From contig NZ_ACZP01000016.1 in assembly GCF_000176175.1 (NCBI RefSeq), positions 1-64,000 of the forward strand: a DNA stretch of 64,000 bases, given 5' to 3'. Shown one piece after another: positions 1-64,000 of this stretch; the stretch's first letter is position 1, and the number at the start of each line of letters is the position of its first letter. The stretch comes from Vibrio furnissii CIP 102972. GTDB taxonomy: Bacteria > Pseudomonadota > Gammaproteobacteria > Enterobacterales > Vibrionaceae. Position numbers and translations under genes: made by a program. The notes under the pieces are model-generated. The model had not been told where the DNA came from. It searched no databases and saw nothing but the letters and a program-made list of their open reading frames with translations.

Positions 1-49
1 ACGTTGAAACACCTAGCGCAACTAGCATTGCTAATGCAATATTTTTCAT
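1..49 (-). CDS. 5' end of an exported protein gene (partial)
   Basis: Reading leftward from the ATG at 47-49, the first 16 codons give MKNIALAMLVALGVST, a typical start of a Sec signal peptide (one Lys, then a hydrophobic run). An AAGGA ribosome binding site lies at 56-60 on the same strand with good spacing. The gene continues beyond the left edge, so the mature product cannot be identified. In other vibrios, genes of the yjbE/wbfE type for envelope polysaccharide secretion lie divergent from the capsule operon; that identity is only a guess here. Confidence 0.6.
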   Translation of the reverse strand, partial: MKNIALAMLVALGVST

Positions 50-373
50 AGATAGTCCTTAATATACAAATTTAAACATCGATGTTTGAAGTGTGTATTG
101 CACTTCGATTCTCATTGTAGATACAAATTGTTTGTAAAGTAAACGGCTGAGATGTTGTTAAGGGAGATAACTTGAGGCTCATTGAACATTCAATCAAAAT
201 TTCACAGAGAAAATGACGACAATAAATTGTCATCTTAACAACGATGTGCATAATAAACGCCCGAAGAATTAAGGTGACAAAATAGTCGCTTGATCTAAAA
301 ACAACGTCAAAAAGCTTGTTAGTCACGTTTTTATGAAAACCGTGAGCGTAATGTGGTCCACGCAAACACCAAA

Positions 374-400
374 GGGCGGTAGCATCCCAAGTTTTGGGAT
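374..400 (+). promoter_or_regulatory. ops element (JUMPstart core) with adjacent hairpin
   Basis: GGGCGGTAGCATC at 374-386 matches the conserved core of JUMPstart/ops sequences found in leaders of enterobacterial and Vibrio polysaccharide operons. There ops pauses RNA polymerase and recruits the antiterminator RfaH. It points toward wza. The upstream half of the 39-base JUMPstart consensus is poorly kept. Overlapping its 3' end is a 7-bp perfect hairpin, ATCCCAA (384-390) with TTGGGAT (394-400), which could stabilise the pause. RfaH control of the wza operon is inference from the family. Confidence 0.75.
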
Positions 401-500
401 AAAACCACATTTATCGCAGTGAGTTATTTTCTTTTTTATCAAAGAACGTACTATAACGAACTAACACGCCATATGGCTCGGATTGAAAAGCTGGCAAAAC

Positions 501-540
501 GATATAGTTAAACGTTAAGGAACGAGCCTTTAACTATATC
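501..540. repeat. 12-bp perfect inverted repeat in wza leader
   Basis: GATATAGTTAAA (501-512) is perfectly complementary to TTTAACTATATC (529-540), with a 16-base loop. It lies about 110 bases before the wza start. No T-run follows on the plus strand, so it does not look like an intrinsic terminator. It could be a leader RNA stem or an operator. Confidence 0.6.
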
Positions 541-648
541 GAAGTTAACATTTTGCGCTCAATGTATTGTTCGCATCAATGATTGATTGAATTTTCCCAG
601 AGATTACAAGAACAAGAGTGAACTTGTTCATAACCAAAATTGGCTTAC

Positions 649-1785
649 ATGGAACTGAAAAAACATCTCCTGATCGCGGTATTGCTGCCGACGATTCTTG
701 CTGGGTGCACCATCGTGCCCGGATCGCACCTCTCACCAAGTGATAAAAATGTTGTTCAATCTGAATCCGATCAGGACGACAACATTTCTGACCAAGTCAA
801 CGTTTACCCGTTAGATGCCCATAATGTTAGCCGTTATCAACGGCATCAAGATTTCCGTTCGCGCGCCAATTCTGATCTTGATGCATTAGTGGCCGCTTAT
901 GAGTATAAAGTCGGCCCTGGCGATATCCTGAACGTGACCATCTGGGATCACCCTGAATTGACGATTCCTGCGGGCTCTTATCGTAGTGCGTCCGAAGCGG
1001 GCAACTGGGTTCATTCCGATGGTTCCATCTTTTATCCTTACATCGGTACCGTTGCCGTCGCTGGAAAAACAGTACGCGAAATTCGCGCTGTCATTTCTGA
1101 GCGTCTCTCCAAATACATCGAAAGCCCTCAAGTTGATGTCAGCGTCGCTGCTTTCCGATCTCAGAAAACGTATGTCACCGGTGAAGTCTCGAAGCCGGGG
1201 AAACAAGCGATCACTAACATCCCTCTGACGATTTTAGATGCGATAAACAATGCTGGCGGTCTAGCGGCTGATGCCGATTGGCGTAATGTCACCTTGACTC
1301 GCAACGGTGAAGAACAACATATTTCGTTGTACGCCTTGATGCAGCGTGGTGATCTCACTCAGAACCGATTACTGCAAGCGGGCGACATTATTCACGTACC
1401 GCGTAATGATAGTCAGAAAGTGTTTGTGATGGGCGAAGTCAACGACCCTAAAATGTTAAAAATTGACCGCTCTGGCATGAGTTTGACCGAAGCCTTGAGC
1501 AGTGTTGGTGGTATCAATCAGCTTTCTGCCGATGCAACAGGTGTATTCGTTATTCGAACCTCGAACGATAAATCTGAACGCATCGCTGATATTTACCAAC
1601 TGAATATTAAAGATGCGTCTGCTTTAGTGATCGGGACGGAATTCGAAATTCAACCTTATGACATCGTGTACGTTACTGCTGCACCGTTGACGCGTTGGAA
1701 TCGTGTGATTAGTCAGTTAGTGCCAACTATTTCGGGATTTAATGATCTCACTGAAGGCGCTCTACGCGTACGCAATTGGCCGTAG
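649..1785 (+). CDS. wza: Wza-type outer membrane polysaccharide export lipoprotein
   Basis: Wza forms the octameric outer membrane channel through which group 1-type capsule or exopolysaccharide leaves the cell, working with the Wzc tyrosine kinase. From the ATG at 649 the protein is 378 residues, close to the usual size. It starts with a lipoprotein signal ending in lipobox LAGC (Cys20 is the lipidation site). A polysaccharide export (Poly_export) domain follows at about residues 85-165 ([19 protein letters not shown]), then SLBB repeats ([22 protein letters not shown]). A TTG at 640 in the same frame is an alternative start; neither has a strong ribosome binding site, and ATG 649 gives the cleaner signal peptide. 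wzb follows after 13 bases. Confidence 0.93.
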
Positions 1786-1798
1786 AAAGGTGAATTAG

Positions 1799-2239
1799 AT
1801 GTTCAATAATATTTTGGTTGTGTGTGTTGGGAACATCTGCCGTTCACCCAGTGGTGAACGGGTATTGCAAACGTTGTTACCCAACAAGCACATTGCTTCT
1901 GCCGGCATTGGCGCAGAAAAGAGCCGTTTAGTCGGTAAGCCCGCGGATGAAATGGCAACGCAAGTGGCAGCTGAACATGGGGTAGATTTAAGCAACCATC
2001 ATGCACAGCAACTCACTAGTGCTTTGTGTGGTCAATATGATTTAATTTTAGTCATGGAAAAAGGGCATCTCGAAGCGCTCACGGAAATTGCACCTGAAGC
2101 GCGTGGTAAAACAATGTTGTTCGGTCAATGGATAGGGCAAAAAGAAATTCCAGATCCTTATCGACAAAGTAAAGAAGCGTTTGATTATGCATACAGCTTA
2201 ATTGAGCAGGCTGCGCAAGCGTGGGCGAAAAAACTTTGA
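1799..2239 (+). CDS. wzb: Low-molecular-weight protein-tyrosine phosphatase Wzb
   Basis: Wzb dephosphorylates the autokinase Wzc; cycling of Wzc phosphorylation is needed for capsule polymerisation and export. The 146-residue protein has the LMW-PTP signature at its start, CVGNICRS: nucleophile Cys9 and Arg15 form the CX5R loop. The general acid loop DPYRQS lies near residue 120. Length is normal for the family. An AAGGTGA ribosome binding site lies just before ATG 1799. It sits between wza and wzc, the standard order. Confidence 0.95.
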   Translation: MFNNILVVCVGNICRSPSGERVLQTLLPNKHIASAGIGAEKSRLVGKPADEMATQVAAEHGVDLSNHHAQQLTSALCGQYDLILVMEKGHLEALTEIAPEARGKTMLFGQWIGQKEIPDPYRQSKEAFDYAYSLIEQAAQAWAKKL

Positions 2240-2319
2240 TATAGCGTTGATACCATCGCGACATCACACTGATTTTTATTTTTTAATTTTCCCTGAAGCT
2301 CCCAGGATACGACAATACA

Positions 2320-4485
2320 ATGACAACACAAGCAACCCGATCTTCAGTCGATAGCCAATCAGATGAAATCGATTTAGGCAAACTCTTTGGCATTCTACTA
2401 GATGCCAAATGGATCATCATTATCACGACCTTTGTTTTTGCTGTGCTGGGGGTGGCCGTTGCCATACTTTCTACGCCAATTTATAAAGCCGACGCACTGA
2501 TTCAGATTGAACAAAAAAGTTCCGGTGGTATCAGTTCGCTAGTTGGTGATATGGGAGAGCTGTTTTCTTCTGAATCGTCGGCAACGACTGAAATTGAGAT
2601 CATCAAATCACGCATGATTTTAGGGGATACGGTTGATAAGTTTAACCTGACAACGGTTACTGAACCTAATTACTTCCCTCTATTGGGCAAAGGATTCGCT
2701 CGCCTAGGAGGAGAGAGTCGAGCGATAAGCGTTAGTCGATTCACTGTTCCTTCATATGCGGATGAAGATGAGCAATACTCAATTACTGTACTCGATTCTC
2801 AAGCTCAAACTTATCAGTTTCTACGCAATGGTCGAGAAATGTTTGAAGGTGTAGCCGGCCATCTTTCTAAGAAAGATGGTTATGAGTTGTTTGTGACTAA
2901 CATAGATGCAGAAAAGGGCTTTGAGTTTACGATTGAAAAACGCAGTAAACTTGCGGCTATCGAATGGTTGAAACAAAATCTTTCCGTAAGTGAACGAGGC
3001 AAGCAAACCGGCATTCTGGAGTTGAGTTTTACTGGAGAACGAAAAACGCATATTGCTGATATTTTGAATGATATCGCGCAAAACTACTTTCTACAAAATG
3101 TTGAACGTAATTCCGCAGAAGCGGAAAAAAGTTTAGCGTTTCTTAAAAACAACCTTCCTGATGTAAAGCAAAGTCTGACAGAAGCTGAAGACACCTTAAA
3201 TGCATTCCGTCAAAAAAATGATTCGATTGATTTAGGGTTGGAAGCGCAGTCTACTCTTAAAGTGATGGTCGAGCTGGAAGCCCAGTTGAATGAACTAACG
3301 TTCAAAGAAAGTGAGATTAGTCAGCGGTTTACCAAAGATCACCCAGCATACCGTTCCCTGTTAGATAAACGAGCTACGCTCTTGAAAGAAAAAGAACGTT
3401 TAAATCAACAAATTCAGAAAATGCCGAAAACGCAGCGTGAAGTGCTGCGTATGACACGTGATGTGGAAGTGAACCAACAAATATATGTTCAGCTTCTCAA
3501 TAAAGTTCAAGAACTCTCAATAGTCAAAGCGGGTACTGTGGGTAACGTGCGTGTATTGGACCAAGCAGAGTCATACGCTGAGCCAGTTAAACCTAAAAAA
3601 GCGTTAATTGCAGTGCTCGCGACGCTATTCGGCGGCATGTTGAGTGTGGCTTTTGTTTTGGTGAAAGCGGCGCTACATCGTGGTGTGGAAAACCCGGATG
3701 ATATCGAACAAATTGGCCTTTCGGTTTATGCCAGCGTGCCGAAATCAAATCTTCAACTAGAATTATTCAATAAGCTGAAGCGTCACCGTAAGCAAAGCAC
3801 AGAATTAACGTTATTAGCGGAATCTAATCCAGCGGATCTCTCTGTTGAAGCCTTGCGAGGTTTACGGACCAGTTTGCATTTCGCGATGATGGAGTCTAAG
3901 AACAATGTACTGATGATCTCAGGACCTGCTCCGGGCATCGGAAAATCCTTTGTGTCGACGAACTTCTCAGCCGTTGCGGCCAAAACGGGGCAAAAAGTAC
4001 TGTTGATCGATGCCGACATGCGTAAAGGTTACCTGCAGCAACCTTTTGGTTTGGCATGGGAAAATGGTTTGTCTGATTTTTTAAGTGGCAAGATAGGCTT
4101 AAATGAGGCAGTGAAGACCACTCAAGTTGACAATCTAGACATCATGACGCGTGGCCAAGTGCCACCAAATCCATCAGAGTTACTTATGCATCCTCGTTTT
4201 AAAGAGTTGATGGAATGGGCGAGCGAACACTACGATTTGGTGATAATCGACACGCCGCCAGTACTTGCAGTCACCGATCCAAGTATCGTGGGTGCATTGG
4301 CTGGCACAACGCTGATGGTGGCCCGCTTTGGTATGAATACCGTGAAAGAGATTGACGTTGCTCGTAACCGATTTGAGCAAGCGGGTATTGAAGTCAAAGG
4401 CGTGATTCTGAATGCGACCGAGAAGAAAGCATCTAGTTATTACGGTTACGGCTACTATAACTATTCATACAAAAGCGAAAGCTGA
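2320..4485 (+). CDS. wzc: Wzc tyrosine autokinase, polysaccharide co-polymerase
   Basis: Wzc is an inner membrane BY-kinase that couples chain-length control to export through Wza. The 721-residue protein has an N-terminal Wzz domain with a first membrane helix near residues 32-52, a periplasmic coiled-coil region (about 250-400), a second membrane helix near 425-450, and a C-terminal cytoplasmic kinase. The kinase shows Walker A (GPAPGIGKS, about 535-543), Walker A' (LLIDADMR, about 561-568) and Walker B (VIIDTPP, about 641-647). The C-terminus is a tyrosine cluster (SSYYGYGYYNYSY), the autophosphorylation tail. It follows wzb by 80 bases and is the last gene before a hairpin and the IS remnant. 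Confidence 0.96.
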   Translation: MTTQATRSSVDSQSDEIDLGKLFGILLDAKWIIIITTFVFAVLGVAVAILSTPIYKADALIQIEQKSSGGISSLVGDMGELFSSESSATTEIEIIKSRMILGDTVDKFNLTTVTEPNYFPLLGKGFARLGGESRAISVSRFTVPSYADEDEQYSITVLDSQAQTYQFLRNGREMFEGVAGHLSKKDGYELFVTNIDAEKGFEFTIEKRSKLAAIEWLKQNLSVSERGKQTGILELSFTGERKTHIADILNDIAQNYFLQNVERNSAEAEKSLAFLKNNLPDVKQSLTEAEDTLNAFRQKNDSIDLGLEAQSTLKVMVELEAQLNELTFKESEISQRFTKDHPAYRSLLDKRATLLKEKERLNQQIQKMPKTQREVLRMTRDVEVNQQIYVQLLNKVQELSIVKAGTVGNVRVLDQAESYAEPVKPKKALIAVLATLFGGMLSVAFVLVKAALHRGVENPDDIEQIGLSVYASVPKSNLQLELFNKLKRHRKQSTELTLLAESNPADLSVEALRGLRTSLHFAMMESKNNVLMISGPAPGIGKSFVSTNFSAVAAKTGQKVLLIDADMRKGYLQQPFGLAWENGLSDFLSGKIGLNEAVKTTQVDNLDIMTRGQVPPNPSELLMHPRFKELMEWASEHYDLVIIDTPPVLAVTDPSIVGALAGTTLMVARFGMNTVKEIDVARNRFEQAGIEVKGVILNATEKKASSYYGYGYYNYSYKSES

Positions 4486-4594
4486 GAAAATACAGAAGAA
4501 GAAAAAAAGGGCCTATTGGGGCGGGTGAGAGAAAAACCACAAAAACAAATAATTACAATAAGATAGTAGTTTTAGACTGTCTCAAAATGAATAA

Positions 4595-4632
4595 AAAATG
4601 TCTCAGTGTATATCAAATGTCTGAGACATTTT
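4595..4632 (+). terminator. Strong hairpin after wzc, likely terminator or attenuator
   Basis: AAAATGTCTCAG (4595-4606) pairs perfectly over 12 bp with CTGAGACATTTT (4621-4632) around a 14-base loop; the right arm ends in four Ts. It lies 110 bases after the wzc stop. It may end the wza-wzb-wzc transcript or act as an RfaH-sensitive attenuator. The short T-run makes it less certain than the other terminators in the window. Confidence 0.55.
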
Positions 4633-4728
4633 GGTGTCGATTAGTACTAAAAAACTGATTTGGATAAGAAAAACACAGAATACAACGCCAATATAATGAT
4701 CAAACACTGCTTATTTCCTGCCGCAGGC

Positions 4729-4752
4729 CAGGGAAAATTCACGAACATGCGC
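4729..4752 (+). repeat. Left terminal inverted repeat of the IS
   Basis: This 24-base arm begins CAGGGAAAATTC and matches the reverse complement of 5980-6003 at about 18 positions. Together they define the outer limits of the element. Confidence 0.7.
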
Positions 4753-4899
4753 ATGTTTAAAGGGGTCGTGGCGCATTGAGTTCTCAATTTTCAAACTTCA
4801 CTAGTTAGCGCAATCACACAACAATCAATTTGCCGAAGATCGATTTGTAGATCATTTTCGGTGTTTTAATACCTCCATAGACAAATTGGAGGTCCAATA

Positions 4900-5978
4900 A
4901 TTAGTAACCAGAACCCATTTATGCATGTCGATGTTATCCCAGATTACCGACAAAAAGGCAAAGTCGAGCACAAGCTAACAGATATCATTTTGTTAACAAT
5001 TTGTTCGGTGTTTTCTGGTCAAGCTCGAATAGATTTTTTGAAGCGATTCGGTGCTTCTAGTTTTGGTGTTCCGTCAGCATCGACCATAGCCAGAACGATG
5101 AGAATGATAAGTGCGACTCGATTACAGAAGTGCTTTATTGAATGGATGAAAGATTGCTGTGAGTTGACCAAAGGAGAGGTGGTTGCCACGACGGTAAGGA
5201 GGTGAGGGGCTCTTACGATGACTCTCGCGGACTTGGTGCTATCCATATGGTCAACGTGTTTGCCACTGAAAATGGTGTGAGCCTCGGACAACAAAAAGTG
5301 TCCCAGAAGTCGAATGAGATCACCGCCATTCCAAAGCTACTTGAACTGCTTGATATATCAGGCTGTTTAGTCACGATTGATGCGATGAGCTGTCAAAAGA
5401 AAATTGCACAAAAGATACTTGATAGTGACGCGGACTATCTTTTAGCAGTTAAAGGTAACCAAGGCCGTTTAGAGCAAGCGTTCGATAACTATTTTGACAT
5501 GAGCATGTTTCAAAACCACGATGGTGACTCCTACAGCACGCAAGAGAAATCACGTGGTAGACAAGAAACTAGGCTTGCATTGAACAATAAAGATTTAAGT
5601 GTTTTAGGTGATATTGAGTTTGAGTGGTCTGGTCTTAAAACCATGGGTATTGTGGTTTCAATAAGGCAAGAAGAGGAAGTAGCGAAAGAGTCAGAATTAG
5701 TGGTGAAATACTACATCAGCTCGAAGGATTTAAATGCTAAAGAGTTGTTAAATGCAACGCGATCGCATTGGTTGGTGGAGTCGATGCATTGGAGCTTGGA
5801 TACCACATTTGGTGAAGACTCAAGTCGTAAGCGCGCGGAAGAAAGTGCAGAGAATTTCGCAAGGATCAGACAAGCGTGTTTAAATATGCTCAAGAGTGAA
5901 ACGACTCTGAAACACAAAAGAGCGATGTGTGCCATGGATTCTGAGTACCTATTGAAGGTGCTAGAAAGCCTTTATTGA
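4900..5978 (+). pseudogene. ISAs1-family transposase (H-repeat type), frameshifted
   Basis: Two frames (4921-5205 and 5202-5978) together give one DDE transposase. The break is a one-base loss at about 5188-5189: the expected IDGKT motif, holding the first catalytic Asp, reads GCC-AC-GAC-GGT-AAG, so the upstream frame runs into TGA. Two more lesions are likely. About a dozen residues are missing between ICSVFSGQ and ARIDFLKRFG compared with the family. The probable start is now ATT at 4900, 8 bases after a GGAGG, where ATG-AGT-AAC would be expected. The second half keeps TIDAMSCQ and the C-terminal GEDSSRKRAEES region. The gene should be inactive. Confidence 0.88.
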
Positions 5979-5979
5979 C

Positions 5980-6003
5980 GGGGATATTCATGATTTTTCC
6001 GTG
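5980..6003 (-). repeat. Right terminal inverted repeat of the IS
   Basis: Read on the minus strand from 6003 it begins CACGGAAAAATCATGAAT and pairs with the left arm at 4729-4752. The transposase stop codon (5976-5978) lies immediately inside it. Confidence 0.7.
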
Positions 6004-6298
6004 ATAACTACTCCTGCAAAAGTGAAAGTAAATAGTAGAGAGTAGTCATAAATATAAGGGCCTAAAAGGGCCTTTTATTAAAAGTCTTAAAAGTTAGATA
6101 TTTAAAGAAAATTAAATATTAAATGATTATGATTATTTAGATTGCATGTAATGTATCTCATACTATGAAGGTTATTATGTTCAAGTTTTACTGGTCAGTT
6201 ATTTGTTTCAAAGAAGAAGTTTATTACCTTCTAAACTAAGAAATCTCTTAATAACATTAAAGTTTTAAACGTATAGATTGTATAGGAAAATTTATTTT
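6004..6298. other. AT-rich gap between IS and murA paralogue
   Basis: This 295-base stretch contains no gene. An imperfect stem with a mismatch (AAGGGCC, loop TAAAA, GGGCCTT, about 6057-6076) followed by Ts at 6077-6079 could be a weak terminator. The AT-rich remainder (6085-6290) should hold the promoter for the murA-to-ugd transcript, unless transcription enters from the IS or from wza. No single promoter hexamer pair is convincing. Confidence 0.5.
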
Positions 6299-7582
6299 AT
6301 GGCTCTTTATAATGATGTTATTGAAATCGAAGGTGGGCAGACACCAAAAGGTGAAGTGACAGTTTCAGGTGCTAAAAACTCAGCAACTCGACTGTTAGCT
6401 GCTGCTACATTATGTGATGAAGAAGTAGTCTTAACCGGTTATCCTACTAACTTAGTTGATTCTAAGCATAAAGAGAGATTCCTAAATAATAATGGTGTCT
6501 TAACTAAGTCTGAAAATGATACTTTAGTTATTGATTCAAAAGATTATACTCCTAAACATTTAGATGATTATTTTTACCCAATTAGAACTACATATCTATT
6601 GGTTGCAGGTCAACTGAAACGCAGTGATGTCGCATATATCCCTTATCCAGGAGGATGTAACATTGGTGCTCGTAAATATGATGTGCATATTGCGATTTGG
6701 GAGGAATTTGGTTGTAAAGTCGAAGAGAAAGAAAACCATATAGAAATTCATAGACCTGAGAAGTTACTTGCTACCCAGTATGAATTTCCTATCTCAACTG
6801 TGGGTGGAACAGAGAATGCTTTGTTGATGGCATCTATTGCCGAAGGCATCTCAACGTTTGCTAACGCTTATATCACGCCAGAAATCGAGGATTTAATAGC
6901 TTTTCTTCGTCGCTCAGGTGTTGAAATTGAAGTTATAGGTCAGAGTTCCATTAAGGTTACTGGATGTAGCTATCTAAAAGGGCATCAATACCATGTCTTA
7001 CCTGACCGTATTGAAGCATTAACTTGGCTAATTTATGGTGCAATTTCTGGCGGTTCTATACTGATCAAAAATGTACCTTTTGACTCAATGGAGATACCAC
7101 TGATGTATCTCAGAAATGCTGGTGTAGATTTTTTCCAGAATAGTGAAAGTATTTATATCAATACATCATGTATGAAAGACGGCCATGCTCACTCTTTCGA
7201 AGTAGCTTGTGGTACTCACCCTGGCATTATCTCTGACATGCAGCCGTTTTACGTAATGCTTGGCTTAATGTCCATCGGTAAGTCACGTATACATGATTAC
7301 CGTTACCCTAAACGAGTCTCATACGTAGAAGAGCTACAAAAGTTTGTAAATCTTCAACTTGAATTTGAAGAGGGTAAGATAACAACTAATGGTCCAGTTA
7401 CTTTTAATTCCGCTGATGCCGTAGCTACTGATTTACGTGGAACTATGGCTGCTGTTTTAGCTGCATTATGTGCTCCGAGCGGACTTTCACGCATTACTGG
7501 TGTGTCAATGGCCCTGAGAGGTTATAACAACCTTGAAGCTAAGTTAGAGCAGCTTGGTGTTAAAGTCGATTACAAAGGTTAG
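6299..7582 (+). CDS. MurA paralogue: UDP-GlcNAc enolpyruvyl transferase-like
   Basis: MurA moves enolpyruvate from PEP to the 3-OH of UDP-GlcNAc, the first committed peptidoglycan step. This 427-residue homologue sits in a polysaccharide locus, so it is probably a dedicated second copy. Catalytic residues are kept: Lys26-Asn27 (GAKNS), active-site Cys120 in PGGCNIGAR with Arg125, Asp313 in SDMQ, Arg407 in RGYNNLEAKL; VLPDRIEA is also conserved. Start ATG 6299 has AGGA about 11 bases upstream; a TTG at 6278 in frame is less likely. A murB paralogue follows. Inferred job: with MurB, to make a UDP-sugar carrying a lactyl ether for the surface glycan. Base composition is much more AT-rich than the backbone. 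Confidence 0.9.
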   Translation: MALYNDVIEIEGGQTPKGEVTVSGAKNSATRLLAAATLCDEEVVLTGYPTNLVDSKHKERFLNNNGVLTKSENDTLVIDSKDYTPKHLDDYFYPIRTTYLLVAGQLKRSDVAYIPYPGGCNIGARKYDVHIAIWEEFGCKVEEKENHIEIHRPEKLLATQYEFPISTVGGTENALLMASIAEGISTFANAYITPEIEDLIAFLRRSGVEIEVIGQSSIKVTGCSYLKGHQYHVLPDRIEALTWLIYGAISGGSILIKNVPFDSMEIPLMYLRNAGVDFFQNSESIYINTSCMKDGHAHSFEVACGTHPGIISDMQPFYVMLGLMSIGKSRIHDYRYPKRVSYVEELQKFVNLQLEFEEGKITTNGPVTFNSADAVATDLRGTMAAVLAALCAPSGLSRITGVSMALRGYNNLEAKLEQLGVKVDYKG

Positions 7583-7597
7583 TAACAATAAGGATAT

Positions 7598-7617
7598 GCA
7601 CCATGTAATCATGGTGC
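7598..7617 (+). repeat. 8-bp perfect hairpin between murA and murB paralogues
   Basis: GCACCATG (7598-7605), loop TAAT, CATGGTGC (7610-7617) form a perfect stem ending 10 bases before the murB-like start. An AAGGA at 7590-7594 precedes it, and the arm contains ATG immediately followed by TAA, a minimal start-stop. It may tune translation of the downstream gene. Confidence 0.5.
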
Positions 7618-7627
7618 TTAAATAAAT

Positions 7628-8530
7628 ATGGTTAAGTTAGCAGACAAATCTTACTGGAAAGTTGGCGGTGAGTGTTCCTCATTTTTCGACGTTGGCGATG
7701 AAATACAACTTAAGAATACATTAAAGAATAATGACTTATCTAAATTGATCGTTATTGGCAACGCGACAAATCTACTCTTTGACTCCAAGGGATACGATGG
7801 TGTTGTGATTAAGCTCAATGGCCAATTTAATCAAGTCTCATTTTCTGATTCTGGACCAGTAGAAGTGGGTGCTGCTGTTTGGGTTCCGGGTTTAGTTAGA
7901 CAATTAATGAAAAGAGGCAAAGGCTCTCTAGATCACTGTGTAGGTATACCTGCGACAGTCGGAGGATTAGTTGCTATGAATGGTGGGAGCCAAAGGAAGT
8001 CTATATCAGAAAATATTATATCCGTTAAAGTCATGGATTATGATGGTAATATCCATTGGATTGATCGCGAAGAGTGTTTATTTTCTTATAGAAAATCATT
8101 ATTTCTTGATGGTGGTTTAATAATCCTAAGCGTTATATTGGATTTGGTGGATATTGAACCTAATTCAAATAGAATTGATCTTCTTAAAATATTGAAAGAA
8201 AGACGCCTGAAATTTCCGAGAAAAGAACCAAATTGTGGTTCAGTATTTAAAAGTAGTGTGGAACTATATAATAAAATTGGCCCACCAGGGTTTGTAATTG
8301 AGTCGCTCGGTTTAAAAGGTTTAAAATTTGGTGATGCTGAAATATCTGAGAAACATGCTAACTTTATCGTAAACAAAGGACATGCAAAATCTGATGATAT
8401 TATATCTCTAGTTAAGCATATTAATCTATACTGTAAAAATGAATATAATATCGAGATGGAAGCTGAGGCGATTTACTTAAGTAAGTCTGGTGAAAGATAT
8501 TTACTTCATTGTGCCCCAAATGAAAAATGA
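7628..8530 (+). CDS. MurB paralogue: UDP-N-acetylenolpyruvoylglucosamine reductase-like
   Basis: MurB is a flavoenzyme that reduces the enolpyruvyl ether made by MurA to a lactyl ether, giving UDP-MurNAc. This 300-residue copy has the FAD-binding pattern (GNATNLLF, residues 44-51; GIPATVGGLVAMNGG, 106-120) and the expected catalytic residues: Arg155 in SYRKS, Ser205 in NCGSVFK and Glu280 near the end. SEKHANFIVN (240-249) is typical of the short type II enzymes. It follows the murA paralogue by 45 bases. The pair implies a full UDP-MurNAc-type pathway inside the capsule locus. Its substrate could be another UDP-HexNAc enol ether; sequence alone does not tell. Confidence 0.9.
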   Translation: MVKLADKSYWKVGGECSSFFDVGDEIQLKNTLKNNDLSKLIVIGNATNLLFDSKGYDGVVIKLNGQFNQVSFSDSGPVEVGAAVWVPGLVRQLMKRGKGSLDHCVGIPATVGGLVAMNGGSQRKSISENIISVKVMDYDGNIHWIDREECLFSYRKSLFLDGGLIILSVILDLVDIEPNSNRIDLLKILKERRLKFPRKEPNCGSVFKSSVELYNKIGPPGFVIESLGLKGLKFGDAEISEKHANFIVNKGHAKSDDIISLVKHINLYCKNEYNIEMEAEAIYLSKSGERYLLHCAPNEK

Positions 8531-9794
8531 TAGTCTACTTTATAAAATAATATCGATTTTTTTAAAGAAATCAATAGTTTTTATTCTTGCTTTTGTCGTA
8601 ATGCTATTACAGGCTAGGGCTTTAGGTGCCGAGACTCGTGGTGTCTTGGCCGCATTGCTCGTATTGCCCAATTTGTTTGTAATTATTGCTGAAGGAGGAA
8701 TGAGGCAAGCAAGTACATACTTTTTAGGAAAGAAAATAATTGACGAAAAAAACACGTTGGCTACATCGAAAGTGTTTTTTTTCGTATCATCAATTATAGC
8801 TACCATAATCCTTTTTCTTGCGCAAATTTACACATTACCAGATATTGATTCTAATTATATTCTCCTTTCCATCGTTGCCCTACCTTTTTTAGTAATAAAT
8901 AGTGGGTACCGAGGGTTTTTGTTAGGATATAAGAAAACTGATAAGTTTGGTAATAACTTATTAATACCAAAATTAATTCAAACCTTAGTAATCGTAACGT
9001 TGTATTTACTGGGGGTTTTGAATCTAGAATGGTCTCTCATCGTTTTTATTTTAGTTGGTGTAGTAAATTTTGCTTTAGGCTGGCTTGCAGTCCAAGAAGT
9101 CGCCCCAAAGGCTCCAATTCGATATTTTAGTTTTACTACACTTAGTAAAATGCTAAAGCTGGGCGGAGTATTTGGACTAAGTTTCTTCTTCATAAATCTC
9201 AATTATCAAATAGGGATCCTAGTCGGGAAAGGCACGTTAGAAAGCTCCGAGTTAGGTAACTATGCAGTCACGATACAAATCGCGGAGCTTGTTTGGCAAT
9301 TGCCAGCTGCGATTTCCGTGATCTTTTTTTCCGAAAGTATGTCTAAATTGCAACATGATGATAAATGGGTAGCGATAATAACAAAGACTACAAGAATTCA
9401 AACAGGTTTAACTCTTATCATCTGCTTGATAGGAATTCCTTTAGCTCAGCATCTGTTACCAATTCTCATTGGTAATGACTATGAAATGGTATATCAAATA
9501 TTGATTCCGCTTATTCCAGGAATAGTGATGATGTCTGTCTTTAAGGTAATTAATGTAGACTTTGCAGGTAGAGGGAAACCTTGGATGATATTGACGTTTA
9601 TGCCGTTTATTGCCTTGTTGAATTACTTCCTGTCCACGAAACTATCATTAGAATACGGTGTTGTTGGCCTTTCTATAGCTGTGTCTATTACTTATTCATT
9701 GGCAGCTATATTAGCCGTTTCCGCATACTCTTACATGTACAAAGTTAATTTTCTTTCTTTCTTTATTCTGAAAAAGAGTGACTTTAAAAAGTAG
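8520..9794 (+). CDS. wzx: Wzx-type flippase (first of two)
   Basis: The protein (424 residues from ATG 8520) is a polytopic membrane protein of the MATE-like oligosaccharide flippase (MOP) superfamily with about 12 predicted membrane helices. It would move undecaprenyl-linked repeat units across the inner membrane. The N-terminus (KKSIVFILAFVVMLLQARALG) and the GVFGLSFFFINLNYQIGILVG region are typical of Wzx. The start is uncertain: ATG 8520 overlaps the murB stop by 11 bases; GTG 8490 in frame would overlap more. Neither has a clear ribosome binding site, which suggests translational coupling. A second flippase lies at 17862. Confidence 0.85.
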   Translation: MKNDSLLYKIISIFLKKSIVFILAFVVMLLQARALGAETRGVLAALLVLPNLFVIIAEGGMRQASTYFLGKKIIDEKNTLATSKVFFFVSSIIATIILFLAQIYTLPDIDSNYILLSIVALPFLVINSGYRGFLLGYKKTDKFGNNLLIPKLIQTLVIVTLYLLGVLNLEWSLIVFILVGVVNFALGWLAVQEVAPKAPIRYFSFTTLSKMLKLGGVFGLSFFFINLNYQIGILVGKGTLESSELGNYAVTIQIAELVWQLPAAISVIFFSESMSKLQHDDKWVAIITKTTRIQTGLTLIICLIGIPLAQHLLPILIGNDYEMVYQILIPLIPGIVMMSVFKVINVDFAGRGKPWMILTFMPFIALLNYFLSTKLSLEYGVVGLSIAVSITYSLAAILAVSAYSYMYKVNFLSFFILKKSDFKK

Positions 9795-9835
9795 CGTTAG
9801 GTTTTGAATAAGTTAATTTCTAGTTTGGGTTTTAT

Positions 9836-10744
9836 ATGAAAAAATATAAAGTAGCCATTTTTACGGCGTATTACAATCGTGAGAATGATGTCAGTGAGTC
9901 AATTTCTAGCCTGTTGAACCAAACGTATGATGATTTTGTAGTTGTAGCTATAAATGATGGTTCTACAGATAATACACTTTCCAAGATGAAAGATATAAAT
10001 GATGATAGGTTGATAATTATAGATAAGGACAATAGTGGTTTTGTTTCCTCAATGATTTATGCCATAAATAAAATAGATTCTGAATATATTGCGATACATG
10101 GCTCTGGAGATATTTCATATCCAGATAGAATATCTTTGCAAGTTGAGGTGTTAGATAACAATCCCAATGTTGGAGTAGTAGGCTGTCATTATAAGAATAC
10201 AGATCTAACTAGAAACAAATCTGTTGAGTTTCACCATTTGTCTGGACTTATTAAGGGGCCAGAAATGGCGATTCAATTGAGTATGAAGAATCCCCTCACA
10301 CAAGGTGAAGTTATGTTGAGAAGGGATGTTTATAATAAAGTTGGTGGTTACAATCCCTTATTTATTTTTTCGCAAGATTATGATTTATGGACAAGAATTT
10401 CAAAAGTTACCGATTTTTTTATAATCCCTAAATTTTTATATGAACGATATGTGCGTTTTGATGGAGTAAGCGGCAATGTTAATAAAATTGCCATTCAGCA
10501 ATATTTAGCCAGTGTTGCAAGGGTAAATAGTTTTGTAGACAACTCTGATATTAATGTGTTGTCTGTATTCAAAAAAATAAATGATCCTATACTATCTAAG
10601 AGGTTAATTAGACTAAATGTAAGGGCAATACTATATGAAAAAATATATCCTAAAGATCTTGCAAGAATAAATTTATTAGAACTAGGTACTAAGGGCTTGT
10701 TTTTTAATCTCTTGCTAAATATATGTCGATTTAGAAGAAAGTAA
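9836..10744 (+). CDS. Family 2 glycosyltransferase
   Basis: A cytoplasmic GT-A fold transferase of 302 residues. It opens with VAIFTAYYNRENDVSESI and has the nucleotide-binding NDGSTDNT near residues 40-47. The position of the metal-binding DxD reads HGSGDISYPDRI, so only the last Asp of the usual DADD pattern remains; some GT2 subgroups look like this. The acceptor region holds SQDYDLWTRI. It is in the AT-rich module between the flippase and the polymerase and should add one sugar of the repeat unit. Donor and linkage are unknown. Confidence 0.85.
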   Translation: MKKYKVAIFTAYYNRENDVSESISSLLNQTYDDFVVVAINDGSTDNTLSKMKDINDDRLIIIDKDNSGFVSSMIYAINKIDSEYIAIHGSGDISYPDRISLQVEVLDNNPNVGVVGCHYKNTDLTRNKSVEFHHLSGLIKGPEMAIQLSMKNPLTQGEVMLRRDVYNKVGGYNPLFIFSQDYDLWTRISKVTDFFIIPKFLYERYVRFDGVSGNVNKIAIQQYLASVARVNSFVDNSDINVLSVFKKINDPILSKRLIRLNVRAILYEKIYPKDLARINLLELGTKGLFFNLLLNICRFRRK

Positions 10745-10745
10745 A

Positions 10746-11951
10746 ATGAATGGTAGATTTATAAATAAAATTAATGCTCTTCACTTATTTATATCAGGGA
10801 CGTTTTTTTTAAAGATCATAGAATCAACTGTATCATTTATACCTCCTATATATAAATTTTATTTGCCAGCAACTCTATTTATTGGTTTTTATATAGCCTA
10901 TCCTTATTTAAGGAAAATTCAAGGTAGTATATCGGTATCAATATTTCTGATAAGTCTATTTTCATATTTAATTATACTAATTAATGTTTTATGTTCTGAC
11001 TATGTGGACTTAAATGGAGTAACTCCTTTAGATTTTCACTTGGTTTTACTTTTTTCAATCCCTGCCTTTTTTATGTATGGAATATCTATATCTAGAAGTG
11101 CTTCCTTTAATCTTGAAGAGAATTATATAGATAGGTCAGTTGTTTTTTTACTAGCATTAGTTATATTTCTTAACGTAAATTTCCAATATTTTAGATTAGA
11201 CTTTGAATCATTTAAGTATGATAAGGCTGTTTATCTGTTTCTTGGGGATATATTGTCCATAATCGGATTGTATTATGTTTCTATTGCAAAGGGGACTTTG
11301 AATAAAACTATATACTTTTCTTTTTTTCTATTGTTATTGTTTGTTGTTTACTCTAGGACAAGTTTGTATTTCTTCGCTTTTACTGTCTTCGCTGGAATAT
11401 TTATAAGTTCGAGTGGTAGAAGAAAGATTTGTTATTTATTGCCTGTCGTTTTTTTTGCGTTAATTATAATTCCTTTATCTGATAAACTAAGTCATATGGA
11501 GTTGCCCTACTCTTTGAATAGAATGTTGTTCGTATTCTCAGGGTCCGATGATGGTTCTTTAAATGGTAGGGAAATGATATTTGAGGGCTCATTAAGAAGT
11601 TTAGAAAACTCGCTATGGCTAGGAGATTTTGGTAACCAGATTGACGTTTTTGGGTATTGGTCATTCTACATCCATAATGTTTTATCCTACTTAAGACAAT
11701 TCGGATTAATAGCTTTTATATTTGTAATAATAATGCTATCACTCCCTCTGATTTTCTTTACTTATAGAGTTCATATTGGTAGGCGTTTATCAATTAGCCC
11801 TTTATATACGTTTGGCTTTTTGGTTTCATTTTACTTGTTATGCATATATGTATTTTCTCGTTCGTATATGTATCCATACATTTATTTAATGCCAGGTTAT
11901 TTCATAGGAGTTATTTGTAGTGAAAAAAAACCATACCTTACAAATAGGTAA
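10746..11951 (+). CDS. wzy: Wzy-like polysaccharide polymerase
   Basis: A 401-residue, very hydrophobic protein with about 10-12 membrane helices and a larger polar loop (about residues 245-300, with SLNGREMIFEGSL). This layout is that of O-antigen/capsule polymerases, which join repeat units on the periplasmic face. The motif of polar residues followed by IHNVLSYLRQFG is typical of the Wzy/O-antigen ligase superfamily. It starts one base after the GT2 stop. Wzy proteins diverge strongly, so the call rests on topology and place in the locus. Confidence 0.78.
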   Translation: MNGRFINKINALHLFISGTFFLKIIESTVSFIPPIYKFYLPATLFIGFYIAYPYLRKIQGSISVSIFLISLFSYLIILINVLCSDYVDLNGVTPLDFHLVLLFSIPAFFMYGISISRSASFNLEENYIDRSVVFLLALVIFLNVNFQYFRLDFESFKYDKAVYLFLGDILSIIGLYYVSIAKGTLNKTIYFSFFLLLLFVVYSRTSLYFFAFTVFAGIFISSSGRRKICYLLPVVFFALIIIPLSDKLSHMELPYSLNRMLFVFSGSDDGSLNGREMIFEGSLRSLENSLWLGDFGNQIDVFGYWSFYIHNVLSYLRQFGLIAFIFVIIMLSLPLIFFTYRVHIGRRLSISPLYTFGFLVSFYLLCIYVFSRSYMYPYIYLMPGYFIGVICSEKKPYLTNR

Positions 11952-12948
11952 TTTTGGCGGTGACGTTCAAATTGATGGACAAACAGTAAAAACAAAAATG
12001 ATTCATAGACTATTACTGTCTAGATATGATGAAGTTAAAATTATAGATATATATAATTATTCATTAATTAATTATTTGTTTCTTATACTTAAATTGCCTA
12101 TGTTAGTATTTTTATCTAATTCCGTTTTTATAGGAATAGGTAAGCGTGGCATGAAAATATTAACTCCTATAGTAATAGTTTTGGGTGCTGCTTTTAAAAA
12201 AGAAGTCCATTATTATGTTGTAGGAGGTTGGATGCTTCTATATTTGGAACGATATAAGTGGTTGATACCATTTTATAAAAAGTTTAAATCTATTTTGGTT
12301 GAATTACCGTCTATGGTAATGGATTGCCAAGATAAATTTAATCTTAATAATGTTTATAACCTTCCAAATTTTAGGTGTTATAATTCTGAAGATACAACGG
12401 TTTTGCAAGTTAATTCACCAGTTAAACTTGTATTCTTTTCTCGAGTTATACCGGAAAAAGGAATATGTCTTGCGCTTGATGCGTTGAATCGAGTAAATAG
12501 TGAGAGTAATTTGGCTACTCTTGATGTTTTCGGGCCGGTTTTTGACAAAGAGATCCTTGAGTCTATTGAGAATAATCAATATGCGAAATATAATGGTGTT
12601 TTATCACCTGACGATTCTAGTATTTACACTGAGCTTAGTAAATACGACGTCTTATTATTTCCGACATATTATGAAGGTGAAGGGTACCCCGGTGCTATCG
12701 TAGATGCTTTCTTCTCTGGTTTACCCGTGATAGCATCGGACTGGAAATATAATGGTGAAATAATTACTTCCGGAATCGATGGCTATATTTTTGAATCAAA
12801 GAGTGTTTTATCTCTAGAGAATACTTTGAAGAAGCTTTGTTTGAATAGAGATCAAATCTTTGAGATGAAGAATAATGCACTGAGAACTTCAGAAAAATTC
12901 TCATTCGAAAATGCTAAGAAAATTATGAATGATGTTACATTTTTATAG
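11920..12948 (+). CDS. Family 4 glycosyltransferase
   Basis: 342 residues, GT-B fold. The C-terminal half carries the donor-binding domain: KLVFFSRVIPEKG, then LLFPTYYEGEGYPGAIVDAFFSGLPVIASDW, the GT4 EX7E-type region. The start is GTG 11920, with ATAGGAG nine bases upstream, inside the last 32 bases of the polymerase gene, so the two are probably translationally coupled. It should add a sugar of the repeat unit; specificity is unknown. Confidence 0.86.
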   Translation: MKKNHTLQIGNFGGDVQIDGQTVKTKMIHRLLLSRYDEVKIIDIYNYSLINYLFLILKLPMLVFLSNSVFIGIGKRGMKILTPIVIVLGAAFKKEVHYYVVGGWMLLYLERYKWLIPFYKKFKSILVELPSMVMDCQDKFNLNNVYNLPNFRCYNSEDTTVLQVNSPVKLVFFSRVIPEKGICLALDALNRVNSESNLATLDVFGPVFDKEILESIENNQYAKYNGVLSPDDSSIYTELSKYDVLLFPTYYEGEGYPGAIVDAFFSGLPVIASDWKYNGEIITSGIDGYIFESKSVLSLENTLKKLCLNRDQIFEMKNNALRTSEKFSFENAKKIMNDVTFL

Positions 12949-13024
12949 GAAATGATTTCCCTTTGTCTCAATAAAAGTGTCATTTTATTTTTTAATTGGT
13001 TTTCTTATTTTAAGAGGTATCCCA

Positions 13025-13780
13025 TTGTATTCTCTAGTTTCTATTATTACCCCTTCATTTAATTCTCAAGATTGGGTTGAAAAAACATATATTTCCTTGA
13101 AAAGTCAAACTTATACTAATTGGCAATGGATAATTACAGATGATTGCTCGGCAGATAATACTTTTGACCTTTTAAATGATCTTTCGAAAAATGATTCCCG
13201 CATAAAATTGTTCAAAAATTCTGTTAATTCTGGGGCTGCTGTTTCACGAAATAACTCTATATCTAAAGCTGATGGGGAGTTCATTGCATTTATTGATAGT
13301 GATGATCTTTGGTTACCAGAAAAGCTTGAAAAACAAGTGCAATTTATGCTCAAGAAAAACGTTAATTTTTCTTTTACAGCCTATGAGACTGTGAATGAAG
13401 ACGGTGAGTCAACAGGAAAGAAAGTTGACACACATTTAACTGGATCTATCGAATATGAGGATATGCTAAGAAAGAAAGCCACTTTAGGTTGTTCTACTGT
13501 TATGCTAAGACGATCTGCTTTCGATGATATTTCAATGCCTTTAATTAGAACAGGCCAAGACTACGGTCTGTGGTTAAAGTTGTTGAAGACTGGTACAAAG
13601 GCATATCCTATTCCAGAGGTACTTACGCAATATCGTATACTGCCAAATTCAATATCTAGAAACAAAGTCAAGAAAGCCAAAAGACAATGGCAAATTTATC
13701 GACAGATTGAAAAACTTAGTTTAGTTAAGTCATTTGAATGTTTTTGCTTTTATGCTTGGCGAGCCGTTTTTCGTAAGTAG
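13025..13780 (+). CDS. Family 2 glycosyltransferase
   Basis: A GT-A transferase of 251 residues. From TTG 13025 the protein begins MYSLVSIITPSFNS, the classic GT2 opening, and AAGAGGT (13012-13018) gives a well-placed ribosome binding site. A longer frame from GTG 12977 would add a hydrophobic stretch unlike the family. Motifs: TDDCSADNTF and FIDSDDLWLPEKLEKQ (intact DSDD metal site), then GQDYGLWLKL in the acceptor half. It is the last transferase of the AT-rich module and precedes ugd by 48 bases. Donor unknown. Confidence 0.85.
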   Translation: MYSLVSIITPSFNSQDWVEKTYISLKSQTYTNWQWIITDDCSADNTFDLLNDLSKNDSRIKLFKNSVNSGAAVSRNNSISKADGEFIAFIDSDDLWLPEKLEKQVQFMLKKNVNFSFTAYETVNEDGESTGKKVDTHLTGSIEYEDMLRKKATLGCSTVMLRRSAFDDISMPLIRTGQDYGLWLKLLKTGTKAYPIPEVLTQYRILPNSISRNKVKKAKRQWQIYRQIEKLSLVKSFECFCFYAWRAVFRK

Positions 13781-13828
13781 TATGTTGTTGTCAGATTTAT
13801 ATAAATAATTTAAAAATTAGGTAGTTAA

Positions 13829-14995
13829 ATGAAAATTACTATTGCCGGCACAGGCTATGTCGGCTTATCAAATGCAATGCTGTTGGCGCAGAATCATGAA
13901 GTTGTGGCTATCGATATCATCGAAAGCAAAGTTGAAATGCTTAATAATAAGCAGTCGCCGATTGTGGATACAGAGATTGAAGATTTTCTCGCCAACAAAG
14001 CGCTCAACTTCCGTGCTACGGTAGATAAGCAAGATGCTTACGCCAATGCCGATTTCGTTATCATCGCGACGCCAACGGATTATGATGTTGAAACCAACTA
14101 TTTCAACACAGGTTCTGTTGAATCCGTAATTAAAGATGTCATCGCCATTAACCCGAGTGCGGTGATGGTGATTAAATCGACTATCCCTGTCGGTTATACC
14201 GAGCAAATTAAGCAAGAGCTGGGTTGCGACAACCTGCTGTTCTCACCTGAGTTTTTACGTGAAGGTCGCGCGCTGTACGATAATCTTTATCCTTCTCGCA
14301 TTATTGTGGGTGAACGAAGTGAACGCGCTGAAGTTTTCGCGAACCTGTTAGTGGAAGGGGCGGTAAAAGAAGACATTAAAGTACTGTTTACCGATTCAAC
14401 CGAAGCTGAAGCGGTGAAACTGTTTTCGAATACCTATCTTGCATTGCGTGTGGCTTACTTCAATGAACTGGATAGTTACGCAGAAACTCACGATCTCAAT
14501 TCTCGTCAGATTATTGAAGGGGTGAGCTTAGATCCTCGTATTGGCAATCATTATAACAACCCGTCATTCGGTTATGGTGGTTACTGCTTACCCAAAGATA
14601 CCAAACAGCTTCGCGCGAACTATGCGGAAGTACCGAACAACATTATTGGTGCGATTGTGGATGCGAACACCACACGTAAAGACTTTATCGCCGATTCTAT
14701 TTTGAAACGTAATCCTAAGCGTGTGGGCATCTATCGCCTTGTCATGAAGGCGGGCTCTGATAACTTCCGCGCGTCTTCGATTCAAGGGGTCATGAAGCGA
14801 TTAAAAGCGAAAGGTGTTGAAGTGGTGGTGTATGAGCCAGTACTGAAAGAGAAAACCTTCTTCAACTCTCTAGTTTTGACTGATCTCGAACAATTCAAAT
14901 CCGCGTGTGACGTGATTGTGTCTAACCGTATGGTGGATGAAATCAGCGATGTGGCCGATAAGGTCTATACGCGTGATTTGTTTGGTAATGATTAG
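13829..14995 (+). CDS. ugd: UDP-glucose 6-dehydrogenase
   Basis: Oxidises UDP-glucose to UDP-glucuronate with two NAD+. The 388-residue protein has the N-terminal dinucleotide fold ([16 protein letters not shown]), the central helix with [23 protein letters not shown], and the catalytic Cys in [15 protein letters not shown]. Length and motifs match the short bacterial Ugd family. GC content rises sharply at this gene compared with the module before it. It supplies a hexuronic acid to the glycan, or a precursor for GalA. In other capsules Ugd is a target of Wzc-type kinases; nothing here tests that. It is followed by a strong bidirectional terminator. Confidence 0.95.
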
Positions 14996-15040
14996 TCCCT
15001 CAATTTGATACAGCATCCATAGTACTTAATTAAGCTTAAG

Positions 15041-15089
15041 ATAGATAAATAAAAAAACCGGCGTTATGCCGGTTTTTTTATTTATCTAT
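15041..15089. terminator. Bidirectional terminator with 22-bp perfect stem
   Basis: The left arm 15041-15062 and right arm 15068-15089 are perfectly complementary over 22 bp around the loop GTTAT. The core is ACCGGC/GCCGGT flanked by A7 and T7, so it can end transcription from ugd on the plus strand and from wecA on the minus strand. Confidence 0.92.
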
Positions 15090-15104
15090 TTATCTATCTA
15101 TTAC

Positions 15105-16180
15105 TTATTTGCTCGCAATCACTTCTTCGGAGCGCTCGGATTTTACTCTGCGTAAGAATGCGGTAAGCCGCCAAACATAGCTAAGTAATACAGAATAAAT
15201 CATAAAGCAGGCAATAAAGGTGTAGAACATGGTGGCTTCGCTGATACGCGCAGCTTCGCCATAAATTCCAAATGCTGCAAAACCTACTGCAATGAGACAA
15301 ATCATGGCCAGTGTTTGCTTGGGAGTTAATCCTAAACGCTGGAAAATGTGGTGAAGATGTTCCCGGTCTGGTTTAAAGGGAGAGTCTCCTCTACGCACTC
15401 GGCGAATCATGATTGCAGCCATGTCCATCAAAGGTACTGCGATTAGCCACAAGGCGGTGACAGGCCTCATTAATGGCTCGCTACCTGTTTGACTTGCCCC
15501 CAACAGTAGCCAAATCACTGTAAAACCGATCATCATGCTGCCGGCATCTCCCATGAATACCTTGCGTTCGCGGCCCAGTATTCCGAGGTTCATAAAGATA
15601 TAAGGCAACAGGGCAGTAATAATGACCAAACACAAGTAAGCTAACCCATGTTGACTATCTACGTTTAACAGAATTGCAATCGCGCCGAATGTCACAATCG
15701 ATAAACCGCCAAGCAATCCGTCAATGCCGTCGACCATATTGAAGGCGTTTATGGCACCAATAACGGCAAACACGGTCACGATGATGCCAAACCAGCCTAA
15801 GTAAATATCACCAACTCCAAATAAGTTGCCTAAACTGTTGAGCTCAATCCCCGTCACTTCCATCATGGTGATGGAAAGGGCCGCTTGAATCGCGATGCGC
15901 ACTTTCACACTGAGGTCGAACTTATCGTCCAGCGCACCTACAAATGTCAGCGTCGCAATCGATAACACAAACAGTTCACTGTACTGAATGATGTCGGGGC
16001 GAAAGGTGAGAAATTGAGACAGTACAATACAAGTCGATATACCTCCGACGAGTGGTACTGCCCCTTGATGAAGTTTGCGTGCATTAGGCTTATCTACTAA
16101 CCCTATTTTTTTGCTACTTTTCTTAGTAAAAAGAGAATAGCAAACGCACTAAAGAAGATGAATGTGAGTTCCAAAAACAT
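15105..16180 (-). pseudogene. wecA: WecA-type initiating transferase, frameshifted in A7 run
   Basis: WecA transfers GlcNAc-1-phosphate to undecaprenyl phosphate and starts many O-antigens and ECA. Read from ATG 16180 the protein opens MFLELTFIFFSAFAILFLLRKVAKK and meets TAG at 16103-16105. One base earlier in phase it continues IGLVDKPNARKLHQGAVPLVGG and runs to 15105. Joined, the product is 358 residues, like E. coli WecA, with GALDDKFD, NAFNMVDGIDGLLGG, GDAGSM and DREHLHH. The break lies in a run of seven As (16112-16106 on the minus strand); eight would restore the frame. Zero-frame codons GCA-AAA-AAA-TAG place A-AAA-AAA as a -1 slippery heptamer, so ribosomal or polymerase slippage could still give full-length protein. 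A sequencing error is also possible. Confidence 0.88.
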
Positions 16181-16815
16181 AGCCTAGCCAATTAATCCGT
16201 TAAGTTTGTATTTTTTTGTTTCGTCGAATTTTACCTGAAAATCCGACACGCTAAAAGTCAGGATTAAACGATTTATTCTGTGTATGAATTTTGTTTCTTT
16301 ATAGTTTGTCTTTTAATTTAATCAACTAAAACAATGTATTATTATGATTTTTTTAATATGAGACGCTCATTGATAGGTATTGCAACGTCGTTATTACTAT
16401 AGGATTCCTTGGTTGATGTGCTATCTCTAGTCACAATGAGAATCCAATGTAAAATTACATCAATTGTTGTGATTTTTGTCACGTTATGTCTTGCTACTCA
16501 ATGAATGCTGAACGTTCCCATCGTCCACGCGAGGATGACTTTCTTTTCTGTTGTCCTGCATCAAGGGTTTTAGGTTGAGAATTTTTCGAACCTTGCCTAT
16601 CGCTACATCTCTACGAGACCTTCTAAAGTCGGATTCTAATGAGCCAATGCTACCCTTCTTTAGGTTGGAAATGCTGTTAGAATAGAGCGCAATGAAATTG
16701 CGCTCTATATGAATGCTGTTTGTTTTTGTTTGATAACAAATGTGACTACAGTCTGTGAATGGTTCATGGAAGATAAAGCATAACGTTTTGTACGTGTTAG
16801 AGAAAAAATAGTTTT
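16181..16815. other. 635-base AT-rich intergenic region before second glycan module
   Basis: No gene of convincing length or similarity is present on either strand. The region should hold the divergent promoters of wecA (left end) and of the GT4-to-KpsS operon (right end). No ops core like that at 374-386 is visible. The only strong structure is the 12-bp hairpin at 16682-16708. Confidence 0.6.
16682..16708. repeat. 12-bp perfect hairpin with GAA loop
   Basis: ATAGAGCGCAAT (16682-16693) and ATTGCGCTCTAT (16697-16708) pair perfectly around a three-base loop. No immediate T-run follows on either strand, so it is not a standard intrinsic terminator. It lies 108 bases before the GT4 start and may be a leader stem or the remnant of a terminator. 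Confidence 0.55.
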
Positions 16816-17865
16816 ATGTCTAAAATAACTTTTTTTACCAGAGATAGTATTGATGAAAGCTGTGCTTCGACGATTCGTCTTCAGCACATTGTCGCGGGTT
16901 TCGCGGCCAATGGCTATCAGACGCGAATTGTGAGCGGTTACGCTCCTACTCGGTTGGGTAAGTTGAAGCAGTTCCTTTATCTTTATTGGCTATCTTTGTT
17001 TATCCGTAGTGATGCTTTTATATACGGAGAGCTGGTGTTACCCCGGTTTTTGGGCTGCTTTCTTTTTGCGCGTCGTTTGTTTGCTGAGCGAACTGAATTC
17101 CCTTTCTACAAGATTACTTCATTGCGTCGACACAAGCGCTTGTTGAGCCAATGTTACGTCCATACTCTACGACATGTTGATCAGTTCATTACTTGCTCCT
17201 ATACCCTTAAACAATTTTATGAGCCTCATGTGAAGCGAGGGAGTGTTCAGGTCATCCCCTTTTTTATTGATGAATCTTTTTTCGATAAAAATACGAATCT
17301 CGTCGATCAACACCAGTTATGTTACTGCGGGTATATGGGGAATAACAAAGATGGAATCGAGGATCTACTGCACGCTTTCTCGTTATTTATTGAGAAAAAG
17401 GGGAGAAGTGAACCGTACCGTTTAGTGTTGCTTGGCAGTGCGGAAGATGCCGCGATGAAACGATTGAACGCATTGGTTCAACAATTGGGTATCGAACAAC
17501 ATGTGGTTTTCAAAGGACGAGTGCCTCACGAAAAGGTATTAGAAACAATTAACGCTTCTGGATTGCTAGTTTTAACTCGCCCGGACAATTTGCAAGCACA
17601 GGGCGGATTTCCATCGAAATTGGGGGAATATCTCAGTACAGGAAACCCAGTACTATGTACCGATGTGGGGGAAATCAAAAGAGTGATCGGAGACGATATC
17701 ATTCATTTTGTGCCACCTGGTCAGCCAGAAGAAGCGGCAATAATGATGGTAAATGTGTTCAGTCGCTATGCGGAAAGTCAACAGCGAGCGGAGAAAGGTC
17801 AGGCCTTCGTTCGTCAGTTTGTACCGCGCCGAATGATTGCAGAGCTGTTGAGTCAGGCAAAATGA
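16816..17865 (+). CDS. Family 4 glycosyltransferase
   Basis: 349 residues, GT-B fold. The N-terminal domain opens SKITFFTRDSIDESCASTIR; the C-terminal GT4 domain has LCYCGYMGNNKDGIEDLL, YRLVLLGSAED, and GGFPSKLGEYLSTGNPVLCTDVGE at the donor-phosphate site. It is the first gene of the second rightward module, and its stop overlaps the ATG of the next flippase (ATGA). Specificity is unknown. Confidence 0.86.
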   Translation: MSKITFFTRDSIDESCASTIRLQHIVAGFAANGYQTRIVSGYAPTRLGKLKQFLYLYWLSLFIRSDAFIYGELVLPRFLGCFLFARRLFAERTEFPFYKITSLRRHKRLLSQCYVHTLRHVDQFITCSYTLKQFYEPHVKRGSVQVIPFFIDESFFDKNTNLVDQHQLCYCGYMGNNKDGIEDLLHAFSLFIEKKGRSEPYRLVLLGSAEDAAMKRLNALVQQLGIEQHVVFKGRVPHEKVLETINASGLLVLTRPDNLQAQGGFPSKLGEYLSTGNPVLCTDVGEIKRVIGDDIIHFVPPGQPEEAAIMMVNVFSRYAESQQRAEKGQAFVRQFVPRRMIAELLSQAK

Positions 17866-19259
17866 CCCGGTCATTAGTAAAAAACTTTATTGTCTACGGC
17901 TTAGGGTTTGGGCTCAGTAAGTTTTCTATGGTGTTGGTGTTGCCTTTTGTGACGTCAGCATTAACGCCGGAAGAATTTGGTGTCATTGAATTAGTTCAGA
18001 CGGCTTACAACGTGCTCATGATTTTTGGTCTCCTGCAATTGGATGCGTCATTTCAGCGATTCTATGCCAATCAAGAGTTCCAGCAAACTCGGTTGATAGG
18101 AACCATTGTTCTGTTTATCGTGTTGGCAAACGTTCTATTAATCGGGGCGATTCATGGGCTGGGCTGGTTATTTCTTGATGATCTTCCGGTTGGAATGCCT
18201 ATCATTAGTTTGATGTCGGCATTGGTTTTCTTTTCCAATGTCTCTTCAATACTGTTTATTGTCTATCGTTATGACGACCGTGCAGTCTCATTATCGCTGC
18301 TGACCTTTATTCAGATCGCTGTTCAAGTGATTTTTATCTATTACTTTCTCGTGATTAAACAATACGGCGTCTTCCACTATTTTTTGTCGCAAACAATCGG
18401 CTTTGTGGTGTTGCTGGTGCTGCAGATCGCTTTACTCAAACGCAGTGTTGATTGGCGTATCGATAGGGGTTATCTCAAGCGTCTTTTTCGGTTTGGTTTA
18501 CCACAGATGCCTGCTCGAATTGGCGCAGTGTTAAACCGGCATGTCAGCAAGTTCTTTATCATCAATGCGATGTCTATGCATGCGTTGGGTATCTACTCTG
18601 CAGCATTGAAGGTGTCTTCAATGGCGCAGATTATTTACATGGCTTTTAATATGGCGTGGTATCCCATGCTGTATAAAATGCTCAATAGCAAGGACTATAC
18701 TAAGCTCAAAATAATGAATGCAATGGTTGTTGGCGTTTGTCTCTATGCGTCGATTGCTTTTGCTTTGTTATCACCACTCATGGGGCAATTGTTGTTGTCT
18801 GAAGAATACACTGAGTCTGTGAAATACATGGCGCCGTTGTTTCTATCGACACTACTGTTTGTGGTTAAAGATTCCGTTGATATTGGCACTCGAGTGACTG
18901 AGAAAACACAGTACGTCAGCTACATCTACTTTGTTGCCATGGCCGTGACGCTTGTGCTCTACACGCTATTTTCAAAATTTGGCATCGCGTCAGTTGTCGC
19001 CATTCAGTTCGCAGGGAACCTACTTTTGGTCGCTATGACCTTATATAACTCAGAGTGGTTATTTAAAGTAGGCTTTTCCTATCTCGTCAATATCGTTAGC
19101 ATTGTGCTGTGTTTCGTCCTATTGGTCGTTATCGCGTCTTTGGATCTCAGCATGACTCAGTCGTTGTCAGCGTTTGCTGTACTCACGCTCTCTGTCATGT
19201 TGGGCAGTTGGATAACCTATAAAAAGAAGTTTGCCAAGTCGCATAATGAAGTCTGTTAA
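17862..19259 (+). CDS. wzx: Second Wzx-type flippase
   Basis: A 465-residue polytopic protein of the MOP flippase superfamily with about 12-14 membrane helices, opening SLVKNFIVYGLGFGLSKFSMVLVLPFVTSALTP in pieces typical of Wzx/RfbX. A longer open frame begins at 17655, but ATG 17862 overlaps the previous stop by four bases and gives the family's N-terminus. It is GC-richer than the flippase at 8520 and not its close copy. Its presence with only one obvious polymerase in the locus is unusual. Confidence 0.88.
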   Translation: MTRSLVKNFIVYGLGFGLSKFSMVLVLPFVTSALTPEEFGVIELVQTAYNVLMIFGLLQLDASFQRFYANQEFQQTRLIGTIVLFIVLANVLLIGAIHGLGWLFLDDLPVGMPIISLMSALVFFSNVSSILFIVYRYDDRAVSLSLLTFIQIAVQVIFIYYFLVIKQYGVFHYFLSQTIGFVVLLVLQIALLKRSVDWRIDRGYLKRLFRFGLPQMPARIGAVLNRHVSKFFIINAMSMHALGIYSAALKVSSMAQIIYMAFNMAWYPMLYKMLNSKDYTKLKIMNAMVVGVCLYASIAFALLSPLMGQLLLSEEYTESVKYMAPLFLSTLLFVVKDSVDIGTRVTEKTQYVSYIYFVAMAVTLVLYTLFSKFGIASVVAIQFAGNLLLVAMTLYNSEWLFKVGFSYLVNIVSIVLCFVLLVVIASLDLSMTQSLSAFAVLTLSVMLGSWITYKKKFAKSHNEVC

Positions 19260-19270
19260 AGGGTAAAAAA

Positions 19271-20305
19271 GTGTTTAAAAACAAAGTATTACTAATCACT
19301 GGTGGCACTGGCTCATTTGGGAATGCCGTGTTGAATCGATTTTTAGAAACGGACATCAAAGAAATTCGAATTTTTTCTCGCGATGAGAAAAAACAAGATG
19401 ATATGCGAAAGAAATATTGCAATAGCAAATTAAAGTTTTATATCGGTGACGTACGAGATTACAACAGTGTGCTGAGTGCAACTCGTGGTGTGGATTACAT
19501 TTATCATGCAGCGGCACTGAAGCAAGTTCCTTCTTGTGAATTTCACCCTATGGAAGCGGTGAAAACGAATGTACTGGGCACTGAAAATGTCCTTGAAGCG
19601 GCGATTGCTAACCAGGTGCAGAGGGTGGTGTGCCTGAGCACGGATAAAGCGGTGTATCCTATCAATGCTATGGGTATTTCGAAGGCCATGATGGAAAAGG
19701 TCATGGTGGCCAAAGCACGTAACGTTGATGAAACAAAAACGGTTATCTGCGGTACGCGTTATGGCAATGTGATGGCCTCTAGAGGGTCTGTTATTCCATT
19801 GTTTGTTGATCTCATTAAGGCCAATCAACCTCTGACGATCACTGACCCTAATATGACGCGCTTTATGATGACGCTTGAAGATGCTGTCGATTTAGTTTTA
19901 TACGCATTTGAACACGGTAACAATGGCGATATCTTTGTGCAGAAAGCGCCTGCTGCAACAATCGACACGCTCGCCCAAGCTTTACGTGAATTACTTCACG
20001 TGCCTCAACATCCTATCAATGTGATTGGGACTCGCCATGGTGAGAAGCTTTATGAGTGTTTACTCAGTCGAGAAGAAATGATTGCGGCCGAAGACATGAA
20101 TGAGTATTACCGAGTGCCACCTGATCTTCGAGATCTTAACTACAGTAAGTATGTTGAGGAAGGCGATGCGCGGATTGCACAGATCGAGGATTATAACTCA
20201 CACAATACCGAGCGTTTGGACGTCGAGGGAATGAAAGCTTTGTTAATGAAGTTGCCATTTATTCGAGCCATGTGTGCAGGGGACGAATTTGAACTTGATG
20301 CATAA
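19271..20305 (+). CDS. fnlA: UDP-GlcNAc 4,6-dehydratase/epimerase (FnlA/WbjB/CapE type)
   Basis: First enzyme of UDP-L-FucNAc synthesis: dehydrates and epimerises UDP-GlcNAc to UDP-4-keto-6-deoxy-L-hexosamines. The 344-residue extended SDR has GGTGSFGNAV (NAD binding, from residue 11), YHAAALKQVP, and LSTDKAVYPINAMGISKAMMEK where the catalytic Tyr is replaced by Met, as in this CapD/FnlA group. GTRYGNVMASRGSVIPLF follows. Length is normal. Start GTG 19271 follows the flippase by 11 bases. It is followed directly by fnlB and fnlC. Confidence 0.92.
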   Translation: MFKNKVLLITGGTGSFGNAVLNRFLETDIKEIRIFSRDEKKQDDMRKKYCNSKLKFYIGDVRDYNSVLSATRGVDYIYHAAALKQVPSCEFHPMEAVKTNVLGTENVLEAAIANQVQRVVCLSTDKAVYPINAMGISKAMMEKVMVAKARNVDETKTVICGTRYGNVMASRGSVIPLFVDLIKANQPLTITDPNMTRFMMTLEDAVDLVLYAFEHGNNGDIFVQKAPAATIDTLAQALRELLHVPQHPINVIGTRHGEKLYECLLSREEMIAAEDMNEYYRVPPDLRDLNYSKYVEEGDARIAQIEDYNSHNTERLDVEGMKALLMKLPFIRAMCAGDEFELDA

Positions 20306-20306
20306 T

Positions 20307-21410
20307 ATGAATATTGTCGTTACAGGTGCCGAGGGATTTATTGGTCAAAACTTATGTATGATGTTGTCTGAGCAGGGATACCATCACGTGACTCAGGTCG
20401 GCAAAAATACAACGCGCGATGAGCTAATTGATTGTCTAAAAACTGCGGATTTTATTTTTCATCTCGCTGGTGTTAACCGTCCTCAACATGAGCGTGAGTT
20501 TGAACAAGGTAACGCAGAACTGACACAGTTTATTGTGGATACGTTAGTGTCGCTTGAGAAGAAAACGCCAATGATGTTGAGCTCTTCTACTCAAGCGGAA
20601 CATGCGAATCCCTATGGATTGAGTAAGTTGAGAGCGGAGCAGTTTGTTCATCAATATGCAGCATCCACATCAGCAGCAACTTACATCTACCGATTGCCAA
20701 ATGTGTTCGGTAAATGGTGCAAACCTAACTACAACTCTTTTGTGGCGACGTTTTGTCACAATATCGCCAACGATTTACCGATCAGTATCAATGACCCTTC
20801 GGCTTCAGTCACATTGGTATATATCGATGATGTTTGCCAATCATTAATTGATTTGTTGGAAGGCAAAACATCACCGGGATGGTGTCAAGTTCAGCCTGAA
20901 TATTCGACAACGGTTGGCGACGTCGCTGCATTGCTAAACCGATTTAAAGACAGCCGTCAGACGTTGGTGACTGAAAATGTTGGGCAAGGCCTGACTCGAG
21001 CACTTTATTCGACCTATCTGAGCTACTTCCGTCCTCAACAGTTTTGCTATTCGATCCCGAGCTATACGGATGAACGCGGCGCGTTCTGTGAAATGCTTAA
21101 AACGCCGTCTGCAGGGCAGTTCTCATTTTTCTCTGCGCACCCAGGAATCACTCGAGGCGGGCATTACCATCATACAAAGAATGAAAAATTTCTTGTGATC
21201 AAAGGCAAAGCTTTGTTCAAGTTTGAACACATGATTTCAGGTGAATGCTACGCGTTAGAAGCAAGTGGTAGCGCGCCAATGATCGTGGAAACGGTTCCGG
21301 GATGGTCGCATGACATTACGAATATTGGTGATGATGAGCTGCTCGTGATGTTGTGGGCAAATGAGGTGTTTGATCGCTCTGCGCCAGATACATTCGCTCA
21401 CCCGCTTTAA
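20307..21410 (+). CDS. fnlB: NAD-dependent reductase with C-terminal cupin (FnlB/WbjC type)
   Basis: Reduces the 4-keto intermediate from FnlA in the L-FucNAc pathway. The 367-residue protein has an N-terminal SDR domain (MNIVVTGAEGFIG; YGLSKLRAEQF; RLPNVFGKW) and, from about residue 250, a cupin domain with TDERGAFCEML, HPGITRGGHYHHTKNEKF and PGWSHDITN. That fusion distinguishes WbjC/FnlB from the RmlD-like reductases of L-QuiNAc routes. The chosen ATG at 20307 lies just after the fnlA stop; ATG 20298 in frame would overlap it. Confidence 0.9.
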   Translation: MNIVVTGAEGFIGQNLCMMLSEQGYHHVTQVGKNTTRDELIDCLKTADFIFHLAGVNRPQHEREFEQGNAELTQFIVDTLVSLEKKTPMMLSSSTQAEHANPYGLSKLRAEQFVHQYAASTSAATYIYRLPNVFGKWCKPNYNSFVATFCHNIANDLPISINDPSASVTLVYIDDVCQSLIDLLEGKTSPGWCQVQPEYSTTVGDVAALLNRFKDSRQTLVTENVGQGLTRALYSTYLSYFRPQQFCYSIPSYTDERGAFCEMLKTPSAGQFSFFSAHPGITRGGHYHHTKNEKFLVIKGKALFKFEHMISGECYALEASGSAPMIVETVPGWSHDITNIGDDELLVMLWANEVFDRSAPDTFAHPL

Positions 21411-21424
21411 TGAGAGTACATAGA

Positions 21425-22555
21425 ATGAAAAAATTAAAAGTCATGTCGGTTGTTGGAACACGGCCCGAAATCATTCGTTTATCTCGCGTGCTTGCCAAGC
21501 TTGATGAACATTGTGAGCATGTTTTAGTCCATACAGGACAAAATTATGACTATGAATTAAACGAAGTTTTTTTTAATGATTTAGGTGTTAGAAAACCTGA
21601 TTTCTTTCTCAATGCAGCAGGAAAAAATGCAGCAGAAACAATCGGGCAAGTGATCATTAAAGTGGATGAGGTATTGGAGCAAGTTCAGCCGGAAGCGATG
21701 TTGGTATTGGGTGATACTAACTCTTGTCTCTCTGCGATTCCGGCAAAGCGCAGAAAAGTACCAATTTTTCATATGGAAGCAGGTAACCGGTGTTTCGACC
21801 AACGGGTACCGGAAGAAACGAACCGACGCATCGTGGATCACACCGCTGACATCAATATGACTTACAGCTCGATCGCTCGCGATTATTTGTTGGCTGAAGG
21901 CATTCCTGCCGATCGCGTGATTAAAACGGGCAGTCCAATGTTTGAGGTGCTCAATCACTATATGCCGCAGATTGACAGCTCAGACGTATTGAAACGCCTC
22001 AATCTAAAGGCTCAACAATTTTTTGTGGTCAGCGCACATCGTGAAGAAAATGTGGATTCGCCCACCCAATTGCTCAAGTTGGCGGAAACATTGAATACCG
22101 TGGCTGAGCAATACGGCCTTCCCGTGATTGTCTCGACTCATCCAAGAACTCGGAATCGTATTGAAGCTCATGGGCTTACTTTCCACCCTAATATTCAATT
22201 GATGAAGCCTCTTGGCTTTCATGACTATAACCACCTACAAAAAAATGCGAAAGCCGTGTTGTCTGATAGCGGCACCATCAATGAAGAGTCTTCTATCATG
22301 AACTTTCCTGCGCTTAATCTACGAGAAGCGCATGAGCGACCAGAAGGAATGGAAGAAGCGTCCGTGATGATGGTTGGTGTGGGTGTCGAGCGTGTAATGC
22401 AAGGCCTACAAGTGATTGCATCGCAATTAAGAGGTGATGAACGCCAACTTCGTCCAGTGTATGACTACAGCATGCCGAATGTGTCGGATAAAGTTGTACG
22501 CATCATTCATTCATATACGGATTACGTGATGCGCGTTGTCTGGAAACAGTATTAA
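21425..22555 (+). CDS. fnlC: UDP-HexNAc 2-epimerase (FnlC/WbjD type)
   Basis: Catalyses the last step to UDP-L-FucNAc by inverting C2. From ATG 21425 it is 376 residues, the usual WbjD length. It opens KKLKVMSVVGTRPEIIRLSR, followed by HTGQNYDYELNEVFF, VLGDTNSCLSAIPAKR, HMEAGNRCFDQRVPEETNRR and SDSGTINEE, all hallmarks of the WecB/FnlC family. GAGAG lies nine bases before the ATG; an upstream ATG 21410 overlapping the fnlB stop is less likely. Confidence 0.93.
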   Translation: MKKLKVMSVVGTRPEIIRLSRVLAKLDEHCEHVLVHTGQNYDYELNEVFFNDLGVRKPDFFLNAAGKNAAETIGQVIIKVDEVLEQVQPEAMLVLGDTNSCLSAIPAKRRKVPIFHMEAGNRCFDQRVPEETNRRIVDHTADINMTYSSIARDYLLAEGIPADRVIKTGSPMFEVLNHYMPQIDSSDVLKRLNLKAQQFFVVSAHREENVDSPTQLLKLAETLNTVAEQYGLPVIVSTHPRTRNRIEAHGLTFHPNIQLMKPLGFHDYNHLQKNAKAVLSDSGTINEESSIMNFPALNLREAHERPEGMEEASVMMVGVGVERVMQGLQVIASQLRGDERQLRPVYDYSMPNVSDKVVRIIHSYTDYVMRVVWKQY

Positions 22556-22571
22556 TAGCGTCAGTATTGTT

Positions 22572-22970
22572 ATGAATCTTCTAGAAAAGGAACAGTTCGA
22601 TGAACTCTACGCTCAGGCTGAAAGAGCTGAGCGTAAGCGAGCACATCAATTACTGCACCGTTCGCATGATGACAAAGTCCAGCGGCTACTGATTGCAATG
22701 GTGAAAGGTAGCTATGTTGAACCTCACTTTCACGAGCTTGAGCATCAATGGGAAATGTTTGTCGTCTTGGAAGGCTGTGTAAAAGTCACGACATATGATG
22801 CTGCTGGGCAAATCTTATGTGAGACGTTGCTGGGGGTCGAAGGGAACGCGTCGATCGCAGAAGTGAAACCACAAGAGATACATAGCGTTGAATGTGTATC
22901 GGACCGGGCATTACTACTTGAAGTGAAAGAAGGTCCGTTTAACCCGCAATTTGCCAAAGTCTTAGTTTAA
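22572..22970 (+). CDS. wbuC: WbuC-like cupin-fold protein
   Basis: A 132-residue protein with HFHELEHQWEMFVVLEG and IHSVECV, the metal-binding half motifs of a small cupin. WbuC proteins travel with FnlABC in L-FucNAc-containing O-antigen clusters; their reaction is not established. ATG 22572 starts 16 bases after the fnlC stop; a TTG 22536 start overlapping fnlC is possible. Confidence 0.82.
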   Translation: MNLLEKEQFDELYAQAERAERKRAHQLLHRSHDDKVQRLLIAMVKGSYVEPHFHELEHQWEMFVVLEGCVKVTTYDAAGQILCETLLGVEGNASIAEVKPQEIHSVECVSDRALLLEVKEGPFNPQFAKVLV

Positions 22971-23015
22971 GATGGGGCATCACAATAGCATTGAGTTAAG
23001 TAAATTAGGAATGCA

Positions 23016-24143
23016 ATGAAACCAGCAACTGCGTTATTTATGGGGGATTTCGCTCCCGTCGCTGATTACAACGACATCACGTTAGAGAAGAAAGAAGCTG
23101 TCTTTGGGGACGTCTTAGACGAGATTAGAAAAGCAGACTTTTCATTCATTAACTTGGAATGTCCCTTAACGACGGCAGAACAAGCGTTGAGTAAAAGTGG
23201 TCCCAATATTAAAGCAAACCCCGGTTGTGTTGCGGCATTAAGTTCTTTTTCTCTTGTTGGTATGGCGAACAATCATGTGTTGGATTTTGGGCGAGAAGGC
23301 TTACAAGAAACGCTCAATGCTTTGGATTCTGCTGGGCTCAAACATGTTGGTGCTGGCCTAAATCAAGATGCTGCGGATAAGATTTTTTATCAAGAGGTTG
23401 GTGGCAAGGTGCTTGCTGTCATCGCGCTGTGTGAAAGAGAATTTAGCCAGTATGCTGATTATGATGCTGGTGCATCGGCGATTGATCCTGTTGAAAATTT
23501 TTATCGATTGCAAGAAGCCAAGGAAAAGGCGGATTACGTGTTTATGACCATGCACTGTGGTCATGAATACTTTCCTCTGCCTCGACCTGAACTACGCAAG
23601 CTATGTCAGTATTATGTTGATTTAGGCGCTGATGGTGTCTTATGTCACCATCCTCATGTCCCCGGCGCATATGAAACGTACAAAGGTAAGCCTATCGTGT
23701 ACTCAATGGGAAATACCGTATTCGGTCGTCTCGGGAGCTTGCCTAGCGATTGGCGGATTGGCTACGCAGTATCGATTAGATTAGAAGCCGATCTTCCATT
23801 CGAAATTATTCCTTATTGTCTTGATGATCAAGAAAAAGCGCTTGTTCTCCTTAAGGGGGATGAAAGGGACGCTTTTATCCATCGAATGGAGGGGTATGCC
23901 TCTTTGTTGCTCGACGAGCAAGCTTGGTTGACTGAATGGCGTGCATTTGTTGCTCGTAAAACAGACGAAGCCCTTATTCAGCATTTTTTCCCATTCCAAT
24001 TTAAAGGATTGGGAAGACTCGTTAAGTCTTCAGGCGTTCTTCCTAAGTTATGTCGTTCAACCGCCGGTTACAAAAAGCTAAACCAAATCAGGTGTGAATC
24101 TCATCGAGAACTGCTCATTCAAGCGTTCAAAAATAAGCAATGA
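23016..24143 (+). CDS. CapA-family metallophosphatase-like protein
   Basis: 375 residues, PGA_cap (CapA/PgsA) family, related to calcineurin-like phosphoesterases. Motifs: FMGDFAPV (residues 8-15), NLECPLTT (about 46-53), MANNHVLDFG (about 83-92), MHCGHEY and CHHPHVPGA, giving the Asp, Asn and His ligands of a dimetal site. In Bacillus, CapA/PgsA is needed for poly-gamma-glutamate capsule; in Gram-negative polysaccharide loci its role is unclear. No signal peptide is seen, so it is probably cytoplasmic. AGGA precedes ATG 23016. An ATP-grasp gene follows by 50 bases; the two likely act together. Confidence 0.85.
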   Translation: MKPATALFMGDFAPVADYNDITLEKKEAVFGDVLDEIRKADFSFINLECPLTTAEQALSKSGPNIKANPGCVAALSSFSLVGMANNHVLDFGREGLQETLNALDSAGLKHVGAGLNQDAADKIFYQEVGGKVLAVIALCEREFSQYADYDAGASAIDPVENFYRLQEAKEKADYVFMTMHCGHEYFPLPRPELRKLCQYYVDLGADGVLCHHPHVPGAYETYKGKPIVYSMGNTVFGRLGSLPSDWRIGYAVSIRLEADLPFEIIPYCLDDQEKALVLLKGDERDAFIHRMEGYASLLLDEQAWLTEWRAFVARKTDEALIQHFFPFQFKGLGRLVKSSGVLPKLCRSTAGYKKLNQIRCESHRELLIQAFKNKQ

Positions 24144-24193
24144 TAGTTGAGCGAGTGCTTCAATAGTTAAAGATTGTTCACGAGGAGTTTGAG

Positions 24194-25198
24194 TTGAACA
24201 TTAAGATTATTCATTACAATCATTTTTTTGGCGAAAGTTTGCCGACTTACAAAAGTATGGATATGGCGGTTATACAGAAAACGCTTGAAAAAAATGGTTT
24301 TTCTGTTGAATTCGTGTCTGTAGAAGCGCTGCAGAATGAGCCACTGGATACGAGCTCTTTGTATTTATGTGGTAGCCATCAGAATGCATCGGTCAAGCAG
24401 TATTATGATGATGTGCTAGATTTTCCGCATATTGAGGAACGACTTATTCCTCGTCGCCTACTCATAAAAGCTCATGAGAATAAAGGCTATCAAGGACTTC
24501 TCGCTAGAAGTTTGGATATACCGTATGTTGAGCAGTACTACTTTATTGATGAGAAGCCAGTTACGACAAAGACTGTGGTCAAATGTCTATCTGGTGCCGG
24601 TAGCGCAGGGGTCACGTTATGTGAAACCACCGAAGAGCAATCACGGTTTCTTCGAAAACCGAAGTTTTGGAGTTCAACCTCTGGTCAATTGTTCGCTTAT
24701 TTGAAATCTCTTATAAAATTTCGATTAAGAAAGGGGGATTATCTTGCGGAAAAACTTCAGTTCAATTCACCTCGTGTTCGATATGTTCAGCAGAAGTTTA
24801 TCCCCAATTTATCTTTCGACTACAAAGTTTTGGTGTTTATGGATAAATGCTTTGTGCTCAAGCGTGGCGTCCGTGAGCAAGATTTTAGAGCGAGTGGTAG
24901 TGGTAAATTTGAGTTTGTTGAGCCATCAGAAGCGTTACTTGATTTCGCGTTATCCATTCGAAAAAAGCTCAACAGTCCTTATGCCTCGTTGGATGTTATT
25001 GAGCATGATAATGGCTTTGAATGTATTGAATATCAGTGCGTCCACTTCGGTCCGTACACGCAAATGAAAGCGCCTAAATATTACCGTTACGCCAATGGAA
25101 AGTGGGAAGCGAAAGATAACAATACGATTCTTGAGGAGTTGATTGGTCAATCTGTCGCAGATTTTGTGCAACAACATTTGGTAAAAGACGGACGATGA
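24194..25198 (+). CDS. ATP-grasp ligase-like enzyme
   Basis: 334 residues. ATP-grasp enzymes join a carboxylate to an amine or thiol through an acyl phosphate. Visible: VVKCLSGAGSAGVTLCE (residues about 128-144, the ATP-loop Lys and Gly-rich loop), YVQQKFIP, DYKVLVFMDKCFVLKRGVR (domain C) and ECIEYQCVHFGP with metal-binding acids. Start is TTG 24194 with GAGGAG (24181-24186) well placed. It follows a CapA-like gene and overlaps the next GT4 by four bases. Inferred role: amide-linking an amino acid or similar to a sugar carboxylate of the glycan. Confidence 0.82.
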   Translation: MNIKIIHYNHFFGESLPTYKSMDMAVIQKTLEKNGFSVEFVSVEALQNEPLDTSSLYLCGSHQNASVKQYYDDVLDFPHIEERLIPRRLLIKAHENKGYQGLLARSLDIPYVEQYYFIDEKPVTTKTVVKCLSGAGSAGVTLCETTEEQSRFLRKPKFWSSTSGQLFAYLKSLIKFRLRKGDYLAEKLQFNSPRVRYVQQKFIPNLSFDYKVLVFMDKCFVLKRGVREQDFRASGSGKFEFVEPSEALLDFALSIRKKLNSPYASLDVIEHDNGFECIEYQCVHFGPYTQMKAPKYYRYANGKWEAKDNNTILEELIGQSVADFVQQHLVKDGR

Positions 25199-26319
25199 AA
25201 AAGGAAGTTGTTTTTTTTACCAGTAATCTAGGCGGCGGCGGTGCCGAAGGCGTTTGCATCAAAGTTGCAAATGCGCTTATTCATCGAGGTTGGAAGATCA
25301 CGATTTTAGTGCAGAATTTAAGTAACGATCAGCTCAGCCATAAACTGCATCCGTCGATTAAAATTGAGACCTTAAACTGTTCGAGTATTCGCTATGGACT
25401 GTTAGCGTTAAGACGTTGGATTTCTATCAATCGCCCTGCTCAGATCGTCGCATTCCATTACATGCTTACAGCGGCTCTTGTTCTGGTTCGCTGTACTTTC
25501 TTCCAATCTCAGCGTTTTAAGATCATCTCTAGAAACATAAATACGGTTTCAAAAATCAAACAACACAGTTCGACGGAAGGCCGACCTCGAATTCAAGAGT
25601 ATTTGCGTGATTTACTGTATAAGCAGTCGGATATCATCATCAATCAGTGCCATGGTATGCGAGATGATTTCATTAAAAATTACCCGGGTACAGAGCAGAA
25701 AAATGTGGTGATTTATAATCCCAGTATCGAGCATTTTTCGCCCCAACAGCATGCTGTTGGGGACGATCACAGCGCACCTTATTTTCTTTATGCGGGGCGT
25801 CTTGAATCGCAAAAATCTATCGACATGACAATACGAGCTTTTGCCCAACTGTGTGCGGAAGACTCAAATGTTCGATTGCGAATTGTGGGGGAAGGCTCTC
25901 AGCGAAAAGCACTTGAAGGGCTATGCCATGAACTATCGATCAAAGATAGAGTCGATTTTGTTGGCTTTAGTCGAGAAATCGAAAGGCACTTTTCTGGTGC
26001 GCTATGTACGGTATTGAGTTCCCAATACGAAGGTTTCCCCAATGTATTGGTTGAGTCAATTTCCTTGGGGACGCCTGTTGTATCGTTCGATTGCCCGAGT
26101 GGTCCAGCTGAAATTATTGAAGATGGTGTGAATGGCTTTTTAGTTGAGTATCAGAATATTGATGATCTGTTTTTAAAAATGAAGCTGATGTTAAACACCT
26201 CATTTAATCATGAAACGGTAAAAAGTACCGCACAGCGCTTCTCCATCAATAAAGTGGCCTCCGAATGGGATAAATTGCTGATGAGCCATCTTAACCAGGT
26301 GGATAATGATGACCGCTAA
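25195..26319 (+). CDS. Family 4 glycosyltransferase
   Basis: 374 residues, GT-B fold. It opens KEVVFFTSNLGGGGAEGVCIKVA, the Gly-rich acceptor loop typical of PglA/WbuB-like GT4 enzymes. The donor domain has YFLYAGRLESQKSIDMTI, LRIVGEGSQR and SSQYEGFPNVLVESISLGTPVVSFDCPSGPAEII (in segments), with both Glu residues of EX7E. Start overlaps the ATP-grasp stop (ATGA); its end overlaps the next GT by 14 bases. Probably transfers a HexNAc or FucNAc. Confidence 0.9.
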   Translation: MKKEVVFFTSNLGGGGAEGVCIKVANALIHRGWKITILVQNLSNDQLSHKLHPSIKIETLNCSSIRYGLLALRRWISINRPAQIVAFHYMLTAALVLVRCTFFQSQRFKIISRNINTVSKIKQHSSTEGRPRIQEYLRDLLYKQSDIIINQCHGMRDDFIKNYPGTEQKNVVIYNPSIEHFSPQQHAVGDDHSAPYFLYAGRLESQKSIDMTIRAFAQLCAEDSNVRLRIVGEGSQRKALEGLCHELSIKDRVDFVGFSREIERHFSGALCTVLSSQYEGFPNVLVESISLGTPVVSFDCPSGPAEIIEDGVNGFLVEYQNIDDLFLKMKLMLNTSFNHETVKSTAQRFSINKVASEWDKLLMSHLNQVDNDDR

Positions 26320-27391
26320 GAAAAAAATACTATATTTAATCAACGATATCACTATGCCTGGCGGCCTTTCACGAGTCACGTTGAATTTGATTCACGAGTT
26401 TTGTGGTTTGCACGGTGACATAGATGTGAAAGCGGTCTCTGCCGCTGCTAAGTTTACTCGTATTGAACATTCTCATATTGATTATCTGGATATGCCAGCA
26501 TTGCATGGTTTAAATCCAATGCAAAAAATTAAGTGGTATCTCCGTTTAAAAAAGAATGTTGAGCGTTATGTTGATCAACAAGGTTATGATGTGGTGATTG
26601 CCGTTGGGACCGCAATGACGCTGTTTGCAAGCTTTTGCCGCTTTCAACATGCCCAACTGTGGGGAGCTGAGCATTTAGCTCACAACCATTACGGAATACT
26701 TCGAAAAGCTTTTAAACGTTGGCGTTATCCCAAGTTAAACCGGTTAATTTGTTTGACCCAGTTGGACAAAGAACGATATTACGACACCTATCTTCATTCT
26801 GTGTCCGTGATTCCTAATTTCACCAATTTCGCAGATGTCGATGTAAGCCCGAATCGCAAGAAAAATATCTTGTTTGTCGGCCGTTATAATCAGATGAAAG
26901 GGGTAGATTATTTAGTTGATATCATTAAGAAAAGCCACGTGCGTTGCCCTGAATGGCATTTCACATTGTTCGGTGAGGGAGAGAAAAAAGAGTGGCTCCT
27001 CAATGAACTTTCGGTGAACGGTTTGACCGAAGTTGTCACGGTCAATGAACCCACACCCCATATCAGTGATGCGTATCAACAAGCGGGTTTTTACATTCTC
27101 ACTTCCCGAAATGAAGGTTTTCCGATGGTGCTCTTAGAGGCGCAAGCTCATGGTTTACCCATTGTTAGCTTCGACTGTGAGACTGGCCCATCTGAGATTA
27201 TTCGTGATGAAGAGGATGGTTTCCTCATCCCGACATTCGATGTTGACGCATTTGCCGACAAGGTCGCTCTTTTGGCCAATGATGATGATTGTCGAACTCA
27301 GATGTCTCAAAGAGCACTCATTAATCGTCAACGATTCAGTAAAGATGCGATTGTGCAATTGTGGTTGAAAGAATTTAACGCTGTGTCATGA
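26306..27391 (+). CDS. Family 4 glycosyltransferase
   Basis: 361 residues, GT-B fold, and related to the preceding gene. Features: INDITMPGGLSRVTLNLI near the start, ILFVGRYNQMKGVDYLV, WHFTLFGEGEKK, and SRNEGFPMVLLEAQAHGLPIV followed by ETGPSEII in the donor domain. Two consecutive ATGs (26306 and 26309) can start it. The stop overlaps the next ATG by four bases, so genes from 24194 to 28674 appear tightly coupled. Confidence 0.9.
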   Translation: MMTAKKKILYLINDITMPGGLSRVTLNLIHEFCGLHGDIDVKAVSAAAKFTRIEHSHIDYLDMPALHGLNPMQKIKWYLRLKKNVERYVDQQGYDVVIAVGTAMTLFASFCRFQHAQLWGAEHLAHNHYGILRKAFKRWRYPKLNRLICLTQLDKERYYDTYLHSVSVIPNFTNFADVDVSPNRKKNILFVGRYNQMKGVDYLVDIIKKSHVRCPEWHFTLFGEGEKKEWLLNELSVNGLTEVVTVNEPTPHISDAYQQAGFYILTSRNEGFPMVLLEAQAHGLPIVSFDCETGPSEIIRDEEDGFLIPTFDVDAFADKVALLANDDDCRTQMSQRALINRQRFSKDAIVQLWLKEFNAVS

Positions 27392-28674
27392 ATATTCTAT
27401 CTCTAGATTCACCTTATTCTCCGTTCTTTTCATTAGTGGTGAAACACATCAATAATGTGAGGAGCTTTCGTGCGATTTTTTCAAAATCGGGTTACCAACA
27501 TTACTTCTCTGGCCATGAGTGTGAGTATATCGGCTCGATTTTATCTCAACACAGAACGTTCTCTGCGTCTGACATGGCGCTAGTCATCCGTTCGAATAAT
27601 CACTTTTCTGCCTACGTCAGAAAGTTCGAAAAGCGTGAACTCACGGCCGATGAGCTGAATCAGTTTGCAAGTTTTGCTCATTACTTTAGGCAGTACTTGC
27701 ATGAGAAATCGATAGATTTCGTGATGATGCATAACGATCTTCGTTGGCATCATGCCATCGCAAGGGAGATCTGTTTGGAAGAGGGGGTTCCTTTTTGTGT
27801 GAGTGAGCTGGGGTTATTCCGCCCTTACACGATGACATTGGATTTTCATGGCGTGAATGCGAACTCCAGTATCACATCATTGGACATCGATTTTTCCCAA
27901 TTCGCAGATTTACCTGAACGATCTTTTGATGTTCCCGTACCCTTTCATGGTCATGAAAGTATGCGTTCAAAATTGCATTTTGCTTACTTCTTGATGCTCA
28001 ATAAGTTAGGGGGCTGGCGTGGTCTTAATTCTCCTATTGCCCATAATGCGTTGAACTTCGCCCCCTACTTGAACCGTTTTTGGCAACAGAATATCAAGAA
28101 TCGCTTGGGCAAGGGTTCGAAAAGCAGTTGTGGTTCAGATGCCGTGCTTTCACCCTATATCTTTTTCCCAATGCAGTTAGAACACGACACACAGTTTTTG
28201 ATTCACAGTGATTTTTCGTCGAATCAAGCGCTCTTGAATGAGGTGGAACGTGCATTTTATCGTTCGACATTGACCAATTCGCATCGCTTGGTGGTGAAGC
28301 TGCATCCGAATGATTTAGGTACGTATCAAGCTGATGAGCGAACCTTATTCACTAAAGGTAATACGACTGCATTGGTGAATCAGGCTGAAGCGGTGGTTTC
28401 TGTGAATTCGACAGTATGCATGGAAGCACTGGAAACTGATAAGCCTCTGTTTGTGTTGGGAAGAGCCTTTTTTGCTCGTCAGGATCTTTGTCAACCAGTG
28501 AGAGTGTCGGAATTATCGCAGGCTTTATCAAATCCAAATCCTGTGAGTCGCGCAAATCGAAAAGGATTTTTGTACTATCTGAAATATCACTACAGTGTGC
28601 AGGGCGCCGGATTTAGTTTTACCGAGAATGAATTGCACAAGCTCGCTCGTGAAATTGAATCCAGAGTGAAATGA
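27388..28674 (+). CDS. Capsule_synth (KpsS/KpsC-like) protein
   Basis: A 428-residue protein resembling the PF05159 capsule polysaccharide family, which includes KpsC and KpsS, the beta-Kdo transferases of ABC-dependent capsules. Visible are YIFFPMQLEHDTQFLIHSDF in the central region, LVVKLHPND, and VVSVNSTVCMEALETDKPLFVLG near residues 335-357, the typical C-terminal donor-site motif. No membrane segment is seen. It is the last gene of the second module, overlapping the GT4 stop by four bases and followed by a terminator. Here it probably transfers Kdo or another acidic sugar within a Wzx/Wzy system. Confidence 0.8.
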   Translation: MNILSLDSPYSPFFSLVVKHINNVRSFRAIFSKSGYQHYFSGHECEYIGSILSQHRTFSASDMALVIRSNNHFSAYVRKFEKRELTADELNQFASFAHYFRQYLHEKSIDFVMMHNDLRWHHAIAREICLEEGVPFCVSELGLFRPYTMTLDFHGVNANSSITSLDIDFSQFADLPERSFDVPVPFHGHESMRSKLHFAYFLMLNKLGGWRGLNSPIAHNALNFAPYLNRFWQQNIKNRLGKGSKSSCGSDAVLSPYIFFPMQLEHDTQFLIHSDFSSNQALLNEVERAFYRSTLTNSHRLVVKLHPNDLGTYQADERTLFTKGNTTALVNQAEAVVSVNSTVCMEALETDKPLFVLGRAFFARQDLCQPVRVSELSQALSNPNPVSRANRKGFLYYLKYHYSVQGAGFSFTENELHKLAREIESRVK

Positions 28675-28688
28675 ACTTTTCCTCCGGT

Positions 28689-28728
28689 AACCTAAAAAAG
28701 GTCAGCTTGAGCTGACCTTTTTTAGGTT
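28689..28728. terminator. Bidirectional terminator, 18-bp perfect stem
   Basis: Arms 28689-28706 and 28711-28728 pair perfectly around TTGA, with A6 and T6 in the stem. It separates the convergent KpsS-like gene and the WcaJ-type gene. Confidence 0.93.
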
Positions 28729-28744
28729 CGATGATTCGTTAGTA

Positions 28745-29977
28745 TTATTTGGCTCCAAAGCCGGTCATCATCGTTTTTATGGTTTTAATAACGATGTTCA
28801 TATCGAGCCAGAACGACAGATGTTTAATGTAGAATAGGTCATAGGATAACTTTTCTCGTGTCGATTCGGTATCGTCAGCATAGCCTTGTACCGTTTGAGC
28901 CCAGCCAGTAATTCCGGGTTTAACCATATGTCGGTAACCGTAAAACGGGATTTCATCTTCGAATTGTTTGACAAAACTTTCTTGTTCTGGGCGCGGGCCA
29001 ATGAGAGACATATCTCCCTTTAGGACGTTAAAGAATTGCGGCAGTTCATCAATGCGCACTTTACGAATCACTTTGCCTACTTTGGTTACTCGAGCGAGCT
29101 CTTGGGTGGCAAACTTATCTTCGGCATCTGCAGATTTGACTGTCATGCTACGAAATTTGTAGATACGAAATGGCTTACCACCCTGACCAACTCGTTCTTG
29201 GATAAACAAGATTGGCCCAGGACTCTCCAACTTAATGAGAAGTGCGGTGACTGCCATAATCAAGAGCGTCACGGGTAACGTTGTTATGATGAGCAATGAT
29301 TCCCAGAACCGCTTGATGTATTGATAGATCGGGTTAGGTATCAGGGTTCCAATTGCATTTTCTGATAAATGGCAGGTCTGCACTTTGCCTTCTACCATCT
29401 CGCGAATGCTACCTGAGTGAAACACTGGAATATTACTCAGGCTGCAGTCGGCAATAAATTTTTCTTCTTCTCGAGAGAGTTGACCGTGTAGGTCGACAAC
29501 CAAGCCGTCGTCAATGTCTGTGATGGCAAGGCCATTGGGAAACAGGCTGAGCTCAACGCGAGCATTTTTTGCATTCAACGCATCAACGCTGAAGTTATTA
29601 ATCGCCTTCAGCTTTAATGTGGTTTTGTCTCTTTTAAGTTTAGCAATCAAATACATCCAAAAGGTCTGAATGAAAAAAGCATACACCAAAATTTCACGGG
29701 AATAGTCCAGGCGCAGCAGGAGAATAAGGACCATCACGCAAGCATAAACGGATGTCAGAACCGGCAAAATGTAATATTTTCGATCAACCAACAAAAAATT
29801 GGTGATTTTAGGGATAATGAGCGCTGCTCCGATGTAGGCCGCGCTGACTAGCCAGAAGCTATTGATGACGGTGACGGGAAGCTGCGTCCGAAAGCCGGTG
29901 ATCATGTGAAGCAAAAAAACCGTACCTACCACGCCTAGTCCATGGCTGACCATGGAATTATTGAAAAGCTTGTTCAC
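28745..29977 (-). CDS. WcaJ-type polyprenyl glycosylphosphotransferase
   Basis: Starts glycan assembly by moving a sugar-1-phosphate to undecaprenyl phosphate. The 410-residue protein has four or so N-terminal membrane helices (residues 10-115), a middle CoA-binding-like domain, and a membrane re-entrant helix (SLLIITTLPVTLLIMAVTAL). The bacterial sugar transferase domain follows: GKPFRIYKFRSM, VRIDELPQFFNVLKGDMSLIGPRP and KPGITGWAQTVQGY. Shorter than E. coli WcaJ (464). Start is GTG 29977; an ATG nine codons later is possible. Glucose-1-P is the usual donor, but galactose or HexNAc forms exist. Confidence 0.92.
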   Translation of the reverse strand: MNKLFNNSMVSHGLGVVGTVFLLHMITGFRTQLPVTVINSFWLVSAAYIGAALIIPKITNFLLVDRKYYILPVLTSVYACVMVLILLLRLDYSREILVYAFFIQTFWMYLIAKLKRDKTTLKLKAINNFSVDALNAKNARVELSLFPNGLAITDIDDGLVVDLHGQLSREEEKFIADCSLSNIPVFHSGSIREMVEGKVQTCHLSENAIGTLIPNPIYQYIKRFWESLLIITTLPVTLLIMAVTALLIKLESPGPILFIQERVGQGGKPFRIYKFRSMTVKSADAEDKFATQELARVTKVGKVIRKVRIDELPQFFNVLKGDMSLIGPRPEQESFVKQFEDEIPFYGYRHMVKPGITGWAQTVQGYADDTESTREKLSYDLFYIKHLSFWLDMNIVIKTIKTMMTGFGAK

Positions 29978-30286
29978 AGCAAAAATCCAGATTTATCTTT
30001 GAACGCGCATTTTAGCACAACGTTTTTCATGATGAGAATTGTCCTAGCCGAGTATATACTTTCAATGAATAAAACAGTGAACATGCATCGTTTTTTTCGT
30101 TCAAGATAAAAATATTTTCACCATGAATGTCATTGTATGTCCTAGTTCTTATTTTTATATTCACTTATGTGCATTTGTTGCGGTCAATCAGGGAACAGCG
30201 TCTCAAACTGCTTTGGTACTCCGGTTTTCTGATTTCGATTGACGATATGCTAGTCGTGTCGCTCTTCGAAACAAAAGGAACACCTC
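29978..30286. other. Divergent intergenic region
   Basis: This 309-base stretch holds the promoters of the leftward WcaJ-type gene and the rightward beta-CASP gene. On the minus strand TGTGCTAAAAT (about 30008-30018) resembles an extended -10 element for the WcaJ-type gene. AAAGGA before ATG 30287 is the ribosome binding site of the other gene. A 70-codon frame (30127-30339) overlaps the beta-CASP start and looks spurious. Confidence 0.5.
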
Positions 30287-31606
30287 ATGCAACTCACTCA
30301 TCATGGTGGAAAACAGACGGTCACTGGTTCGTGTCATGAACTGGTGGTGGATGATCTGGCGATTTTTATCGATTGTGGCATGTTCCAAGGCCAAGATACT
30401 CAGGATGTCGAGCCAGATTTTCCCATTGATCACATTCAAGCGCTCATTCTCACCCATGCCCACATCGACCACATTGGCCGTTTGCCGTGGTTGATTGCTT
30501 CAGGTTTCACTGCGCCGATTTATTGCACGCCGGCAACCGCGGAGCTTGTACCGCTGATGTTGGATGACGCCATGAAGCTGCAATCGGGCTTCTCGCGTGC
30601 GCAGCGAGAGGTGGTGTTAGACAAGATTGACCATCTGATTGACCCCATCGATTACGAGCAGCCTTTTCGAATTGAATCTGACTCCGGCGTGATGTTGCAG
30701 TGTCAGTTTGTGCCTGCGGGGCACATTCTCGGTTCGGCGTACGTTGAAATCCAAATGCCCAACCAAGAAGTGATCGTCTTTTCCGGGGACTTGGGGCCGA
30801 GTTGCACGCCGCTGTTGCCGGATCCGGTGCCGCCAATGCATGCCGATTATCTGGTGATCGAAACAACCTATGGCGATACACACCACGATGGCGTGGACGT
30901 GCGCGCGAGTAAACTGCGTGAAATCATCGACCGGTCGCTGGCCGATGGCGGCACGATTCTGATCCCGGCTTTCAGTGTCGGCCGCACGCAAGAAGTGTTG
31001 TTTGATATTGAGCAGTTGGTGTATGAGCATCAAATCAACGTCGATTTACCGATTTTGCTCGATTCTCCGATGGCGCAAAAGGTGACGGAATCGTATCGTC
31101 GCTATAAACAGCTGTGGGGCGACGAAGCGAAAGAACGTTTGGCGATGAACCGCCATCCGCTGGCGTTTGAGCAATGTGTGTTGGTCCAGGATTACCGTTC
31201 GCACCAAGCGTTGGTTAATCGCCTCTCGTCAACCGGTGAAGCGGCGATTGTGGTCGCCGCCTCCGGCATGTGCGAAGGCGGGAGGATTGTGGATTACCTC
31301 AAAGCGCTGCTGCCGGATGCTCGCACGGACATCATCTTTGCTGGTTTTCAGGCAGAAGGTACGTTAGGGCGCGCGATTCAGCAGGGGGAGAAAGTGGTCA
31401 TGATTGAGGGAGAAGCGATCGACGTGAACGCCCAAATTCATGTGATGTCGGGGTATTCCGCGCACGCCGATCAGGATGACCTGCTGGCCTTTGTGGAAGG
31501 CATCGATGAAAAGCCGAAACAAGTACATTTGATTCATGGTGAGCCGCAAGCCAAGCAGGCCTTTGCCGAGCTGCTGCGGGGTAAAGGCTACACCGTCGTT
31601 GAATAA
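30287..31606 (+). CDS. Beta-CASP metallo-beta-lactamase fold RNA-processing protein
   Basis: 439 residues of the MBL-fold/beta-CASP nuclease group, related to the CPSF73/YSH1 family. The metal site HAHIDHIG covers His57, His59, Asp61 and His62; further ligand motifs are PAGHILGSA and FSGDLG. The beta-CASP insert carries IPAFSVGRTQEVL, DSPMAQKVTESYRRY and ASGMCEGGRIVDYL. The C-terminal domain (KARE) has SGYSAHADQDDL and the HGEPQA motif. Probable endo/exoribonuclease of the cytoplasm; substrates in Vibrio are unknown. It is monocistronic, ended by a terminator. Confidence 0.9.
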   Translation: MQLTHHGGKQTVTGSCHELVVDDLAIFIDCGMFQGQDTQDVEPDFPIDHIQALILTHAHIDHIGRLPWLIASGFTAPIYCTPATAELVPLMLDDAMKLQSGFSRAQREVVLDKIDHLIDPIDYEQPFRIESDSGVMLQCQFVPAGHILGSAYVEIQMPNQEVIVFSGDLGPSCTPLLPDPVPPMHADYLVIETTYGDTHHDGVDVRASKLREIIDRSLADGGTILIPAFSVGRTQEVLFDIEQLVYEHQINVDLPILLDSPMAQKVTESYRRYKQLWGDEAKERLAMNRHPLAFEQCVLVQDYRSHQALVNRLSSTGEAAIVVAASGMCEGGRIVDYLKALLPDARTDIIFAGFQAEGTLGRAIQQGEKVVMIEGEAIDVNAQIHVMSGYSAHADQDDLLAFVEGIDEKPKQVHLIHGEPQAKQAFAELLRGKGYTVVE

Positions 31607-31616
31607 TTGATCCGAG

Positions 31617-31654
31617 AAAAAAGCCGCCTCGAGTTGTCGATGGGCGGCTTTTTT
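31617..31654. terminator. Bidirectional rho-independent terminator
   Basis: AAAAAAGCCGCC pairs with GGCGGCTTTTTT around a 14-base loop. It separates the beta-CASP gene from the convergent ETEC_3214-like gene. Confidence 0.9.
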
Positions 31655-31681
31655 AATGCTGACTCAACACCGATGGACGGG

Positions 31682-32455
31682 TTAAGGCTGAATTAAACGA
31701 AATTCAGATTTAGTCAAAATCGCGTCTTCCAGCGCCGATAAGCCCAGCGTGCTGTAGCCGTAGAAGTTGGGCATTAAGGTCCGGCGCAGCGCTTGCGCCG
31801 ATTGTGTGACGTCTTCGCCCATCATCAGTTCGTCTGTTAACGTGGTGAACTGAGCGCGCTGTTGTTCGGTCAGACTATTCTCGAATTCGGAGTAACCACT
31901 CACTGACGTGTACAGATTACTGAAATCGCCAGCGGTGTTTTCCTCAATGTAATAGGTGATCATACGCGACAGCGCCGCGCGCAAATCGGTCACACCTTCT
32001 TGCGCGCTAAACGGAGTGCTGAGTAAGTCCAGTCCACCGGCCGATTTCGACGTATCGGGCACAAAGCCTTGCGTCGGGAACACCAGATACGCAGCAATGG
32101 CCTCATCTTGAATCACCGCAGAGAGCACAAAGCGGCTGTCCTGATAATACTTGATCACATCGCCCGCGCCGGAGCGTTTGATGTAAACCGGCGCGCCAAG
32201 ATGTTCATCCAACACGCTGGCCGAGGCGCGCACATAAACCGAGTTCAGTTTGTCCTGCGAGGGAATATCCGTGAACTGTGCCAGCGAAAAATCATAGATT
32301 TTTTCCAGCGCATCAGTGCTGTCGTTAAAGCTGCCCAGCGCAATGGCAACCAAAGACACCAGCGCAATCAATCGCCCCCATTGTTCTTTGAGAGAACGTT
32401 CTTTGAGCGAGCGAGATGGCGCTGCGGGTTCTAAAGTGTGTTCGATGTCTGACAT
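31682..32455 (-). CDS. ETEC_3214-like single-pass membrane protein
   Basis: 257 residues with one membrane helix near residues 28-43 (LIALVSLVAIALGSF) preceded by a basic, serine-rich cytoplasmic tail; the rest should be periplasmic. It resembles proteins annotated ETEC_3214 domain, whose function is unknown. It is the last gene of a leftward run of six envelope genes and starts 2 bases after the end of the preceding 60-residue gene. A structural or regulatory role in the same envelope process as the transglycosylase is inferred from this coupling. Confidence 0.7.
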   Translation of the reverse strand: MSDIEHTLEPAAPSRSLKERSLKEQWGRLIALVSLVAIALGSFNDSTDALEKIYDFSLAQFTDIPSQDKLNSVYVRASASVLDEHLGAPVYIKRSGAGDVIKYYQDSRFVLSAVIQDEAIAAYLVFPTQGFVPDTSKSAGGLDLLSTPFSAQEGVTDLRAALSRMITYYIEENTAGDFSNLYTSVSGYSEFENSLTEQQRAQFTTLTDELMMGEDVTQSAQALRRTLMPNFYGYSTLGLSALEDAILTKSEFRLIQP

Positions 32456-32457
32456 GA

Positions 32458-32640
32458 TTATTCTTTCAACTCTTCCAATTTGTCTTTCACCCGATCGGTG
32501 CCGTCACTGACGGCTTGTTCAATCTGGTCGAGGGCGTCCTGACCGAGCCAGTTGGTGATGGTGTCTTTGTATTGAACGCCGATGTACACGCCAACGACGA
32601 TCAACAACAGCGGAATTAAACGCAACATATTGATGCTCAC
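32458..32640 (-). CDS. Small single-pass membrane protein, 60 residues
   Basis: The peptide has a membrane helix at residues 6-22 (LRLIPLLLIVVGVYIGV) and an acidic amphipathic tail (DALDQIEQAV, DKLEELKE) that could form a coiled coil. It overlaps the transglycosylase gene by four bases and precedes the ETEC_3214-like gene by two, so it is almost certainly translated as part of the operon. No function is recognised. Confidence 0.75.
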   Translation of the reverse strand: MSINMLRLIPLLLIVVGVYIGVQYKDTITNWLGQDALDQIEQAVSDGTDRVKDKLEELKE

Positions 32641-34253
32641 TGTGTGGTTTCAGGCTGATAAAGCGCCAAACGTGATGACACTTTTTTCAGGTAAGTTTTG
32701 GTTTCATCGTACGGCAGGTTGTTCATCAGCGTCTGATACACTTGGTCGGGCGTGAGCTGATTGATTTCACCGGCTGCTTTACGAATATTGGTCGAACGGT
32801 CGGCATTGAAGGCTCGTGCCACGTTCCCCGCGCCAGTGTTGTAGGCGGCGATGGTGCAGTACAAACGGCTTTGCTTATCTTCAATACGTTTCAGGTACTT
32901 GCTTTGCAAAATATGCAGGTAAGCTGTACCGGTTTCGACGTTGACGGGCGGCTGGTAGAGCTCCGACTCCTTCATTGGCGCGTCAATTTTTCTCATCTGA
33001 CGGTTCACGTCATGCCCAGCGGTCGTCGGGACGATCTGCATCAAACCAAACGCTGGTACATAAGATTTCGCTTCCGGACGAAAGGCCGATTCACTGTGCA
33101 TGATCGCCATCACCAGCGCTGGATCCACCGACCATTTCTCGCTTTCTTCTAGGGCGAGCGGTTGGTAATGGCTGGCACGTTTTGCCAAGCTGTTGTTAGG
33201 CAGGCTGATCTTGTAGCTGATGACTTTTTTCGGTGCGGCGGCCGTGTGCGTGGTCGCCTTTGCGGTCGCTGGTGTTGTCACTGGCGCTGTTACCGTTGCC
33301 GCTGGTTGGTCGCTGCTGGTGGACGATGCCACCTGTTGCGCCGCTTGATGCTCGGCAGTTGGCGCGGTGGTTACAGGCACCTTTGCCACGACCGGTTCGA
33401 CAGGTGCAGGTTTTGTTTTGGACGGAGCGACAGCCGGGGTGGGTTCCGCTTGGCGCTCGGTGACAGTCGCGACTTCGTTGCTGGCTGGCGTCTGGTCGAC
33501 GGGCTGCGCTGCGTGGATTGGGTCTGCCGGCAGCGGTTCGGGAATGCCCAATGCTTTGCGCTGCTGGCGGTATTGATTGCTGATCAGCTCAATGCGCTGT
33601 TTCGCTTCGTCGATCAGCGCCATTTTTTTCTGGTAGGCCCGTTGATAAATAAAATCATCCGGCGCGCCAGTGTCGGCGGCGATCAAGCGCTCGGCCTGAA
33701 TGTCGTATTCATTCATCTGCGCGCGCGTTTGGGCCAGCACAAAGTCTTTTTCTTGGTTTTCTTGCTCGCGTGAATAATTCACGGTTTGTTCGGAGACTTG
33801 CGCTTGGTTAAGGTCGGCGACCGTGCCTTCAGGCAGGTTGAGCTGCTGGGTGGCTAACTGCTGCGCGGTGGCATTGCTGACGGAGGCATCCACCAACACC
33901 GACACCGTGGCTGTGTTGTTTTCATAATCGACCACTTGTCTCACCGAATCATCCGCGCTGTATTGCACGTCGGTGGTTTGGTCGGAGATTTGCGCGCTGC
34001 CCCATTGATTAATCAAGGCTTGGCGCTGTTGATCCAATTCGCGGGTGTAGTTTTCTCGCCATGCTTCGTACTCGTCGAAGCGTCGATTCACGTAGTCGTG
34101 AAACTCTTGTTTGATTTCTTCCGGAGAACGTTTGGCGTTGGCCGTGGCTTGATCCAGCTCGGCAAAGGCATCATGTGTGGCGGCAAAGCTGGTGCAATAG
34201 AAAGAGGAGAGAGAAAGGGCAATGAGCGTTTTTTTGAGTCTGCGCATGAACAA
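32637..34253 (-). CDS. Lytic transglycosylase (SLT domain) with Pro/Ala-rich linker
   Basis: Cleaves the glycan strands of peptidoglycan to 1,6-anhydro ends. The 538-residue protein has a signal peptide (KKTLIALSLSSFYCTSFAA), an N-terminal helical region (30-230) rich in Gln and Glu, a low-complexity Pro/Ala/Thr/Val linker (about 245-345) and a C-terminal SLT domain. The SLT domain has catalytic Glu in MHSESAF, FGLMQIVPTTAG and AAYNTGAGNVARAF, like the MltC group. It lacks a lipobox; MltC is a lipoprotein. It starts 50 bases from the end of an LPP20 lipoprotein gene and overlaps the 60-residue gene. Confidence 0.9.
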   Translation of the reverse strand: MFMRRLKKTLIALSLSSFYCTSFAATHDAFAELDQATANAKRSPEEIKQEFHDYVNRRFDEYEAWRENYTRELDQQRQALINQWGSAQISDQTTDVQYSADDSVRQVVDYENNTATVSVLVDASVSNATAQQLATQQLNLPEGTVADLNQAQVSEQTVNYSREQENQEKDFVLAQTRAQMNEYDIQAERLIAADTGAPDDFIYQRAYQKKMALIDEAKQRIELISNQYRQQRKALGIPEPLPADPIHAAQPVDQTPASNEVATVTERQAEPTPAVAPSKTKPAPVEPVVAKVPVTTAPTAEHQAAQQVASSTSSDQPAATVTAPVTTPATAKATTHTAAAPKKVISYKISLPNNSLAKRASHYQPLALEESEKWSVDPALVMAIMHSESAFRPEAKSYVPAFGLMQIVPTTAGHDVNRQMRKIDAPMKESELYQPPVNVETGTAYLHILQSKYLKRIEDKQSRLYCTIAAYNTGAGNVARAFNADRSTNIRKAAGEINQLTPDQVYQTLMNNLPYDETKTYLKKVSSRLALYQPETTQ

Positions 34254-34303
34254 TTCCTAGCCGAAATAAAGGCAGGGCAATCGGTAGCCCTGCCTTGTCT
34301 GAG

Positions 34304-34900
34304 TTACATGGATTTCAGTGAGTTCAGCGCGTTAGTCAAGTCTTCCGCGGCTTTCTCGTTGTTGAATTGATTCCATAATTTCGCGTCTTTAGATGCGGCA
34401 TCCACAACTTGATCGACGTTGGCTTGGAACGTGGCTTTGTCCATGCCCACCAGGACGTACAGGCCGCCCGTTGGACTCACTTGGCTGACGATCAGTTTGC
34501 TGTTCGACAGGCTGCGGGTAACCACGTTCTTGGTGACGTTTTCGAATGTTTCCACCACGTTTTCAACGGCGACGTCATTGGTGGTGTTGACCGAGCTTTG
34601 AACCGCTTGCTTAAACAGGTTGTTGACGTCGGTTTGGAATTGCGCGGCCAATTGCACGCGTGCTTCGTTGATCGCCACTTTACGCATCACGCCCATGCCT
34701 GCGGCACTTTTCTTGGCATAGCCCATTGCGCCAGCTTCCAGATCCGTTGGCATTACATCACAGATCCACGCTGGGGCTTCGGTCGTTGGGGCATCCGGGA
34801 AAGTACACTGCGCAAATTGCTGCGCCTGTTCAACGGTTTGTGTGCTGTTACAAGCGGCCAGAGAGAGCGCCATCACGCTCATCAGAAGTGTTTTTTTCAT
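34304..34900 (-). CDS. LPP20-family lipoprotein
   Basis: 198 residues. A lipoprotein signal ends in LAAC (Cys17). The mature part has PAWICDVMP followed by AINEARVQLAAQFQTDVNNLF and the ..TRSLSNSKLIVSQVSPTGGLYVLVGMDK pattern of the LPP20 fold, also seen in the flagellar outer membrane protein FlgP. It sits three bases after the CsgG/LpoB-like lipoprotein gene. An outer membrane location is expected; no partner is established. Confidence 0.85.
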   Translation of the reverse strand: MKKTLLMSVMALSLAACNSTQTVEQAQQFAQCTFPDAPTTEAPAWICDVMPTDLEAGAMGYAKKSAAGMGVMRKVAINEARVQLAAQFQTDVNNLFKQAVQSSVNTTNDVAVENVVETFENVTKNVVTRSLSNSKLIVSQVSPTGGLYVLVGMDKATFQANVDQVVDAASKDAKLWNQFNNEKAAEDLTNALNSLKSM

Positions 34901-34903
34901 CGG

Positions 34904-35917
34904 TTATAGTCCCATACTTTTCATTGTGGTTTGCGCGTGGCATTCGAGGTCGAGCAGGCTGTTACAATCTTTAGGCACGATTTTCGCCGCATCGCCTTTG
35001 CGCAGCTTGAGTGAGGTTTCCTCATCAATGCCGACCCAAGAGTACTTGGCCTTGATGCCGTGGGTTGGAATGTTGACCACGGTGCCTTCACCCACGGCGA
35101 ATGTTTCTAGCTCGCCTTCGCTGTTTTTGAGGATCTTGGAAAAGGCGATGGTGTCGTTGGGTTTCACGTTTTTCTCAGAACCAATCGCAATCTTGGCCAT
35201 GATGCCCGCCTCACATTGACGAACTTCAAGCACGGGCGCGCTGGCGGCCATCATCTTTTTCAGATCGGAACTGTATTCCACGGCTTCTGCGGCGGCTTTA
35301 CTGGCCAAGCCTTGGTATCCGGCATTTGAGATTGGGCAGCTTGAATTGCGTGTTTCGGTGGATGACGAGTCGTCGCCTTTAATTTCGATGCGTTTCACCA
35401 GCGTCATGTCTGGCAGAGAGACAATTTTCACAATCGCCGTCACATCCACTTCGTAACGACAGCTGGCTGGAACGTGAATGGTTTCGCCTTTTTTGTTTTT
35501 GTAGCTGCGCGCTTCATCAAAAGATTTTGAGAAATCGGTGCTGGTGATTTCAGTCAACACAGCGTAGTCGGCAATCGGCACACCTTTGGTGTTGTAGCGA
35601 CCACTTTGCTCCGCCAATTTGATTTCTTTTTTCAGCTTGTTAGCCAGTTTACGATCCACCAGTTGCGTGCCGGTTTCAATCACTTGGCTTTCTAGCGCGT
35701 TACGAATGACCGATTGCATTTTCTTTTGCGCACTGTCTTTGAAGTCCATGTCGACAGGTAACACGATCACTTTTCGGTCTTCGCTGGACTTGGCTGGCAC
35801 TTCGGCGTTCGCCAAGTTCACGGCCATATCCGGTGTACAGATGGCGTCTGGGCCAGTCGAAATACAGCCGGAGAGCATCAAAGACACACCCAGCGCCACT
35901 GCGGTTTGTTTTAGCAT
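34904..35917 (-). CDS. CsgG/LpoB-like lipoprotein
   Basis: 337 residues. The signal peptide ends in LSGC (Cys18 when started at 35917). The core KVIVLPVDMDF...SVIRNALESQVIETGTQLVDRKLANKLKKE resembles the N-terminal fold shared by CsgG, LpoB and FlgO, in which conserved strands are followed by a helix and a search for a partner protein. ATG 35917 has GGAG nine bases upstream; an ATG at 35932 would add five residues before the signal. LpoB activates penicillin-binding protein 1B, which would suit the transglycosylase in the same operon, but that role is inference. Confidence 0.78.
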   Translation of the reverse strand: MLKQTAVALGVSLMLSGCISTGPDAICTPDMAVNLANAEVPAKSSEDRKVIVLPVDMDFKDSAQKKMQSVIRNALESQVIETGTQLVDRKLANKLKKEIKLAEQSGRYNTKGVPIADYAVLTEITSTDFSKSFDEARSYKNKKGETIHVPASCRYEVDVTAIVKIVSLPDMTLVKRIEIKGDDSSSTETRNSSCPISNAGYQGLASKAAAEAVEYSSDLKKMMAASAPVLEVRQCEAGIMAKIAIGSEKNVKPNDTIAFSKILKNSEGELETFAVGEGTVVNIPTHGIKAKYSWVGIDEETSLKLRKGDAAKIVPKDCNSLLDLECHAQTTMKSMGL

Positions 35918-35941
35918 AATAGACAACTCCATATTGTTTTT

Positions 35942-36916
35942 TTATTTAATTCCGAGGGCGTTCCATAGCCCTTGAGCGTCGACGATTTCCGCGAAATGAC
36001 GCTCGGCTCCCTCCTTGGACAGGGAGTAATTGGACACAGAATTCCCGCTAGAAATAATTTCGTTACTCGCGAGGATATTTCCTTTTCGACCTTGGAGTTT
36101 GAGGGTCGTAATCTGAGTTGAGATATAGGCTTCTCCCACCGTGCTTTGCCGTAACTCTGAGGTCAACTTGAGTGTGTGTGTGGCGGCAGCGGTGCGTTTG
36201 AAGGTGGTTTTCAAACGTTCATGAGAGAATTTATCGGCCAGCAGTTCAGCGCTTTTCTTGTTTTTGGCTGAAGCGGCAAAGCGAATGACGATCGTCGACT
36301 GAACTTCGGCAATGGTGCTGAGCAGCGTATCAACGGCTGGTGCCTTAGGTATGAGGTCCTGATCGAGCGCACGCAGCATGGCTTGGCGCACGGCAACCGC
36401 ATTGCCTTCCGAGGTGCGCTGTCGGTTATTTAACCACCACACCAGCGGGTCTTGATGTTGGCGTTGGTCAAGTTGACGCTGAGCGTTGCGATTGCTTTGC
36501 TCAATATCGGATTGTAATTGGCGGATGATTGTGTCGCGGCTGACTTTGGCCTGAACGTAGTAGGCGATGTCGTTGTGCTCGACTTGTGGGTACTCAATCC
36601 CGGTGAACGTGATCGTCGATGTTTTGCTATTGATTTTGTTATCCACAAGCGAGCTGGTGGACGAAAGCTCATTTCGACTTTGATAGACATCGCGTGATGC
36701 GAACGACGAATCAATTTGAGTCCAAAGTTGGGCGTTGATTTGGCTGAGCGCGGCTTGTTTGGCCTGATCTAAACTGCGTCCTTCACCGACAGCAGTGATG
36801 TATTCCGGTTGATTGGTTGGCGGCTTGCTGTACCAATCGGGTGGTGTGGTTGACTGACAAGCCCATAAAGCCACACTGCATAAGGCGATGATGACTTTGT
36901 TATTTATTGATAGCAT
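35942..36916 (-). CDS. LPP20/FlgT-like lipoprotein, first gene of envelope operon
   Basis: 324 residues from ATG 36916, with a lipoprotein signal ending in LWAC (Cys20). The mature N-terminus PPDWYSKPP, then YITAVGEGRSLDQAKQAALSQI, is the LPP20-type domain also found in FlgT and FlgP; the C-terminal half is beta-rich and of unknown family. A TTG 36937 in frame is an alternative start. The downstream lipoprotein gene follows after 24 bases. Being first, it probably carries the operon promoter at 36917-37071. Confidence 0.75.
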   Translation of the reverse strand: MLSINNKVIIALCSVALWACQSTTPPDWYSKPPTNQPEYITAVGEGRSLDQAKQAALSQINAQLWTQIDSSFASRDVYQSRNELSSTSSLVDNKINSKTSTITFTGIEYPQVEHNDIAYYVQAKVSRDTIIRQLQSDIEQSNRNAQRQLDQRQHQDPLVWWLNNRQRTSEGNAVAVRQAMLRALDQDLIPKAPAVDTLLSTIAEVQSTIVIRFAASAKNKKSAELLADKFSHERLKTTFKRTAAATHTLKLTSELRQSTVGEAYISTQITTLKLQGRKGNILASNEIISSGNSVSNYSLSKEGAERHFAEIVDAQGLWNALGIK

Positions 36917-37071
36917 GGTGTTATTTGATAAGCGCAACTAAACGTAAGTATGAATTTGCATACTATATAGTTATCTTTTTAAGATAAATGCGTTTTTTGG
37001 GAGAAGATCACGTTTATATGAAGGTGATCAGATTTTTGAATGCTTATGCATCCGTGTAAATTACATTTTGC
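36917..37071 (-). promoter_or_regulatory. AT-rich promoter region of envelope operon with palindrome
   Basis: TTATCTT (36971-36977), TTT, AAGATAA (36981-36987) form a perfect 7-bp palindrome about 60 bases before the first gene of the operon. GATCAC and GTGATC form a second inverted pair nearby (about 37005-37028). Either could be an operator. No known regulator consensus was recognised. Confidence 0.45.
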
Positions 37072-37644
37072 TTAATTAATGTGCGTTTTGACATGCCTCG
37101 CAATGTAAGCGACCACGTCTTGTTCAAACCAAGGATTCTTCTTGAGCCACAATGTGTTACGTGGCGATGGGTGGGGGAGTGGCAGGTAATGCGGTGCCCA
37201 GCGTTGCCATTGACGCACGGTTTCGGTCAGGGTGGCAGGTTTGTCTTTCAGATAATAGTTTTGTGCATATTGACCGATCAGCAGTGTCATTTGGATGTTC
37301 GGCAACTGGGCCAAGACGGATTGATGCCACAGCGGCGCGCACTCTCGACGCGGCGGCAGATCGCCACTTTTGCCTTTGCCCGGATAACACAGCCCCATCG
37401 GCATGATGGCGATTTGTTTGGGGTCGTAAAAGGTCTCTTTGTCGATGTCGAGCCAGCGCCGCAAGCGATCGCCGCTCGGATCGTTCCACGGTACCGAGCT
37501 TTGGTGCACGCGAATCCCGGGTGCTTGACCAATGATCAAAATCCGCGCCGCTTCGTGCGCTTGAATCACGGGATTGGCACCCAAGGGCAGGGCCGGTTCA
37601 CACACGCGGCACTGGCGAATGTCGCGCAGCAGATCGTGAAGCAT
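37072..37644 (-). CDS. Uracil-DNA glycosylase family protein with four Cys
   Basis: 190 residues. Has the UDG-superfamily motif GQAPG (39-43), the fold-typical LLIGQYAQNYYL and PLPHPSPRN near the end. Cys12, Cys15, Cys86 and Cys102 (CRVC, then LCYPGKGKSGD and REC) are placed as in family 4-type enzymes that bind a 4Fe-4S cluster. It would remove uracil or another damaged base from DNA. Its start overlaps the stop of the dehydrogenase gene (37644), so the two are co-translated. Confidence 0.85.
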   Translation of the reverse strand: MLHDLLRDIRQCRVCEPALPLGANPVIQAHEAARILIIGQAPGIRVHQSSVPWNDPSGDRLRRWLDIDKETFYDPKQIAIMPMGLCYPGKGKSGDLPPRRECAPLWHQSVLAQLPNIQMTLLIGQYAQNYYLKDKPATLTETVRQWQRWAPHYLPLPHPSPRNTLWLKKNPWFEQDVVAYIARHVKTHIN

Positions 37645-38570
37645 CAGTACCCCTTGCTAAAATCAATGCGGTGATTGAGCTGAAAGCCGTCGCGCCACAG
37701 CGCGTAGTTGGCAGCGAATATGTCCACCACTTGCTGCGGAAAGCTTAGCGCTGCAATGTGCGGCGTGACGGTGATGGCTGGATGTGCCCAAAACGGATGT
37801 GTGTCGTTGAGTGGCTCGTTGGCAAATACATCCAAAAAGGCATGTTGAATATGGCCCGCTTCAATCAGTGGAATCAGTTCGTCTTCGACCAAGGTTTTGC
37901 CTCGGCCGACGTTAAACAGCAGGGCTTGCTGGCAATGGCTCAAGGTGGTCTTACCCAGTAATCCCAGCGTACTTGGCGTATTGGGCAAGGTGTTGACCAC
38001 GATATTTGCCTGAGCAAGTGCCGCAGGCAACTCATTGATGTGATACGTCTGGCTGAAAGCGCCGTGCTTGGGCGGAATGCCGGAGCTGTTGACGCCAATC
38101 ACCGTGAAGCCAAACGCTGTCGCCACGTTCGCCAAATGAGCACCGATGGAGCCTGTGCCGAGAATCGTCATCACTTGGCCGTTCAAGGATTGATATCGAT
38201 GTGGCTGCCACTGCAGGTGGTGTTGCTGCTGTTGATAGCGCGTGAAATGGCGGTAGTGACTGATGGTGTAACCAAGCACGTATTCGGCAATCTGTTGGCC
38301 AAAAATACCTTTGACGTTGGTCAGTTCATAATCTTGTCGCAAGCCAGGTGCGATCAGCGCATCAACCCCAGCGTATGCCGATTGCAGCCACTCCAAGCGA
38401 GGAAACTCATCCAAGCATTGCGCCGCCAGCGGAGGTGCGGCCAGTAGCAAGGTGGCTTGGCTGCGATCGTCGGTGATTGCAAGCTCAGGCAGGTGCAGGG
38501 CTTCAATGGCTTCGCGATAGCAGGCGTTGTGCTCCGTTAAAATGTACAGCTGATGAGTGAAATTGTTCAT
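37644..38570 (-). CDS. D-2-hydroxyacid dehydrogenase (GhrA-like)
   Basis: 308 residues, NAD(P)-dependent, cytoplasmic. The Rossmann motif GTGSIGAHLANVA lies near residue 138; catalytic Arg is in FNVGRGKTLVE, with Glu and the TPHIAALS His following. The family reduces glyoxylate, hydroxypyruvate or other 2-keto acids; the exact substrate is not shown. It starts at 38570 in a divergent arrangement with yjaG, and couples to the UDG-like gene downstream. Confidence 0.88.
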   Translation of the reverse strand: MNNFTHQLYILTEHNACYREAIEALHLPELAITDDRSQATLLLAAPPLAAQCLDEFPRLEWLQSAYAGVDALIAPGLRQDYELTNVKGIFGQQIAEYVLGYTISHYRHFTRYQQQQHHLQWQPHRYQSLNGQVMTILGTGSIGAHLANVATAFGFTVIGVNSSGIPPKHGAFSQTYHINELPAALAQANIVVNTLPNTPSTLGLLGKTTLSHCQQALLFNVGRGKTLVEDELIPLIEAGHIQHAFLDVFANEPLNDTHPFWAHPAITVTPHIAALSFPQQVVDIFAANYALWRDGFQLNHRIDFSKGY

Positions 38571-38642
38571 AGATGCGCCTTTTTTCCCCGCTGGTTATCC
38601 AGTACACTTCCGCTGTCTTTTTCCGCAACGAATTGAGTGACC

Positions 38643-39248
38643 ATGTTACAGACATCAAATGGGTTACAGAACCCTTTGCAACTTCGCCTTGAGAAGTTTG
38701 AACCTTGGCAACAGATTACCTTTATGGCGTGTCTATGTGAACGCATGTACCCGAATTACGCCATGTTCTGTGAACATACCCAATTCGCTGAGCCACGCAG
38801 TTACCGTGAAATTCTCGACAGCATTTGGGAATTGATGACGGTGAAAAACGCCAAGATTAATTTTGAGCGTCAATTGGAAAAACTGGAAGAGCTGATCCCG
38901 ACCTCCGACGAGTTTGACTTGTACGCAGTTTATCCGGCGATTGATGCGTGTGAAGCGCTCGCGACAGCGTTGCATGGCCTGTTGGATCGCGATGATTTGT
39001 ACGAATCGATGCAGAAAGTCAGCCAGATTTCGGTACAAACCGTCGCACAATTGGAAGAAGCGCAAACCGGTGAAACCATCACCAACGACAATCAGAAAGA
39101 GAACGAAGCCGTGTGCGAAGAGTGGGATGTGCAATGGGCCATCTACCGACCACTGCGTGAAGCGATTGAGCGCGATATCGACTTGATCAAAGATTTGCGT
39201 CAAGAGCTACGTGACGACTGCATCAGCAACATTGGTGTGTCACTGTAA
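38643..39248 (+). CDS. yjaG: YjaG family protein (DUF416)
   Basis: 201 residues. LEKFEPWQQITFMACLCERMYPNYAMF at the N-terminus is diagnostic of YjaG. The family is alpha-helical, cytoplasmic and of unknown function; in gamma-proteobacteria it sits just before hupA, as broadly here, but with two membrane genes inserted between. ATG 38643 is preferred to GTG 38637, since it starts the conserved sequence and has GAG upstream. The C-terminal third is strongly acidic. Confidence 0.9.
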   Translation: MLQTSNGLQNPLQLRLEKFEPWQQITFMACLCERMYPNYAMFCEHTQFAEPRSYREILDSIWELMTVKNAKINFERQLEKLEELIPTSDEFDLYAVYPAIDACEALATALHGLLDRDDLYESMQKVSQISVQTVAQLEEAQTGETITNDNQKENEAVCEEWDVQWAIYRPLREAIERDIDLIKDLRQELRDDCISNIGVSL

Positions 39249-39415
39249 TTGATGGATGCGGGCGGGAGCACGCCTCCTGCCTGCGACGACCTGTCTGTTT
39301 TTCCCCTCTCGGCCTGCCCGCGGCCAATATTGTTATAAATTGTTAGCTACCACAGCACGATACCCCATAATGCGTTAGGATGCGTATCACGTAGTCCAAA
39401 ATGCAGGAGTAAAGG

Positions 39416-40660
39416 ATGTTGCAGTCTTTGGAGACTTGGCTGGGCCAGTTTGGCATCGAAATGTCTCAGTTTATTAAGTTGTCAGAAGCGTTAGGTTTGA
39501 TCGTGCTGATCGCGGTGGCGGTGCACATTGTGCTCCATCGAGGCGTGGTCGCGTGGCTGAAACGCCGCGCAGAAAAATCCGATGCGGTTTGGCGTCACGC
39601 GCTGTTTGCGGGCAAATTGTTTAGCCGCATCGCACTGGTGATTCAGGGCCTCTTGATTGGTGTGCAAACCAACCTATGGCTGGCGCCGGAGAGCGTGATT
39701 CGCGATTGGATTCTGACGCTGGTAGCACTGTGGATTGTGCTGTTTGCGTTGCTCGCCTTGTATTCGTTGCTGGATGTGGCGGACACACTGCTCTCGCGCA
39801 CGCCATTGGGCCGCAACATGCCGATTCGCGGCATTGTACAGAGCTTGAAAATCGTCTTCTTTGTCATCGCGGCGCTGCTGACCACGTCGATTTTAGTGGG
39901 CAAATCGCCGGTGATTCTGCTCAGCGGACTTGGCGCACTGACCGCGGTCATCATGTTGGTGTTTAAAGATCCCATCCTTGGGTTGGTGGCTGGGATTCAG
40001 TTGTCAGCCAATAAAATGCTCAGCGTGGGCGATTGGTTGGAAATGCCCAAATATGGCGCCGATGGCGATGTGATTGACATCAGTTTGACCACCGTGAAAG
40101 TACAAAACTGGGACAAAACCATCACCACGATTCCAACTTACGCGCTGATTTCCGATTCGTTTAAGAACTGGAAAGGCATGCAAGACTCGGGCGGCCGCCG
40201 CATCAAACGCAGTGTGTTGATTGATGCCACCAGTGTGCACTTTTTATCGCAGCAGGATATTGAGTATTTGACGCGCGCGAAACTGTTGGAGCCGTACATC
40301 AAAACCAAGTTGGAAGAGATCACGCAGCACAACCACAGTCAGCAGTTTGACGAGGAATGCTTAATCAATGGGCGTCGCCTGACCAATTTGGGCAGCTTCC
40401 GCGCTTATCTGGAACGCTACCTGCGTGCGCATCCTGATATTCATCAAGGCATGACGTTGATGGTGCGACAGTTAGCGCCGACGCATGAAGGCATTTCACT
40501 GGAGTTGTACTGTTTTACCAACACCACCGCGTGGGTGGATTATGAGCGCATTCAGTCAGACATTTTTGATCATCTGTATGCGGTGTTGCCGGACTTTGGG
40601 TTACGGGCGGCACAAGCGCCAACCGGGCATGATTTCCGCCATTTGCACGTCACGTCGTAA
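39416..40660 (+). CDS. MscS-family mechanosensitive channel, YbdG-like
   Basis: 414 residues, inner membrane. About five membrane helices in residues 20-175; the pore-lining segment ILLSGLGALTAVIMLVFKDPILGLVAG is followed by the beta domain VGDWLEMPKYGADGDVIDISLTTVKVQNWDKTITTIP, as in MscS and in particular YbdG (MscM). It protects against mild hypo-osmotic shock in E. coli. GGAG precedes the ATG, and a terminator follows. Confidence 0.9.
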   Translation: MLQSLETWLGQFGIEMSQFIKLSEALGLIVLIAVAVHIVLHRGVVAWLKRRAEKSDAVWRHALFAGKLFSRIALVIQGLLIGVQTNLWLAPESVIRDWILTLVALWIVLFALLALYSLLDVADTLLSRTPLGRNMPIRGIVQSLKIVFFVIAALLTTSILVGKSPVILLSGLGALTAVIMLVFKDPILGLVAGIQLSANKMLSVGDWLEMPKYGADGDVIDISLTTVKVQNWDKTITTIPTYALISDSFKNWKGMQDSGGRRIKRSVLIDATSVHFLSQQDIEYLTRAKLLEPYIKTKLEEITQHNHSQQFDEECLINGRRLTNLGSFRAYLERYLRAHPDIHQGMTLMVRQLAPTHEGISLELYCFTNTTAWVDYERIQSDIFDHLYAVLPDFGLRAAQAPTGHDFRHLHVTS

Positions 40661-40667
40661 ATACAAC

Positions 40668-40698
40668 AACGCCCCTTATTTTTCGGGGCGTTTTTTTT
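40668..40698 (+). terminator. Rho-independent terminator
   Basis: AACGCCCC and GGGGCGTT form an 8-bp stem followed by a run of eight Ts, just after the YbdG-like gene and convergent with the CNNM gene. Confidence 0.92.
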
Positions 40699-40707
40699 GG
40701 CAGTGGG

Positions 40708-41790
40708 TTATTTGCGGCTATCGAGCGGCGCGTCCTCTTCTTCGTCGCGGCTTTCAATAACGCCGTGCTCGCGTTTCCAGCTTTCCCAGCGTTCGGTCGC
40801 GAGTTTTTGCATGTCGGTGGTGCGGTCCGCTTCGTCGATGATCTCTTCGCCAAGCAGGTGTTCAAACACATCTTCTAGCGTCAACAATCCTTGCACGGTG
40901 CCGTATTCATCCACCACTAAGGACAGCTGCAGGCGGTTTTTCATCATCTGAGCAAACGCTTTGGGGAGCGTTTGGGTGTTGAGCAACACGTGAATCGGGC
41001 GCATCACCATGCCCAGTTGTTTGTCACCAAAGCCGCTTTGTTGCAACTTAAACAGTTCAAGGCGATGGACAAAGCCGATGATGTCGTCGATGTCTTCGCT
41101 GTACACCAGCGGGCGCGAGAACGGTGTGTCGCTGTGCTGGGAGAGAAATTCGTTGATGGTTAACGCGGCATTGACGCGAAACAGCACGGTACGCGGCGTC
41201 ATCACTTGCGTGACTGGCACATCGCTGATGCTCAGCAGGTTGTTGAGAATCTTCGATTCTCCTTCTGCCAGTTCTCCGCTTTCGTTGGCGAGCAGCGCCA
41301 TGGCCGACAGTTCATCGCGCATGCGTGGCACTTCAATGTTGCGCGCCAAGCGTTTGGTGATTTGCTGCGAAAACCAGACAAACGGCGTCAGACACCACAC
41401 CATCCAATCGAGGATCACCGCACTGGCTGGTGCCAGTTGGCGCCAGTACGCCGCGCCAATGGTTTTGGGCACAATTTCAGATAGCACCAGAATACCGAGC
41501 GTCAACACGGCTGAGAACACGCCGAGCCATTGGCTGCCAAAGACAACGGCGGCTTGTGCGCCTGCGCTCGCCGCACCAATGGTGTGGGCGATGGTATTTA
41601 AGGTGAGGATCGACGCCAGCGGGCGGTCAATGTCGCCTTTGAGTCGAGCCAGTTTTTCAGCGGACGGATGCGCTTGTTGGCGCAACTGCGCCAGATAGCT
41701 GGGCGTTAGGCTGAGTAAAACGGCTTCAAGCACAGAACAAATAAACGATACGCTAATCGCCACAGTGACGTATATCGTAAGCAAAAGCAT
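40708..41790 (-). CDS. CNNM-domain (DUF21) and CBS-pair membrane protein
   Basis: 360 residues. Residues 1-150 form the CNNM/DUF21 domain with four membrane helices (VLEAVLLSLTPSYL; LSEIVPKTIGA). A CBS pair follows (about 200-320: VMTPRTVLFRV; LSLVVDEYGTVQGLLTLEDVFEHLLG). The CorC_HlyC C-terminal domain of longer homologues is absent, so this is the short form; ends in a polar tail. CNNM/CorC proteins take part in magnesium or cobalt homeostasis; older annotation calls them hemolysins. Confidence 0.9.
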   Translation of the reverse strand: MLLLTIYVTVAISVSFICSVLEAVLLSLTPSYLAQLRQQAHPSAEKLARLKGDIDRPLASILTLNTIAHTIGAASAGAQAAVVFGSQWLGVFSAVLTLGILVLSEIVPKTIGAAYWRQLAPASAVILDWMVWCLTPFVWFSQQITKRLARNIEVPRMRDELSAMALLANESGELAEGESKILNNLLSISDVPVTQVMTPRTVLFRVNAALTINEFLSQHSDTPFSRPLVYSEDIDDIIGFVHRLELFKLQQSGFGDKQLGMVMRPIHVLLNTQTLPKAFAQMMKNRLQLSLVVDEYGTVQGLLTLEDVFEHLLGEEIIDEADRTTDMQKLATERWESWKREHGVIESRDEEEDAPLDSRK

Positions 41791-42196
41791 GCGGGTTCCT
41801 TAATGGTTATACCTATCATGACCCCCGAATGGGGATGTGTGACATTCGGGGGAGCAGCGTGGTCGTGTTTGCAAAACTGCCACGCTGATGGCTGCATTTT
41901 AACAGCAAAAAAACGTGCTGTTGATGTTAAGTGTCCGTATTGATTGTGACGTTTCTTAATTCCGAAACACCTTGATACATCAGGCGTAGCGGGGCTTCGC
42001 CAACAATCTGGGATGCCATTTTGCGTGATAATTCCGTCAGGCGCTTGGCCCAATCCGTAACAAATTGTGAGTTATTACTCATATTATGGTTAAAAGTACG
42101 TCAGAGAGGCACAAGTTACGCGACAAACCTTTGCCAGACGGGGCATTTATGCTTTAGAGTGAACTGAATTCGATAACCTATGAGAAGGGAAACCTA
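41791..42196. other. Intergenic region upstream of hupA
   Basis: The 406 bases hold a possible 51-residue minus-strand gene (41927-42082, listed separately), a 7-bp hairpin (AACAGCA at about 41901 with TGCTGTT), and the hupA promoter near the right end. A GAGAAGGGA ribosome binding site precedes hupA. Nothing else is recognisable. Confidence 0.5.
41927..42082 (-). CDS. Possible small protein, 51 residues
   Basis: From ATG 42082 the frame reads MSNNSQFVTDWAKRLTEL, then SRKMASQIVGEAP and LRLMYQGVSELRNV, ending at TAA 41927. Composition is protein-like: a charged amphipathic helix, no repeats or rare-codon runs. No clear ribosome binding site is seen, and no family is recognised. It lies between the CNNM gene and divergent hupA, where a small conserved gene would be plausible. 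Confidence 0.5.
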   Translation of the reverse strand: MSNNSQFVTDWAKRLTELSRKMASQIVGEAPLRLMYQGVSELRNVTINTDT

Positions 42197-42469
42197 ATGA
42201 ACAAGACCCAATTAATCGACTTTATCGCAGAGAAAGCAGACCTATCTAAAGCTCAGGCTAAAGCTGCTCTTGAAGCTACTCTTGGCGCGGTTGAAGGCGC
42301 ACTGAAAGAGGGTGACCAAGTTCAACTAATTGGTTTTGGTACATTCAAAGTAAATCACCGTGCAGCGCGTACAGGTCGTAACCCAAAAACTGGCGAAGAG
42401 ATCAAAATCGCAGCAGCAAATGTACCTGCATTCGTTGCTGGTAAAGCACTGAAAGATTCAGTGAAGTAA
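42197..42469 (+). CDS. hupA: DNA-binding protein HU-alpha
   Basis: A 90-residue nucleoid protein that bends and compacts DNA as a dimer. [18 protein letters not shown], the ...[26 protein letters not shown] arm and the C-terminal [15 protein letters not shown] are all canonical. AGAAGGGA gives a strong ribosome binding site. A terminator follows 8 bases after the stop, though the downstream lipoprotein may still be co-transcribed in part. Confidence 0.97.
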
Positions 42470-42476
42470 TTGATGT

Positions 42477-42505
42477 AACGCCGAGATGTCTGTCTCGGCG
42501 TTTTT
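42477..42505 (+). terminator. hupA terminator
   Basis: AACGCCGAGA (42477-42486) pairs with TCTCGGCGTT (42493-42502) around TGTCTG; five Ts end at 42505. Confidence 0.93.
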
Positions 42506-42511
42506 CCCTCT

Positions 42512-43204
42512 ATGAAAAAAATTCTGTTTCCTTTATTGGCATTGGGCGTATTGGCCGGATGCTCCTCTTCTCTCCCAACACCTAACCTCGAACAAATCAG
42601 TGACTACACCGGGGGACAAAGTATGGGGGACGCGACCAGTTTCTATTGGTATACCGAACGTCAAAACCAACCCAGCAGTGCGGCAGATTATGTGTCGTCT
42701 GAGCGTTTTGGTTGGTACACATCCAGTTATCGTTGGGATGAAGGCCAAGTGCGTGAAGTTGTGCGCGAAGGCGTTCAACCGAAAAACAAGGTCTTGGTAC
42801 CTTATCGTGTGCAACTGCGTTTCAACAAAGACGGTGAAGCGGTGTATCAGCAATACCGTGTCGACGGGAAAGTGTTGCCCCTCAACCAAGATCAGTTATC
42901 GCACTATCAGCAGCAGGCAAACGCACTCGCCGAGATGACCAAATCTCAGGATGCACAAGGGTTGGAATTGATCCAAGGTGTGTGGGATGGTGAAGTGTTT
43001 GAAACCTGTACCGGGCGAGAATATCGCCGAATTGAATTTAATCAGACGCTGCCCAATTTTGTGGTCAACCGACTGTCATCGCTCGACAGCTATGTCGCGT
43101 TTCTGGGCAAAATCCGTAACGACAAAGTGTATGTCGAAGAGCTGCTGATGCTAGCGGATGATAACCACGACTGCATTCGGCGTCCGAATCTGATTAGCGA
43201 TTAA
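42512..43204 (+). CDS. DUF1481 lipoprotein (YjaH-like)
   Basis: 230 residues. The signal peptide ends in LAGC (Cys17). The mature protein has SFYWYTERQNQP, YRWDEGQVREV, QLRFNKDGEAVYQQYRVDGK and a C-terminal pair of cysteines (FETCTGREY; NHDCIRR). This matches the DUF1481 family, normally found between hupA and purD as here. Function is unknown. It starts only seven bases past the hupA terminator, and ends at a terminator shared with convergent purD. Confidence 0.88.
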   Translation: MKKILFPLLALGVLAGCSSSLPTPNLEQISDYTGGQSMGDATSFYWYTERQNQPSSAADYVSSERFGWYTSSYRWDEGQVREVVREGVQPKNKVLVPYRVQLRFNKDGEAVYQQYRVDGKVLPLNQDQLSHYQQQANALAEMTKSQDAQGLELIQGVWDGEVFETCTGREYRRIEFNQTLPNFVVNRLSSLDSYVAFLGKIRNDKVYVEELLMLADDNHDCIRRPNLISD

Positions 43205-43237
43205 TCGCGTGCTCATTTGAGCAGACACCCCGAATAG

Positions 43238-43264
43238 AAAAAAGGCGCCTTACGGCGCCTTTTT
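43238..43264. terminator. Bidirectional terminator between DUF1481 gene and purD
   Basis: AAAAAAGGCGCC and GGCGCCTTTTT form a stem around TTAC. Both flanking genes converge on it. Confidence 0.93.
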
Positions 43265-43282
43265 GCGAATCAACGATGGACG

Positions 43283-44575
43283 TTATTGGTTTTCCTGCTC
43301 GCGAGCAATCGCGCGGTAACCGATGTCGTTGCGGTGGAACATGCCATGCCAGCTGATCTGTTTTGCCAGTTCGTACGCACGTTGCTGCGCTTCTGACACG
43401 GTATTGCCGAGCGCGGTCGCACACAGCACGCGGCCGCCGTTTGTGACGACGTGGCCATCTTTGTCGGTGGTGCCCGCGTGGAACACTTTCTGACCTTCCA
43501 CTTCCGTGGTTGGCAGGCCGGAAATGATGTCGCCTTTGGCGTAATCACCCGGGTAGCCACCCGCAGCCAGCACGATACCGATGGACGCGCGTGGATCCCA
43601 TTTCGATTCCACTTGGTCCAGTTTGCCATCAATCGCTGCCAGACACAGTTCCACCAGATCAGATTGCATACGCATCATGATCGGCTGGGTTTCTGGGTCA
43701 CCAAAGCGGCAGTTGTATTCAATCACTTTAGGCGCGCCAGTGCTGTCGATCATCAGGCCGGCATACAAGAAACCTGTGTATGGATTGCCTTCGGCCGCCA
43801 TGCCACGCACGGTTGGGTAAATCACTTCCTGCATCACGCGATCGTGGATGGCTTGGGTCACCACAGGCGCTGGTGAGTAAGCGCCCATGCCGCCGGTGTT
43901 CGGGCCAGTGTCTTGGTCGCCGACACGTTTGTGGTCTTGGCTGGTGGCCATTGGCAGCACGTTTTCGCCATCGACCATCACGATGAAGCTGGCTTCTTCG
44001 CCATCGAGGAACTCTTCCACCACAACACGGCTGCCCGCATCACCAAACGCGTTGCCTGCCAGCATGTCTTTGATAGCGTCTTCCGCTTCTTCCAGCGTCA
44101 TGGCGACAATCACGCCTTTGCCTGCGGCGAGGCCGTCGGCTTTGACGACGATCGGTGCACCTTGTTCACGCACATACGCCAGCGCTGGCTCAATTTCAGT
44201 GAAGTTGGCATAAGCGGCGGTTGGAATGTTATGGCGCGCTAGAAAATCTTTGGTGAACGCTTTTGAACCTTCTAATTGCGCGGCAGCTTGCGTTGGGCCA
44301 AAGATTGGCAGGCCAGCGGCACGGAATGCATCCACCACGCCAATGACCAGCGGCGCTTCAGGGCCAACGATCGTCAGCTCAATCGCGTTGTTCTGTGCAA
44401 AGGCAACTAGGCCCGCGACATCTTCAACTGCGATATCGACGTTTTGCAGCTTCGCTTCCAGCGCGGTGCCCGCGTTCCCCGGAGCGATAAATACGGTTTC
44501 AACCGCAGGGTTTTGCGCGACTTTCCAGCCTAGCGCGTGCTCGCGACCGCCAGAACCAATAATTAAAACTCGCAT
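43283..44575 (-). CDS. purD: Phosphoribosylamine-glycine ligase (GARS)
   Basis: Second step of purine synthesis: joins glycine to phosphoribosylamine with ATP. 430 residues, the family's length. MRVLIIGSGGREHALGWK at the N-terminus, VKADGLAAGKGVIVA (ATP-grasp loop), and RFGDPETQPIMMRM (metal and ATP site). It follows purH by 87 bases, the usual purH-purD operon. It ends at a terminator shared with the DUF1481 gene. Confidence 0.97.
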   Translation of the reverse strand: MRVLIIGSGGREHALGWKVAQNPAVETVFIAPGNAGTALEAKLQNVDIAVEDVAGLVAFAQNNAIELTIVGPEAPLVIGVVDAFRAAGLPIFGPTQAAAQLEGSKAFTKDFLARHNIPTAAYANFTEIEPALAYVREQGAPIVVKADGLAAGKGVIVAMTLEEAEDAIKDMLAGNAFGDAGSRVVVEEFLDGEEASFIVMVDGENVLPMATSQDHKRVGDQDTGPNTGGMGAYSPAPVVTQAIHDRVMQEVIYPTVRGMAAEGNPYTGFLYAGLMIDSTGAPKVIEYNCRFGDPETQPIMMRMQSDLVELCLAAIDGKLDQVESKWDPRASIGIVLAAGGYPGDYAKGDIISGLPTTEVEGQKVFHAGTTDKDGHVVTNGGRVLCATALGNTVSEAQQRAYELAKQISWHGMFHRNDIGYRAIAREQENQ

Positions 44576-44662
44576 AAATGAATTCCTTAATTTTAAATTC
44601 GGATCTTTGCATCATGGGGAGCGCGACCACGCTGGCTGGCTCCCCTGTGACGGCTCGAAGCA

Positions 44663-46255
44663 TTAGTGACGGAAGTGACGCATGCCGGTGAAGATCATCG
44701 CCATGCCGTGCTCGTCCGCAGCAGCAATGACTTCTTCATCACGCATGGAACCACCTGGTTGAATCACGCATTTAATGCCCGCTTCGGCGGCAGCATCGAT
44801 ACCATCGCGGAATGGGAAGAATGCATCGGATGCCATTACGCTGCCAGCCACTTCCAGACCTTCGTCGGCCGCTTTAATACCCGCAATTTTCGCGGAGTAG
44901 ACGCGGCTCATTTGGCCTGCGCCAACACCGATGGTCATGTCGCCTTTGGCGTACACAATCGCGTTTGATTTGACGTATTTCGCGACTTTCCAGCAGAACA
45001 GCGCATCTTTCAGCTCTTCTTCGGTCGGTTGACGTTGAGAAACCACTTTCAGGTCGCTCAGTGTCACCATGCCTTGATCGCGGTCTTGAACCAGCAGGCC
45101 ACCGTTGACGCGTTTCACATCAAAACCAGTGGTCTTGCTGTGCCATTCGCCACATTCCAGCAGGCGCACGTTTTTCTTCGCCGCCACTACATCAATCGCT
45201 TCAGCAGAGACGCTTGGTGCGATGATCACTTCAACAAACTGGCGTTCGACAATGGCTGTGGCCGTTGCTGCATCGAGTTCGCGGTTAAACGCGATGATGC
45301 CGCCGAATGCGGAGGTTGGATCGGTTTGGTAGGCGCGGTTGTACGCTTCCAGAATGTCGCCGCCCAGTGCCACACCACATGGGTTGGCGTGTTTGACGAT
45401 CACACATGCTGGTTCAGCGAACTCTTTGACACATTCCAGCGCCGCATCGGTATCGGCGATGTTGTTGTAAGACAGGGCTTTCCCCTGAATCTGACGTGCG
45501 GTAGACACCGACGCTTCTTCTGGGTTTGCTTCGACGTAGAACGCGGCGTCTTGATGGCTGTTTTCGCCGTAACGCATGTCTTGTTTCTTGATGAACTGTT
45601 GGTTGAAGGTGCGTGGGAATTTTGATGCCTCATCGCCTTCTTTGTTCTCGCCGTAGCTCGGAACCATGGTGCCGAAGTAGTTGGCAATCATGCCGTCGTA
45701 AGCCGCGGTGTGTTCAAACGCAGCAATGGCGAGGTCAAAACGCGTGTCCAGCGTCAGTGATTTTTCGTTTGCATCCATTTCGGTGATCACGCGGTCGTAA
45801 TCGCTCGCGTTCACGATGATGGTCACATCTTTGTGGTTTTTCGCCGCAGAGCGCACCATGGTTGGGCCGCCGATATCGATGTTTTCCACCGCGTCAGCCA
45901 GTGTGCAGTTCGGATTGGCCACGGTTTGCGCGAATGGGTAAAGGTTCACCACCACCATGTCGATTGGGTTAATGGCGTGCGTGTTCATGACCTCGTCGTC
46001 CTGACCACGACGGCCAAGAATGCCACCATGAACTTTCGGGTGCAGCGTTTTCACGCGCCCGTCCATCATTTCTGGGAAACCGGTGTAGTCAGAGACTTCA
46101 GTTACTGCAATGCCTTGCTCGGCAAGTAGGCGAGCGGTACCACCAGTAGACAGGATGTCGACACCGCGCTCAGAGAGCGCTTTTGCAAACTCAACAATGC
46201 CAGTTTTATCTGATACGCTGATGAGTGCACGGCGAATTGGACGAGCGTTATTCAT
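44663..46255 (-). CDS. purH: Bifunctional AICAR formyltransferase/IMP cyclohydrolase
   Basis: Catalyses the last two steps to IMP. The 530-residue protein has an N-terminal MGS-like cyclohydrolase domain ([27 protein letters not shown]) and a C-terminal formyltransferase ([38 protein letters not shown]). Lys and His of the KHANPCG motif form the transferase active site. It is first in the purHD operon. A likely PurR box lies about 165-180 bases upstream (46419-46434). Confidence 0.97.
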
Positions 46256-46418
46256 GCTTCCATTTTCCTTAAATTCACGGAGTTAATGACGAAAGATGTT
46301 TGCCAAAATTGTTCATGAGGGATAGCGCTGCATCACCCCTTGGTCAGTTTTGGTAAAGACCTTTTTCTCCAAGAGTTCGGATGGCGCGTATTCTAACCAA
46401 TTTATTACAAAAGATCTC

Positions 46419-46434
46419 GCGCAATCGTTTGGCA
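46419..46434. promoter_or_regulatory. Probable PurR operator of purHD
   Basis: GCGCAATCGTTTGGCA matches the core of the PurR consensus (GCAANCGNTT) with a central CG. It lies in the gap between divergent purH and zntR. Function follows from known PurR control of purHD in E. coli; the outer bases of the site are less well matched. Confidence 0.5.
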
Positions 46435-46504
46435 TTGGGAAAATAATAGCTAAAAACAGGTTTTTCAAGCGAAAAAAGTAACCAAAGAGTAAATAGGTGC
46501 AGTT

Positions 46505-46903
46505 ATGTTTCAGATAGGTGAATTGGCGAAACGGTGTGGAGTTTCCACCGATACGCTGCGTTTTTACGAGAAAAATGCGCTGATCTCGCCAGCCGGTCGC
46601 AGCGATTCGGGTTACCGACTGTATGATGAAGAGAATCAGAAACAGGTAAGTTTTATCCTCAAAGCCAAAGAGCTGGGGTTGAGTCTGGAAGAAATTAAGG
46701 AACTGCTTGAGATTCGTTTGGAAGCGACCGAGCACAGCTGCGCAGAGGTCAAATCCATTACCTCGGCCAAGCTGATGTTGATCGATGAGAAAATTGCCGA
46801 CCTGATGCGCATTCGCAGCGCCCTGAAAAAAATCAACGACGCCTGCTGCGGCCATCGGGATGATGACGCCAGCCATTGCTCCATTTTGGCGGCGCTGGAA
46901 TGA
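46505..46903 (+). CDS. zntR: Zn(II)-responsive MerR-family regulator
   Basis: 132 residues. MFQIGELAKRCGVSTDTLRFYEKNALI is the winged helix-turn-helix. The metal-binding residues that separate ZntR from CueR and MerR are present: Cys79 (HSCAEVK), Cys114-Cys115 (ACCGH), plus His124 and Cys125 at the end. ZntR activates zntA, the Zn/Cd/Pb-exporting ATPase, by twisting its promoter. zntA is not in this window. It is divergent from purH. Confidence 0.92.
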   Translation: MFQIGELAKRCGVSTDTLRFYEKNALISPAGRSDSGYRLYDEENQKQVSFILKAKELGLSLEEIKELLEIRLEATEHSCAEVKSITSAKLMLIDEKIADLMRIRSALKKINDACCGHRDDDASHCSILAALE

Positions 46904-46904
46904 C

Positions 46905-46924
46905 AAAGGGCCTTTCGGCCCTTT
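46905..46924. terminator. Hairpin between zntR and mcp
   Basis: AAAGGGCC and GGCCCTTT form an 8-bp stem around TTTC immediately after the zntR stop. T-runs are short, so it is a weak intrinsic terminator for the convergent pair. Confidence 0.6.
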
Positions 46925-46941
46925 GAACTGATGACTTCCGG

Positions 46942-48582
46942 TTACACCTTAAACGTTGAGAAGCTGTGGATCAGCTGCTGGCCGTTTTCCATCAAGAGCT
47001 CGCTGGCGGCGGCGACTTGTTGGGCTTGTGCGGCGGATTGGGTGCTGTGATCGGCAATCTGCGTCAGGTTGCGACTGATTTCATCGGTCGCGAGTGATTG
47101 TTGGTTACTCGCCTCTGCAATGTGCTGGTTGAGGGTCAAAATGGTGCTGACCTGCTGATCAATCGCATTGAGCACCTGCTGCGCTAAGTCGGCTTGCTCT
47201 TGCGTGGCTTTGGATTGATGCTGTGTTTGTTCCATCGATGCGCTGACATCGCGAGTGCGTTGTTGCAGGCTGGCAATGATCTGTTCGATTTCATTGGTGC
47301 TGCTTTGCGTGCGTGTCGCGAGTGTGCGTACTTCATCGGCGACCACGGCAAAGCCGCGCCCTTGCTCTCCGGCGCGCGCGGCTTCAATCGCGGCATTAAG
47401 CGCCAGTAAGTTGGTTTGCTCAGCGACGCCACGAATCACTTCTAAAACCGCGCCGACATCTTCGGTTTCTTTGGCCAGTGCTTGCGTGTCGCGATCGGTT
47501 TTACTCAATAGCTCCGACAGTGAGCTCATGTAGCCCGATGCTTTGGCGATGACATTGCTGCCTTCCTGACCTTTGGTGCTGGCGGTGTGCGCGGCGACGG
47601 CAGCTTCCTGCGCCGCATTGGCCACTTCTTGGTTACTGGCGTGCAATTGGTTCATGGCTGAGGCGACGGTATCGACCGATTGTTGCTGCTCCATGGCTTT
47701 GCCAGAGGCGCTTTGTGCCACTTGGGTCAGCTCTTGCGCGCTGCCCGTGACGCTTTCGGTGATTGGTGCAATGTCCTGCACGATGTGGCGAATCTTGCCA
47801 GTAAACTGGTTGAAGGCGCGTGCGATGCGCGACAGTTCGTCATTGCCGCTGGTATCGAGCTGGCGCGTAAGGTCACCTTCGCCTTTGGCAATGTCTTCCA
47901 TCGCATATAGGGTGGCCAGACAGGGTTTTGTGATGCTGCGACCGATGGTGTAGGCGAGGGCTAACATCACCGCAATCGCGATCGCCAGTTGTAGCAACAC
48001 GGTTTGCAGGCGTGTTGCGACCAGCGCTTGCACATCATCAATGTACACGCCCGAGCCGACGATCCATCCCCAAGGCTTGAACAGTTTGACGTAGGAGACT
48101 TTCTCGACCGCCTCTTGTGCGCCCGGTTTCGGCCATAAGTAATAGACCACGCCTTCACCTTGGTCTCGTGCGCGATGGGCCATCTCGACAAATAATGCCT
48201 TGCCGTTCGGATCTTTAACTTCCGACAGGGCTTTGCCGTCGAGCTGTGGCTTAAATGGGTGCATTACCATGGTGGGCGTCAGATCGTGAATCCAAAAGTA
48301 GTCTTCGTCGCCGTAACGGGCGGCGGCGATGGCTTGTTTGGCTTGCTGCTGGGCTTGCTGCTCGGTAAGTGCGCCGCTGGTTTGTTGCTGATAAAAGTAA
48401 TTGAGCAAAGAGGTGGTGCTTTCAACCAGATGACGGGTTTGATTTTGTTTGGCCAGCATCAGGTCATCCTGATAGTCCTGAACCAATAACGTGAGGGGGA
48501 TCAGCAGAAGCAATGTGATGGTGCCGCCGAGTAAATAGAGGCGGGCACGAATGCTCATCTGACGCAGACTAGAAAAATTCAT
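46942..48582 (-). CDS. Methyl-accepting chemotaxis protein with single Cache domain
   Basis: Senses a ligand in the periplasm and controls CheA. 546 residues from ATG 48582, which has AAGGAG eight bases upstream; a longer frame from 48666 lacks one. A membrane helix at about residues 15-35, a single Cache (sCache_2-like) domain with [19 protein letters not shown] and [17 protein letters not shown], a second helix near 195-215, a HAMP domain, then the signalling hairpin: [29 protein letters not shown]. The ligand cannot be told. No CheR-binding pentapeptide is seen at the C-terminus. Confidence 0.92.
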
Positions 48583-48785
48583 AAGCATCACTCCTTGTAA
48601 TGCGGGCTGTTGAACAGAGGCGATATTGTTTTGATGAATTGTGAATCGCACTTTGCACTGTAACAAATGCAGGAAATGAGCGTAAATGCGACGAAGGACG
48701 AATCCTCAATAACTTGCAACTGAGCTCTAGTTTTCAACGAAATCGTGGGGTGTTTGCAGTTAAAGGCGTGCGGTTTTCGGGCAAT
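48583..48785. other. Intergenic between mcp and fis terminator
   Basis: The 203 bases hold the mcp promoter and leader; no gene or known site is recognised. Confidence 0.5.
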
Positions 48786-48814
48786 AAAAAACCGAGCCTC
48801 AGCTCGGTTTTTTT
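48786..48814. terminator. fis terminator
   Basis: AAAAAACCGAGC pairs with GCTCGG plus a run of seven Ts around CTCA. It ends the leftward dusB-fis transcript and would also stop plus-strand transcription. Confidence 0.93.
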
Positions 48815-48833
48815 CAAAAAGGGTCAGAACGAA

Positions 48834-49130
48834 TTAGTTCATGCCGTATTTTTTCAGTTTTTTGCGAAGAGTACCGCGGTTGATACCCATCATGGTTGCT
48901 GCGCGAGTTTGGTTACCGCGAGTGTACTGCATGATGGTGTCTAGTAGTGGTTGTTCAACTTCAGCGAGAACTAATTCGTATAGTTCTGTCACTTCCTGAC
49001 CGTTCAGTTGTGCCAAGTAGTTTTTAAGAGACGCTTTAACTGAATCACGTAGTGGTTTTTGCGTGATTTGATCTTGTGAAGTTACGGTAGTTACTGTTAA
49101 AGCTTCTGAAGTCAGATTTTGTTCGAACAT
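48834..49130 (-). CDS. fis: Nucleoid protein Fis
   Basis: 98 residues. Fis bends DNA, activates rRNA promoters and aids site-specific recombination. The C-terminal helix-turn-helix [26 protein letters not shown] is the family signature, and [14 protein letters not shown] precedes it. It lies 23 bases after dusB in the usual dusB-fis operon, so its promoter is probably upstream of dusB. Confidence 0.97.
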
Positions 49131-49153
49131 ATTCGGTCTAGCTCTTCTCTTAA

Positions 49154-50122
49154 TTATGATGCAACGTTATCAAAATAACCTTCTAATGCTTCGAGTTGCA
49201 GCGGGGCTGCCTCTATGGCATTGAAGGTACGGCGAAACTCACTCGCCTGTTCATGTTCTTTGAGATACCACCCAACGTGCTTGCGCACGATGCGAGGGCC
49301 TAAATACGCTCCATAAAATTGATGCAGAGCGTTCACATGACCAAGCAGGATGTCTTTCACTTCCGAAATCGGAAGCTCAGGCATCGTGGTGCCGTTTTCC
49401 AAATAGTGTTGGATTTCCTGAAAAATCCACGGACGTCCTTGGGCAGGTCGTCCAATCATTAAAGCGTCAGCGCCGGTGTACTCCAGCACATGTTTGGCTT
49501 TCTCCGGAGAATCGATATCACCGTTAGCGATAACCGGAATCTGAATAGCCGCTTTGACCGCTTTAATGCTGTCATATTCCGCCTCACCTTTGTACATGCA
49601 GGTCCGGGTTCGCCCATGGAGCGCCAGTGCCTGAATGCCGCAGTCTTCGGCAAGTTTAGCGATTTGGACGCAGTTTTTATTGTCTGTGTCCCAGCCAGTT
49701 CGGGTTTTGAGTGTTACAGGAACATTCACTGCATTCACTACGGCTTTCAGGATGTCTTCAATGACATTCGGATAGCGTAGTAGCGCAGAACCGGCCAGCT
49801 TCTTATTCACTTTTTTCGCTGGGCAGCCCATGTTGATGTCGATGATTTGCGCACCGTTTTCAACGCTGAACTGGGCCGCATCGGCCATCAGCTGTGGATC
49901 GGAACCCGCAATTTGTACAGAGCGAATGCCCGATTCGCCTTCATGCACCATGCGGTTTCTGGACTTGTCTGTTTTCCACAGCGCTGGGTTCGAGGACATC
50001 ATTTCACTGACGGCCATTCCCGCGCCATAGCGGAGGCACAACTCTCGAAACGGTCTGTCGGTGACACCGGCCATCGGTGCAACGATGAGATTGTTCTTAA
50101 GTTGATAATTTCCGATTTTCAA
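49154..50122 (-). CDS. dusB: tRNA-dihydrouridine synthase B
   Basis: FMN- and NADPH-dependent reduction of uridine in the tRNA D-loop. 322 residues. Opens [26 protein letters not shown]; catalytic Cys in [33 protein letters not shown] and [12 protein letters not shown] line the flavin site. The order dusB-fis is conserved among gamma-proteobacteria. Confidence 0.96.
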
Positions 50123-50261
50123 AACGTCTTCACAGCTTCATACCAGCAAGGGCGCGCATTTTACGCATTTTTTCGATGCGTGAAAAGACTAATATTTGAG
50201 CATTTACAAAAACATTTTGTAAATGGCCTATTTTTCAGTCAATTAGCGCGCAAAGTCTTAT

Positions 50262-51149
50262 CTAGCCTTGTTTGCGACCCGTGATGCGGCACCATTCTTC
50301 CTTCTCAACGATCGGATCAACGTGCAGTTCGTCACGGTAATAATTGGCGACGTCTTCGGCTTGAGTGTTCAGTACGCCGGACATGGCCAGCAGGCCATTC
50401 GGCTTCATCAAGCTCTTGATGACAGGGGAGAGTTCGCGCAGTGGGCCAGCGAGAATGTTGGCGACCACGACGTCAGCCACGAGGCCTTCGGGCTGGTCTT
50501 TGGGTAGGTATACTTCAATCAGATCTTCAACGCCGTTGCGGGACGCGTTGTCTTTGGATGCCAGCAGCGCTTGTGGGTCGATGTCGATACCAATCACTTT
50601 TGCAGCGCCCAGTTTGATGGCGGCAATGGCCAAAATGCCCGAGCCACACCCAAAGTCGATCACGGTTTTGCCGGACAGATCGAGTGAGTCAAGCCATTCC
50701 AAGCACAGCGCGGTGGTTGGGTGTGTGCCAGTACCAAAGGCCAAGCCAGGGTCGAGCATGACGTTGACGGCGTCTGGGTCTGGCACGTCGCGCCAGCTTG
50801 GGCAGATCCACAAGCGTTTGCCAAACTGCATTGGGTGGAAGTTATCCATCCATTCGCGTTCCCAGTCTTTATCTTCAATTTGCTCAACTTTGTAGGCAAA
50901 ATCGTCCGCCAGTAGGTGACTGGCGCGAATTTGGCTCAACACCCATGAGGTATCGGCTTCGGCATCGTAGAGGGCAAGAACATCGGTATCGCCCCATAAA
51001 CGTGCTTCTCCCGGCAGGGGTTCAAACACGGGCGTATCCTTCGCGTCCAGGAAAGTGATCGATAACGCGCCCGTGTCGTCCATCAACATATCGCTGATGC
51101 GCTCGGCGTTTTCGTTGGTCGCGTTCAGTTTAATTTGAATCCAAGGCAT
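50262..51149 (-). CDS. prmA: Ribosomal protein L11 methyltransferase
   Basis: Trimethylates ribosomal protein L11. 295 residues from ATG 51149, which starts [16 protein letters not shown] as in the family; a longer frame from 51245 is not supported. The SAM-binding motif [21 protein letters not shown] and post-motif NILAGPL are clear. It lies downstream of accC with a terminator between, so it probably has its own promoter. Confidence 0.95.
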
Positions 51150-51243
51150 TGCTCTTGCTCTCTTCAGTTCGTTCAATTGGCGCAAAGTGTAGCAGATTTG
51201 GCCCGTTTTTATAGAGGCAGTCCATTCACTCAGCGCCGCCCAC

Positions 51244-51268
51244 AAAAATGCCCACCGAAGTGGGCATT
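51244..51268 (-). terminator. accBC terminator
   Basis: On the minus strand AATGCCCAC, TTCG, GTGGGCATT form a 9-bp stem with a UUCG tetraloop, then five Ts. It ends the aroQ-accB-accC transcript before prmA. Confidence 0.88.
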
Positions 51269-51287
51269 TGCGCGGCTAAAAAGCGGG

Positions 51288-52631
51288 TTATTGCAGACCC
51301 AGCTTTTTCTCCAGATAGTGGATGTTGGTGCCACCGTGCTGGAAGTTCTCATCTTTCATGATCACTTGCTGCAGTGGAATGTTGGTTTTGATACCTTCCA
51401 CAATCATCTCATCGAGCGCGTTACGCATCCGTGCAATCGCGACGTCACGGTTCTCACCAAAGGTGATCAGTTTGCCGATCATCGAGTCGTAGTACGCCGG
51501 TACGGTGTAGCCTGAGTAGATGTGTGATTCCCAACGCACGCCCATGCCACCTGGTGAGTGGAAACGGGTGATCTTGCCTGGGCAAGGTAGGAAGCGCTCT
51601 GGGTCTTCCGCGTTGATACGGCATTCCATCGCATGGCCACGAATTTTGATGTCGTCTTGTGTGAACGACAGCGGTTGGCCTGCTGCGATGCGCAGCTGTT
51701 CTTTGATCAAGTCAACGCCTGTGACCATTTCAGTCACTGGGTGTTCAACCTGAATACGTGTGTTCATTTCGATGAAGTAGAATTCGCCGTTTTCGTACAG
51801 GAACTCAAACGTACCTGCGCCGCGGTAACCGATTTCGATACACGCACGGGTACAGCGTTCACCGATGTACTTACGCATCTCTTCGGTAATGCCTGGTGCT
51901 GGTGCTTCTTCCACTACTTTCTGGTGACGACGCTGCATTGAACAGTCGCGTTCACCCAAGTGGATCGCGCTGCCCTGACCATCGGCCAGAACTTGGACTT
52001 CAACGTGACGTGGGTTTTCGAGGTATTTCTCCATGTAAACCATGTCGTTGTTGAACGCCGCTTTCGCTTCTGCACGGGTCATGCTGATGGCATTGACCAG
52101 TTCCGCTTCGCTGCGAACCACACGCATACCACGACCGCCGCCACCACCAGAGGCTTTGATGATCACTGGGTAACCAATGCGTTTCGCGTGTGCACGGTTT
52201 TTCACTTCATCGTTGTCCAGAGGACCGTCAGAACCCGGTACACAAGGAACACCGGCTTTCTTCATCGCGGTGATGGCTGAGACTTTATCGCCCATCAGGC
52301 GAATGGTGTCGGCTTTTGGACCGACGAAGATAAAGCCGCTGCGCTCAACTTGTTCAGCAAAGTCCGCATTTTCAGACAGGAAGCCGTAACCGGGGTGGAT
52401 GGCCACTGCGCCGGTCACTTCAGCTGCTGAAATGATGCGTGGAATGTTCAAGTAGCTATCGATGCCTTTTGCAGGGCCGATACATACGGTTTCATCCGCC
52501 AGCAGGACGTGTTTTAGATCGCGGTCTGCTGTGGAGTGAACGGCAACAGTTTTGATGCCCAACTCTTTACATGCACGAAGAATACGAAGCGCAATTTCGC
52601 CTCGGTTCGCGATGACTAACTTATCTAGCAT
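51288..52631 (-). CDS. accC: Acetyl-CoA carboxylase biotin carboxylase subunit
   Basis: Carboxylates the biotin on AccB with bicarbonate and ATP, first step of fatty-acid synthesis. 447 residues. [21 protein letters not shown] opens the pre-ATP-grasp domain; [16 protein letters not shown] is the ATP-binding Gly loop; [20 protein letters not shown] and [16 protein letters not shown] hold metal and biotin-site residues. It follows accB by 15 bases. Confidence 0.97.
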
Positions 52632-52646
52632 AACTACGCGCCTCGA

Positions 52647-53102
52647 TTATTCGATGACAACAAGTGGCTGGTCGAATTCTACGGCCTGACCGTCTTCAAC
52701 AAGGATCTCGGTCACTACACCAGACTTGTCTGCTTCGATTTGGTTCATCATTTTCATCGCTTCAACGATGCACAATGTGTCACCCGCTTTCACAGTTTGA
52801 CCCACTTCGATGAATGATTTTGCATCTGGACTTGGTGAACGGTAGAACGTACCCACCATTGGAGAAAGAACCATGTGGCCCGCAGGCGTTTTGGCTGCTG
52901 CTGGTGCTTCAGCGACGGGCGCTGCTGCAGGTGCTGCTACTGGCGCTGCCATTGGTGCAGGTGCGGCATACTGGATAGGTGCAACTGGGGCGACACCGTG
53001 ACGACTGATGCGTACCGATTCTTCACCTTCAGAAATTTCTAGCTCAGCAATGCCTGACTCTTCAACCAATTCGATAAGCTTCTTGATTTTACGAATATCC
53101 AT
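52647..53102 (-). CDS. accB: Biotin carboxyl carrier protein
   Basis: 151 residues from ATG 53102 ([18 protein letters not shown]); a longer upstream frame (from 53225) is not family-like. The C-terminal biotinyl domain has [16 protein letters not shown], with biotinylated Lys117. A Pro/Ala-rich linker covers about residues 40-72. It carries carboxyl-biotin between AccC and the AccAD carboxyltransferase. Confidence 0.97.
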
Positions 53103-53163
53103 TGTTTCTTTCTCTTTTATCTTGTGAATAAGACAGCTCAAATGAGCTGCAGAGTGTTTGGGT

Positions 53164-53613
53164 TTACTTTGCTTGCAGCGCGCGAACGGCTGCCGACAAA
53201 GCGAATTCATAGCCTTGTGCACCAAGACCGCAAATCACCCCGTGTGCCTTATCAGACAGGTAGGAGTGATGACGGAACGGTTCACGAGCATGTACATTCG
53301 ATAGATGTACTTCGATAAATGGAATAGCAACCCCCAGCAATGCATCACGCAACGCCACGCTGGTGTGAGTGAATGCGGCCGGATTAATAATAATGAAGTC
53401 CACTTTGCCGTATGACTGGTGGATGGCTTCGATCAGTTCGTATTCGCGATTTGACTGAAGATGATCCAACTCAATGCCAGCGCTTTCTGCTTGTTCTTGT
53501 AGGTTCGCTACAATTTGCTCCAAAGTTTGTGAGCCGTAGTGTGCCGGTTCACGTAAACCTAATAAGTTTAAGTTTGGACCATTTAAAACCAGAATGCGTA
53601 ATTTTGCTGCCAT
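53164..53613 (-). CDS. aroQ: Type II 3-dehydroquinate dehydratase
   Basis: Third step of the shikimate pathway. 149 residues. [21 protein letters not shown] carries the flexible active-site loop; [18 protein letters not shown] and [17 protein letters not shown] hold the catalytic and substrate-binding residues. It lies 61 bases upstream of accB; aroQ-accB-accC is a common operon order. Confidence 0.96.
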
Positions 53614-53921
53614 TGTGTTGCTATCTCCCTTTATTATGTAGTTATTGCGAATATTCCCATATTATCGCTTATTCGACACAACTTTTTTGTCAAAAGTTCG
53701 CGCTTTTTATTAAATTGACCAAGATTATAGCTAATTCATCGCAAATGGCAGCAATTTACTGGTCTTATCACTTTGATTGACCTTTTGCAGCATCGCATCG
53801 ACTTTTTGTTAACGAATGTGAATGGATCAGGGCGCGCGGGCCGTCTGTACTGGGAGGGGCGCGGTTTTGTGCGGGGAAGGATACTGATGAAATGCTTACT
53901 AATGAGTGGCTTATCGCACGT
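53614..53921. other. Intergenic between acs terminator and aroQ
   Basis: The 308 bases contain the promoter of the leftward aroQ-accB-accC operon in the AT-rich part (53614-53770). A GC-rich patch follows (53830-53880). A 109-codon plus-strand frame (53773-54102) overlaps the acs terminator and acs itself and resembles nothing. No RNA gene was recognised. Confidence 0.5.
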
Positions 53922-53954
53922 AAAAACCAAAGCACCTTCCATCGGAAGGTGCTT
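53922..53954 (-). terminator. acs terminator
   Basis: AAGCACCTTCC and GGAAGGTGCTT form an 11-bp stem around ATC. On the minus strand it is followed within a few bases by five Ts, ending acs transcription. Confidence 0.85.
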
Positions 53955-53980
53955 GGTATGTGTGCAAATTCGCGCGAGGG

Positions 53981-55930
53981 TTACACCAATTGTGCTTTCT
54001 CGGCGATCAGTTTATCGACCACACTTGGATCGGCGAGGGTCGATGTGTCACCCAAGTTTCCGGTATCGCCCGTGGCAATCTTGCGCAGAATGCGGCGCAT
54101 GATCTTGCCTGAACGTGTTTTTGGCAGTGCATCCGTCCAGTGCAGCACATCCGGTGTGGCGATCGGGCCAATTTCTTTGCGTACCCAATCTTTGACTTCT
54201 TTGTGCAGCTCCGCGCTGGGGTAAACACCATCGTTGAGTGTGATGTAGGCGTATATCGCTTGACCTTTAATGTCGTGCGGCACGCCCACCACGGCGGCTT
54301 CGGCGATCTTATCGAAGGCCACCAATGCCGATTCAATTTCAGCGGTGCCCATGCGGTGCCCGGACACGTTGAGGACGTCGTCCACGCGGCCAGTGATCCA
54401 GTAGTAGCCATCTTCATCACGGCGCGCGCCGTCACCGGTAAAGTACATGCCTTTAAAGGTGGAGAAGTAGGTTTGCTCGAAGCGTTCATGGTCGCCATAC
54501 ACGGTACGCATCTGACCGGGCCATGAATCGAGGATCACGAGGTTTCCTTCTGCAGCGCCGTCAATCACTTCACCCATGTTGTCGACCAATGCCGGTTGCA
54601 CGCCAAAGAATGGGCGAGTCGCAGAACCAGGTTTCAATGCCGTTGCGCCAGGCAGTGGCGTGATCAAAATGCCGCCTGTTTCGGTTTGCCACCAAGTATC
54701 AACAATCGGCGATTTTTCATTGCCGATGGTTTTGTAGTACCACTCCCACGCTTCTGGGTTAATTGGTTCACCCACCGAGCCCATGATGCGCAGGCTGCTG
54801 CGCGAGGTGCCTTTCACCGCTTCATCGCCTTTCGCCATCAGGGCTCGAATCGCAGTGGGGGCCGTGTACAGAATGTTGACTTGATGTTTGTCGACCACTT
54901 CACTCATGCGCGCGGTGCTTGGGTAGTTAGGAACGCCTTCAAACAAAATGGTTTTCGCGCCGTTCGACAGCGGCCCGTAAATCAGATAGGTGTGGCCGGT
55001 GATCCAGCCCACATCAGCAGTACACCAGAACGTTTCTCCCGGCTGGTAATCAAAGACGTATTTGAAGGTCATGGTCGCGTAAACCAAGTAACCGCCTGTG
55101 GTGTGCAAGACGCCTTTGGGTTTACCGGTTGAGCCTGAGGTGTAGAGAATGAATAGTGGATCTTCTGCGTTCATCTCTTCTGGCGGACACACATCGGAAG
55201 CCGCTGCGACCGCATCGTGCCACCACACATCGCGGTGTTCGTGCCACGCAACCTCACCGCCAGTGCGTTTGAATACGATCACTTTGCTGATGGTTTTCAC
55301 TTCTGGGTTGGTCAGCGCTTCATCAACGTTTTTCTTCAACGGTACGGCGCGGCCGCCTCGCACGCCTTCATCGGCAGTGATCACCACTTTGGAGTCGGAA
55401 TCGATAATGCGTCCGGCCAGCGCTTCGGGAGAGAAGCCGCCAAATACCACGGTATGTACCGCACCAATGCGGGTACACGCCAGCATCGCCACGGCAGCTT
55501 CCGGCACCATCGGCATGTACAAACACACCACGTCGCCTTTGCGAACGCCTTGTGCTTTCAATGCATTGGAGAAACGGCACACGTCGCGGTGCAGTTCGTT
55601 AAATGTCAGGGTCTTATCATCGGCTGGATCATCGCCTTCCCAAATGATGGCCACGTCGTCACCGCGTTCCGCCAAGTGGCGGTCAATGCAGTTGGCGGAG
55701 ACGTTGAGCGTGCCATCTTCAAACCAGCGGATATCCACGTGGCCGGTATCAAACGAGGTGTGCTTCACTTGGGTGAATGGCTTCATCCAATCCACAATCT
55801 TCCCGTGCTCGCTCCAGAAACCTTCCGGATCGGAGACCGATTGTTGGTACATCGCTAAATAGGTTTCGTCGTCGGCATGGGTGTGCGCTTTGATGTTTTC
55901 TTTGACTGGATAAATGTGGGCTTCACTCAT
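53981..55930 (-). CDS. acs: Acetyl-CoA synthetase
   Basis: Activates acetate to acetyl-CoA through acetyl-AMP. 649 residues from ATG 55930 ([16 protein letters not shown]), with AAGGAGAA just upstream. AMP-binding motif [51 protein letters not shown], and the C-terminal [11 protein letters not shown] with the catalytic, acetylation-regulated Lys. In V. cholerae acs is the main target of the CrbS/CrbR acetate switch; a CrbS-like kinase lies 4.2 kb away. Confidence 0.97.
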
Positions 55931-56145
55931 TGCATGTTCTCCTTGTGAATACAGCAAATTTCCTTTTCACACAGCGTTTCAAACACGCGGGCGGAAATTC
56001 GATATGCCTATAACTCTTAGTCAGCGGCGGTTTTTACACAATTAGACTTTAGGATGAATGGTCGATTTGTTTCGAGAAAATAGGCAGTTAAGCCGGTTTT
56101 TGAGAAGTGGATCTAAGCTTGTGCACGGTGAGGTTTGCCCACGTG
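55931..56145. other. acs promoter region
   Basis: The 215 bases upstream of acs should carry its regulated promoter. A TGTGA half-site (minus strand, about 55966-55970) is the only CRP-like element I could see, with no good partner. No gene is present. Confidence 0.4.
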
Positions 56146-56784
56146 TTACGAGGAATGGTGAGCCGAGGAAGTAAACGCGGGCAATTCCCCTTTGGTTAAA
56201 CGCACGTAAACCAACGCCGCGGTGATGGCATCTTGCAAGGCGTCGTGTTTGTCTTGCAGCGGCAAATCAAGATGACGGCAGATCGCATCCAAGCTCAGGT
56301 CGAAATAGGCGTTGGGCAGATGTTTTTCCAGTTTGTCGTGATAGATATGACTGACTTCAATCAAGCTGTTGGGCAGCGGAAACCCCAAGTGGCGGCGGCA
56401 CGCGATGTCGAGAATCTTTTTGTCGTAGCGAATGTGGTAGCCGACCAGTGGACGATTGCCGATAAACGCAATCAAGCGCGTTAAGGCGTCTTGTTCACTG
56501 ATGCCATCGACTAAATCTTGATGGCGAATGCGATGAATGCGCACCGAGCCAGAATCAAGCGATTGTGGCGCGCGTAGCCGCACTTCAAACGGCTGGCTGG
56601 TCAGAATGCGGTTGCCGATGATTTTCGTCGCGGCGATGGTCACCAACTCGGCCCGATTTGGGTCCAAGCTGGTGGTTTCACAATCCAGCGAGACAAATTC
56701 TTGTTCGGTCGGCGCTTCAAACAGCGTTTGGTAACGGGAGCCGCGCAGCTTGTAGTGCCAGTATCGGCGGGCAATCCAATTCAT
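56146..56784 (-). CDS. 3'-5' exonuclease, DnaQ family
   Basis: 212 residues. DEDD-type exonuclease motifs: ExoI FVSLDCETTSLDP (here Asp-Cys-Glu), ExoII GYHIRYDKKILD, and ExoIII HDALQDAITAAL with His four residues before the last Asp. It resembles the PolC/DnaQ epsilon-like proteins. It probably trims or proofreads DNA or RNA ends. It lies three bases after the DUF294 gene; the pair is conserved near acs in vibrios. Confidence 0.9.
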   Translation of the reverse strand: MNWIARRYWHYKLRGSRYQTLFEAPTEQEFVSLDCETTSLDPNRAELVTIAATKIIGNRILTSQPFEVRLRAPQSLDSGSVRIHRIRHQDLVDGISEQDALTRLIAFIGNRPLVGYHIRYDKKILDIACRRHLGFPLPNSLIEVSHIYHDKLEKHLPNAYFDLSLDAICRHLDLPLQDKHDALQDAITAALVYVRLTKGELPAFTSSAHHSS

Positions 56785-56787
56785 GGC

Positions 56788-58611
56788 TTAGTCCCGAATT
56801 TGATAATGGTAGCCCAGCCATTGCTTGAACTTTTTGACCACATGTAGGCTGTGGCGCAGCAAATCGCGTTCGGCTCGGTCGAGTTGTTTTAAATCCAGCG
56901 TATTGGCACTGTGCTGGTTGCTGAGCTGCTGCGCGAGGCGCAATTTGAAGAACTGCTTCAATGCTTCACTCAGGTTGTCACCGGTCTCTTGCTCCAACAC
57001 CTTCTGTTTAACCAAGGCTTCAATGCGTTCAAAGGTGTTGTTGACGGCAATGTGGTGTTCGAGGCTCAAGGCGCGAATGCCGTGCACCAGCGGGAAGATG
57101 CCCCCTTGTTTGATATCGAGGCCGGATTTGGAGTTTTTGACATTCCCCAATAGTGTCAGCGGTACCGAGAAGTTGAGCGCCGGTCGCGTAAATTCGGTCA
57201 AAATCAGCTCCTGATCGGCCATCAATTGATGCAGGTGCGCTTTCACCGGGGCAAGTAGGTCTGTGTTGCCCGCCACCGCGTGGGCGTCAGCCATGATGGC
57301 AATATCCATCACGCGTTCGGGGCTGGCGGCTTTCACCCATTCCGTCAGTGTGTGTTTCCAAGCGCTTTGCGACTTGACCCATTTCGGATTGTTGACCATC
57401 ACTTTGCCTGGGCAAAGTGGGTAGCCCAACTGCAATAACGTATGCGACAACTGGTTCATGACGGGCTGGCATTGATGCCACTCCAACCCATCTTTGATGA
57501 TCAAGGCATTGTCCTGATCGGTTTTAAGAATTTGTTCGCCGCGCCCTTCCGAGCCCAGCACAATGAGGCAACAGTGATCGTGCAGCGCGGGAGGAACCAC
57601 CAATTCAAACGCTTTTTCGATGATTTGTTCGTTGACCGCCGAAATCAGCTCCATCACAAAGCGGGTGCGTACGCCGCGGCTGAGCAGGCTTTCCACCAGT
57701 TGGCGCTGTTTATTGGAGGCCAGCGCCAGCTCCTCGATGCTGGACGCGCGGGCTATCGCCAAGGTCAGCACGTGTGAATGGGTCGAAAACGCACTGAGGA
57801 TTTGAATCATGTCCAGCATACCGACCGCTTGATGGCCTTCGCATACCATCAGGCGTTTGACCCGCTGGCGAGTCATCATCACCATGGCATTGAACAGAAA
57901 ATCCCCTTCATCGACGTGCAGCACGGGAAAGGTGGCAATGTCGCCGACGGGGGCATCGAGTGCCACGCCGTCGAGCATCACTGCGTGCAGCATGTTGGTG
58001 CGCGTGACGATGGCATACGGATGGGCAGGGCTGCCTTGCAGCCGCGGGTCGTTTGCGTCGAGTTGCACCAAAGCGGCATCGACTCCATGGTCTTTCATCA
58101 GTTGCGTGACCGCTTGCAGCGGCTGCTCGGGTGTCAGTAGCATCGGCGCGAGATAAATCGAATGGTCAACTTTGGTCAGAATGAATTCAGCGATGTTCTT
58201 TTGCTGCTGAGCCGCTTCAATCAGCGCTTGGCGTTTCGCGAGGTTATTATCGAAGTACGCCGCAAATTGACCATTTTCATGGTACAACGCCATAAATACA
58301 CTTTGGGGAAGCAGGTAACTCAGCGTATCTTCCAAAGCCACGTAATGGTGCTTGGTGCTGCCTTCAAAGATGGCTCGAACATCAAATAGGTCATCGTTGG
58401 CGTAATGGGCATAAATCTCTTTGCCGTCGGCCGCGCGCTCTTCCACGGTGCCTTTGATGAGCACATGCAGATGTGTGCAGGGTTGACCGCTGTGCAGAAT
58501 CACTTCACGTTCACGAAAATAAGCCACGTCTAACGCGGCGCGTAGAGACTGTTGTTGACTGGCCGTCAGACGGTCGAACGGCGGGGACTGCATGTTGAAT
58601 TTATCCGGCAT
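56788..58611 (-). CDS. cNMP-binding, CBS and DUF294 nucleotidyltransferase-like protein
   Basis: 607 residues. Order: a cyclic nucleotide-binding-like domain (about 10-130: YFREREVILHSGQPCTHLHVLIKG), a CBS pair (about 150-270), a DUF294 GlnD-like nucleotidyltransferase domain (VLGSEGRGEQILKTDQDNALI, about 345-365, with the GS and paired Asp motif), and a DUF294 C-terminal substrate-binding domain. Probably a cytoplasmic signalling enzyme that modifies a target in response to a nucleotide; targets are unknown. It is coupled to the DnaQ-like exonuclease gene. Confidence 0.88.
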   Translation of the reverse strand: MPDKFNMQSPPFDRLTASQQQSLRAALDVAYFREREVILHSGQPCTHLHVLIKGTVEERAADGKEIYAHYANDDLFDVRAIFEGSTKHHYVALEDTLSYLLPQSVFMALYHENGQFAAYFDNNLAKRQALIEAAQQQKNIAEFILTKVDHSIYLAPMLLTPEQPLQAVTQLMKDHGVDAALVQLDANDPRLQGSPAHPYAIVTRTNMLHAVMLDGVALDAPVGDIATFPVLHVDEGDFLFNAMVMMTRQRVKRLMVCEGHQAVGMLDMIQILSAFSTHSHVLTLAIARASSIEELALASNKQRQLVESLLSRGVRTRFVMELISAVNEQIIEKAFELVVPPALHDHCCLIVLGSEGRGEQILKTDQDNALIIKDGLEWHQCQPVMNQLSHTLLQLGYPLCPGKVMVNNPKWVKSQSAWKHTLTEWVKAASPERVMDIAIMADAHAVAGNTDLLAPVKAHLHQLMADQELILTEFTRPALNFSVPLTLLGNVKNSKSGLDIKQGGIFPLVHGIRALSLEHHIAVNNTFERIEALVKQKVLEQETGDNLSEALKQFFKLRLAQQLSNQHSANTLDLKQLDRAERDLLRHSLHVVKKFKQWLGYHYQIRD

Positions 58612-58816
58612 GGTGCGAGCTAACCTTAGGGAATGACCTCAGGTAAGTGTGACAAATTTCTTTCGCGCCTCCAGACGACTTTGGTCTAATGGCGGCGCGC
58701 TCAACGGGATGCATGCGAATATGGAAACTTTGTGTTGCGCAAAGCCCCCTTTTTAAACCAAGGAACTCATTGCATAATACCCGCGTTTTTTTGACGGTTT
58801 CATTGTAGGATCACAA

Positions 58817-59998
58817 ATGCTAAACCCTTCTCCTTTTGGCTGGATCTCCCAGTATTTCATCGGTTTCTTCTTTGCCTACGGTGTGTATTTGCCGTTTTGG
58901 TCGCTGTGGTTTGCGGATCAAGGCGTCTCAGCAACGGACATTGGTTTGTTGGTGGGCATTGGTTTTGCCACGCGTTGTGTGGCTAATATCGTGATTACGC
59001 CGCGTGTGCACAAAGCCGAGCATCTGTTGCCGGCCTTGCGCTGGCTGACCCTCGCCGGGCTATTGTTTGTTGCGTTTCACTTCTTTACCGGCGGCAGTTT
59101 CTGGCTGATGGCGTTAGCGACCATTCTATTTAACCTCTGCTGTGGTCCCATCATTCCGCTGTCAGATGCGACGGCCAACTATTACGCCAAGCGCAACATG
59201 CTTGATTATGGTCGTGCGCGTTTGTGGGGCTCGGTCGCCTTCATTGGCGGCTCGACCGTGGTGGGATTTCTTGTCGCGCAGTACGGCGCGAGCATGATTC
59301 TCTACACTGCACTGTTTGGCCTGCTGGTGTGCTGGCTTATCAGCTTGCGAAATACCAAGCCGATGCCGGTGACTGAGCACTATGAAGCGGCAGAACGCTT
59401 GAAACTGACGGCCTTACTGCGTGAATGGCCAGTGGTGAAATTTCTGCTGTTGATGGCGCTGATTCAGGGTAGCCATGCCGCGTACTACAGCTTTAGCTCG
59501 ATTTATTGGAAAGAATCCGGCCACTCGGAAGATGTGATCGGCTATTTGTGGAGTTTGGGGGTCGTGGCTGAAGTGCTGGTGTTTGCACTGAGCAAACGTC
59601 TGTTCTCCGGTTGGAGCCTGCGCACTCTGTTTGTTATCGCGTCACTGGGCGTGATGGCGCGTTGGGGATTGACGGCATCGACTACTGCGATTGTGGCGTT
59701 GGTGGCGATTCAACTGCTGCACGGCGTAACCTTTGCGATGTCTCACATTGCTGCAATTCAATACATTCAGCATGCGCCGCAGAATAAAATGGTGGCGTTG
59801 CAAGCGTTGTACAACGCCATTCCACTGGGCGCGGTGATTGCCTTGATGACCACATTGAGCGGTTGGGGCTATGAACATTGGGGCGCGTACGTGTTTTGGG
59901 CGATGGCGGCCATGGGTCTACTGGCGCTGTTGGTGAAAGTGGATGAGCCCGAATCGAACGTGGCTCTGCCGAAAGCGGAGCCTGAAGCACAGATTTAA
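58817..59998 (+). CDS. MFS transporter, HcaT-like
   Basis: 393 residues with 12 predicted membrane helices. The N-terminus WISQYFIGFFFAYGVYLPFWSLWFADQGVS and DYGRARLWGSVAFIGGS are typical of the 3-phenylpropionate/nucleoside H+ symporter group (HcaT). The substrate is not established. It is divergent from the DUF294 gene and ended by a terminator. Confidence 0.87.
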   Translation: MLNPSPFGWISQYFIGFFFAYGVYLPFWSLWFADQGVSATDIGLLVGIGFATRCVANIVITPRVHKAEHLLPALRWLTLAGLLFVAFHFFTGGSFWLMALATILFNLCCGPIIPLSDATANYYAKRNMLDYGRARLWGSVAFIGGSTVVGFLVAQYGASMILYTALFGLLVCWLISLRNTKPMPVTEHYEAAERLKLTALLREWPVVKFLLLMALIQGSHAAYYSFSSIYWKESGHSEDVIGYLWSLGVVAEVLVFALSKRLFSGWSLRTLFVIASLGVMARWGLTASTTAIVALVAIQLLHGVTFAMSHIAAIQYIQHAPQNKMVALQALYNAIPLGAVIALMTTLSGWGYEHWGAYVFWAMAAMGLLALLVKVDEPESNVALPKAEPEAQI

Positions 59999-60037
59999 TG
60001 CTGCTTGATTGAGCAATCCGCTCATCCTCTGTTTAAT

Positions 60038-60080
60038 AAAAGTCTCTTCACGGCGCCTTAGGCGAGGAAGGGACTTTTTT
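60038..60080 (+). terminator. Terminator after MFS gene
   Basis: AAAAGTCTCTTC pairs with GAAGGGACTTTT (one wobble pair) around a 17-base loop, followed by Ts to 60080. Confidence 0.85.
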
Positions 60081-60110
60081 ATTACTGCGGAGCAGCCACA
60101 AGGATAAGTC

Positions 60111-63100
60111 ATGCAAGGATGGTTAGTGATACCGGTGTCGCTCGTGTATCTGGGCGTATTGTTTTTAATTGCTTGGTATGGCGATCGGCAGACGCGTTGG
60201 TTGGCAAAATGGCGGCCGTGGATCTACAGCTTGTCGATTGCGGTGTATTGTACGTCGTGGACCTTTTACGGCACGGTGGGACAAGCGAGCGCCAACCCGT
60301 GGTCGTTTCTACCAATTTATATTGCGCCGATTCTGGTGTTTGCCTTTGGCTGGCGCATCCTTGCACGCTTGATTCTCATCGCCAAACGCGAACACATCAC
60401 ATCGATTGCTGATTTTATCGGGGCGCGCTATGGCAAGTCGCAAGGCTTGGCGGTGGCGGTCACGCTGATCGCGGTTGCGGGGATTCTGCCTTACATCGCT
60501 TTGCAGCTACGCGGTATTACCATGGGGCTGAACATCGTCGCGCCGGATCTGCGTGAGCAGTTCGGCTATCAGGACGATCACGTGTCTTGGTTTGTGGTGC
60601 TGGCGTTGGCACTGTTTACCATGCTGTTTGGTACGCGGCACATTGATAATACCGAACATCATCGCGGCATGATGATGGCGATTGCGTTTGAGTCCATCGT
60701 CAAGCTGGTGGCGTTTTTGGTGGTCGGGCTGTTTATTCTGTTTCTCGCGTTGAGTCACGACAGTGTGAATTTGATGGAGACTGTGCGCGCCACCTATGAG
60801 GCACCTAATTGGCCGACGCTGTTTGTACACACGGTGCTGACGATGATTGCCATCATCTGTCTGCCACGTCAGTTTCATACCATGGTGGTGGAGAACGAAC
60901 GCGCGCAGGATCTGCATACCGCGCGTTGGCTGTTCCCGATGTACCTGATTTTGATGGGGCTGTTCGTGCTGCCGATCGCTTGGGTCGGGCAAAGCCTGCT
61001 GAGTGGCACATCGCCTGATACGTTTGTCATCAGTGTGCCGATGTCGGTTGGCGCCGAAGACATCGCGTTGCTGGCTTTTCTTGGTGGCACCTCAGCCGCG
61101 TCAGGCATGGTGATTGTCTCCACTATTGCGCTGGCGATCATGGTGTCGAACGACTTGGTGATGCCTTTGCTGCTGCGTCGCATGCGTTTGTCGCAGCGCA
61201 ACCATCGTCATTTCTCTGGGCTTTTGGTGATCATTCGTCGCACGCTGATTTTGTTGCTGTTACTGGGGGCGTGGGGATTTTATCTCGCCCTCGATACCAT
61301 TCCGTCGCTGTCGGCGATTGGCTTCCTCTCGTTTTCGGCCATCACGCAGTTTGCTCCGGCGCTGATCGGGGGCATGTATTGGCGCGAAGGAAACCGCAAA
61401 GGGGTGTATGTGGGCCTCGCGGTGGGGTTTACGCTGTGGCTGATCACCTTGATGACCACCACCAACATGTTGGCTGGCGATGAGCAAAGCAACGTTTTGT
61501 TGTGGCTCGTCACGCCGCCGGATGTGCTGGCCAACTGGGGGCTGAAAAATTCCGACTGGGGCATGATCCTCAGTGTATCACTCAATGCGCTGTGTTATGT
61601 GCTGGTGTCGTGGGGGACGCGTTCAAGTTTAAGCGAACGGCTGCAATCGGCCGCGTTTGTCGGCACGCCGCTGCCCGAAAACGAAAACATGAGCCTGTAT
61701 CAAAGCCGAGTGACAGTGGGTGAGTTGGAGATGTTGGCATCGCGCTTTGTCGGTCGCACGCGAGTACGCGCAGCGTTTACGCAGTATTGGGGCCAGCAAC
61801 GCGAAATGTTGATGCCCAACCAACAAGCGCCATCGACCTTAATTCGCCACACCGAGCGGGTGCTGGCGGGGGTGTTTGGTGCCTCGTCGGCCAAGTTGGT
61901 GCTGACCTCGGCGTTGCAAGGGCGCAACATGCAGCTTGAAGAGGTGGCGACCATTGTCGATGAAGCCTCGGAGCTGTACGACTTTAGTCGCGGTCTGCTG
62001 CAAGGCGCCATCGAACACATTGGTCAAGGCATTGCTGTGGTGGACAAGCAGTTGCGTCTGGTGGCATGGAACCAGCGCTATTTGGAGCTGTTTGATTTCC
62101 CGCCGGGCTTGATTCAGGTCGGGCGACCGATTGCTGATGTGATTCGTCACAACGCCGAGCAAGGATTATGTGGCCCCGGTGAACCGGAAGATCATGTGCG
62201 CCGCCGCGTGTATCACTTGGAACAAGGAACGCGTCATACGTCTTCGCGGGTTCGCCCGGATGGCCGCGTGATTGAAGTGCAGGGCAATCCGATGCCCGGC
62301 GGCGGGTTTGTGATGAGCTTTACCGACATCACCGTGTTCCGCGATGCCGAGCAGACGCTCAAAGAAGCCAACGAGAATCTGGAAGAGCGCGTCCTTGAGC
62401 GTACTCGTGAACTAGAAAAACTCAACAAACAGTTGGTTGCCGCTACGCAGCGTTCAGAACGTGAATCGCAATCTAAATCCCGTTTTCTGGCCGCGGTCAG
62501 CCATGACTTGATGCAACCGCTCAATGCCGCGCGTCTGTTCGCGTCGTCTTTGGCGGAAGTGGCGCAAGAGGATGAAGTCAAGCGCCTGTCGCATCATATC
62601 GAAAGTGCCTTGAGTGCGGCGGAAGACTTAATTGGTGATTTGCTGGATATCTCGCGCCTCGAGTCCGGCAAGCTTGAAATCCATCCGCAGAGTTTTGCGA
62701 TCAAAGATGTTCTGACCAACCTCAATGCGGAATTCAGCGCGCTGGCGCGCCAGCAAGGGGTGGATTTCAGTATGGTGCCGTCGTCATTATTTGTCCGCTC
62801 GGATCCCAAATTGCTGCGCCGCGTGGTGCAGAACTTTTTGACCAACGCGTTTCGCTACAATCCCAAAGGCAAAGTGCTGCTTGGCGTGCGTCACTTACAA
62901 GGCAAAGTGCGAATTGATGTGTGGGACAATGGCATTGGCATTGAGGAAGATAAACAGCAGGAAATTTTTGAAGAGTTTAACCGTGGGGGACAAGTGCGCT
63001 CTGACCAAGGTCTGGGACTTGGACTGGCGATCTCCAAAGGGATTGCGCATGTGCTGGGACATGAGATCGCCATGCGCTCTTGGCCGGGACGCGGCAGCGT

Positions 63101-63542
63101 GTTTTCGCTGACGCTGGAACAAGCACAGCCGGTGGTGCACGATGCACCGATTGTGACGACGGAGGCGGTGTCTGACCTCAGTTATTTGCGGGTGCTGTGT
63201 GTCGACAACGAAGAGGACATTTTGGTTGGCATGCGCGATCTGCTCGAACGCTGGGGGTGTGAAGTTAAAACGGCAACCGATCTCGTGAGCAGTTTGAAAG
63301 CGCTCGACAATCAGTGGATTCCGGATGTGATTCTATCGGACTATCGACTCGACAATGGCCGTACCGGGTTAGAGGTGTTGCAGCAATGCCGTTTGCGTTT
63401 GGGCGACTGTTTTGAAGGTATCATCATCAGCGCGGATCGCAGCGCAGATATTCTCGATGGCATTAAATCTAATGGTTTTGGTTTTATTGCTAAACCGGTG
63501 AAGCCCATTAAACTGCGCGCCATGCTCAATCGGGTGGGGTGA
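60111..63542 (+). CDS. crbS: Hybrid sensor histidine kinase with SSF transporter domain, CrbS-like
   Basis: 1143 residues. Residues 1-500 form a sodium-solute symporter (SLC5/PutP) domain with about 13 membrane helices (SLSIAVYCTSWTFYGTVGQASANPW; LPRQFHTMVVEN). A STAC-type linker follows (about 525-620), then a PAS domain (about 645-750: VVDKQLRLVAWNQRYLELFDFP) and a coiled coil. The kinase core has His798 in SHDLMQPLNAAR, DNGIGIEED and GLGLGLAISKG. A receiver domain ends it (VLCVDNEED; phospho-acceptor Asp1077 in LSDYRLDNG). This matches V. cholerae CrbS, which with CrbR controls acs. The closeness to acs supports that reading. The symporter domain may transport or sense acetate or another small acid. 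Confidence 0.88.
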   Translation: MQGWLVIPVSLVYLGVLFLIAWYGDRQTRWLAKWRPWIYSLSIAVYCTSWTFYGTVGQASANPWSFLPIYIAPILVFAFGWRILARLILIAKREHITSIADFIGARYGKSQGLAVAVTLIAVAGILPYIALQLRGITMGLNIVAPDLREQFGYQDDHVSWFVVLALALFTMLFGTRHIDNTEHHRGMMMAIAFESIVKLVAFLVVGLFILFLALSHDSVNLMETVRATYEAPNWPTLFVHTVLTMIAIICLPRQFHTMVVENERAQDLHTARWLFPMYLILMGLFVLPIAWVGQSLLSGTSPDTFVISVPMSVGAEDIALLAFLGGTSAASGMVIVSTIALAIMVSNDLVMPLLLRRMRLSQRNHRHFSGLLVIIRRTLILLLLLGAWGFYLALDTIPSLSAIGFLSFSAITQFAPALIGGMYWREGNRKGVYVGLAVGFTLWLITLMTTTNMLAGDEQSNVLLWLVTPPDVLANWGLKNSDWGMILSVSLNALCYVLVSWGTRSSLSERLQSAAFVGTPLPENENMSLYQSRVTVGELEMLASRFVGRTRVRAAFTQYWGQQREMLMPNQQAPSTLIRHTERVLAGVFGASSAKLVLTSALQGRNMQLEEVATIVDEASELYDFSRGLLQGAIEHIGQGIAVVDKQLRLVAWNQRYLELFDFPPGLIQVGRPIADVIRHNAEQGLCGPGEPEDHVRRRVYHLEQGTRHTSSRVRPDGRVIEVQGNPMPGGGFVMSFTDITVFRDAEQTLKEANENLEERVLERTRELEKLNKQLVAATQRSERESQSKSRFLAAVSHDLMQPLNAARLFASSLAEVAQEDEVKRLSHHIESALSAAEDLIGDLLDISRLESGKLEIHPQSFAIKDVLTNLNAEFSALARQQGVDFSMVPSSLFVRSDPKLLRRVVQNFLTNAFRYNPKGKVLLGVRHLQGKVRIDVWDNGIGIEEDKQQEIFEEFNRGGQVRSDQGLGLGLAISKGIAHVLGHEIAMRSWPGRGSVFSLTLEQAQPVVHDAPIVTTEAVSDLSYLRVLCVDNEEDILVGMRDLLERWGCEVKTATDLVSSLKALDNQWIPDVILSDYRLDNGRTGLEVLQQCRLRLGDCFEGIIISADRSADILDGIKSNGFGFIAKPVKPIKLRAMLNRVG

Positions 63543-63563
63543 GTGGTATTTCCCGTTGGCAAT

Positions 63564-63592
63564 AAAAAACGCCCTTGAACGGGCGTTTTTTT
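63564..63592. terminator. Bidirectional terminator between crbS and gppA
   Basis: AAAAAACGCCC pairs with GGGCGTTTTTT around TTGAAC, ending in seven Ts. The right end overlaps the gppA stop codon (63591-63593). Confidence 0.92.
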
Positions 63593-64000
63593 ACAGGGTT
63601 TGAATCGTCAGTGGCCAGCCGATGTCGGTTTGGCGGTTGGCTTCCAATTCGAGCTCTGCGTGCGTGAGTGGATTTTGCGCCAGCCACGTTGCATCGAGAT
63701 TGACCGTTAGTTTGTCGCCATCGGCGTGCAAGGTCACTTGCGGTTCGAGCGCCACATTGCGGCGATGGCTAAGCAGTACGGCAAGACGGAACAAGCGCAA
63801 CACACGTTTGCCACTGGTGCCGGAGAGCGCATATTGCTCTGGCAGCGAGGTCAACTGCTCGCGGTAGCGGCGTGCCAGCTCTGCCAGAAAATGCTTTTGC
63901 GCGCGCGTGTAACCCGGTAATTCAAGGTGATGAAGTAGATAGGCGCTGTGCTCGCCACCTTTTTTATAATCGATCGACAGCCCGATTTCGTGCAACTGTG
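63591..64000 (-). CDS. gppA: Ppx/GppA-family phosphatase, C-terminal part (partial)
   Basis: Only the last 136 or so codons lie in the window; the frame is open to the right edge. [30 protein letters not shown] is the conserved C-terminal HD-like region of GppA/Ppx. It removes phosphate from pppGpp or polyphosphate. GppA is favoured over Ppx because gppA lies at this place next to rhlB in vibrios, but rhlB is outside the window. Confidence 0.85.

Follow-up and report, generated by a model that had tools for sequence, protein, structure and literature searches.

A divergent MurA-MurB pair and an associated glycosyltransferase as a probable lactyl-ether sugar module in a capsule locus of Vibrio furnissii

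We analyzed a 64,000-nt stretch of DNA from Vibrio furnissii CIP 102972 (the window), in which adjacent murA-like and murB-like genes (6299-8530) lie a short distance from a gene for a GT2-family glycosyltransferase (9836-10744). Judging from their sequences and distribution, these genes probably constitute a module that moves horizontally and is dedicated to making a lactyl-ether sugar and using it for a capsule repeat unit. A preliminary description of this DNA had already proposed a dedicated lactyl-ether UDP-sugar pathway for a surface glycan, and that proposal gains indirect support from the retained catalytic residues, the separate housekeeping copies and the recurrence of the pair, for the most part near polysaccharide genes, with one GT2 family. 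Its further suggestion, that the product would most simply be UDP-MurNAc, has fared less well, since the two enzymes fall in a divergent subfamily whose substrate sites are altered in a consistent way.

The pair does lie within a capsule or polysaccharide locus, as had been described, with profile matches to wza, wzb, wzc, wzx, glycosyltransferase and ugd genes around it, all on the forward strand. Upstream of the pair are genes for a Wza-type export protein (640..1785; Poly_export, SLBB_2, Wza_C), a Wzb-type phosphatase (1799..2239; LMWPc, 121 bits) and a Wzc-type tyrosine autokinase (2320..4485; GNVR, Wzz, WZC_N, AAA_31), the latter two being 82% and 80.6% identical, respectively, to genes of the V. 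vulnificus capsule locus. These are followed by an ISAs1-family transposase whose frame is interrupted (4912..5978; NF033564, 270 bits; homology in two frames, 4912-5187 and 5190-5972). The module genes come next, encoding a MurA-like enolpyruvyl transferase of 427 aa (6299..7582) and, after a gap of 45 nt, a MurB-like FAD enolpyruvyl reductase of 300 aa (7628..8530). Both ORFs are complete at the positions originally given for them, the mechanical ORF of murA beginning further upstream with an in-frame TTG at 6278. The end of murB is overlapped by the start of a gene for a Wzx-type flippase (8490..9794; PF01943, 36 bits), which is 32% identical to the gene after murB in another pair carrier, G109. 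Beyond it lie the GT2 glycosyltransferase that recurs with the pair and is our candidate lactyl-ether sugar transferase (9836..10744; PF00535), a polytopic membrane protein without a Pfam match that, from its position and hydrophobicity, is a probable Wzy polymerase (10746..11951), a GT4-type glycosyltransferase (11920..12948; PF13692 / PF00534), a TuaG-like GT2 (12977..13780; NF047683, 298.9 bits, below the cut-off of 400; the pair locus of G109 has a homologue at 37%) and the UDP-GlcA source Ugd, a UDP-glucose 6-dehydrogenase (13829..14995; NF011631, 702.7 bits, cut-off 757). On the reverse strand, a gene for a WecA-like initiating sugar-phosphate transferase (15105..16180; PF00953) is interrupted near its N terminus, homology to a V. 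vulnificus protein extending over two frames, so that polymer synthesis by this isolate is in question. The segment from murA to the second GT2 has a GC content of 29-39%, against 46.9% for the whole window.

The module MurA is a member of the EPSP_synthase family (PF00275; 154.3 bits against a cut-off of 22.8 in a profile search). It exceeds the cut-off of the broader subfamily model NF006873 (324.4 bits vs 297) and falls below that of the curated murA equivalog TIGR01072 (311.2 bits vs 392.7), a failure that is not fully diagnostic because the other MurA of Pelagicoccus also scores under it, at 348 bits. An AlphaFold model (pLDDT 85.4, with the catalytic loop 118-126 below 50) has solved MurA structures as its top Foldseek matches, 1uae among them with TM scores of 0.91/0.92. 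C120, D313 and R407 align with E. coli MurA C115, D305 and R397, and the full catalytic set (K22, N23, R91, C115, R120, D305, D369, R371 and R397 in E. coli numbering) is retained. The residues usual at the substrate site, P121, V122, V161, V/I327 and E329, are replaced by K121, Y122, S161, R327 and P329, position 122 being one that we take to be a substrate position. The other four positions are from the docking table of PMC10816260. Neither these changed residues nor the equivalog shortfall had been mentioned in the preliminary description. The module MurB matches MurB_C (PF02873; 80.5 bits) and FAD_binding_4 (PF01565); it lies above the TIGR00179 equivalog cut-off (157.9 bits vs 144.5) and below that of NF010480 (224 bits vs 259). 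Its R155, S205 and E280 align with R159, S229 and E325 of E. coli MurB, and all six catalytic residues initially named for the two proteins are correct. The module MurB is of type II and carries a GPPG insertion; the housekeeping MurBs of Vibrio are of the E. coli-like type I.

Housekeeping copies of both genes, for which a search had been suggested, occur elsewhere in this 4.96-Mb assembly, with murA at G000:C7:248127-249374 (TIGR01072, 607.9 bits) and murB on G000:C10. Identity of the module MurA to Vibrio and E. coli MurA is 28-31%, and to the host enzyme 28%; this low value, together with a MurB of another type, rules out a recent duplication of the host genes. The pair is one of a divergent family, which we examined at 15 loci in alpha- and gammaproteobacteria, Verrucomicrobiota and Bacteroidota. 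In the window, a MurA carrying R327 and P329 adjoins a MurB carrying GPPG, with the GT2 nearby. The two mur genes are adjacent in 15/15 loci, and the GT2 family is found near them in 11, going unrecognised in G009, HdN1, Agrobacterium and a 6.5-kb Bacteroidales contig. Twelve of the 15 pairs sit among other polysaccharide genes within the stretch examined, a count in which Qingshengfaniella has none except the GT2 and two unannotated Rhizobium stretches were searched with the window genes alone. All seven GT2 matches at E<=1e-30 in 72,556 plasmid records come from pair carriers, and in 223 genomes of the genus the only matches at E<1e-30 are the window's own and that of G109. Searches for wider presence in the class and phylum at E<=1e-60, in genomes drawn evenly from larger groups, returned only the window's own genome (1/369 and 1/398), and no DNA match was found in E. 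coli genomes. Phage records gave 41 matches, of which the eight listed are 31-33% identical, the ordinary MurA level. A literature search of titles and the beginnings of abstracts returned nothing on a module of this composition.

Within this family the catalytic residues are conserved: K22 and N23 in the 14 of 14 rows that cover them, and R91, C115, R120, D305, R331, D369, R371 and R397 in all 15 MurAs. R327, P329, G297 and S304 are likewise fixed in 15/15, as against 0/41 other MurAs, a mostly gammaproteobacterial set that includes the V. vulnificus capsule copy; I90, T93, W238 and D325 are also fixed, each occurring in one of the 41. The GPPG insertion is present in 15/15 family MurBs and in 0/23 others. 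Ten family members formed a single clade in both trees (MurA 100/99, MurB 98/96), in which long branches were flagged. Family-specific residues were enriched near the 1UAE site, at 8 of 25 positions compared with 44/410 columns overall when 10 family members were set against 34 others (p=0.0025), and at 5 of 25 compared with 25/408 for 15 against 41 (p=0.013). With a second substrate-site list, that of UniProt, 4 of 12 positions were family-specific (p=0.03). The 25-residue pocket list was taken from the docking table in PMC10816260. These statistics, with p from 0.0025 to 0.03, are modest and indicative only, and part of the divergence of the two enzymes could be neutral. Nonetheless, the absence of the substrate-site changes from all 41 other MurAs suggests that the acceptor is, on balance, probably a UDP-sugar other than UDP-GlcNAc, with UDP-GlcA as one candidate, and hence that what the module makes is probably related to UDP-MurNAc without being UDP-MurNAc itself. 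This acceptor shift is read from alignment positions rather than from a ligand complex. In the pathway that we propose, the module MurA would move enolpyruvate from PEP onto a hydroxyl of the UDP-sugar, most likely O-3; MurB, with FAD and NADPH, would reduce the enol ether to a carboxyethyl (lactyl) ether; and the GT2 would place the resulting sugar on an undecaprenyl-linked repeat, to be exported through Wzx/Wzy and Wza-Wzb-Wzc.

The strongest alternative, which we consider a substantial possibility though the less probable one, is that the pair makes ordinary UDP-MurNAc, that the capsule, like that of V. vulnificus ATCC 27562, has N-acetylmuramic acid as a constituent, and that the sequence differences are drift. 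The retained catalytic residues are compatible with this, and there is a precedent in the muramic-acid capsule of that strain, produced from a wza-wzb-wzc-linked locus and published in 1998 (Gunawardena 1998, cited in PMC7247339), which also makes such chemistry less unusual than the preliminary description had claimed. A murA-murB pair is carried in a wza-wzb-wzc-linked locus by the V. vulnificus genome available for comparison (G222), which was assigned by FrsA and may not be strain ATCC 27562. In addition, the module-type MurB of the pair carrier G1121 is the sole MurB found there, by a search that finds no MurB at all in 3/59 genomes, and neither murB nor birA was found in the 400 kb around its murA; if the lack of another MurB is real, the module MurB of that organism can make UDP-MurNAc. 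However, the V. vulnificus MurA keeps most of the housekeeping pocket residues and scores 582 bits with TIGR01072, compared with 300-368 bits for the pair-type MurAs (11/15 scored), and R327, P329, G297 and S304 are invariant across phyla in the pair-type family. Nor would a cell that already has the housekeeping enzymes need a second source of UDP-MurNAc.

A bolder reading, which we regard as unlikely, is that this cross-phylum family has switched its acceptor to a uronate, and that the module installs 3-O-lactyl-glucuronic acid or a similar lactyl uronic acid. With UDP-GlcA as the acceptor, the invariant Arg 327 would contact its C6 carboxylate. By tblastn, UDP-glucose dehydrogenase or UDP-GlcA-epimerase-like genes were detected in the stretches from the window, G009, G109, Haematobacter and Agrobacterium; the HdN1 locus has a TviB-type UDP-GlcNAc dehydrogenase and that of Pelagicoccus a dehydrogenase of unresolved type. 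No such genes were found by the same method in four G1121-type, two Rhizobium, Qingshengfaniella and the short Bacteroidales loci. Ugd homologues border both the G009 and V. vulnificus loci, the V. vulnificus stretch ending in ugd (75.8% identity over 128 residues), which makes ugd look like a constant neighbour of these loci in Vibrio, so that its place beside the window module says little for a uronate. The link through neighbouring genes is therefore only suggestive. If true, the uronate reading would supply genes for a sugar that is known chemically in marine exopolysaccharides and for which none were found in the literature searched.

Much less probable is that the pair serves as a peptidoglycan backup or fosfomycin-tolerance determinant that merely sits in a capsule locus. 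Some Bacillota have two murA genes, and additional murA and murB genes occur on plasmids too; against this stand the invariable adjacency of the pair and its recurrence with polysaccharide genes and a single GT2 family (15/15, 12/15 and 11/15 loci, as above). The fosfomycin-target Cys is also kept, here and in all 15 family members, and the Cys-to-Asp change through which MurA can confer fosfomycin resistance (PMC4062475) is thus absent. Least probable of all is that the pair has lost its function and is decaying, a view in keeping with the interrupted transposase and wecA frames on either side and at odds with two complete ORFs that hold their catalytic residues and a MurA that shares 81.6% identity with the intact copy in G009.

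If the genes do form a lactyl-ether module, then MurA R327/P329, MurB GPPG and the partner GT2 together provide a sequence marker for surface glycans that may bear such sugars, which are known chemically and hard to predict from genomes. Module genes are annotated as murA and murB, for example in plasmid records, which invites confusion with surplus peptidoglycan genes or genes for the fosfomycin target. Should the acceptor prove to be new, the family would offer a natural example of acceptor change in MurA, useful for specificity studies and rare-sugar synthesis.

The proposed module can be compared with several known systems. Housekeeping MurA (EC 2.5.1.7) and MurB (EC 1.3.1.98) share its fold, catalytic residues and reaction class and lack its fixed substrate-site substitutions and the GPPG insertion. 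NikO, the enolpyruvyl transferase of the nikkomycin pathway, which was matched in PDB searches and is 21% identical to the module MurA, represents recruitment of the MurA fold for another acceptor, in that case a nucleotide, with no known MurB partner. The capsule system of V. vulnificus resembles that of the window in having an extra murA-murB pair in a wza-wzb-wzc-linked locus with wecA. In work by Nakhamchik in 2010, murA(CPS) and murB(CPS) of strain ATCC 27562 were reportedly functional in E. coli and dispensable for the capsule. In G222, however, the order is murB-murA rather than murA-murB, the MurB is nearer to the E. coli type, and the MurA, of a housekeeping-like lineage, keeps P121, V122, T326, I327, E329 and D396 and has P161 and Q297; its locus also encodes a TupA-like ATP-grasp protein that could add serine, which the window locus lacks. 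The V. vulnificus pair falls outside the window's clade in both trees, at identities of 30.3% for MurA and 24.9% for MurB, so that sequence, trees and residues together rule out a single system. A chemical parallel to what we propose is the 3-O-(1-carboxyethyl)-D-glucuronic acid of the Alteromonas exopolysaccharides of HYD657 and strain 1644, in which a sugar other than GlcNAc bears an O-3 lactyl ether in a marine surface glycan (PMC2901825). It looks as though peptidoglycan chemistry was recruited into capsules twice, once as the V. vulnificus pair and separately as the window module.

The capsule locus contains two complete genes in head-to-tail arrangement, murA* (6299-7582; EPSP_synthase match) and murB* (7628-8530; MurB_C/FAD_binding_4 match), names that we also use for the divergent family to which each belongs. 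They are preceded by wza, wzb, wzc and a broken ISAs1 transposase, and followed in order by a flippase, a GT2, a polytopic protein, a GT4, a second GT2 and ugd. This confirms the murA-murB-like pair that the preliminary description had placed in a capsule locus, and the residues named there (Cys120, Asp313 and Arg407 in the MurA-like protein; Arg155, Ser205 and Glu280 in the MurB-like protein) all proved correct when both proteins were checked. The genome also has its own housekeeping copies, murA on contig C7 and murB on contig C10. From murA* to the second GT2 the GC content is 29-39%, as against 43.6% in wzc, 44.3% in ugd and 46.9% over the whole window, a pattern suggesting that these genes were imported as a block and that the flanks are fixed. 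The transposase (4912-5978) is split over two frames and is of the same ISAs1 type as one in the V. vulnificus capsule locus L021 (L021:1781-2908; 71% identical). A WecA-like initiating transferase (15105-16180, minus strand) has its frame broken near the N terminus, with its homology to the V. vulnificus protein split over two frames; sequencing error, phase variation and inactivation are indistinguishable here. A second surface-polysaccharide block (16816-28674) holds another Wzx, PGA_cap and Capsule_synth genes, and also FnlA (725 bits; cut-off 730), a WbcJ-type reductase and a WecB-type epimerase, which probably together synthesize UDP-L-FucNAc.

At E<=1e-40, 222 of 227 genomes of the genus match the window MurA*, and four have a second MurA: the window's own, G009 (81%), G109 (35%) and the V. 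vulnificus genome G222 (30%). At E<=1e-60, searches of 369 genomes from the class and 398 from the phylum gave no match outside the window's own genome. A search of 394 genomes of the order gave a match at 59% in G1121, the next among the matches listed being at housekeeping level (<=33%). Among the 59 genomes of G1121's genus, a second MurB_C match occurs in G1299, G1309 and G1333, and these three and G1121 carry the pair. Eight other genomes of the order (G966, G970, G988, G1003, G1004, G1018, G1225 and G1241) have two MurA matches each at E<=1e-38, the best at housekeeping level. Scanning named genome contigs added three relatives, a Bacteroidales MAG, Pelagicoccus (Verrucomicrobiota) and gammaproteobacterium HdN1. 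Plasmid searches for the two genes (best 30 of 133 and best 20 of 30 matching records) found both close together, among the matches listed, in Haematobacter, Qingshengfaniella, five Rhizobium and an Agrobacterium. We examined 15 loci closely: ten of them came from genomes or contigs, and the other five were plasmid loci, with two of the five Rhizobium among them. A Paenibacillus cellulosilyticus plasmid (NZ_CP054609.1, 509 kb; stretch L149) has another adjoining murB-murA pair, of a different kind since its MurB lacks the GPPG insertion described below.

murB* adjoins murA* in all 15 loci, in reversed order in Agrobacterium. The family of the GT2 at 9836-10744 is present within the stretch examined in 11; it was not found in the stretches of G009, HdN1 or Agrobacterium, nor on the 6.5-kb Bacteroidales contig. 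The three genes form a group in Qingshengfaniella, with metabolic genes on either side. A search of 72,556 plasmid records for this GT2 (E<=1e-30) returned seven, all pair carriers; as five are Rhizobium, we count three independent cases. Of 223 genus genomes, G109 and the window's own are the only ones in which it reaches E<1e-30 (next best 7.1e-28). We infer that this GT2 acts on the product of the module (MurA*-MurB*-GT2).

The final MurA comparison set 15 family members against 41 other, mostly gammaproteobacterial, MurAs (E. coli numbering). R91, C115, R120, D305, R331, D369, R371 and R397 are kept in 15/15, and K22 and N23 in all 14 rows with sequence there. Four residues, G297, S304, R327 and P329, are invariant in the family and absent from all 41 others, where position 327 is V, I or M; I90, T93, W238 and D325 are also invariant, each occurring in one of the others. 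Position 122, a substrate position, is Y in 14 members and H in one, and position 396 is never D. A docking table (PMC10816260) lists positions 120, 121, 161, 297 and 326-329 at the 1UAE ligand site. In MurB*, a GPPG insertion C-terminal to the catalytic Ser is present in 15/15 and in 0/23 other MurBs. The window MurA* (311.2 bits) fails the curated murA equivalog cut-off (392.7), as do the others scored (300-368 bits; 11 of the 15 scored in all) and a second Pelagicoccus MurA (348 bits). Its AlphaFold model (pLDDT 85.4, pTM 0.86; catalytic loop 118-126 below 50) resembles solved MurA. In one Bacteroidales stretch (L080), the housekeeping MurA has Asp at the fosfomycin-target Cys position, and the same organism's module MurA has Cys. 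Trees of 44 MurAs and 27 MurBs, including the ten family members from genomes or contigs, placed the ten in one clade each (MurA 100/99, MurB 98/96); long branches were flagged, so the deep order is unsure.

By family chemistry, MurA* would transfer enolpyruvate from PEP onto a UDP-sugar hydroxyl, MurB* would then reduce the product, giving a lactyl ether, and this sugar would be added to the repeat unit by the GT2. We judge the proposal of UDP-MurNAc or a related lactyl-ether UDP-sugar for the surface glycan right in kind, although UDP-MurNAc itself is probably not the exact product. A diverged pair that has a dedicated GT travelling with it would be superfluous if UDP-MurNAc were all it made and, the substrate site being changed, the sequences lead us to lean modestly towards an acceptor other than that of UDP-MurNAc synthesis. 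UDP-MurNAc competence would be argued for by G1121, which may have the module's MurB only: in this complete genome (L045; L111-L130) a MurB_C search finds that MurB and no housekeeping one, although this imperfect search gives no match at all in 3 of 59 genomes. For a different acceptor, UDP-GlcA is a candidate on two grounds: its carboxylate could be met by an Arg located in the sugar site, and Alteromonas exopolysaccharides are known to contain 3-O-lactyl-GlcA (PMC2901825). The ugd beside the window module adds little to a uronate reading because ugd also borders the V. vulnificus locus, and 8 of the 15 stretches (the four of G1121 type, the two from Rhizobium, that of Qingshengfaniella and the short Bacteroidales contig) showed no recognizable uronate gene.

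Muramic-type chemistry in a capsule has a precedent: a passage in PMC7247339 (citing Gunawardena 1998; Nakhamchik 2007, 2010) describes N-acetylmuramic acid with amide-linked serine in the V. vulnificus ATCC 27562 capsule, its genes lying in a locus that is linked to wza-wzb-wzc and includes wecA. The apparent novelty here lies in the phylum-spanning module of diverged enzymes and partner GT2. The G222 locus fits the published V. vulnificus case, having wza, wzb and wzc (by homology to the window genes), rmlBADC-type genes, murB, murA, wzx and wecA; its FrsA and the solved V. vulnificus protein VV1_0328 differ, as read from their alignment, at two of 409 residues. The FrsA of the window reaches 712 bits as against 915, which points to another Vibrio as the window's source. 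Its TupA-like ATP-grasp (L021:6408-7274, minus strand; PF14305, 132 bits) is plausibly an amide ligase and a candidate for forming the serine amide. In contrast to the window MurA* (311.2 bits), the G222 MurA passes TIGR01072 at 582 bits; it keeps P121, V122, T326, I327, E329 and D396, though it has P161 and Q297. The V. vulnificus pair also falls outside the family clade in both trees, a separation consistent with the patterns of residues and insertion. From these locus and MurA features, the published kind exists and, as judged by sequence, the V. vulnificus capsule pair and the window module are separate recruitments.
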